From Alcaligenaceae bacterium (lineage in GTDB: Bacteria; Pseudomonadota; Gammaproteobacteria; Burkholderiales; Burkholderiaceae_B), in the NCBI GenBank assembly GCA_947378965.1, contig CANCMG010000040.1:1-36246 (forward strand): a stretch of 36,246 nt of DNA, written 5' to 3'. Position numbers and translations under genes: made by a program. Below, in pieces: positions 1 to 36,246 of this stretch. The first letter of the stretch is position 1; each line of letters begins with the position of its first letter. The notes below the pieces were generated by a model. The model saw only the letters and a program-made list of their open reading frames with translations, was not told where the DNA came from and did not search any database.

Positions 1-154
1 AATCTCCTTATTTGTCTACGAATGCCGAAAGTACTTCGACATCTGTTGCGCATGATAGGGAAGGTAGGACAAAAAAGATCAAAAAGTACTGACTTGTTAC
101 ACTCAATACTTATTTTTCAAGTTGTAACCAACGTATTTACTCAATCGGCTTCTC

Positions 155-1759
155 GTGATAACAGCATCAAACCTCACCATTCAGTTCGGCCCTAAGCCAC
201 TCTTCGAAAACGTTAACGTCAAATTCGGCGAAGGTAATCGCTACGGCTTAATCGGCGCCAACGGCTCGGGCAAATCCACCTTGATGAAAATCATCGGCGG
301 CGACCTTGAGTCAACCGCAGGTAACGTCTTTTTAGAGCCAGGCTTGCGCATGGGTAAGTTACGGCAAGACCAGTTTGCTTTTGAAGACTTGCGCGTGCTG
401 GATGTCGTACTGATGGGCCACACTGAGATGTGGGAGGCCATGAGCCAGCGCGATGCGATTTATGCAAATGCGGATGCCACCGACGACGACTATATGCGTG
501 CGGCCGATCTTGAAGCGAAATTTGCTGAATACGATGGCTATACCGCCGAAGCCCGAGCCGGCGAACTATTACTCGGGCTTGAGTTTCCGGTGGATCAGCA
601 TCAGCTGCCGATGCGTGAGATTGCGCCGGGCTGGAAACTGCGCGTCTTGCTGGCGCAAGCGCTCTTTTCAAATCCTGATGTGTTGCTGCTAGATGAACCG
701 ACTAACAATCTGGATATCAATACGATTCGCTGGCTTGAAAATGTGCTCAATGGTTATCAAAGCACCATGATCATCATTAGCCACGACCGTCACTTTTTGA
801 ATCAAGTATGCACGCACATGGCTGATCTTGATTTTCGAGAGCTACGCGTGTACCCCGGCAACTATGACGACTACATGTTGGCCTCTACGCAGGCACGCGA
901 GCGTGTGTCAAACGCAAATGCCAAAGCCAAAGAACGCGTCTCTGAGTTGCAAGACTTTGTGCGACGCTTTTCAGCCAACAAATCAAAAGCACGTCAAGCA
1001 ACCTCTCGCCTGAAGCAAATTGATCGGATTAAAGCGGCTCAAGTCGAGGTGAAGCCCTCGTCGCGTCAAAACCCGTTCATCCGCTTTGAGATGTTAAAAG
1101 TGATGCATCGTCAGGCGGTGGCCCTAGAGCACGTGCAAAAGTCGTTTGAGTCGTTGGTCATCAAATCGTTTTCAGCCATGGTTGAAGCGGGCGAAAAAAT
1201 TGCAATCATTGGTGCCAATGGTGCGGGTAAGACGACCTTGCTGCGCATGCTGGCCAACGATCTTGCGCCTGATCGCGGCACCTTGAAATGGTCAGAAAAC
1301 ACCGATGCTGGCTATATGGCCCAAGACGTGTCTGATCAGTTTTTGCAAAAAGACAGCAATCTGTTTGACTGGATGACCAGTTATCGCCAGCCGACGGATG
1401 ATGACCAGCAAATTCGTTCGATTTTGGGGCGCTTGTTGTTTTCGGCTGACGATTTACCTAAAGAGCCGCATGTGTTGTCGGGCGGCGAAAAAAATCGCAT
1501 GTCGTTTGGTCGTTTGATGCTGCGGCGGCACAACGTGTTGCTGATGGATGAACCCACCAATCACTTGGATATGGAGTCGATCGAGTCGTTGCAATTAGCG
1601 CTAGATAAATTTGCTGGCACCTTATTTTTTGTGTCGCACGATCGTGAATTTGTGTCAACGCTTGCCACTCGAGTTTGGGAGATTCAAACCGGTGGCACGG
1701 TGGTGGATTATCGCGGTACGTATGAAGAATACCTGGCTTCGCGCGGCATTGAAGATTAA
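155..1759 (+). CDS. ybiT: ABC-F family ATPase, YbiT type
   Basis: A 534-residue soluble protein with two fused ATP-binding cassettes and no membrane segment, the ABC-F layout; E. coli YbiT is about 530 residues. Walker A motifs are GANGSGKST (residues 34-42) and GANGAGKTT (about 353-361). Both Walker B segments read DEPTN.LD. The second signature is LSGGEKNR, while the first is the degenerate APGWKLRV typical of YbiT. The linker carries the conserved [11 protein letters not shown] stretch. ABC-F proteins act on the ribosome; the exact YbiT role is not settled by sequence. The start is a GTG at 155; I saw no stronger alternative. It ends 18 bases before tsaD, so the two may share a transcript. 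Confidence 0.93.
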
Positions 1760-1777
1760 CGCTCGCCAAGCTCAATT

Positions 1778-2806
1778 ATGATCATTCTTGGTTTTGAAAG
1801 CTCATGCGACGAAACCGGTGTCGCACTAGTTTGCGCCGAGCGTGGCTTGCTGGCCCATACGCTGCACTCTCAAGTTGCCATGCATGCTGCCTACGGTGGT
1901 GTGGTGCCTGAACTCGCTTCGCGCGATCATGTGCGACGAGTGGTGCCGCTGACTCGACAGGTGCTTGAGCAGGCTGAGTTAACGCTACAAGAGGTCGGTG
2001 CAATTGCCTATACGGCGGGCCCGGGTCTGGCGGGTGCACTGCTCGTCGGGGCCAGTGTGGCGCAAGCGATGGCTTGGTCGCTTGATTTGCCAGCGATTCC
2101 GATTCACCACCTCGAAGGCCATCTTTTGTCGCCTCGGCTCGCGACCCCGTGCCCTGAGTTTCCGTTTGTGGCGCTGCTGGTGTCGGGTGGGCACACACAA
2201 CTGTTGCGGGTGGATGACGTTGGTCAGTACACCTTGTTGGGCGAAACGCTGGATGACGCAGCGGGTGAGGCCTTTGATAAAACCGCAAAATTATTGGGTT
2301 TGGGCTACCCGGGCGGACCAGCCTTGGCTAAGTTGGCCGAGCAGGGTGATGCCACGCGTATCGCCTTGCCGCGCCCCATGCTGCATAGTCACACACTTGA
2401 TTTCAGTTTTAGTGGTTTGAAGACTGCGGTGTTGACACGCTTAAAAGATGCCGAGCGACAGGGCCAGGCCGATGCTCAAATGCGCGCCGATCTTGCCGCA
2501 GCGACTGAACTGGCGATTGTTGAGGTGTTGGTGGCTAAGGCCGTGACAGCGCTCGAGCAAACTGGTTTGACGCGTTTGGTGGTTGCGGGCGGAGTCGGTG
2601 CGAATCGCTTGTTACGGCAATCACTCGCCAAGCGTTTGAGCAAACGCAGAGCTGAAGTGTTTTTTCCGCCGCTCGACTTGTGTACGGACAATGGCGCCAT
2701 GATCGCGTTTGCCGCAGCCCAACGTGTGCAACGTGGGCTGGCCGATCTTTCAGGGCAAGGGCACGGCTTTGACGTGCATCCGCGCTGGGAACTTGCTGCG
2801 CTTTGA
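1778..2806 (+). CDS. tsaD: tRNA N6-threonylcarbamoyladenosine transferase TsaD
   Basis: 342 residues, normal length for TsaD (Kae1/Gcp). TsaD transfers the threonylcarbamoyl group from TC-AMP to A37 of ANN-decoding tRNAs in the cytoplasm, working with TsaB and TsaE, which are not in this window. Visible markers are the opening [11 protein letters not shown]-like segment (here [11 protein letters not shown]), the metal-binding HHLEGH stretch near residues 110-115, LVSGGHTQL, and the late [10 protein letters not shown] and CTDNGAMIA motifs. It follows ybiT closely and converges with plsY, with 19 bases between the two stop codons. Confidence 0.97.
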
Positions 2807-2825
2807 TGCGTTCGGTTTATGTTGT

Positions 2826-3449
2826 TTATTTTTTTCCAACGCGTGGCTCGGTGCCCTTGAGCAGGCGTTCGATGTTGGCCCGATGGCGATACAGTAAAAA
2901 CAAGGCAATCACGGCTAACACCCAAGCAAGTTGGGGTTGGGTGACCCAGCCGCGCTGATCGCCTAGTACATAAAATAAAGGCGCACACACCGCGCTCACT
3001 AAGGCAGCGAGCGAAGAGTACTTAAACACCTTGGCCACAAACAGCCAGGTCAGGCAAGCCGCCAAGGCTAACAGTGGCTGAATTGCCAGCATCACGCCAA
3101 ACGCTGTCGCCACCCCTTTGCCACCCTTAAAGCGCAAAAAGATCGGATAAAGATGTCCAAGAAATACGGCCAGAGCAACCAGTGCTTGTACCGACGCTGA
3201 GGCGTTTAGCTGGGCAGCCCCCCAAACGGCGAGCCACCCCTTGGCGGCATCACCCAACAGGGTCAAGCCGGCGGCCCACTTGTTGCCTGAGCGTAAAACG
3301 TTGGTGGCACCGGGGTTGCCTGAGCCATAGGTGCGGGGGTCTTCGAGCCCAAAGGCTCGACTCATCACGACAGCAAATGAGATCGAACCAAGCAAATAGG
3401 CCAAGACAATCAGGCCTAAATTTGCAAACTCTAAGGCGGGCATACCCAT
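2826..3449 (-). CDS. plsY: Acyl-phosphate:glycerol-3-phosphate acyltransferase PlsY
   Basis: An inner-membrane enzyme that acylates glycerol-3-phosphate using acyl-phosphate from PlsX, the first step of phospholipid synthesis. The protein is hydrophobic with about five membrane segments and carries the PlsY motifs [21 protein letters not shown] and [11 protein letters not shown] chose the ATG at 3449 because a GGAAG Shine-Dalgarno lies six bases upstream on the minus strand, giving 207 residues, close to the usual 205 or so. An in-frame start at 3479 would add ten unneeded residues. It is convergent with tsaD and divergent from surE. Confidence 0.95.
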
Positions 3450-3565
3450 ATGAAGCTTCCAGTCGTGAAAAAGATGCAACTGATTCTAACTGCTGGGGGC
3501 CTTGGGTGCCGATTTAAGGGCTGAAAATCGTTGCTAGCGAGTACAATCAATAGTTGGATTAAAAG

Positions 3566-3571
3566 TATAAT
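3566..3571 (+). promoter_or_regulatory. Possible -10 box for surE
   Basis: A perfect TATAAT lies 13 bases before the surE ATG in the plsY/surE divergent spacer. No good -35 match sits 16-18 bases upstream, so this is a weak prediction. The implied leader would be only a few bases long. Confidence 0.3.
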
Positions 3572-3584
3572 TTAGCCTCGGCAC

Positions 3585-4337
3585 ATGCATATTCTTGTTT
3601 CGAACGATGATGGGTATACCGCGCCTGGCCTTGAGGCTTTGGTGGCCTCGTTGCGCGCCCTGGCCGAAGTGACGGTGGTCGCCCCTGAAATCAACCATAG
3701 CGGCGCCTCAAACTCGTTAACGCTGACGCGCCCGCTTGCTGTGCGCCAGGCCGCCAACGGGTTTATGTATGTCAATGGCACTCCGTCTGACTGCGTGCAC
3801 GTTGCCTTGACCGGCTTACTCGATCGTCGGCCCGATTTGGTTGTCTCTGGGATCAATAACGGCGCAAATATGGGCGACGATACGCTTTACTCAGGTACGG
3901 TAGCGGCCGCCTCTGAAGGGTATTTGTTCGGTATCCCGGCAATCGCCTTTTCGTTGGTATCCAAGAGTTGGTCAAACCTTGATGCTGCCGTGGCGCAAGC
4001 GCATCGACTCGTGGCGCATCAACTGGCGCAGCCGCTGTCGGGGCCGGTGTTGCTTAACGTAAATTTTCCTGATTTGCCTTTGGCGCAGATCAAGGGAGTC
4101 GCGGCGACTCGCTTAGGTAAACGCCACCCCTCGCAACCTGTGGTGCGATCGGCGACGCCCTACGGCGAAACGGTCTACTGGATCGGGCCTGCGGGTGCCG
4201 CAAATGATGCCTCTGACGGAACCGATTTTGATGCAATCAGGCAGGGTTTTATTTCGGTGACACCTTTGCGGCTAGATCTCACCCAACACACGCAAGTGAG
4301 TCAGATCACCGAGTGGGTTCGTCCGCTATGCGAATAG
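3585..4337 (+). CDS. surE: 5'/3'-nucleotidase SurE
   Basis: 250 residues, typical for SurE, a metal-dependent cytoplasmic phosphatase acting on nucleoside monophosphates and linked to stationary-phase survival. The metal-binding opening [10 protein letters not shown] is at residues 6-15, followed by [11 protein letters not shown] and [22 protein letters not shown], all SurE hallmarks. The start is ATG 3585. Its 3' end overlaps the predicted pcm start by 25 bases, so the two are probably translationally coupled. This matches the surE-pcm-nlpD order known from many proteobacteria. Confidence 0.97.
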
Positions 4338-5143
4338 TGCTGCCGTCGTCACTCTGTATGGCAGTCAAGGATACCCGTACCGGAGTGGGGCGAGGGTTGC
4401 AGGGTATTACAGCGTCAAACAGCAATACGCGTATTTCAGCGACGCGCATCCCGAGTCGTTCGGCAGGTACCACAGCAACTTCACCACTCATCAGCGACAA
4501 TTTAAGTTTGAACTCCGAGCGTCCGCGTGCCGCAATGGTGCAACGCCTGCAGGCCCAGGGCATTAGCAATGAGTTGGTGCTTGCGGCCATGCAAGAGATC
4601 CCGCGTCATGCCTTTGTTGACGAGGCGCTGGCCAGTCGCGCCTACGACGACGCCTCACTGCCAATCGGTCATGGTCAAACCATTTCGCAGCCTTGGGTCG
4701 TGGCTCGCATGATTGCCTCGGTTTGCGGTGCCTCCATGCCCAAACGGGTACTTGAGGTGGGCACGGGGTGTGGCTATCAGGCTGCGGTGATGGCGCAAGT
4801 CTTTCAGCAGGTGCATTCGATTGAACGCATTCGTGCGCTGTACGATATGGCTAAAGAGCGCTTGCGTGCGCTGCGGCTGACAAAAGTGCGCCTGGTGTAC
4901 GGTGACGGTATGCTTGGCCTACCCTCTGTGGCACCGTTTGATGCCATTGTTGTCGCGGCGGCGGGGATTCGCATCCCAGAGGTCTTATTTATGCAGTTGA
5001 ACGTGGGTGGTGTGTTGATCGCCCCCGAAGGCTCAGGCGCGCAACGTCTGGTTCGGGTAACACGCACGGGTGCTTCGAGTTGGGATAGACAAGAACTCGA
5101 AGAAGTCAGATTTGTACCGCTCAAGTCAGGATTACAAGTTTGA
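4313..5143 (+). CDS. pcm: Protein-L-isoaspartate O-methyltransferase
   Basis: Repairs isoaspartyl residues in aged proteins by methylating them with S-adenosylmethionine. The catalytic body starts near residue 67 and shows the family motifs [12 protein letters not shown], the SAM-binding [14 protein letters not shown], and FDAIVVAAA. From the GTG at 4313 the protein is 276 residues, versus about 208 in E. coli. The first 65 or so residues are Ser/Thr-rich and look unstructured, so the true start is uncertain; ATG 4328 or the internal ATG 4535 are alternatives. It overlaps surE and its stop lies 17 bases before the first in-frame ATG of nlpD. Confidence 0.92.
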
Positions 5144-5205
5144 GCAAACAGGAGAAACGTATGCTCACTGAGCACGTGACACAAAGTCATTATTTGCGAG
5201 GCGCT

Positions 5206-5976
5206 ATGAAAATCGTCAATCCTGCGCTTCGCAGGAGTTCGGGTGCGTTGTTGCTGTGCGCGCTGACACTATTAGCTGGCTGCGCCAACCAATCGGGCAA
5301 TCGCGCGCCAGTCACTGACCTAAACAGCGGGGGTACAGCAGTCGCCCGCACTTATGTCATCAAACCTGGCGACACCATTAACAAGATTGCCCGTGCAAAC
5401 GGTGTCGATGAAGCAACGATTTTGCGGCTTAACAAACTCGCGAATCCCAATCGGTTGATTGTGGGTCAGACGCTCAGGCTCTCTGAGGGTGCAGAGACTG
5501 CGGCCTTAGCCTCTCGGCCCTCTACCATGACTACGCCCGAGGCGCGTCCGGTTGATGCTTCAACAAGCAACTCGCAGGTCAGTGAAACCACTGCACCCGC
5601 TGCTGACGCTGGTTTGATTAGCTGGGGTTGGCCCGCGAACGGCAAAGTGATTCAAGGGTTTACTCAAGCGACCAAAGGGATCGATATTGCGGGTAACGCG
5701 GGTGACCCGATCGAAGCTGCTGCCAACGGCAAGGTGATGTACTCGGGTAATGGGGTACGCGGACTTGGCAATCTGATCATTGTGAACCATGACAATGGAT
5801 TTATTACTGCCTACGCACACAACCGAACCTTGTTGGTCAAAGCGGGACAAGAGGTAAAAAAGGGCGCAAAAATTGCTGAGATGGGCCAAACTGACGCTTC
5901 GTCTGTACGGCTGCATTTTGAAGTGCGGCGCCAGGGGACTCCAGTCGACCCTTTGCAGTATCTGCCCAGCCGCTAA
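5206..5976 (+). CDS. nlpD: NlpD-like murein hydrolase activator lipoprotein
   Basis: An envelope lipoprotein with a signal peptide MKIVNPALRRSSGALLLC... ending in the lipobox LAGC. A LysM domain follows (YVIKPGDTINKIARANGV to VGQTLRL), then a low-complexity linker, then a C-terminal LytM/M23 domain. The M23 metal ligands are degenerate (TKGIDIAG instead of HxGxD, AYAHN instead of HxH), as in E. coli NlpD, which activates amidase AmiC rather than cutting peptidoglycan itself. I chose ATG 5206 because it gives a normal-length signal peptide. ATG 5161 has a better Shine-Dalgarno (AGGAG) but adds 15 residues. rpoS does not follow, unlike the usual order. Confidence 0.93.
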   Translation: MKIVNPALRRSSGALLLCALTLLAGCANQSGNRAPVTDLNSGGTAVARTYVIKPGDTINKIARANGVDEATILRLNKLANPNRLIVGQTLRLSEGAETAALASRPSTMTTPEARPVDASTSNSQVSETTAPAADAGLISWGWPANGKVIQGFTQATKGIDIAGNAGDPIEAAANGKVMYSGNGVRGLGNLIIVNHDNGFITAYAHNRTLLVKAGQEVKKGAKIAEMGQTDASSVRLHFEVRRQGTPVDPLQYLPSR

Positions 5977-5987
5977 GAGTTTCTCGC

Positions 5988-6761
5988 ATGACACCGACAC
6001 TTGTGTTCGATCTTGAGACCATACCCGATATTGAAGGGCTTCGGCGCCTGCATCAGTGGGGCGCCGAGGTCTCAGATGCTGAGGTCGCTGAGCGGGCATT
6101 TGCTGCGCGTAAAGAGCTCACCGGCACAACCTTTTTACCGCACCACTTGCAGCGCGTGGCCGTGGTGGGTTGTGTGTTTCGCGATGACAAAGGGTTTAGA
6201 GTGCGTTGCTTGGGTCAGGCTGACGATGCCGAGCCTGTGTTGCTCAATAGTTTTTTTAAAACAATTGAACGCTACACCCCAAAGCTGATTAGCTGGAACG
6301 GCTCAGGTTTTGACTTGCCTGTGTTGCACTACCGAACCCTGATTCATGGCATTGCGGCACCGCGCTATTGGGACATGGGCGAAGACGATAAAGATTTTCG
6401 CTATAACAACTATTTAAGCCGCTATCACACGCGTCATGTTGATTTAATGGATGTCTTGGCCAAGTACAACGGCCGTGGCAATGCACCGCTTGATGACCTG
6501 GCAAAGCTTTGCGGCTTTCCCGGTAAATTAGGAATGGACGGCAGCCATGTGTGGGATGCCTGGTCAAACGGGCGTGCCAATGAGGTGCGTGCGTATTGCG
6601 AGACCGATGTGGTCAACACTTGGTTGGTCTACTGCCGTTTTCGCTTGATCCGCGGCGAACTCGATCAAACGGCATATCAGGCTGAAATTGACCTAGTGCG
6701 CAGTACCCTCCAAGCAAGCGCCGAGCCACACTGGGCAGAGTATTTGGCTGCTTGGTCATGA
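5988..6761 (+). CDS. 3'-5' exonuclease related to the PolB proofreading domain
   Basis: 257 residues matching the stand-alone exonuclease family resembling the proofreading domain of family B polymerases. ExoI is FDLETIPD near the N terminus (residues 6-13), an ExoII-like SWNGSGFDLPVL lies near residue 100, and a C-terminal YCETDVVNTWLVY supplies the ExoIII aspartate; together these give a DEDD-type metal site. There is no polymerase domain. The family is widespread in proteobacteria but its cellular role is poorly defined. It starts 11 bases after nlpD and overlaps the upstream part of the next reading frame, so it is probably in one operon with nlpD. Confidence 0.85.
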   Translation: MTPTLVFDLETIPDIEGLRRLHQWGAEVSDAEVAERAFAARKELTGTTFLPHHLQRVAVVGCVFRDDKGFRVRCLGQADDAEPVLLNSFFKTIERYTPKLISWNGSGFDLPVLHYRTLIHGIAAPRYWDMGEDDKDFRYNNYLSRYHTRHVDLMDVLAKYNGRGNAPLDDLAKLCGFPGKLGMDGSHVWDAWSNGRANEVRAYCETDVVNTWLVYCRFRLIRGELDQTAYQAEIDLVRSTLQASAEPHWAEYLAAWS

Positions 6762-6805
6762 CGAATAATTTTATGCGGATACCAACCGCCTCACGGAGCC
6801 CTCTG

Positions 6806-7477
6806 ATGCGTTGCTTTGATTTGCGATCTCTGTTGACCCTGCTTAGTTTGTTGCTGATTAGCTTTTGCGCGTCTGCGCAAAATGGCGCGTTGCTGTTGCG
6901 CTCATCGAATCAACTGAACCAAAGTAGTCAGCCTGCTGCTGCCTCGATGGCACCGACCGAGGCACCGAGCGCCTCGCCGTCGGCGGTTGAAAGTTTTGGC
7001 CGTTTGCCCGATTCGCTGATCGATGCCTTGGTGCTCGACGCTGCACAAAAGGCCAAGCTTGATGCTGCACACGAAGCGCGTCGTAAAATGTGGACCACCA
7101 ATCGTTTGGCCCGTCAGGCTGAATACGCAGCATTAACGCAAGAGCTGTCAACCGATAAGTTTGACCCTCGCGATGTCATTGCGTTACGCAAAAAAACTCG
7201 CGCCAAAATTGACGCAGGCTTTGACGAAGTGCAGGCAAGTTGGCTTACGTTTTGGGATGCGCTGAACGCTTCGCAGCGCAAGATACTGATTAGCTATATG
7301 CGCCAACAACACACAATCCAAGGAAAAGCCTCAGCGGCTGCCTCAGCCGAGCGCTCCGCTGCGCGTGCTAACCAACAAGCTGCGCTTGACCGCGCCGAAG
7401 CACGTGCTGCGGCTCAAGGTGGCTCAGCCTCTTCTGGTAATCCAGCACCAATGGGTGCTGTGACGACGCCAAAATAA
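6806..7477 (+). CDS. Exported DUF3106-like small helical protein
   Basis: 223 residues from ATG 6806, chosen because a CGGAG Shine-Dalgarno lies upstream and a clean signal peptide follows (hydrophobic run LLTLLSLLLISFCASAQ). The mature part has an Ala/Ser/Pro-rich stretch and then a charged helical region (about 80-180) with a WLTFWDALNASQRK segment, resembling periplasmic DUF3106 or Spy/CpxP-like proteins. The C-terminal tail is Ala-rich and probably disordered. Function is not known from sequence; a periplasmic chaperone-like or stress role is only a guess. An in-frame ATG at 6758 overlapping the exonuclease gene is less likely. Confidence 0.75.
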   Translation: MRCFDLRSLLTLLSLLLISFCASAQNGALLLRSSNQLNQSSQPAAASMAPTEAPSASPSAVESFGRLPDSLIDALVLDAAQKAKLDAAHEARRKMWTTNRLARQAEYAALTQELSTDKFDPRDVIALRKKTRAKIDAGFDEVQASWLTFWDALNASQRKILISYMRQQHTIQGKASAAASAERSAARANQQAALDRAEARAAAQGGSASSGNPAPMGAVTTPK

Positions 7478-7486
7478 TTTTTCTAG

Positions 7487-7531
7487 AGCCAGATCTTCTT
7501 TCGGTGAAGCGAGAGAGTTTCGGCTTTTTTT
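7487..7531 (+). terminator. Possible weak intrinsic terminator
   Basis: AGCC (7487-7490) can pair with GGCT (7522-7525), with an inner CTTC/GAAG pairing, and a run of T follows. The stem is short and interrupted, so this is tentative. It sits between the exported protein gene and rlmD. Confidence 0.3.
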
Positions 7532-7547
7532 ATAAAAAGACATCTCT

Positions 7548-8870
7548 ATGCCTCAAGAAGTGCTGCAAGTTGAATCCCTCGATCTTGAGGCCCGTGGTGT
7601 GGCTCGTCACGACGGTGACGGAAAGGTGGTCTTTATCGAGGGTGCGCTTGCGTCAGAGCGCGTGACAGCCAACATTTTTCGGCGCAAACCGTCGTTTGAG
7701 ATTGGGCGCGTACAGGTCATTGTTCGAGAATCGTCACAGCGCGTGAAGCCCAAGTGCGAACACTTTGGGGTGTGCGGCGGCTGTGTGATGCAGCACCTTG
7801 AACCTGCAGCTCAAGTCGCCAGCAAGCAGCGAGTGCTTGAAGACAATCTTGCCCATATCGGTAACGTTCGACCTGAGCAAATGTTGCCGCCGTTACACGG
7901 CCCTAGTTGGGGGTATCGCTACCGTGCTCGGCTCTCAGTGCGTTGGGTTGCCAAAAAAGGCACCGTGCTTGTGGGTTTTCATGAGCGCAAAAGCAGTTTT
8001 GTTGCCGATATCAAAACGTGTCATGTGTTGCCTCCCCATGTGGCGGCGTTGCTCGTGCCGTTACGGGGGCTGATCATGGCGCTCGCGGCACCAGATCGCT
8101 TTGCGCAAATTGAGGTGTGTGTGGGCGATGCGGTGACCGCGTTGGTGTTGCGCCACCTAGATCCCTTAAGCGCAGACGAGATCGCCACGCTGCGTGCCTT
8201 TGCCGCCCAGCACCAGATTCAGTGGTGGTTACAGTCTAAAGGACCCGATACCGTTCACGCTCTTGAGCCCGAAGACGAAGACAAGCTTGGCTATAGTTTG
8301 CCCGAATTTGGGCTTCGTATGCCTTACCGGCCCACCGATTTTACGCAGGTCAATCACCACATTAATCGCGTGCTGGTGTCGCGCGCCTTAAGTCTGCTTG
8401 GTGTGCAGCGCACTGATCGCGTTGCAGATATGTTTTGTGGTTTAGGTAACTTCACGCTGCCTTTGGCAACACGGTGCCACGAAGTTGTGGGGGTAGAGGG
8501 CAGTGCCTCGTTAACAGAGCGTGCCGAGCAGGCTGCACTGCAGGCTGGGATATTGAATGCAACATTTCAAACGCTGAATTTATTTGAAGTAGATCAGTCG
8601 TGGCTGCAAAGTCTCGGAAACATTGATCGTATGTTGATTGATCCGCCTCGCGAGGGCGCGTTTGCCCTCGTGCAGGCTCTTGCTGCCTTACCGCAGCAAG
8701 AGCGTCCGGTGCGCATTGTGTATGTGTCATGCAACCCGGCCACCTTGGCGCGCGATGCTGACGTGCTGGTGCACCAAGCTGGCTATCGCTTGCGTAGCGC
8801 CGGTGCAATTAATATGTTTCCGCACACTAGTCACATCGAATCGATCGCGGTGTTTGAGCGCAAAGACTGA
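7548..8870 (+). CDS. rlmD: 23S rRNA (uracil-1939-C5)-methyltransferase RlmD
   Basis: 440 residues: an N-terminal TRAM-like domain, then a [4Fe-4S] cysteine set ([11 protein letters not shown] at residues 69-79, with a fourth Cys in DIKTCHV), then a Rossmann methyltransferase. Catalytic features are [14 protein letters not shown] for SAM binding, IDPPREGA, and the nucleophile Cys in [12 protein letters not shown]. The enzyme makes m5U1939 in 23S rRNA using SAM. In several betaproteobacteria this gene lies beside nlpD-rpoS; here the exonuclease and DUF3106-like genes separate it from nlpD. It converges with argH, with an 18-base gap. Confidence 0.96.
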
Positions 8871-8888
8871 CGCGAACGGCTAGAGCCT

Positions 8889-10304
8889 TTATTTTGTTTG
8901 CGCCAAGATTTTTTCAGCAGCTTGGCGCACTCGAACAGGCGCTGTCCCGCCAATATGATCGCGCGCAGCGACCGAGCCTTCGAGTGTGAGCACCTCGTGC
9001 ACATCATCGCCAATCGAGGCATGAAACACGCGTAGTTCAGCCACACTTAAATCCGCCAGGTCGCAATTCTTTTTCTCGCACTCACGCACGGCATGCGCGA
9101 CCGCTTCGTGTGCATCACGAAACGCCACGCCACGCTTCACCAGGTAGTCGGCCAGATCTGTTGCCGTAGCAAACCCCTGCAAGGCCGCGGCACGCATCGC
9201 AGCGGGCTTGACTTGGATACCGGCGATCATGTCAGCAAAAATGGTGAGCGTATCGCGCACCGTATCCGCCGTATCAAACAAACCTTCTTTGTCTTCTTGA
9301 TTGTCTTTGTTGTAGGCTAGGGGCTGGCCTTTCATCAGCGTGAGTAAGCCCACCAAATTGCCATTGACGCGCCCCGTTTTGCCACGCGCAAGTTCGGGGA
9401 CATCGGGGTTCTTTTTTTGCGGCATGATCGAGCTGCCGGTGCAAAAGCGATCAGGCAAATCAATGAAACCTACTCGTGGGCTCATCCAGATGATGAGCTC
9501 TTCAGAGAGCCTTGAGATATGCGTCATGATCAGCGCGCAGGCGCTGCAAAACTCAATCGCAAAGTCGCGGTCAGAGACTGCGTCGAGTGAGTTTTGGCAG
9601 ACATCGTCAAAGCCCAAGAGCTGTGCGACCATGGGGCGATCAATCGGAAAACTCGTGCCAGCTAGGGCGGCCGCGCCCAAAGGCAGAATGTTGACGCGCT
9701 TGCGGCAGTCTTGAAGGCGACTGGCATCACGCCCAAACATCTCAGCGTAAGCCAGCAGGTGATGACCGAACGTGACTGGCTGAGCCACCTGCATGTGGGT
9801 AAAGCCTGGCAAAATCGTAGCGGCTTGTTGCAGTGCAACAGTGGCGAGCGCACGACGCAGCGCTTTCAGTAAATCGCCAAGCTGATCGATTTCATGGCGT
9901 AGCCACAAGCGAATATCGGTCGCGACCTGATCATTGCGCGAGCGCCCAGTATGCAGGCGTTTACCCGCGTCGCCTACGAGTTCAACCAGACGCTTTTCAA
10001 TATTGAGGTGTACATCTTCAAGATCAAGCAGCCAAGTGAACGTACCAGCCTGAATTTCGGTCAGGATCTGAGCCATGCCGCGTTCGATGTCGGCCAAATC
10101 TTGGGCAGTAATGACCTTGACGGCCGCCAGCATGGTGGCGTGGGCAAGCGAGCCCTGAATATCGACTAGGGCTAAGCGTTTATCAAAGTCGACCGAGGCG
10201 GTGTAGCGTTTGACGAGGTCAGAAACAGGCTCTGAAAAGCGGGCAGACCACGCTTCGGCTTTCTTATCAAACTGATTATGTGAGGTGTTGTGGGTGTTTT
10301 TCAT
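8889..10304 (-). CDS. argH: Argininosuccinate lyase
   Basis: Last step of arginine synthesis: splits argininosuccinate into arginine and fumarate. The fumarase/aspartase-superfamily signature [15 protein letters not shown] and the substrate-binding [13 protein letters not shown] are present. I chose ATG 10304 (MKNTHNTS), giving 471 residues, close to the family norm; the frame stays open to 10478 but that stretch belongs to the divergent spacer and the start of nadE. It is convergent with rlmD and divergent from nadE. Confidence 0.96.
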
Positions 10305-10386
10305 GGTGGTTCGATTATAGAGTGCTGCGCTGACCTCGCAGGCGTGCGATAATTTTCGGACAATAACTCGTATCGCCGGAATCTTC

Positions 10387-12042
10387 ATGTCTGCCGTCAA
10401 GGTCAGCATTGCACAAATTAATGCTTTAGTGGGTGACTTATCAGGAAATGCGCAACGGGTGCTCGAGGCTGCCCGCATCGCTCACGCCGCCGGCGCTCAG
10501 GTACTGTTAACCCCTGAACTCGTATTAACCGGGTATCCACCCGAAGATCTGTTGCTCAGGCCTTCATTTGTTGCCTCGTGTGATCAGGTGCTCAAAGACT
10601 TGTGCGCCAGTTTGGCCAGTTTGGCTGGGCTGCACGTCGTGGTGGGCCACGTGACCAGCCAAAATGGCCTACTGCGCAACGCGGCCTCGGTGTTGGTAGA
10701 CGGCAGCGTGTTAGGCACGTATTTCAAGCGCGAACTGCCCAATTACGCGGTGTTCGATGAACAACGCTACTTTGCGGCAGGCGTTCATCCCTTTACGTTC
10801 AGTGTGGGTGGCGTCTGTTTTGGCGTCAACATTTGCGAAGACATCTGGTTTGACGCGGCACCCGAGGCGGCCGCGCAGCAGGGCGCTCACACACTGTTGG
10901 TGCTCAATGCTTCGCCTTACAACCTTGGTAAATACGCTCAGCGCCTCGAGGTTGCGCGTCGTTGTGTGGGTCGTACTGGCTGCTCGCTGGTGTATGCCAA
11001 TTTGGTCGGCGGGCAAGACGAACTCACTTTTGACGGGGCTTCGTTTGCGATGGATGCCAGTGGCGCAGTGGTCAACCGACTACCTGAGTATGCAAGCGCA
11101 CTAAGTTTGATTGAGGCTTCGAGCGATAGCAGCATCGCCGCGTGTCAATCCACATCACCGGGGCTAGTGGCGCAAGCGTTAGCGCCCGAACTGAGCGTTG
11201 AAGCTCAAGTCTGGCAGGCACTGACCACCTGTTTGGCCGACTATGTCAAAAAGAACGGTTTTCGCACGGTCATACTTGGTTTATCAGGTGGCATTGACTC
11301 GGCCGTCGTGATGGCCATTGCAGTTGATGCTTTAGGTGCAGAAAACGTGCACGCTGTGATGATGCCCTCGCGTTACACCGCAGATATCTCGCAGATCGAT
11401 GCGCGCGACATGGTGAAGCGTTTAGGCGTCGGCTATGAAGAGATTGCGATCGCAGAGTTGGCCGCAAGCTTTGATCAGGTCTTGAGCCCAATGTTTGCAG
11501 GTAAGGCGTTAGACGCCACCGAAGAAAACATTCAGGCGCGCCTGCGCGGGATGTTGTTGATGGCCTTGTCTAACAAGTTCGGCCATCTCGTGCTGACAAC
11601 GGGCAACAAATCTGAACTTTCAACGGGGTATTGCACACTGTATGGCGATATGGCGGGCGGCTTTGCCGTACTTAAAGACGTTGCTAAAACCTTAGTCTAT
11701 CGTCTGGCGCGTTGGCGCAATATTCAGTCTGAGGTGATCCCAGAACGCATTATTACGCGCCCACCGTCGGCTGAGCTGCGTCCCGACCAAACTGATCAAG
11801 ATAATCTGCCCGAATATGACGTGATTGACGGTATTATTGAGCTGTATGTTGAGCAAAACCAGTCGGCAGCGCAGATTGTGGCAGCTGGTTTTGAGCGGGC
11901 GGCGGTTGAGCAAATCCTGCGGTTGATTCGTATCAACGAATACAAGCGCAAGCAAAGTCCACCCGGCCCGCGCATTACCAATCGGGCGTACGGGCGAGAT
12001 TGGCGTTATCCTTTGTCTAACGGTTTTCGTGAAACTCTTTAA
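10387..12042 (+). CDS. nadE: Glutamine-dependent NAD+ synthetase
   Basis: 551 residues in two domains. The N-terminal nitrilase-type glutaminase has its Glu in [10 protein letters not shown] (E44), its Lys in YFKRELPNY and its nucleophile Cys in NICEDIW. The C-terminal ATP-PPi synthetase has the P-loop LSGGIDSA near residue 300 and [12 protein letters not shown]. It converts deamido-NAD to NAD+, using ammonia released from glutamine. It lies 21 bases before the P-II gene, so NAD synthesis and nitrogen signalling are probably co-transcribed; that pairing is common in betaproteobacteria. Confidence 0.96.
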
Positions 12043-12402
<360 letters not shown>

Positions 12403-12450
12403 GCGTAACGGCATCGCAAGCTTGGTTTGATTGCAGCGTAACGTGTATTG

Positions 12451-12552
12451 CATGGTTCCATCCACTTCAAGGTTCCACTGAGTGCAAGGTTCGGTCCCCT
12501 GCAAGGTTCTGCGTAGTGCAAAGTTCCGTTGACTTTAAAGTGACTGAGATCT
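12451..12552. repeat. 17-bp degenerate tandem repeat, about six units
   Basis: Six head-to-tail units of exactly 17 bases start at 12451, 12468, 12485, 12502, 12519 and 12536. The middle three begin CAAGGTTC; the consensus is near CAAGGTTCCNNNNAGTG. The last unit has diverged most. The array fills much of the glnB-ggt spacer and codes for nothing I recognise. Confidence 0.75.
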
Positions 12553-12587
12553 GCGTTCGCGTTAACGAGTCATCGCCTTGCTGTTTG

Positions 12588-12627
12588 GGCGCCGTAACAC
12601 ATAGTGTGTCGGCGCCTTTAATTTTTT
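12588..12627 (+). terminator. Strong intrinsic terminator just before ggt
   Basis: GGCGCCG (12588-12594) pairs with CGGCGCC (12610-12616). Inside, ACACA (12597-12601) pairs with TGTGT (12605-12609) around a TAG loop, leaving a 2-base TA bulge. TTTAATTTTTT follows at 12617-12627. This is a 12-bp stem plus T-tract, which should end the glnB transcript. It finishes 16 bases before the ggt ATG. Confidence 0.85.
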
Positions 12628-12643
12628 ACTTGAGCACACCTCC

Positions 12644-14269
12644 ATGAAACAGTTCGATTGGTCAAATCCTTATCCTTCAATCCGTATCCCCGTGTTTGCG
12701 CGCAACGTGGTCTCGACCTCACATCCGCTCGCGGCGCAAGCTGGTCTGCGGATGTTACTGAAGGGCGGCTCGGCCGCTGACGCTGCGATTGCGGCCGCTG
12801 CAACCATCGCGTTGGTCGAGCCTGTTTCGTGCGGCTTGGGTGGCGATGCCTTTGCGATTGTGTGGGATGGTAAAACCTTGCAGGGTTTGAACTCGTCAGG
12901 CTATGCCCCCCAGGCCTGGAACGTTGAGTATTTTAAAAATAAGTACGGCGTCAATGAAAAAGGCTTGGCGAATGCGCCTAAGCGTGGGGTCGATGCGATC
13001 ACCATCCCCGGCGTGGTGGCGGGTTGGGCTGCTTTACACGAACGCTACGGCAAACTACCTTTTGCCGACCTGATGGAACCCGCCATTGAGATTGCAGAGC
13101 GTGGCTACGCCGTGCCGCCAGTGGTTGCCCAAAAGTGGGCAGCCGCCGTGCCCGAGCTCAAAGACCAGCCCGGCTTTGCGCATACCTTTATGCCCAATGG
13201 TCGCGCACCGCACGTGGGTGAGCGGTTTGTGTTTAAAGACGTTGCAAACACCTTGCGCCGTATCGGTGCCACCAAAGGTCGCGACCTCTACGAAGGCGAA
13301 ACTGCTGAAAAAATCATCGCCTTTATTCAAGCCAATGGCGGGGTGCATACCTTAGATGATTTGCGCAGTTACAAGCCAGACTGGGTCACGCCGATTTCAA
13401 AAAACTATCGCGGCTACACGCTGCACGAAATCCCGCCAAACGGGCAGGGGATCGCGGCCTTGATGGCGCTTGGCATCCTTGAACATTTTGATTTGGCAAG
13501 TATGAAGGTTGACTCAGTTGAGTCGCAGCATATTCAAATCGAATCGATGAAACTTGCCATGGCCGATTTGTACCGTTATGTGTCTGACGGACGCACGATG
13601 GAAGTCACGCCAGCGCAGATGCTGGATGACGCCTATTTGGCCGAGCGCGCCAAACTGATTGATCCGAGCAAAGCCACGCACTTCGGTCCCGGTCAACCTG
13701 CGACGGGCGGCACGATTTACCTGACCGCCGCCGATGAAAGCGGCATGATGATTTCGTTTATTCAGTCCAACTACATGGGCTTTGGTTCTGGCGTAGTGGT
13801 GCCAGGTACCGGTGTCAGCCTGCAAAACCGTGGCGTCGGGTTCTCGATGGATCCGAACTCGCCAAACGTGGTGGCAGGGCGCAAGCGCCCCTTCCACACT
13901 ATCATTCCTGGCTTTTTAACTCGTGATGGGGTGCCGGTGATGAGTTTTGGCGTGATGGGCGGCGATATTCAACCCCAGGCGCATGTGCAGACGGTGGTGC
14001 GTATGCTGGATTACAACCAGCAGCCGCAGGCGGCTTGTTGCGCACCACGCTGGAAGCTCACGCGTGACTTCACGCTTGATGTTGAATCGACCATGCGTGC
14101 TGAAACGATTGCAGGGCTCAAGGGGCTAGGGCACCAGCTTAAGGCGATTGATGACCCGTACATGGATTTTGGCTCGGGCCAGTTCATTTGGCGCTTATCA
14201 GACTTGCACGAAGATGGTTATGTAGCTGCAAGTGATAGCCGACGCGACGGGCAGGCGGTCGGCTTTTAG
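12644..14269 (+). CDS. Gamma-glutamyltransferase family protein
   Basis: 541 residues of the Ntn-hydrolase gamma-glutamyltranspeptidase family, which self-cleaves into two chains at a Thr. The N-terminal FARNVVSTSHPLAAQAG and GGSAADAAIAAAATIALVEP are conserved; the likely cleavage/nucleophile Thr is T357 in ATGGTIYLTAADESG. The small-chain part has NYMGFGSG and GVSLQNRG. No signal peptide is visible, so it is probably cytoplasmic, unlike E. coli Ggt. The substrate is open: glutathione, gamma-glutamyl compounds, or the cephalosporin-acylase-like activities seen in the family. The ATG has no clear Shine-Dalgarno and sits directly behind a terminator hairpin. Confidence 0.88.
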   Translation: MKQFDWSNPYPSIRIPVFARNVVSTSHPLAAQAGLRMLLKGGSAADAAIAAAATIALVEPVSCGLGGDAFAIVWDGKTLQGLNSSGYAPQAWNVEYFKNKYGVNEKGLANAPKRGVDAITIPGVVAGWAALHERYGKLPFADLMEPAIEIAERGYAVPPVVAQKWAAAVPELKDQPGFAHTFMPNGRAPHVGERFVFKDVANTLRRIGATKGRDLYEGETAEKIIAFIQANGGVHTLDDLRSYKPDWVTPISKNYRGYTLHEIPPNGQGIAALMALGILEHFDLASMKVDSVESQHIQIESMKLAMADLYRYVSDGRTMEVTPAQMLDDAYLAERAKLIDPSKATHFGPGQPATGGTIYLTAADESGMMISFIQSNYMGFGSGVVVPGTGVSLQNRGVGFSMDPNSPNVVAGRKRPFHTIIPGFLTRDGVPVMSFGVMGGDIQPQAHVQTVVRMLDYNQQPQAACCAPRWKLTRDFTLDVESTMRAETIAGLKGLGHQLKAIDDPYMDFGSGQFIWRLSDLHEDGYVAASDSRRDGQAVGF

Positions 14270-14320
14270 AATCCCTCCTTTTACAGGCCGAGGTGCATGG
14301 CGTAATTTTGGTGTAAGTGT

Positions 14321-14334
14321 TTGATTTACAGCAA
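14321..14334 (+). promoter_or_regulatory. Candidate FNR/ANR site upstream of fdnG
   Basis: TTGAT-TTAC-AGCAA matches 9 of the 10 fixed positions of the FNR consensus TTGAT-N4-ATCAA. A TATAGA at 14377-14382 could be a -10 box; if so, the site would be centred near -61.5, a position used by FNR at class I promoters. Oxygen control of formate dehydrogenase-N operons is known in other bacteria; here it is inferred from this one match. Confidence 0.5.
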
Positions 14335-14539
14335 GGTCTTAGCCAATATTTCTTAAAGATTTAGGGTTTTTACCGATATAGAATCAGGTGACTTCAGTTA
14401 GCATGTAACTAGCCGTTTTTGCGTTCAGCTAAACGTTAGATGCCTGTTTGGATTCGGTCAATGCGTTGACATCATCCGAGGGTTATTTGCAGGTTTAGTC
14501 TGAATCAATTCGCTATCGCCCAACCTCGAAGGAGTCAAC

Positions 14540-17500
14540 ATGCCTGAAGTGAAACTGACCCGGCGTCAGTTTTTTCAAGTCACTGGTGCCGGACTTGGCG
14601 CAAGCAGCATGACCGTAATGGGTCTTGCTCATGCCGCTGATCCCGTGTTTGCCAAGCCCAACAAACTTGAAAAAACAACAGAGACGCGTAGTACCTGTCC
14701 TTACTGTTCTGTGAGTTGTGGCGTGCTGATGTACAGCCGCAAAGACGCGAGCGGTAAGTTGAAGGTCATGCACGTCGAGGGCGATCCTGATAATCCAGTC
14801 AACAAGGGCACACTGTGCCCCAAGGGCGCTGGTATTCTCGACATGATCGAGAGCCCCAACCGTTTACAGTTTCCTGAAGTGCGTGAGCCCGGTACAAACG
14901 AGTGGAAGCGCATCTCTTGGGACGAAGCGTTGACGCGCATCACCAAGCGCATGAAGGCTGATCGCGATCAGAACTTTGTGCAAAAAAATGCTGCAGGCGT
15001 AACGGTGAATCGCTGGAACACTTTCGGTATGCTGGTGAGCTCGGCCTCAAATAACGAAGCCGGTTATCTCAGCGCCAAGGTCTTGCGTTCGCTCGGCGTT
15101 GTTGCACTCGATACACAAGCGCGTATTTGACACGCCCCGACGGTAGCCAGTCTGGCTCCGACGTTTGGGCGCGGTTCGATGACCAACCACTGGGTGGACA
15201 TCAAAAACGCTGACTTAGTATTGATTATGGGCGGTAACGCTGCTGAGGCACATCCTTGCGGCTTTAAGTGGGTGATTAAGGCCAAGGCTCAACGCGGCGC
15301 TAAGCTTGTTGTGGTTGATCCGCGCTTTACGCGCTCTGCGGCGGTGGCCGATTACTACGCGCCGATTCGGGTCGGTGCTGACATCGCCTTTTTGGGTGGT
15401 GTGATCAACTATTTGCTGGCAAACGACAAGATTCATCACGAGTACGTCAAGAACTACACTAACTCTGCCTTCTTGATTAACCCAGATTACGGGTTTAAAG
15501 ACGGCTTGTTTACGGGTTATGACGAAGCCAAACGCACGTACGCAAAGGGCACCTGGACGTACCAAATGGAAGATGGGTTTGCCAAGGTTGATCCAACCTT
15601 GCAAGATCCCAATTGCGTTTTTCAGTTAATGAAGAAGCATTACGCGCGTTATACGCCCGAGTTGGTGAGTAGCGTGACGGGTACGCCTCAAGACCAATTC
15701 TTGAAAGTCTGCGAGATGATCGCTGCAACCTCTGTCGGCAACAAGACCATGACGATCTTGTACGCGTTGGGCTGGACGCAACACTCGGTGGGCTCTGAAA
15801 ATATTCGCACCATGGCAATGATTCAGTTGCTATTGGGCAATATGGGTATGGCCGGCGGTGGCGTCAACGCTTTGCGTGGTCACGCCAACGTGCAGGGTAT
15901 TACTGACCAGTGCTTGTATTCAGAAGTGTTGCCTGGGTATTTGTCTTCACCCGCTGACGCAGATAAAACCTACGAGGAATACAAAGCTGCGCGCACGCCC
16001 AAGGCCTTGCGCCCTGGGCAGATGAATTTTCCGCAAAACTTTCCGAAATGGTTTAACAGCTTGATGAAAGCTTGGTATGGCGAACACGCCACCACCGAGA
16101 CGAATTTTGCTTACGATTACTTGCCTAAGCGTGATGCGCCTTACGACATCATGCAAATTTTTGACAATATGCATCATGGCAAGATGTCGGGCTTTATTTC
16201 TTCTGGCTTTAACCCGCTAGCGGCAATTGCCAACAAACACAAGATCAGTGCAGCGCTGTCTAAACTAAAGTATCTTGTGATTGTTGATCCGCTCTCGACC
16301 GAAACCAGTGAGTTCTGGAAAAACTACGGCGAATTTAATAACGTCGATGCAAGCAAAATCCAGACCGAAGTGTTTCGTTTGCCAGGTACCTGTTTTGCTG
16401 AGCAAGATGGTTCGTTCACCAATTCAAGTCGTGTGATTCAATGGCACTGGAAAGCGGCGGATGGCCCCGGCGAGTCAAAGTCGGATCAAGAGATAATGGC
16501 GGCCCTGTTTACGCGCCTGCGCGATATGTACAAGAAAGAGGGCGGTGCCTATCCAGATCCGATTTTGAATCTAACCTGGAACTACACCGATCCAATGAAC
16601 CCGGATGCGGGTGAAATCAACAAAGAAATTAGTGGTAAAGCTTTGGCTGATTTGAAAGACGCTGCCGGGACTGTGCTGGTGCCCGCCGGTGAACAGCTAG
16701 CTGGCTTTGCGCAACTGGTGGATAACGGCGGCACCTCTTGCGGGAACTGGATTTACTCTGGGATGTGGAACAAGGCCGGCAACTTGACCGCGCGCCGCGA
16801 TCCAACAGACGCCTCCGAAAACGGGATTGGTCAAAGCTTGAATTGGGGCTTTGCGTGGCCAGCCAATCGACGCATTTTGTATAACCGTGCGTCTGCGGAT
16901 ATGAATGGCAAGCCTTGGGATGAAACCCGTACTGTGCTGAAATGGATGGGCGACAGATGGGGCGGCAGCGATGTGCCCGATATGCGTCCTAACGCCAAGC
17001 CTGAAGAAAACGTGATGCCGTTTATCATGACACAAGAAGGCGTGGGTCGGTTGTTTGCACCTCAGATGGCAGAGGGGCCTTTCCCTGAGCACTACGAGCC
17101 GTTCGAGACGCCGCTAGGTCGCAACCCGATGCATCCTAACAACCCCAAGGCAACGTCGAACCCTGCGGCTCGTGTCTACAAGGGCGACATGGAAGTCTTT
17201 GGTACTCGGAAAGACTATCCGTTTGCCGCGACGACCTATCGTTTGGTTGAGCACTTTCACTATTGGTCAAAACACTCAGATTTGAACGCCATCGTGCAGC
17301 CAGAGATGTTTGTTGAGATTAGTCAAGAGTTGGCCAAGATGCGTGGTATCGCCTCAGGCGATCGCGTGAAGGTGAGCTCTGCTCGCGGACACGTGCATGC
17401 GAAAGCGATGGTGACGATGCGCCTAAAAGGCATGAAGGTCGATGGCCAGACGATTTATCACGTTGGCATACCGATTCACTTCGGCTTTAAAGGCTTGACT

Positions 17501-17602
17501 AAACCGGCACAACTTGCGAACTCGCTGACGCCCTACGTGGCCGATGCAAACTCTCAGACGCCAGAGTTCAAGGCGTTCTTGGTCAACATTGAGAAAGCAT
17601 AA
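14540..17602 (+). CDS. fdnG: Formate dehydrogenase-N alpha subunit, selenocysteine-containing
   Basis: One 1020-residue molybdopterin enzyme read through an in-frame TGA at 15128-15130 (Sec197, in ARI-U-HAPTVAS). Two open frames, 14540-15130 and the one reopening downstream, are the two parts of the same gene. A Tat signal with the twin-arginine TRRQFF starts the protein (R8, R9), so it is exported folded. The [4Fe-4S] ligands are STCPYCSVSCGV plus TLCPKG. It oxidises formate to CO2 at the periplasmic face and passes electrons to FdnH. E. coli FdnG is about 1015 residues with Sec196, a near-exact match. The Shine-Dalgarno AAGGAG precedes the ATG. FdnG and FdoG cannot be told apart here. Confidence 0.96.
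15128..15169 (+). promoter_or_regulatory. SECIS element for Sec197 of fdnG
   Basis: Directly after the UGA, CGG (15141-15143) and AGCC (15145-15148) pair with GGCT (15154-15157) and CCG (15158-15160), leaving a single bulged U at 15144 and a five-base loop AGUCU. CCC (15136-15138) can pair with GGG (15167-15169) below. The bulged U and the GU in the loop are the features SelB needs in E. coli fdhF and fdnG SECIS elements. Confidence 0.92.
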
Positions 17603-17613
17603 GGGGATACGAC

Positions 17614-18495
17614 ATGGCAACTCAAGCACTTCACGTCGTCGCCCAGTCTGCTACGACCATGACTCCACCCGCTGCGGCGGCCAAAACAGTTCATGTCGCC
17701 AAGCTGATCGATATTTCGAGCTGCATTGGCTGCAAGGCCTGTCAGGTCGCTTGTATGGAATGGAATGAAACCCGTCCAGCTGTCGGTGATACCGATGGCA
17801 CGTATAACAATCCGGTTGAGCTCGGTGCGAATGCCTGGACGGTGATGAAATTTAACGAGGTCGAAAATGCCCAAGGCGGGATTGACTGGTTGATTCGCAA
17901 AGACGGCTGTATGCATTGCGAGGATCCAGGCTGCCTGAAGGCTTGTCCGAGCCCTGGTGCTATTGTCAAGCTTGACAATGGCATTGTGGATTTCAACTCG
18001 GACAAATGTATTGGTTGCGGCTATTGCGTGGCAGGGTGCCCGTTCGATGTGCCAAAGATTTCGCAAACGACTAACAAGGCCACCAAGTGCACCTTGTGTT
18101 CGGATCGCGTATCAGTGGGACAAGAACCGGCCTGCGTGAAAGCCTGTCCAACTCAAGCTTTGACCTTTGGCCCGAAAGATGACCGGATCAAATACGCCAA
18201 TGAACGGATCAAAGACTTGAACGGTCGCGGCTATGACAAGGCCTCTTTGTATAACCCGCAAGGTGTGGGGGGCACGCACGTGATGTATGTGCTGCCGCAT
18301 GGCGACAAGCCAACGGCTTATAACGGCTTGCCAGCTGATCCAAAGATCTCGTCAACGGTTGGGCTCTGGAAAGGCATCATGAAACCGATTGCACTGTTGA
18401 CCATGGCGGCAACCGTGTTTGCTGGCGTGATTCACTACGCGATCAAGGGTCCGGATACGGTCGATGAAGATCATGATGACTCGAAAAAGTCTTAA
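17614..18495 (+). CDS. fdnH: Formate dehydrogenase-N beta (iron-sulfur) subunit
   Basis: 293 residues, matching E. coli FdnH. Four ferredoxin-type cysteine groups are visible: CIGCKACQVAC, CMHCEDPGCLKAC, CIGCGYCVAGC and CTLCSDRV...CVKAC, each for one [4Fe-4S] cluster, forming the wire from FdnG to the cytochrome. A single C-terminal membrane helix (about residues 250-272, ending HYAIKG) anchors it. It starts 11 bases after fdnG with an AGGGG Shine-Dalgarno and precedes fdnI by 11 bases: a tight operon. Confidence 0.96.
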   Translation: MATQALHVVAQSATTMTPPAAAAKTVHVAKLIDISSCIGCKACQVACMEWNETRPAVGDTDGTYNNPVELGANAWTVMKFNEVENAQGGIDWLIRKDGCMHCEDPGCLKACPSPGAIVKLDNGIVDFNSDKCIGCGYCVAGCPFDVPKISQTTNKATKCTLCSDRVSVGQEPACVKACPTQALTFGPKDDRIKYANERIKDLNGRGYDKASLYNPQGVGGTHVMYVLPHGDKPTAYNGLPADPKISSTVGLWKGIMKPIALLTMAATVFAGVIHYAIKGPDTVDEDHDDSKKS

Positions 18496-18506
18496 GGAGA
18501 TGAACC

Positions 18507-19136
18507 ATGTCTAATCAAGAAGAAGGATTAGTTCGGTACAAAAGCTCAGATCGCTTGAATCATTGGTTGATTGCCGCGTTATTTGTCTTGGCGGCACTTG
18601 GCGGCTTGGCGATGTTTCATCCGTCAATGTTCTTTTTGTCTGGCTTGTTTGGCGGCGGTTCATGGACCAGGATCTTGCATCCGTTTATCGGTTCGGCCAT
18701 GTTTGTGTTGTTTGTGCTGATTTTTTTCAAATTTTGGCATCACAACGTACTCACGGCCAATGACCGCAAGTGGCTGGGCCAGATCGGCGACGTATTAAAC
18801 AAAAAACACGATCGCTTACCTGAAGTGGGTCGTTATAACGGCGGGCAAAAAGCTGCTTTCTGGGTGATGGTCTTGACCATGATCTTGTTGGTGGTGTCAG
18901 GCTTGGCGTTTTGGCGGCCTTACTTCTCACATTACTTTTCAGTCGACGTGACGCGTGTGGCGGCCTTAGTGCACGCGGTGTCGGCCTGGGTCTTGATCTT
19001 GACGATCATCACCCATGTCTATGCAGCGCTGTGGGTCAAGGGCACGATTGGTGCAATGTGGACAGGTGTCGTGAGTCGCGCCTGGGCACGCAAGCATCAT
19101 CCAGGTTGGTTTAAAGAAGTGACCGGCGGCAAATAA
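18507..19136 (+). CDS. fdnI: Formate dehydrogenase-N gamma subunit (cytochrome b556)
   Basis: 209 residues with four hydrophobic helices, the FdnI/cytochrome b561-like fold. Histidines placed in helices (LNHWLIAA, LHPFIG, LVHAVSAWVL, ITHVYAAL) are candidates for the two b-type heme ligands and the quinone site. It takes electrons from FdnH and reduces menaquinone or ubiquinone in the inner membrane. A strong AAGGAGATG Shine-Dalgarno precedes the ATG. Confidence 0.95.
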   Translation: MSNQEEGLVRYKSSDRLNHWLIAALFVLAALGGLAMFHPSMFFLSGLFGGGSWTRILHPFIGSAMFVLFVLIFFKFWHHNVLTANDRKWLGQIGDVLNKKHDRLPEVGRYNGGQKAAFWVMVLTMILLVVSGLAFWRPYFSHYFSVDVTRVAALVHAVSAWVLILTIITHVYAALWVKGTIGAMWTGVVSRAWARKHHPGWFKEVTGGK

Positions 19137-19165
19137 CGCGTTTGGTTGTTTGTTACGCAGTTCAT

Positions 19166-19256
19166 ACAAGGGGAAGACAGGTATGCTTCCCCTTGTGCGT
19201 TTAGCGAAGCGTTCGCGCTTCACACGCTGCATCGTAAAACGTCCCGACTTGTCGGG
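19166..19256 (+). other. Three consecutive RNA hairpins between fdnI and fdhE
   Basis: Hairpin 1: ACAAGGGGAAG (19166-19176) pairs perfectly with CTTCCCCTTGT (19186-19196), 11 bp with a 9-base loop. Hairpin 2: GAAGCG-TTCG-CGCTTC (19206-19221), a 6-bp stem with a stable UUCG tetraloop. Hairpin 3: CCCGA-CTTG-TCGGG (19243-19256). None is followed by a T-tract, so a simple intrinsic terminator is unlikely. mRNA stabilisation, processing or differential expression of fdnGHI versus fdhE is plausible. Confidence 0.8.
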
Positions 19257-19290
19257 CGGGTCAGGCAGCACGGATACTTGAGATAGCAAC

Positions 19291-20232
19291 ATGAGCGTGA
19301 AAGCAGTCAAACTAATACAGCCTGGCGAAATTCAGGGCATGCCCGATGATGACACCCCCTTACTGGTGGTGGTCGATGCCGCTGAGATGTTTCGTGCGCG
19401 TGCCGAGCGTATGCAGGTGTTGGCAGATCAACAAAGTGATTCGCCTTGGTTGGCGTTTTGTGCACAGTTGATGCAGGCTCAGGGCGATTGCCTGGGCATT
19501 GTGCAGCCACAGGCGCTTGACGAAACCGTAGTGCGCGAGTCGTTGATTCATAAATTGCCGCCGTTTTCAATTACGACTTGGTTACCCGAGGCGCAGTGGT
19601 CAGTCGTGTTCAACGCCCTGAGCGAGGCCCTTGAGGCGATGCCTCTGGCGCCTGGTGTGCGTGGTGCGCTTGAGCGTGTCAAACAGACTGCGGTGGTGGA
19701 TCAGATCCGTCAGGCCAAGGCCTTGTTGGCCGCCGATGACTCAGCGTTGCCTGCCGACGCCGTGCCGTTTATTGGCGCAGCTTTGCAGCTGCTGTGGGCT
19801 ACCCAGTCAAAAACGCTGTCTGCGTTTGTCGAGTTACACAAAGGCGAAAGCGGTCTGTGCCCAGTCTGCGGTTCGCATCCCGTGGCCAGTGTTGTTCGCG
19901 TGGGCGAACGTGATTTGCATCGTTACTTGATTTGCTCGTTGTGTGCCTCAGAGTGGTATGCGCCGCGCGCACGCTGCACAAATTGCGAGACCCCAAAAGA
20001 GGTCTCAATGCTCGGCGACACGCGCGACAGTGCCTTGCAGGGTGAGTGTTGCGAAGAGTGTCGTGGCTATCTGAAATTGATGTTTCAAGCGAAAGAGCCT
20101 CTGATCGATGCGGTGGCTGACGACCTCGCATCCATTAGCCTAGATCTAGCGCTCTCTGCCGAGGGATTTTTTCGCACGGGGCGCAATTTATTTTTTACTG
20201 TTGGTCAGCCCAACAATACAGTGGATGCGTGA
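19291..20232 (+). CDS. fdhE: Formate dehydrogenase accessory protein FdhE
   Basis: 313 residues, the usual FdhE length. The C-terminal half has the rubredoxin-like CxxC pairs CPVCGSHP, CSLCASEW, CTNCETPK and CCEECRGY that bind iron. FdhE is a cytoplasmic factor needed for respiratory formate dehydrogenase maturation and interacts with the catalytic subunit before Tat export. It follows fdnI after a 154-base hairpin-rich spacer and precedes selA. FdhD, the sulfurtransferase partner, is not in this window. Confidence 0.95.
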   Translation: MSVKAVKLIQPGEIQGMPDDDTPLLVVVDAAEMFRARAERMQVLADQQSDSPWLAFCAQLMQAQGDCLGIVQPQALDETVVRESLIHKLPPFSITTWLPEAQWSVVFNALSEALEAMPLAPGVRGALERVKQTAVVDQIRQAKALLAADDSALPADAVPFIGAALQLLWATQSKTLSAFVELHKGESGLCPVCGSHPVASVVRVGERDLHRYLICSLCASEWYAPRARCTNCETPKEVSMLGDTRDSALQGECCEECRGYLKLMFQAKEPLIDAVADDLASISLDLALSAEGFFRTGRNLFFTVGQPNNTVDA

Positions 20233-20275
20233 GCGATATTTAACGAGTCGTCAGCGCCACTCAAGCAAGTTATTA

Positions 20276-20344
20276 TTTTCGATTTTTACAGCGATCCAAC
20301 AAACAAAACGTTTTCGATTTTCATAGCGGCTCAAACAACGGTCA
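20276..20344. repeat. About 34-bp imperfect direct repeat, two units
   Basis: Units at 20276-20310 and 20311-20344 both begin with TTTTCGATTTT and share an AGCG plus CAAAC/CAACAAAC-rich tail. Weaker related sequence may extend on both sides. The repeat fills the fdhE-selA spacer, which holds no gene. Confidence 0.55.
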
Positions 20345-20383
20345 TTTTTAGATTCTCACTATCACTCAGGTATTCAAACCTTC

Positions 20384-21835
20384 ATGAACAAACTACCCGT
20401 GGCGCGTGCGCCCGTGTCTGAATGGCTCGCACAGTTACCTTCGGTCGACAAGCTCGTTTCACACGAGCGCTCGCAAGACTGGCTAGTTCAATATGGTCGC
20501 GATGAAGTGTTGCGCGTCATTCGCTTAACCCTGTCGTTGGTACGCCAAGAGTGCCTTGAAAACAAACGCTCGATTCAACCTGATTTAGATGATTTGCTTA
20601 AGCAGGTTGCGCAAACGCTCAGTACCCGCGCAACACCTAACCTGCGTCGCGTCATCAATTTAACGGGCACGGTACTGCATACCAATCTTGGGCGGGCTGT
20701 CATGCCCCCTGAAGTCATTGAAGCCATGTCTAGCGCCGCGGCTGAGCCGTGCGCTCTCGAGTACGACTTGGGCGAGGGCAAACGCGGCGACCGCGACGAA
20801 CTCGTTGAAGAGCTGTTGTGTGAACTGACGGGTGCTGAGGCTGCGACCGTGGTGAACAACAACGCGGCTGCCGTATTTTTGTTGCTACACGCCTTATCAA
20901 ACCGCAAAGAAACCATCGTGTCGCGCGGCGAACTGATTGAAATCGGTGGCTCGTTCAGAATCCCTGACATCATGAAACGCGCAGGTGCCAAACTCACCGA
21001 GGTGGGTACCACCAACCGTACTCATCCAAAAGATTTTTCTGAGGCGATCAACGCTAAAACAGCCCTGCTGATGAAAGTGCACACCAGTAACTATATGGTG
21101 CAGGGCTTTACCGCTGAAGTACCAGAAGCCGAGCTGGCGCGCATCGCCCACGAGCGTCAGTTGCCCTTTGTGGTCGACTTGGGTTCAGGCACGCTGCTCG
21201 ACTTGTCTCGCTATGGCTTACCCTCAGAGCCGACCCCTAGGCAAGCGATTGAGGCGGGTGCCGACCTAGTGACCTTCAGTTGTGACAAGTTGCTTGGTGG
21301 GCCGCAGGCGGGCATTGTGGTCGGACGCCGTGACTTGATCCAAAAGATTAAAAAAAATCCACTCAAGCGTGTCTTGCGGGTAGGCAAGGTTACGCTTGCA
21401 GGCCTTGAGGCGGTGTTGAGACTGTATCGCAACCCAGACACCTTGCCGCAACGCTTATCGGTGTTGCAACTGCTGACGCGACCCGAGAGTGACATGCAAA
21501 CGCAAGCTCTGCGTTTGATACCGCAATTACAAGAGGCGTTGACGATCTGCGGGCTGACGTGTCGTACGCAGTCTGTGAAGTCACAGATTGGCTCAGGGTC
21601 GCTGCCGGTTGAGCGCTTGCCCTCAGTGGCGTTGGCGATCGAGTCTACGAACAAGGCTGGTGAAAAGAAGGTCGTACGTCTTGAGCGCCTGTTACGCGCC
21701 TCAGCGACTGCCGTGATTGGCCGTTTGTCGGATAAAACCTTACTGTTAGATCTGCGGTGCCTCACCCCAGAAAAAGAACAGGTTTTGGTCGAGCATGTGT
21801 TAAGTGCAGCAGCAAATTTAGTGACTGTGCGCTGA
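20384..21835 (+). CDS. selA: L-seryl-tRNA(Sec) selenium transferase SelA
   Basis: 483 residues, slightly longer than E. coli SelA (463). A PLP-dependent enzyme that converts Ser-tRNA(Sec) to Sec-tRNA(Sec) with selenophosphate, working as a large ring. The Schiff-base lysine is K302 in TFSCDKLLGGPQAG. Other family segments are INLTGTVLHTNLGRA and ATVVNNNAAAVFL. It lies between fdhE and selB, so the selenium machinery is encoded beside its visible client fdnG. SelD, which makes selenophosphate, must be encoded elsewhere. Confidence 0.97.
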   Translation: MNKLPVARAPVSEWLAQLPSVDKLVSHERSQDWLVQYGRDEVLRVIRLTLSLVRQECLENKRSIQPDLDDLLKQVAQTLSTRATPNLRRVINLTGTVLHTNLGRAVMPPEVIEAMSSAAAEPCALEYDLGEGKRGDRDELVEELLCELTGAEAATVVNNNAAAVFLLLHALSNRKETIVSRGELIEIGGSFRIPDIMKRAGAKLTEVGTTNRTHPKDFSEAINAKTALLMKVHTSNYMVQGFTAEVPEAELARIAHERQLPFVVDLGSGTLLDLSRYGLPSEPTPRQAIEAGADLVTFSCDKLLGGPQAGIVVGRRDLIQKIKKNPLKRVLRVGKVTLAGLEAVLRLYRNPDTLPQRLSVLQLLTRPESDMQTQALRLIPQLQEALTICGLTCRTQSVKSQIGSGSLPVERLPSVALAIESTNKAGEKKVVRLERLLRASATAVIGRLSDKTLLLDLRCLTPEKEQVLVEHVLSAAANLVTVR

Positions 21836-21840
21836 AGCTC

Positions 21841-21957
21841 GTGATTACCAAACCTCAGTCCTCGCAGGCCAGTCAGCTGAAGGTTGTGTTGCTGATCAGT
21901 GCAACGGGAAACGCCAGCTTGCATGACTTAGAGATCGCTGCGGGACTGACGCAATGA
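21841..21957 (+). CDS. Possible 38-residue ORF coupled to selB
   Basis: A GTG-started frame fills the selA-selB spacer and ends in a TGA overlapping the selB ATG as ATGA. The predicted peptide has a hydrophobic stretch LKVVLLISATGNASLHDLE. No family is recognised and the ribosome site is weak. It could be a coupling peptide or chance; the frame also runs open back into selA. Confidence 0.2.
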   Translation: MITKPQSSQASQLKVVLLISATGNASLHDLEIAAGLTQ

Positions 21958-23900
21958 TCATCGGCACCGCGGGCCACATCGATCATGGCAAAACTTCGCT
22001 GGTCAAGGCTTTGACGGGTGTGGATGCCGATCGACTGCCTGAAGAACAAGCGCGCGGCATGACAATTGATCTGGGCTTTGCGTATGTGCCTAACGAGGCC
22101 GCTGAGATCATCGGGTTTGTCGATGTGCCTGGTCACGAGAAATTTGTGCATACGATGGCGGCGGGTGCGGTGGGGATGGATCATGGCCTGCTGGTCGTGG
22201 CTGCCGATGATGGCATCATGCCGCAGACGCGCGAGCATTTAAGAATTTTAGATTTGTTGGGGGTGGCCGGTCTGACCGTGGCGATCACCAAAGCGGATAT
22301 GGTCGAGGACGCTCGCGCGCAACAGGTGCGTGACGAGGTCGCGCGCTACGTTGAGCAAACGCGGTTTGGGCACGTCGACAGTTACGTGGTGTCGGCCCGT
22401 GACGGACAGGGCCTGCCAGAGCTTAAACAGGCCTTGTTCGCGCTTGCAGTTGAACAGCCGCTCGAGCGCGCTCACTATTTTCGTTTGGCGATTGATCGCG
22501 TGTTCGTCGTCAAAGGCCTTGGGGTGGCCGTGACGGGGGCCGTCATTGCCGGTCAAGTGCGGGTAGGCGACACCTTGACGTTGGCGCACGCAGCGCTTGA
22601 GGTGCGGGTCAGATCGATTCATGCGCAAAATCAAAATGCTGAGTTCGCTGGCGTCGGGCAACGCTGCGGTTTGGTGCTGACCGGCGTCGAGCTTGCTGAC
22701 GTGCAGCGTGGTGATTGGTTGTTGGCGCCGCAGTTTAATCGCCAGACCTCGCGCATCGATTGTTTGCTAAGCGTGCCAAGCGACGGCGAGCGTTCGCTCA
22801 AAGACGGCGAACGAGTGCTGTTGCATCACGGCTGTGAGCACGTTGCCGCGCGTTTGATTTTATTAGAGGCAAACGAGCTGTTGCCGGGCCAAACCGGGTT
22901 TGCGCAATGTGTGCTTGACCGCACACTGCCTTTTTGTTGGCATGACCGATTAGTGCTGCGCGATGGCAGCGCGCGCGTCACACTTGCAGGTGCGCAGGTA
23001 TTAGATATCGCGCCGCCCGTGCGTGCGCGTAAAACGCCTGAACGTCTCGATACCTTGCGTGTCTTGTGTCAGGCGTCGGCTGCGGAGGTGCTTGGTACGT
23101 TGTTACATACCTCGCTCGTGCCGATCGCGCTCGAACACTGGGCGCTTGCCATGAATCGCGATCCCCGCCACCTCGCAGAAAGTTTAGATGAGCCCATCGC
23201 AGTGACGCTTAAAGTCGCTCAGGTTGAGCTGGTGCTTGGAGTACGCGCGCATACAACTCTGACTGAGCGCTTGCGTAGCAGTCTGTCGGCGTTTCATGTT
23301 GCAGAGCCAGATGAGCCAGGTGTGGCGCTTGAACGCCTGAGGCGTATGGCCTTGCCGTTTCTAGAGGCTTCAGTGTTTAAAGCCTGGGCGCAATACCAAG
23401 TTGATACCGGTGCAATCACCCTGAGCGGTAGCTTTGCGCATCTGCCCGAGCATCGAGTGACCTTAAGCGCGGCCGAACAAATCCTTTGGCAAAAAATCTT
23501 ACCGAAGATGCTCGAACCAGGGTTTGATGCACCTTGGGTGCGCGACCTAGCCTTGAGTGTTGCCGCCAACGAAGACAGTGTGCGCACCTTACTCAAAAAA
23601 CAAGCGCGTACCTCGCTGGTTGTGCAGGTGATCAAAGATTTGTTTTATCCTCACGCAACCATGGTGGCGTTAGCCGACCTGTTGCGTGGGTTGCTAGAGC
23701 TTCATGGCGCTGTGAGTGTTGTGCAGTTTCGCGATGCCACGGTGCTGGGGCGCAAGCGTGCAATTCAAGTGCTTGAGGCGTTTGATCGAATTGGTTTAAC
23801 CCGCCGCGTTGTCGCAAACGCACGCCAAAGTCGCAGTGTTGAGAAAGATCACCGGATTGTGCGTAACGCAGGGCTATTTGTAGAAGTCGGTTCAGACTAA
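21954..23900 (+). CDS. selB: Selenocysteine-specific elongation factor SelB
   Basis: 648 residues, a little longer than E. coli SelB (614). The EF-Tu-like GTPase shows G1 GHIDHGKT (residues 7-14), DVPGHE (57-62) and TKAD. Beta-barrel domains follow, and a C-terminal winged-helix region (last 250 residues or so) binds the SECIS. SelB delivers Sec-tRNA(Sec) to UGA codons followed by a SECIS, such as the one in fdnG. Its ATG overlaps the stop of a small frame. selC follows 26 bases after its stop. Confidence 0.97.
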
Positions 23901-23926
23901 CCAAATCTGATAAAGTGCAGTTCTAA

Positions 23927-24023
23927 GGAAGAGTCACGCTCTCGGGTGGGACGTCCGGACTTCAAATCCGGGAGGGGCTGTCGTACAGTCCTTGGTGGGT
24001 TCGACTCCCATACTCTTTCGCCA
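23927..24023 (+). tRNA. selC: tRNA-Sec (anticodon TCA)
   Basis: A 97-base tRNA with features unique to selenocysteine tRNA: an 8-bp acceptor stem (GGAAGAGT with ACTCTTTC, one G-U pair), anticodon TCA at 23962-23964 in the loop CTTCAAA, a long variable arm with a paired GGGGCTGT/ACAGTCCTT core, a T arm with GGTTCGACTCC, and an encoded CCA (24021-24023). It closely resembles E. coli selC. It sits between selB and the next gene with 26- and 23-base gaps, so it is probably cut out of a longer transcript. Confidence 0.97.
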
Positions 24024-24046
24024 AATTTTGAAAGGGCGCCAAACGC

Positions 24047-24511
24047 GTGGCTGAGATTCGTGGGTGTGAGTTTCCGGATGACCTGATGTATGACGACGAA
24101 CTCAATGTTTGGTTTCGTGACTCGGGTGGCGGCCAATTTGAGGCGGGTTTAACGGCCTTTGGCTTGGCGCTGGTAGGCGACCTGTACATGTTTAATCCCC
24201 GTCCGGTTGGGCGCGAGATCGAGGCGAATAAAGCCTTTGCCTTAGTAGAGGTCGCAAAAACAGTCTTATCCGTGCGTACACCTTTTGCCTGTGTCGTTGC
24301 CGAAATCAATACGCCACTAGAGACGACTCCCTTCAAGGTGAATCGAAGCCCCTACATGAACTGGCTGGTGCGCCTTGAGCCCGACGATTCAACACAAGCG
24401 CGTAGCGTCTTGCTCAGCGGTACCGAGGTCGCCGTGCGTGCAAACGAGCTGATGGATTTGCATGGGATGACTTCGTTGGAAGAATTCAAGCGCCCGCTGG
24501 GTTCGTCATGA
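24047..24511 (+). CDS. GcvH-like lipoyl-carrier protein
   Basis: 154 residues aligning over most of its length with glycine-cleavage H protein: a hammerhead-fold lipoyl domain with ALVEVAKTVLSVRTPF where GcvH has VAESVKAASDIYAP, so K71 is the expected lipoyl lysine; INTPLETTP and NRSPYMNWLV match the distal GcvH segments. It is clearly divergent from true GcvH, and gcvT/gcvP are not adjacent. Stand-alone GcvH-like proteins (LbpA) carry sulfur in the sHdr pathway together with DsrE-type proteins. The start is a GTG 23 bases after the tRNA-Sec CCA. Its 3' end overlaps the DsrE gene by 4 bases. A sulfur or selenium carrier role is inferred only. Confidence 0.75.
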   Translation: MAEIRGCEFPDDLMYDDELNVWFRDSGGGQFEAGLTAFGLALVGDLYMFNPRPVGREIEANKAFALVEVAKTVLSVRTPFACVVAEINTPLETTPFKVNRSPYMNWLVRLEPDDSTQARSVLLSGTEVAVRANELMDLHGMTSLEEFKRPLGSS

Positions 24512-24882
24512 CCTCGCTAGTGCTGCAATTGTGGCAAACCAGTGCAGCCGCGCCACAGTTGGCGGCAACACCTTTCATGTGGGCGGCTTCGGCTGCGGCC
24601 ATGGATTGGCCGGTTGAGATTCATGCCTTGGGTGCCAGTGTCGAATTATTTGTACGCGATAACGCTGCCAGGCATCAGGTGGTTGCACCGTTAAATCGCC
24701 CGTTGTCGGCCTATATCGAAGACGCCACACGTTCGGGCGTCAAGGTCTTCCTGTGCAGCACCGCCATGCGCGATCGCGGCTTGGTACCTGAAGACATGCT
24801 CGAGGAATGCCAAAGCGTGCTTGGGATGGTTACGATGCTCGAGCGTGTCGCGCAGCCCGACACGACCGTGCTGACGTATTAG
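24508..24882 (+). CDS. DsrE-family protein
   Basis: 124 residues with the DsrE/DsrF/TusD-like fold pattern: an N-terminal strand SLVLQLWQ, a helix-rich ATPFMWAASAAAMDWPVEIHALG, and GVKVFLCSTAMRDRGL, which places Cys83 at the active-site position of the family; Cys101 is a second cysteine. DsrE-family members relay persulfide sulfur, and a DsrE-like domain also occurs in the selenium-associated protein YedF. The ATG overlaps the stop of the GcvH-like gene (ATGA), implying coupled translation and a joint role. The last 53 bases overlap the ubiC 3' end on the opposite strand. The exact function is unknown. Confidence 0.75.
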   Translation: MTSLVLQLWQTSAAAPQLAATPFMWAASAAAMDWPVEIHALGASVELFVRDNAARHQVVAPLNRPLSAYIEDATRSGVKVFLCSTAMRDRGLVPEDMLEECQSVLGMVTMLERVAQPDTTVLTY

Positions 24883-25426
24883 CCTCTTGAGCGATTGGCC
24901 AAAACGTTGGCAAGAAAGCTTCGGCGACCAGCAAAGGCTGGCCTGCACGCGTAAAGACTGAACGGCGGGCCATGACAGTCAGGCCTGCTGATGAACTTGT
25001 CTGACAGAGCCGGTATAACGGCATACCAAGCTGCAAGATCTTGAATTCGAATTCAGAGCGCACGATCGCTCGGTCGTGATACAAAATGTCGGCTAGTGGG
25101 CGGTTACGAAGGCGTCTGAGCGCCTGCCAGTGACCTCGCGTTGCAGCGAGAGGGGCAACGCTACGGGCCATCACGCAATCGATTCCTAAGATCGACATGC
25201 ATACCTCGCGCTGCCAGACCGCATCCCCCGGGCGCAGGCCTAGCCTGGCCGCCTCATCGCGATTGGCGCGGCAGACGTTTTCAGAGAGCACGCGCAACGC
25301 TAACGGACCTAGCTGGCGTAACCCCTGCGTCAGAGCGCCTGCTCGGGTCAGCCATCGGCGTTGCAGCCCTAACACACGTGGCGCAGGTCTCGCGAGCCAG
25401 CCCTTTAGACCTCTATTTTTCTGCAT
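24830..25426 (-). CDS. ubiC: Chorismate pyruvate-lyase UbiC
   Basis: 198 residues from ATG 25426. The enzyme releases 4-hydroxybenzoate from chorismate, the first step of ubiquinone synthesis. Recognisable segments are WLTRAGALTQGLRQLG, VWQREVCM, GHWQALRRLRNRPLADILY and the C-terminal AEAFLPTFWP. About 20 extra residues follow that motif and overlap the DsrE gene on the other strand. The frame stays open to 25462, but that would run into the rluF start; ATG 25426 avoids this. Its start is 19 bases from that of rluF, so the two genes diverge from a tiny shared spacer. Confidence 0.88.
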   Translation of the reverse strand: MQKNRGLKGWLARPAPRVLGLQRRWLTRAGALTQGLRQLGPLALRVLSENVCRANRDEAARLGLRPGDAVWQREVCMSILGIDCVMARSVAPLAATRGHWQALRRLRNRPLADILYHDRAIVRSEFEFKILQLGMPLYRLCQTSSSAGLTVMARRSVFTRAGQPLLVAEAFLPTFWPIAQEANTSARSCRAARHARAS

Positions 25427-25445
25427 AGTTGTATTATCGCAAGTT

Positions 25446-26174
25446 ATGGAAAAAGTACGCATTTCAAAACTGATGGCTGAACGCGGCCTGTGCTCGCGCC
25501 GCGAAGCCGATAGCTATATCGAGCGGGGTTGGGTCAAAGTCGACGGTGTGGTGGTGACCTTGGGCGAGCGCGCTTTGCCGACGCAAAACATTACGCTTGA
25601 ACGTTCTGCCGCGGTTCAGCAAACCTCGCGTGTCACGATCTTAATCAACAAGCCGATGGGTTACGTGTCGGGGCAGGCTGAAGATGGCTACACGCCTGCC
25701 GTGGCGCTGATTGGGCCGCAAAGCCGTGCCTTGTCAGACCGCAGTCCTCAACGGTTTGAACGTTCTCAGTTGCGTGGGTTAGCCGTTGCCGGGCGTTTGG
25801 ATATTGATTCAACGGGTCTGCTTGTGATGACTCAGGATGGGCGCGTAGCCCGTCAGTTGATTGGTGACGATACCGAGATCGATAAAGAGTATCTCGTGCG
25901 TGTGCAAGGGCGCCTCGCACCCGGTAAGCTCGAACTGCTGAACGAAGGTCTTTCACTTGACGGTAAAAAACTGAAGCGCGCCCAGGTGCGTTGGCAAAAT
26001 GACGATCAGTTGCAATTTATTTTGAACGAAGGCAAAAAACGCCAGATTCGCCGAATGTGCGAAATGGTCGGTTTAAAAGTGCTGGGGCTCAAGCGTGTAC
26101 GCATTGGTCAGGTTCGCCTGGCCGATTTGCCCGTCGGCCAATGGCGTTATCTGCGAGCCGACGAGCAGTTTTAG
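25446..26174 (+). CDS. rluF: 23S rRNA pseudouridine synthase, RluF-like
   Basis: 242 residues: an N-terminal S4 RNA-binding domain (residues 1-60, RISKLMAERGLCSRREADSYI) and an RsuA/RluB/E/F catalytic domain with the essential Asp119 in GRLDIDSTGLL. Late motifs are KEYLVRV and GKKRQIRRMCEMVG. The family converts specific uridines in 23S rRNA to pseudouridine; E. coli RluF acts on U2604 and also tRNA-Tyr. Assignment to RluF rather than RluB rests on overall similarity. The last bases overlap the rlmJ stop codon by 4 bases on the opposite strand. Confidence 0.85.
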   Translation: MEKVRISKLMAERGLCSRREADSYIERGWVKVDGVVVTLGERALPTQNITLERSAAVQQTSRVTILINKPMGYVSGQAEDGYTPAVALIGPQSRALSDRSPQRFERSQLRGLAVAGRLDIDSTGLLVMTQDGRVARQLIGDDTEIDKEYLVRVQGRLAPGKLELLNEGLSLDGKKLKRAQVRWQNDDQLQFILNEGKKRQIRRMCEMVGLKVLGLKRVRIGQVRLADLPVGQWRYLRADEQF

Positions 26175-27031
26175 CTCTCAAGAAAATCAAGCTTATACGC
26201 CGCACGGGCATCTTGCCCAAGCACCTTGACCAGCCAGGGTAAGCTTTCTTTGAGCGCGGCGTTGAGCGTCCAGGGCGGGTTGATGACAAACATGCCGCTG
26301 CCATGCAAGCCCAAGCCATCTTCTGCAGGCTTGTGCACCGTCAGGCTGGCATAGACCCAGTTTTTTGCGCCTGCGCGTTCAAGTTGACGCGGCAACTCTT
26401 GGGCCTCGCGTCGCTGTATCTGAGGGCACCAGATTGCATAGCACCCAGTCGGAAACCGAACCATCGCGTCTTTCACGGTATCGATCACGTGTCGGTAGTC
26501 TTTTTTGTCTTCGTATGAGGGGTCAATCAAGACGATGGCACGTCGGCTAGGCGGTGGGATGTGCCCCTTGAGGCCAGCAAAACCATCGCTTTCATACAAC
26601 GTGGTTTGCTTAAGTGTCTGCGAACCACGCTGCTCAAGATTCATGGTCAGAATATCGGCTTCGCTAGGGTGCATTTCAAATAAGCGTAATTTATCCTGAC
26701 TGCGGCATGCTTCAAGCGCGATCCACGGAGATCCCGGATAGAGTCGTAGCTCACCATCTGGGTTCAAACTCCGGATGACCTCGAGATAGGCCTCGATCAT
26801 CGGCGGACAAGCTTTTTTGGTCTCCCAAAGTTTGCCGATTCCTGAGGCAAATTCGCCATTTTTTTGAGCCCAGTCGCCCTGCAGGTCATAAAGACCTGCG
26901 CCCGCATGCAAATCGATAAACCAATAGGGCACCTCTTTTTGATTGAAATATTGCAGGATGTGCACTAGCACAAGGTGTTTCAGTAAATCAGCATGATTGC
27001 CGGCGTGAAAGCCATGGCGGTAACTAAACAA
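26171..27031 (-). CDS. rlmJ: 23S rRNA (adenine-2030-N6)-methyltransferase RlmJ
   Basis: 286 residues, standard for RlmJ (YhiR). The N terminus MFSYRHGFHAGNHADLLKH is diagnostic and includes the family's HAGN segment. The catalytic motif of N6-adenine methyltransferases appears as LIDPSYED (family DPPY) near residue 170, with SAM binding by the LHAGAGLYDL stretch. It makes m6A2030 in 23S rRNA. It is convergent with the RluF-like gene, with interlocked stop codons, so two rRNA-modifying genes end on each other. Confidence 0.95.
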   Translation of the reverse strand: MFSYRHGFHAGNHADLLKHLVLVHILQYFNQKEVPYWFIDLHAGAGLYDLQGDWAQKNGEFASGIGKLWETKKACPPMIEAYLEVIRSLNPDGELRLYPGSPWIALEACRSQDKLRLFEMHPSEADILTMNLEQRGSQTLKQTTLYESDGFAGLKGHIPPPSRRAIVLIDPSYEDKKDYRHVIDTVKDAMVRFPTGCYAIWCPQIQRREAQELPRQLERAGAKNWVYASLTVHKPAEDGLGLHGSGMFVINPPWTLNAALKESLPWLVKVLGQDARAAYKLDFLES

Positions 27032-27152
27032 ATCGTTCTCCGTGAGTGGGCAAAGCGCCCGAGGTTGACGCTGGGTGAGTCAAGTCAAAGGGCACAGTGC
27101 CAGAGTTTGACGTTGAGGAGGTCGTCTTAACGGGCCAAGCGCCCACGTTGTT

Positions 27153-27896
27153 TTATGCTGCATGAATTAAGTCAAGGGCATCGGTAATGACTGAGTCGAC
27201 GCCCCACTGTAAAAGCTCGGCGGCACGGTCCGGGTCATTGACCGTCCAGGCGGCCACGCGAAAACCGGCAGTGTGGATGTCGTTAAGCAAGGATTTGGTG
27301 AGCAGCAAGTGCTGCAGGTGAATGGACACGCAGCCCAGTCGCGTGAGGGTCTGGCGCCAATCCTCGTCTAGCTTCGCAGTAATCCAGCCGCGCGGCAAGC
27401 TGGGAGCGTCTCGTTGTGCTGACTCTAGGGCTGTGAGCGAAAAAGACGATAGCAGCGGTGGCACCGAAGCCGCGCGCCAATCGTTTAGGGCCTGCCTGGC
27501 GATCGCAGTGCCGGTGAGAGCCTCAAGCCCAGGTGTTGGCTTGATTTCGATATTACAGGCGATATTGTGTGCCACGGTGTAGCGCGCAACGGCCTCGAGA
27601 GTGGGAATTGGCTCACCGCTATATTTGGAGCTGAACCAAAGGCCTGCGTCTAGCTTCGCCAAGGCGCCATAGGGGTGGTCAGCGGCGTTGCCAGAGCCAT
27701 TGGTGGTGCGCTCTAGGTCGGTGTCGTGCAGCAGGATGGCGACCTGATCCCGGCTGAGTTTGGCATCAAATTCGACCATTTTGTAGCCAAAACTGGCCCC
27801 GACACGCATGGCAGACAAAGTGTTTTCTGGGGCAAGCGTACCGGCTCCTCGGTGTGCAACGAGCTGCGGGTAGGGCCAAGGGGGCAAAGTCTGCAT
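27153..27896 (-). CDS. ugpQ: Glycerophosphodiester phosphodiesterase (cytoplasmic, UgpQ type)
   Basis: 247 residues of the GDPD TIM-barrel family, which hydrolyses glycerophosphodiesters to glycerol-3-phosphate and an alcohol. The catalytic and metal residues appear in VAHRGAGTLAPENTLSAM (H15, with ENT), the FDAKLSRD and HDTDLERTTNG segments, and NIEIKP. The late VAAWTVND is typical. No signal peptide follows ATG 27896, so it is cytoplasmic like UgpQ rather than periplasmic GlpQ. The frame extends to 28013, but that overlaps the ppiD start. No ugpBAEC transporter is nearby. Confidence 0.9.
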   Translation of the reverse strand: MQTLPPWPYPQLVAHRGAGTLAPENTLSAMRVGASFGYKMVEFDAKLSRDQVAILLHDTDLERTTNGSGNAADHPYGALAKLDAGLWFSSKYSGEPIPTLEAVARYTVAHNIACNIEIKPTPGLEALTGTAIARQALNDWRAASVPPLLSSFSLTALESAQRDAPSLPRGWITAKLDEDWRQTLTRLGCVSIHLQHLLLTKSLLNDIHTAGFRVAAWTVNDPDRAAELLQWGVDSVITDALDLIHAA

Positions 27897-27989
27897 CACA
27901 AAAATCCGACGGCGAGAGGGTCTAAGGTGCAAGCATAACGCACCGAGTGGTAAACTTTGCCCGCTTTGACTCTTGGCGTGCGAACCCTC

Positions 27990-29957
27990 ATGTTTGATTT
28001 TATTCGTAATCACCAGCGCTGGATGCAGTTAATACTGCTTCTTTTGATCTTGCCCTCGTTCGTCTTCTTTGGCGTACAGGGCTACACCAGCTTCATGTCA
28101 AGCGAGCCTGAACTGGCGACGGTTGACGGAAAAGGTATCACGTTGGGTGAGTTCAACAATGCGCGTCGGGCGCAGCTCGAACAATATCGCAACATGCTTG
28201 GGTCGCAGTTCGATGCAAGCGCGTTTGATACGCCATTTTTTAGAGAGCAATTGCTCAATACACTGATCGATCAGCGAGCAGTCGCCATTGCAGCGACCAA
28301 AGGTGCCTATTCGGTGTCTGACGAGACCTTACGGCGCAGCATCGCGGCCATACCAGCAGTGCAACAAGATGGGCAGTTTTCGCCCGAGCGTTACAGGCAG
28401 GTCTTAGCGGCCCAGGGGATGACGACTGCTGCGTTTGAGCAGGGGTTGCGTCGCGACTTAACCCTGGGGCAAGTGTTACAGCCGATTGGCTTAACGGCCC
28501 GGGTACCAGCAGATATTGGTCAAAAGATTTTCGCGTTGATTACCGAGCAACGTAGCGTGGCGCGCAAGGTGTTTTCGGTTGAGACTTACGCCAAAAACAT
28601 TACCGTATCACCAGAGGATACCAAAGCTTGGTACGACGCCAATCAAGTCAAGCTGACCGTTCCAGAAAATCTTGATGTGCAGTATCTCGTACTGAACGAA
28701 GAGGCTGCCTCGAAAGATATTAAAGTGTCAGAGGCCGATATCGAAAGCTTTTATAAGCAAAACGAGGCGCGCTACGGGCAACCCGAACGCCGCCGTGTCA
28801 GCCATATTTTGCTCGAGGTGCCTGCCACGGCAGATGCTGCAGCCAAAGCGGCTGTGCAAGCGAAAGCCGCAGATTTAGCTAAGCGTGCAGCTGCGCAACC
28901 TGCTGAATTTGCAGCGCTCGCGAAAGAGTTTTCACAAGACTCTGGCTCAGCGAATCAAGGCGGTGATTTAGGCTGGATCAGCAAGAATATGCTTGTGCCT
29001 CAAGTCGAAGAGGCCGTGTTCAAACTCAAGAAAGACGAGATATCTGGTGTGGTTGAAAGCCCGTTTGGCATGCATGTTTTGTATGTGACAGATACGCAGG
29101 CTCCCAGTATCAAGCCTTTAGCTGAAGTCAAAGAAGACATCACTATCGAGATTCGTAAGCAGTTAGCGGCAGAACGTTTCGCTACGATGGCCGGCAAGTT
29201 GACTAATTTAATTTACGACCAACGCGATAGTTTAAAACCGATTGCCGACGCACTAGGCATTGAGCTCCGACAAGCCACTGGGTTGACGCGCGACGGTTTG
29301 TTGTCTGAGTCCCAGCGCGGTGGTGCCCCCATGCCTTCGGCTGCCGAGCAGACCTGGTTGGGTAATCCTAAGGTGCGTCAAACGGCGTTTTCAACAGAGG
29401 TCATGAAAGACAAACTGAACTCTGGGGCGATTGAGCTGGCTTCAGATACGATTTTGGCCCTGCGGGTCAACGTCGTGCACGCGCCTAAAGTCCCAGCGCT
29501 TGAGCAAGTTGCCGAACAGATTCGTACGATGCTCACAAACGAGCGTGCTTTGGTTGCGGCGCAAGAGGCCGGTGTGAAGCAGCTTGATCAGCTGAAAGGC
29601 GCGGTTGGTTCTGAACCTAAAGATTTTGATGCGGTTCAGGTAGTCACACGTCAGGCTGCACAATCGCTGTCGCGCGAGCAACTCGAAGCTGCCATGTCTG
29701 CGAGCCCAACGCCTTTGCCACGCTTTTTAGGTGTTGCTGGCTCAGAGGGGTACGCGGTGTTGTGGCTGTCAAAAATTGAGCCCGGTCCAGCGCCAGAGCC
29801 TGCTCAGGTCACGCAATTACAAGCGCAGTTGTCGCAGGCCTGGGGGGCTGCTGAAGAGCAGGCCGCGCTGAGGGTACTGCGTGATAGTTATAAGGTGAAG
29901 ATGCTGCCTGATGCTAAAAAGCTCATCTCAGGCGAGCTTGACGGCGCCAAACTGTAA
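27990..29957 (+). CDS. ppiD: Periplasmic folding chaperone PpiD
   Basis: 655 residues from ATG 27990. MFDFIRNHQRWMQ leads into a membrane anchor at about residues 12-30 (LILLLLILPSFVFFGVQGY), so the protein is tethered in the inner membrane and faces the periplasm. A SurA-like chaperone region follows, then one parvulin (PpiC) domain near residues 260-360 (RRVSHILLEV, GGDLGWI, SPFGMHVLYV). PpiD assists proteins leaving the SecYEG channel. The upstream TTG at 27957 is less likely because the standard family N terminus is MFDFIR. It converges with tesA. Confidence 0.95.
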   Translation: MFDFIRNHQRWMQLILLLLILPSFVFFGVQGYTSFMSSEPELATVDGKGITLGEFNNARRAQLEQYRNMLGSQFDASAFDTPFFREQLLNTLIDQRAVAIAATKGAYSVSDETLRRSIAAIPAVQQDGQFSPERYRQVLAAQGMTTAAFEQGLRRDLTLGQVLQPIGLTARVPADIGQKIFALITEQRSVARKVFSVETYAKNITVSPEDTKAWYDANQVKLTVPENLDVQYLVLNEEAASKDIKVSEADIESFYKQNEARYGQPERRRVSHILLEVPATADAAAKAAVQAKAADLAKRAAAQPAEFAALAKEFSQDSGSANQGGDLGWISKNMLVPQVEEAVFKLKKDEISGVVESPFGMHVLYVTDTQAPSIKPLAEVKEDITIEIRKQLAAERFATMAGKLTNLIYDQRDSLKPIADALGIELRQATGLTRDGLLSESQRGGAPMPSAAEQTWLGNPKVRQTAFSTEVMKDKLNSGAIELASDTILALRVNVVHAPKVPALEQVAEQIRTMLTNERALVAAQEAGVKQLDQLKGAVGSEPKDFDAVQVVTRQAAQSLSREQLEAAMSASPTPLPRFLGVAGSEGYAVLWLSKIEPGPAPEPAQVTQLQAQLSQAWGAAEEQAALRVLRDSYKVKMLPDAKKLISGELDGAKL

Positions 29958-29977
29958 GACGAGCTGCCGCTTAACGG

Positions 29978-30631
29978 CTAGCGTAGCAACGGGTCAAGCG
30001 CCAGCCTGACCGTTGCTAGCATCAAGGGTTGAGCAGACTCATTTGGGTGAATCCCATCTGCTTGAAAATACTGTCGCTGATCAGCAAAGCCTTCAAACAA
30101 AAAGGGTACCAAGGCGGCGCCCGTTTGCGCGGCGGTATTGCTAAAAATATTTTTAAAGCCTTGCGCGTATTCTCGGCCGTAGTTTGGCGGGATCTGCATC
30201 CCCACCAACACCACCTTTGCGCCTACCGCCTGAGAGCGCACAACCAGTTCTGTGATATTTTTTTGAGTGAGCGTTAAGGGTAGTCCACGCAAGGCGTCGT
30301 TGGCGCCAAGTTCAAGAATCACAATTGTGGGCTGATGTTGTTTGAGCGCGGCGTCAATACGGGCTAAACCACCGCTGGTGGTGTCGCCACTGATGCTGGC
30401 ATTAATCACCGTTGTTGTTACAGGTGCTCTGGCCAGCGCAACTTTAAGCTGTTCAACCCATCCGGTATTGCGTGCCAGACCGTACTCGGCTGATAGACTG
30501 TCGCCAACGACTAAAATGCGGGATGTTGGTGTGGTAGGTTGCGCACCAGCCTGCCCGTTGAGCAAAGCACCGCAGGCGCCAGCGAACAACAAACTGATGA
30601 CACAACGACGAGAGCTAGAAAAGGGTTTCAT
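29978..30631 (-). CDS. tesA: Arylesterase / acyl-CoA thioesterase I / lysophospholipase L1
   Basis: 217 residues, an SGNH hydrolase. A signal peptide (about 30 residues, ending GQAGA) exports it to the periplasm. The catalytic blocks are GDSLSAEYGL (Ser45), the Gly in SGDTTSGG, GANDALRG (Asn) and DGIHPN (Asp, His). The family hydrolyses acyl thioesters, esters and lysophospholipids. ATG 30631 is the start with a proper signal peptide; the upstream frame to 30838 lies inside ybbA. The start codon shares two bases with the ybbA ATG in a CATG. Confidence 0.93.
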   Translation of the reverse strand: MKPFSSSRRCVISLLFAGACGALLNGQAGAQPTTPTSRILVVGDSLSAEYGLARNTGWVEQLKVALARAPVTTTVINASISGDTTSGGLARIDAALKQHQPTIVILELGANDALRGLPLTLTQKNITELVVRSQAVGAKVVLVGMQIPPNYGREYAQGFKNIFSNTAAQTGAALVPFLFEGFADQRQYFQADGIHPNESAQPLMLATVRLALDPLLR

Positions 30632-31307
30632 GTTGCCAAACGTAGATAACGTGATAGAAGTTATTGGCCTCTGCAAGAGGGTACCCGATGCCTTAGGTGA
30701 ATTGACCATTTTAGACAATATCGCCTTCACTGTTGCGCATGGCCAATCGATTGCAATTACCGGCGCCTCGGGCTCGGGTAAGTCAACACTGCTGGGTTTG
30801 CTGGCTGGGCTAGATACCCCGACCGCAGGGCATGTCAAACTGCTTGGGCAGTCGCTCTTTGCGTTAGACGAAGATGGCCGCGCCGCGTTGCGCGCAAAAA
30901 GTTTGGGGTTTGTGTTTCAGTCGTTTCATCTGCTGCCAAACTTGACTGCGCTTGAAAACGTTATGCTACCGCTTGAATTAGCGGGGCTCAGTGCTCAGGC
31001 ACCGGCCGCCCAGATGCTTGAGCAGGTTGGGTTAGGTCAGCGTTTGCATCATTACCCCTCAACACTCTCGGGTGGTGAACAACAGCGGGTCTCGTTGGCG
31101 CGTGCGTTTGTGCAGCGCCCGGCACTGTTGTTTGCCGATGAACCGACCGGCAGCCTGGATCATGCAACCGGTGCGCGCGTGATCGAGATGCTGTTCGCGC
31201 TGTACGCATCGCTTGGTACGACCTTGGTGTTAGTCACCCACGACCCACACCTAGCTGCGCGTTGCGATCGTCAGTTGGTGTTGCAAGCGGGCCGTTTGGT
31301 GTCGTGA
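30630..31307 (+). CDS. ybbA: ABC transporter ATPase, YbbA/LolD type
   Basis: 225 residues, a single ABC domain of the MacB/LolD class. Walker A is GASGSGKST, the signature [15 protein letters not shown], Walker [13 protein letters not shown], and the H-loop LVTHDP. It is divergent from tesA as in E. coli, where ybbA is followed by the permease gene ybbP. No permease follows here; the next gene is an EamA transporter on the opposite strand. The start ATG 30630 lacks an obvious Shine-Dalgarno; GTG 30651 is an alternative. Cargo unknown. Confidence 0.88.
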
Positions 31308-31338
31308 GCCCAGCATGAGCAGGATCACACGCTCAAAA

Positions 31339-31382
31339 GATCAAACGATCCAACGATCCAACGATCCAACGATCCAACGATC
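31339..31382. repeat. 8-bp tandem repeat GATCCAAC
   Basis: GATCAAAC (31339-31346) is followed by four perfect GATCCAAC units (31347-31378) and a partial GATC (31379-31382). The array ends inside the stop codon of the EamA gene (minus strand, TGA read from 31383). Copy-number change would not alter coding sequence unless it removed the stop codon. Confidence 0.95.
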
Positions 31383-32319
31383 AGGCAGGCGCTGACCTGC
31401 TACGCTGCCATTCAATCAAGCTGTTGACCACGCCACTGGTACAAATGATTGCGATCCCTAACCAGGTTGTCGCATCCGGAAAATGTGACCAAATCAGCCA
31501 GCCCATCGTGGCGGCTACAGTCATTTGTAGATAGATAAAAGGCGCAAGCATCGAGGCTGGGGCAAACCGATAAGCCTGGATTTGCAATAAATGCCCCACA
31601 CCGCCCGTGAAACCCGTTGAGAGCATGACTACCCAAACCCAGGGCTCCATGTGAGTGAGTGTCGACCAAGCGCTAGGTAGGCTAAAGGGTAGGGTACAGG
31701 CCAGCGCCAAAGTGCCTAACCCTGCGCTCCAGAGCATCGTGGTAAACGGATTGTCTTGAGCCACCAAGCGGGTGGTGAGGTGTTGGGTGGCAAATAAGCA
31801 AGCGGTGATCAAGCCTGCGATGACGCCCGCGATGGGTAGGCCCGCTGACGGCCTGATCACCAGTAACACGCCCACAAAGCCAACGCCCGCCGCAACCCAG
31901 CGAGTTTTACGCATGGGCTCTTTAAGAATCCAGGGTGCGACCGCCAGCATGATTAATGGCGAAATAAAAATGATGGCTGTGGCCTCGGCCTGAGGCAGGT
32001 ACCGAAGTGCCGTAAAAAATGTGAGCGTTGCGCCGAGCATGGCAACGGCGCGTAAGCATTGCAAACCAGGCGTTTTGCTTTGCAAGATCCCCAGCCCTTT
32101 AGTGGGTAAGACAAACGCGAGTACCAATAGCAAATGAACGATGTACCGAAACCACACCAAAATGAGAAGCGGGACCCCTGTGCCCATCACCCATTTGCCA
32201 CTCGCGTCTAGGGTGGTTAAACAGAGCAGCGACAGCAGCAGCAATACGATCCCGATTAAAGGACGCTGTGCAGGGCGCTGAGTGAGCACAGGCGCTGCAG
32301 CAGAGGCGGGGCGAGACAT
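31381..32319 (-). CDS. EamA/DMT-family transporter
   Basis: 312 residues with about ten membrane helices in two EamA repeats, the drug/metabolite transporter (RhaT-like) layout. The opening helix follows RPLIGIVLLLLSLLCLTTLDASGKWVMG; the EamA-type segment AEATAIIFISPLIMLAVAP closes the first repeat and the second begins near GVLLVIRPSAG. Such proteins export amino acids or other small metabolites, but the substrate cannot be read from sequence. The start ATG 32319 is the only reasonable one. It diverges from the DctP gene with a 62-base spacer and converges with ybbA. Confidence 0.85.
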   Translation of the reverse strand: MSRPASAAAPVLTQRPAQRPLIGIVLLLLSLLCLTTLDASGKWVMGTGVPLLILVWFRYIVHLLLVLAFVLPTKGLGILQSKTPGLQCLRAVAMLGATLTFFTALRYLPQAEATAIIFISPLIMLAVAPWILKEPMRKTRWVAAGVGFVGVLLVIRPSAGLPIAGVIAGLITACLFATQHLTTRLVAQDNPFTTMLWSAGLGTLALACTLPFSLPSAWSTLTHMEPWVWVVMLSTGFTGGVGHLLQIQAYRFAPASMLAPFIYLQMTVAATMGWLIWSHFPDATTWLGIAIICTSGVVNSLIEWQRSRSAPA

Positions 32320-32381
32320 GGGATGGATTCCGGAAACTTAAAAAGCTGTTGAGTCTGCCTCGAGCATTGGTAGAATGCGGT

Positions 32382-33545
32382 ATGCAAACGATAAAGTATC
32401 TCAGCGAGAGTATAGGGCAACGCTTCTCTTGGGTTCTGCCAACCCTTGGAGCGCTTCGGTTAGTACGCCCATGGGTGGCTGCCCTCGTCTGGTGGCGTAG
32501 CCTGCTGCGGGTCATGATTGGCGTATTCGGCGGCGCGATGATATTGCCTGTGTTTGCACAAGAGTTGCCAGTCACAGCGCTCAAGGTTTTGGGTGGGCTA
32601 AGTACCCGTTCAACCTACAAGCAAGTCGAGCAACCTTTTTGGGTGAAAACAATCCCCGAGCACTCGGCAGGGCAGATTACGGCCGAGATCAAAGGGTTTG
32701 ACGAAATGGGGCTAAAGGGCCCAGAACTGCTCAAACTCATGAAGCAGGGGGTGATCGAGTTTGGCGTGATTCCATTGATTTATCCAGCGGCTGACACTGC
32801 AATCTACGAGGCGGTTGACCTCGCGGGCTTAGCGACCGATGCCAAAATGGCGCGACAGGTATCGACAAGTTTTTCTCCGATCTTAGCCAAGCATCTGTCT
32901 GCCACCTATCAAAGCAAGTTTTTAGGTGTGTCTCCCTTTGCACCACAAGTGCTCTTTTGCAATATCCCGCTACGGGGTTTGCAAGATTTAAAGGGCAAGA
33001 CTGTTCGGGTGATTACCCGTTCGCAGGCAGAGTTGATTGAGGCGTTAGGGGCCAAAAGCCTAAGCATGCCGATTGCCGAGGTATTGCAAGCCTTTCAAAA
33101 GAAAACGATTGCGTGTGCTGTGGCCAGCAGTATGGCGGGGTACACAGCAAAGTGGTACACCGTATCCACGCATTTGTATGCCTTACCTCTAGGCTGGAAT
33201 CAAGAAATACACGCCGTGAATCAGAAGGCGTGGGATCAACTCAATGCAGATGTTCGAGCGTTATTAGAGATCAACTTAGCAAAGTTAACCGAGCGTTTAT
33301 GGTTGTTTGCCGAGACAGAAAATCAAAAAGGCTACGACTGTAATACGGGGGCTAAAAGCTGCCCGATGGCGCCGAAAGGCAAAATGACCTTAGTCAGACC
33401 GACTCAGGCCGACTTGGCAACGGTTAAGCGCTTAGCCACTCAAAATATTGTCAACAAATGGGCGGCGCGTTGCTCGGGGTCGTGCGTGAGCGAGTTTAAC
33501 CAGACCATCGGTAAGTCACTGAAGATCACGGCTAAAAAGAGCTGA
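32382..33545 (+). CDS. TRAP-type C4-dicarboxylate family substrate-binding protein (orphan)
   Basis: 387 residues from ATG 32382. The region from about residue 60 matches the periplasmic DctP-type binding proteins: a signal-like stretch ending ILPVFAQ, then ELPVTALKVLGG, MKQGVIEFGVIPL, LQDLKGKTVRVITRSQAELIEALGA and LPLGWNQEIHAVNQKAW. The start is uncertain: a TTGAGT-16-TAGAAT promoter-like pair (32349-32376) would start transcription near 32383, which would favour ATG 32514. The DctQ and DctM membrane partners are missing nearby. Four cysteines near the C terminus may form disulfides. Confidence 0.75.
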   Translation: MQTIKYLSESIGQRFSWVLPTLGALRLVRPWVAALVWWRSLLRVMIGVFGGAMILPVFAQELPVTALKVLGGLSTRSTYKQVEQPFWVKTIPEHSAGQITAEIKGFDEMGLKGPELLKLMKQGVIEFGVIPLIYPAADTAIYEAVDLAGLATDAKMARQVSTSFSPILAKHLSATYQSKFLGVSPFAPQVLFCNIPLRGLQDLKGKTVRVITRSQAELIEALGAKSLSMPIAEVLQAFQKKTIACAVASSMAGYTAKWYTVSTHLYALPLGWNQEIHAVNQKAWDQLNADVRALLEINLAKLTERLWLFAETENQKGYDCNTGAKSCPMAPKGKMTLVRPTQADLATVKRLATQNIVNKWAARCSGSCVSEFNQTIGKSLKITAKKS

Positions 33546-33602
33546 TACCTTTAGGGTGAGTGCTTGAGTCGCCGCCAAGTGAGTGCGGCGCTGCCCTGAC
33601 CG

Positions 33603-33757
33603 CTTGACTGCCAGCGCTAAAGTTTCTTGACCGCAAGAGCTCAGGTTTCTTGACTGCCAGCAGTAAAGTTTCTTGATTGCTAGAGCTAAAGTTTCATGGC
33701 TGCTAGAGCTAAAGTTTCTTGACTGCCAGCGTTAAAGTTTCTTGACAGCTAGCGCTC
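33603..33757. repeat. 23-bp degenerate tandem repeat, about seven units
   Basis: Units start at 33603, 33626, 33649, 33672, 33695, 33718 and 33741 with exact 23-base spacing. The usual unit begins CTTGACTGCCAG, continues CGCTAAAG and ends TTT. The last unit runs into the 3' end of the minus-strand gene that stops at 33749. No spacer lies between the copies, so it is not a CRISPR. It occupies the convergent space after the DctP gene. Confidence 0.9.
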
Positions 33758-34420
33758 AAGATCAAGCGACTGCAGATCCCATAAAAGTTTAAAGCAGTGA
33801 CTACGCGCTGAGGGCACCGCGAGTTTGTCAGAGAGCCATTTGCCGGCTGACTCTGCATTGGCCAACGAGGTCGCCTCAATCACCACAAACGGTTCAAGCT
33901 TGCGCGCGGCGAGGTCTTCTGAAGGTAAGGGTGTTGATAACACTGGGTCAGGGCACAGCGCTCGTAGAGCCAGTACGCCATCCATCACGCGCGTTAACTC
34001 TTGGGCCACTGCAATGGCCGCTTGCGCCTGTTCGATGGACTCAAGGCAGATCAAGGCAACCGCAGCACCAGTTCCAGCGCCCGCCAGTGGGGTGACTGCG
34101 TTGACGCGCCGACTGGTGTCGCGCATGCGCGTGAAGTTACGCTCAGACCACTGCGTTTGTTTGGTGAAAGCTTGACGGTAGGGCTCGCTGGTAAACACAT
34201 GCAGCGTGTCGGTTTGATACAAGGCCAAATATGGGCGCGCGCAGGTGTCAGAGTGATAGCGACGCGACCAGCGAAACCCCTTGATGGCGGCCCGCTCTTG
34301 CATGTGCTCGCGGTCGTACCACTGGTTAAAATCTTGCTCGTGGGCTGGGTCGACTGAGGTCCAGATCAATAGTTCGCCTGGGGCGTCGGGATGCTGTTGT
34401 AAAGTTTTAGTGAGAGTCAT
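33749..34420 (-). CDS. Unrecognised protein, possibly dimeric alpha/beta-barrel fold
   Basis: 223 residues, soluble, no signal peptide. The N-terminal half (LLIWTSVDPAHEQDFNQWYDREHMQERAAIKGFRWSRRY) looks like an EthD/NIPSNAP-like ferredoxin-fold barrel, with a WYDREHM segment common in those families. The C-terminal half (FVVIEATSLANAESAGKWL) may be a second copy of the fold. I do not recognise the gene and no function is given. It follows the spoT gene on the same strand after 62 bases; its stop codon lies inside a tandem repeat, so the last residues (SLDLER) are read from repeat sequence. Confidence 0.65.
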   Translation of the reverse strand: MTLTKTLQQHPDAPGELLIWTSVDPAHEQDFNQWYDREHMQERAAIKGFRWSRRYHSDTCARPYLALYQTDTLHVFTSEPYRQAFTKQTQWSERNFTRMRDTSRRVNAVTPLAGAGTGAAVALICLESIEQAQAAIAVAQELTRVMDGVLALRALCPDPVLSTPLPSEDLAARKLEPFVVIEATSLANAESAGKWLSDKLAVPSARSHCFKLLWDLQSLDLER

Positions 34421-34482
34421 CGCGTGGCTTTCAAAACAAAGACTGTCAGTATAAGGAGTTTTCTAGAGCTCACAAGAAGACA

Positions 34483-36246
34483 CTAGCCCTTCGCACGAAC
34501 AATTTTTTGGACTTGGGCGACGTGTCGAATCGAGCGAAAGACTTGCGCCAGATGCTTGCGACTATCGACTTGTACCGTTAGATTCAACATGACCGTGTTG
34601 ATGGCATCTTCGTGCATCGTGGCGTTGATGATGTTTGAGTCGGCTTGCGCCACTTCTGCGGCGATGCGGCTTAAGATGCCGCGTTCGTTTTTCGCCATGA
34701 TTTCGATACGCGCTGAAAAATGCTTGGCGGTTTCTTGATCCCACACCACATCCACCCAGCGGTCGGGCTCTTTCATGCGCGCCCGAATGGCCACTGGGCA
34801 CTCTGCCGTGTGAACCACCAAGCCGTGACCGATCCGCACGCCCGCAACGATCACATCGCCCGGTAAGGGGCCACAACAAGGTGCAAGTTGCACGGCCTGG
34901 CCTTCGTGACCGCGAATCTGGATAGGCATTGTCCGTGCGGCGGTCATCTCTTCGTCGGCTGCGGCAGTTGTGGCAATCAGGGGGTGATCTGGCGCAAACC
35001 GACGTGCGACGACCGCAGCCAGTCGTTTACCCAAGCCAATATCGGCCAAAATTTCAGCGCGCGATTTGGCACCACTGCTGCGCGCGAGTTTTTCCCAGAT
35101 AGCATCATCAGGTGAAGGCATGGCGAGGTTTAGCTCTTTCAGTGCCTGAGCCAATTGTCGCTCGCCAAAGGCTGCCGATTCGTCGTACTCGCTGGTGCGC
35201 AAGAAGTGCCTGATTTCTGAGCGAGCGCGCCCGGTGCGGGCGTAATTCAACCATTGCGCACTAGGCCGAGCCGTGGGCGCTGTGGTAATCGATACGGTGT
35301 CACCACTTGAGAGCTCGGTGCGCAGGGCAACGTTATCGCCATTGACCTTGCAGGCGACGGCGTGGTTGCCGACGTCAGTATGAATCATGTAGGCAAAGTC
35401 AATCGGTGTGGCGCCACGTGGCAGCGAGACGATTTTTCCTTTGGGGGTAAAAACGTAGACAGCATCCGGAAACAAATCGACCTTAACGTGCTCAAGAAAC
35501 TCGCTTGAGTCGCCATTTTGACTTTGAATATCGAGTAGAGATTGCAACGATTTGCTGGTGCGGCTTTGAATCTCTTGCAGCGAGGCTGTGTCAGCCTTGT
35601 AGAGCCAATGCGCGGCGACGCCTTCTTCAGCAACCTGATGCATGTCGTGCGTGCGAAACTGAAACTCGATGGGTGTTCCGAAGGGGCCGACCAAGGTGGT
35701 GTGCAGTGACTGATAACCGTTGACTTTTGGGATCGCGATGTAGTCTTTGAACTTACCTGGCACCGGGCGGTAAAGCTGATGCACGATGCCCATCGCCATG
35801 TAGCACTCAGGGAGTGTCCTGACAATGACGCGAAATCCGTAAATATCTAGCACGTTGGTAAAGCTTTTCTTTTGCTCAACCATCTTGTGATAAATGCCGT
35901 ACAAGGTTTTTTCGCGACTCAAGACTTCGCTTTCGATCCCGGCGGCGGGCATCGCTGCACGAACCTGCTCATCGATCTTGCTTAAGACTTCACGGCGGTT
36001 ACCACGTGCGGCAAGCACCGCTTTTTCGAGCACACGATAACGGTTAGGGTAGATTGCCTCAAAGCATAAGTCTTGTAACTCGCGGTACAGGGCGTTTAAG
36101 CCCAAGCGATACGCGATCGGTGCATAGATATCGAGGGTCTCTTGGGCAACACGTCTGCGCTTGTCAGGTGCCACAGCATCGAGCGTGCGCATATTGTGCA
36201 AACGATCAGCAAGTTTGATGAGGATGACGCGAATGTCGCGCGCCAT
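34483..36246 (-). CDS. spoT: Bifunctional (p)ppGpp synthetase/hydrolase, SpoT/Rel type (partial)
   Basis: 587 residues are visible; the gene is cut by the window end, and the Met at 36246 is internal. The visible start is the end of the HD hydrolase domain (DIRVILIKLADRLHNMRTL, intact, which favours SpoT/Rel over RelA). Then come the synthetase domain (about 100-215: DIYGFRVIV, GKFKDYIAIPKVNGYQSLHT), the TGS domain (about 255-320: VYVFTPKGKIVSLPRGATPIDFAY), a zinc-finger-like segment (LAPCCGPLPGD) and the C-terminal ACT domain (MAKNERGILSRIAAEV). It balances (p)ppGpp, the stringent-response alarmone. Confidence 0.94.
   Translation of the reverse strand: MARDIRVILIKLADRLHNMRTLDAVAPDKRRRVAQETLDIYAPIAYRLGLNALYRELQDLCFEAIYPNRYRVLEKAVLAARGNRREVLSKIDEQVRAAMPAAGIESEVLSREKTLYGIYHKMVEQKKSFTNVLDIYGFRVIVRTLPECYMAMGIVHQLYRPVPGKFKDYIAIPKVNGYQSLHTTLVGPFGTPIEFQFRTHDMHQVAEEGVAAHWLYKADTASLQEIQSRTSKSLQSLLDIQSQNGDSSEFLEHVKVDLFPDAVYVFTPKGKIVSLPRGATPIDFAYMIHTDVGNHAVACKVNGDNVALRTELSSGDTVSITTAPTARPSAQWLNYARTGRARSEIRHFLRTSEYDESAAFGERQLAQALKELNLAMPSPDDAIWEKLARSSGAKSRAEILADIGLGKRLAAVVARRFAPDHPLIATTAAADEEMTAARTMPIQIRGHEGQAVQLAPCCGPLPGDVIVAGVRIGHGLVVHTAECPVAIRARMKEPDRWVDVVWDQETAKHFSARIEIMAKNERGILSRIAAEVAQADSNIINATMHEDAINTVMLNLTVQVDSRKHLAQVFRSIRHVAQVQKIVRAKG

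Follow-up and report, generated by a model that had tools for sequence, protein, structure and literature searches.

The sHdr systems of sulfur oxidation encode LbpA, a GcvH-fold carrier with a conserved lysine, beside a DsrE-fold protein. LbpA has two conserved cysteines, one N-terminal and one C-terminal (excerpt of PMC6067878), and the E. coli machinery leaves it unmodified (excerpts of PMC6067878 and PMC10332631); for its modification sHdr has a dedicated ligase of the sLpl(AB) type. In formate dehydrogenase (FDH) maturation, YedF/FdhU, which joins a SirA-like to a DsrE-like domain, is reported to take part in biogenesis of the selenium-dependent FDH of Campylobacter (excerpt of PMC5322559). 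FdhD, the sulfurtransferase of FDHs, sulfurates the bis-MGD cofactor in E. coli and also binds it, and some organisms that express FDH are without fdhD, according to the same review (excerpt of PMC10609526).

The locus described here resembles sHdr in coding for a GcvH-fold carrier and a neighbouring DsrE-fold protein, but it is a selenocysteine (Sec)-FDH locus and these genes do not lie beside shdr genes. Its DsrE-fold protein is, like YedF/FdhU, tied to selenium and FDH; unlike YedF/FdhU it consists of a single DsrE domain, no SirA/TusA domain being found in it, and has a lipoyl-type carrier as partner. With FdhD the pair shares a proposed role but not a protein family: neither small protein matched the FdhD domain (PF02634) in Pfam, and the pair shows no domain for bis-MGD. 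Among the papers listed by searches of the open-licence PMC literature, no title or opening part of an abstract names such a pair together with selenocysteine or FDH.

The locus and its two small proteins

The window, by which we mean the whole 36,246-nucleotide stretch of DNA analysed, carries these features:

14540..17602, + strand: fdnG, FDH-N alpha; TIGR01553 match spanning one in-frame TGA, limits from ORF end and translation
15110-15139, + strand: fdnG active-site motif DTQARI-Sec-HAP, from the translation
15128-15130, + strand: in-frame TGA of fdnG, inside that motif; the ORF stops there and the motif is seen in homologues
17614..18495, + strand: fdnH, FDH-N beta; TIGR01582, 420.6 bits (cut-off 334.7)
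18507..19136, + strand: fdnI, FDH-N gamma; TIGR01583, 188.2 bits (cut-off 115.85)
19291..20232, + strand: fdhE; TIGR01562, 208.7 bits (cut-off 187.65)
20384..21835, + strand: selA; TIGR00474, 590.3 bits (cut-off 267.9)
21954..23900, + strand: selB; TIGR00475, 455 bits (cut-off 242.25)
23927..24023, + strand: selC, tRNA-Sec, anticodon TCA; ARAGORN
24047..24511, + strand: gcvHL, GcvH-like lipoyl-carrier protein, 154 aa; GTG start, Pfam GCV_H
24508..24882, + strand: dsrEL, DsrE-fold protein, 124 aa; ATG overlaps the gcvHL stop, Pfam DsrE

The order given in the original prediction, fdnGHI-fdhE-selA-selB-selC followed by a GcvH-like and DsrE-like pair, was borne out by open reading frames, profiles and ARAGORN. 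The 23-base gap between the end of tRNA-Sec (24023) and the gcvHL GTG (24047) was likewise confirmed, and the overlap of the two small genes proved to be 4 bases, from the dsrEL ATG at 24508 to the gcvHL end at 24511. The pair is flanked in the window by SelB, tRNA-Sec and a chorismate-lyase-like gene; this last (24830-25462, - strand) and dsrEL share 53 bases at the 3' end of the latter. Within the window the pair is not beside gcvT or gcvP, the neighbours over 14540-25462 being FDH, FdhE, Sel and chorismate-lyase-like genes, and a profile scan showed no Hdr-like neighbour there. SelD is encoded in the same genome.

The gcvHL product scores 73.2 bits with Pfam GCV_H (cut-off 22.2) and falls under both NCBIfam GcvH cut-offs (69.9 vs 117, and 58.6 vs 115.85); a regular GcvH encoded elsewhere in the genome reaches 122.6 bits. 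A third, partial GCV_H match (G000:C115:12730-12873; 22.8 vs 22.2 bits) lies near a contig end. The dsrEL product scores 38 bits with Pfam DsrE (PF02635; cut-off 22.7), matches only DsrE-type Pfam models and has no NCBIfam match. Modelling both structures, as had been proposed, yielded an H-protein fold and a DsrE fold. In the AlphaFold model of GcvHL (pLDDT 92.4), whose best PDB matches are H-proteins (1onl, 3ab9), K71 sits in the hairpin turn between strands 63-69 and 72-77. That of DsrEL (pLDDT 95.4) has Foldseek matches to the DsrE-family proteins 3mc3, 2qs7, 1jx7 and DsrEFH and places Cys83 at the end of the central strand, 79-83; a conserved cysteine at this position is what we take to be the active site of the DsrE family.

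K71, put forward as the modifiable lysine, is kept in 39/39 GcvH-like proteins of linked pairs (the partial gcvHL of L044 was left out of the counts), and Cys83, the candidate relay cysteine, in 37/37 linked DsrE-like proteins (L036 and L040, at contig ends, left out). In alignments of 22 diverse rows, E68, K71, P79 and W106 of GcvHL and Cys83 of DsrEL are invariant, with linked GcvHLs from 26 to 93% identical to that of the window. Two other cysteines were considered and rejected: Cys7 of GcvHL as a universal relay site, since only 22 of 39 linked homologues carry this N-terminal residue, and Cys101 of DsrEL as a conserved site, since it is not conserved.

Comparison with glycine cleavage and sHdr proteins

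GcvHL shares its fold and lysine position with GcvH of the glycine cleavage system and differs from it in its sub-cut-off NCBIfam scores and in its place in the GcvHL tree, where the 14 canonical GcvH rows form one side of a branch with support 99. These differences, together with the genome having a GcvH of its own, led us to reject glycine-cleavage paralogue identity. A branch with support 94 likewise separates the sHdr LbpA proteins from the rest; a single clade of linked GcvHLs was neither shown nor rejected (p-AU 0.51). In the DsrEL tree a branch with support 87 sets the linked DsrELs apart from sHdr and unpaired DsrEs, and an unpaired "MADKL" type makes a group of its own with weak support (76). 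Near-copies and SOLO L177 were left out of both trees.

The analogy drawn with LbpA plus DsrE was apt, in that sHdr-type loci of two genomes hold homologous GcvH-like and DsrE proteins: the one in G045 includes a CCG-domain gene and the one in G049 has DsrE_2, GCV_H, lipoate-ligase and GGR-like genes. Further DsrE/GcvH-like genes, in G320 and G606:C82, were assigned to the sHdr type by sequence. Such homology would also suit an orphan sHdr module, or a glycine-cleavage paralogue, carried along in the operon without a role in it. We consider this very unlikely. The sHdr LbpA has a C-terminal cysteine, and the linked GcvHLs do not (none in the tails of 20 distant rows; any cysteine after position 130 in 1/39 linked GcvHLs vs 5/5 sHdr rows). 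The lysine motif is E-S/T-G-K-W in sHdr LbpA vs mostly E-x-A/S-K-T in linked GcvHLs. No sLpl-type ligase was found in the genome of the window, its one LplA/B catalytic-domain gene being LipB, the sole lipoyl ligase or transferase found. Finally, K71 and Cys83 have been kept despite the wide divergence of the GcvHLs.

Distribution in the genus and the order

Among the 61 relatives searched, gcvHL homologues of at least 52% identity occur in 18 of 32 same-genus genomes, the window's own included, and dsrEL matches (E<=1e-12) in the same 18. In the rest of the family 1 of 236 genomes matched, weakly (G269); it too has a linked pair, and lies outside the order sample described below. tRNA-Sec adjoins gcvHL in 17/17 other genus loci which, with the constancy of K71 (39/39) and Cys83 (37/37), makes the pair more than a chance arrangement. 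Among the 14 loci from a scan of genome contigs is that of Polynucleobacter sp. MWH-Loch1C5 (L046), with the order fdnGHI-fdhE-selA-selB-selC-gcvHL-dsrEL-selD-mobA-like.

FDH-N alpha is found in 16 of the 32 genus genomes and the pair in 15 of those 16; in the sixteenth, G019, no pair was found and the contig stops inside selA. For three pair genomes, G011, G024 and G006, there was no FDH-N alpha match. G011 does have fdnH, fdnI and fdhE. In G006 no FDH-N was found; selA and most of selB are on one contig, and the end of selB, selC and the pair on another. Since on the first contig ggt is followed by a 57-residue fdhE remnant (L103:7617-7993) and then by selA-selB, fdnGHI is missing there, and the pair and sel genes were apparently kept after its loss; the gap could be a real deletion or an assembly fault.

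An 11.8-kb contig of the window's genome, L091 (G000:C122:1-11768), encodes a second, divergent SelB (about 38% identity), and no selC or selA was recognised on it. Close by are an ORF whose UGSC-family match is sub-cut-off and a protein of 346 aa without Pfam or NCBIfam match; the coordinates noted for this locus are 4969-6903 and 9158-10534. Several same-genus genomes have loci like it, and one of the genus, G018 (83% complete), has only this selB type and not the pair.

An evenly drawn sample of 399 genomes of the order was searched with the A1 profile of DsrE (E<=1e-8), which includes unpaired types; 78 genomes matched, 42 of them without FDH-N. At least 21 of the 399, from 11 families, have a linked GcvH-like/DsrE-like pair beside FDH or sel genes, the pair counts being lower bounds because surroundings were read for part of the DsrE matches in the 78 genomes. 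The pair lies 3' of selC in 17 of the 21, at a distance of 1.3 kb in G296 and 2.8 kb in G642. In G432, G523 and G606 it is 3' of fdhE; the sequence read there contains no sel gene, and in the first two a PepSY-type gene separates fdhE from the pair. In G510 the pair is split. The recognised neighbours at the other linked loci are FDH and sel genes. Some pair loci also have Mo/W-related neighbours: TupA-like (below cut-off) and ABC genes in G523, ModA in G346, a MobA-like gene in Polynucleobacter and a MOSC gene in G479. A MOSC-domain gene lies between selA and selB at one pair locus (L237:12910-13386).

This recurrence in many families beside one branch of Sec-FDHs leads us to conclude that the pair is quite probably a dedicated chalcogen-relay helper of Sec-FDH biogenesis.

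Relation to selenocysteine and to the FdnG lineage

FDH-N alpha is present in 90 of the 399 order genomes: 73 with an in-frame TGA, 16 Cys-only and 1 undetermined (G608, left out of the Sec/Cys count). Linked pairs occur in 21 of the 73 Sec-type and 0 of the 16 Cys-only genomes (P 0.01, rows not being independent). A co-occurrence test with sel genes, set beforehand, found Sec-type FDH-N in 21/21 order pair genomes; part of this agreement is by construction, since pairs were recognised by their FDH or sel neighbourhood.

These associations would fit a relay for selenium, in which Cys83 of DsrEL would carry a perselenide and the dithiol arm of GcvHL would release selenide to SelD, with no free selenide. 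The restriction to Sec-type FDH-N favours it, as does position: the pair comes directly after selC in 18/18 genus loci and 3' of it in most order genomes, and selD is the next gene in Polynucleobacter. Its case is strengthened by G006, which keeps selA-selB, selC and the pair with fdnGHI and most of fdhE missing, and by the part reported for YedF/FdhU in Campylobacter (excerpt of PMC5322559). Set against these are the 52 of 73 Sec-FDH genomes in which no linked pair is present, the three genomes (G432, G523, G606) where the pair stands by fdhE and the sequence read contains no sel gene, and the absence of the pair from G018. We regard selenium delivery as possible.

In the FdnG tree (FastTree, 87 rows, Sec region left out) one branch has every one of the 26 pair-genome rows on the same side, and the pair label changes 3 times. 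The motif DTQARI-Sec-HAP is present in 21 of these 26 rows vs 2 of the 61 others, most other Sec FdnG rows reading DNQARV-Sec-HGP. The pair therefore follows a particular form of FdnG, not selenocysteine at large. The predicted link to selenocysteine survived the tests set for it, so far as they could be run, but the pair keeps more closely to an FDH sub-lineage, most Sec-FDH genomes being without it. Locus reading and tree covered the FDH-N genomes other than these 12: G136, G551, G221, G407, G592, G507, G054, G448, G412, G040, G355 and G608.

The residues flanking Sec are not the same in the pair lineage as elsewhere, which is consistent with a redox helper: until newly made FdnG is exported, the lipoyl dithiol and DsrE would maintain its Sec selenol, or another of its thiols, in the reduced state. 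So is the twin-arginine-like TRRQFF stretch at the start of FdnG, given that both small proteins are, by eye, without signal sequence. DsrE-fold proteins with a conserved cysteine at the place of Cys83 are, however, known as sulfur carriers. DsrE3A is an example (excerpt of PMC4175335). Nor, in a casual reading of the loci, was a reductase gene noticed beside the pairs, and we think this role unlikely.

FdhD and the pair

FdhD was not found in the window's genome (96% complete) and was not above cut-off in 14 of the 18 pair genomes of the genus, G030 having a sub-cut-off match. Seven genomes of the genus have an FdhD, in each case immediately after an fdsA-like gene (domains checked in one). 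Reading of FDH-N loci showed fdhD in 22 of them and the pair in 0/22 of these; in the FdnG tree a branch with support 94 divides the 22/22 rows with fdhD in the locus from the 26/26 pair-genome rows. In the pair-side half, the loci read are without fdhD and many genomes, the window's included, are without FdhD. This exclusion is one lineage split, with 3 changes of the pair label, and we dropped it as repeated evidence because the tree offers only 3 independent contrasts. The reading upstream of fdnG covered under 1 kb at several pair loci.

In the order sample, FdhD is found in 38/38 and A1-profile DsrE in 0/38 of FdnG lineage I, in 1/15 and 12/15 of lineage II, and in 13/22 and 19/22 of lineage III (lineages II and III together, 14/37 and 31/37). 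Both are absent from 3 of the 90 FDH-N genomes (G444, G492, G630). The 17 FdhD-less FDH-N genomes in which no linked pair was seen include four where the locus was cut or unfetched (G356, G399, G582, G608). Fourteen of these 17, which are of lineage II (e.g. L205, L213, L216), have an A1-profile DsrE elsewhere; the 7/7 DsrEs read there, in G049, G311, G313, G458, G487, G573 and G608, are of the unpaired MADKL type.

FdhD is nevertheless present in 14 of the 21 order pair genomes, and the pair occurs at similar rates in FdhD-less (7/24) and FdhD-bearing (14/66) FDH-N genomes (P 0.57). A clean genome-wide replacement of FdhD by the pair was rejected, since the pair rate is independent of FdhD. 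The place of FdhD was read in 9 of the 14 (G348, G372, G443, G446 and G640 left out), and in 9/9 it does not adjoin the FDH locus. Upstream of 11 FdhD genes, from 9 of the 14, there is fdsA-like sequence in 2 cases, a MoaA-type ORF in 5 and neither in 4, and so FdhD in pair genomes is not confined to Fds. The MoaA-type ORFs, in G606, G432, G523, G296 and G644, are presumably MoaA, judging by the C-terminus.

Proposed function

Our preferred reading, held tentatively since its mechanism is deduced, is that the pair is a cytoplasmic relay for Mo/W sulfuration serving one sub-lineage of Sec FDH-N. DsrEL would take up sulfane sulfur as a persulfide on Cys83 and hand it on to GcvHL, whose dihydrolipoyl arm would sit on K71; before FdnG is exported, GcvHL would supply its Mo/W-bis-MGD centre with sulfur and reducing power, and would there perform or support the sulfuration step that FdhD carries out in E. 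coli. A carrier that also bears reductant fits the finding that sulfide together with a reductant allowed FDH sulfuration in vitro (excerpt of PMC12140954). We also count in favour of this reading the wide linkage, the want of FdhD in the window's genome, the FdnG lineage split with its altered motif, the Mo/W-related neighbours at some loci, and the existence of FDH-expressing organisms without fdhD (excerpt of PMC10609526).

Mo/W sulfuration has against it the FdhD counts of the order sample, the 17 FdhD-less FDH-N genomes in which no linked pair was seen, the A1-profile DsrE matches in 42 genomes without FDH-N, and an exclusion that amounts to one lineage split. Two further observations stand against it: only Sec-type FDHs go with the pair, and G006 has the pair with selA-selB-selC in the absence of FDH-N. 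With the position after selC and the adjoining selD of Polynucleobacter, they make the selenium reading nearly as good. The two are inseparable here, because FdhD is present in two thirds of the order pair genomes and because the pair of G006 was apparently kept after fdnGHI had been lost.

Significance

A broader possibility, which we put forward as rather doubtful, is that FdnG lineages II and III are FdhD-independent, DsrE proteins, accompanied in lineage III by a lipoyl-type carrier, having taken over sulfuration of the Mo/W cofactor. Were this so, lipoate would serve as an arm for metal-cofactor assembly, a use of which we know of no other case. How FDHs mature in organisms without fdhD, the caveat raised for FdhD (excerpt of PMC10609526), becomes testable, as does the hand-over of selenium or sulfur in the assembly of Sec enzymes. 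If the proposed role of the pair is right, lipoyl carriers would have a further use beyond 2-oxoacid and glycine metabolism and sulfur oxidation, and the pair may be a maturation factor for FDHs of interest in CO2 reduction.
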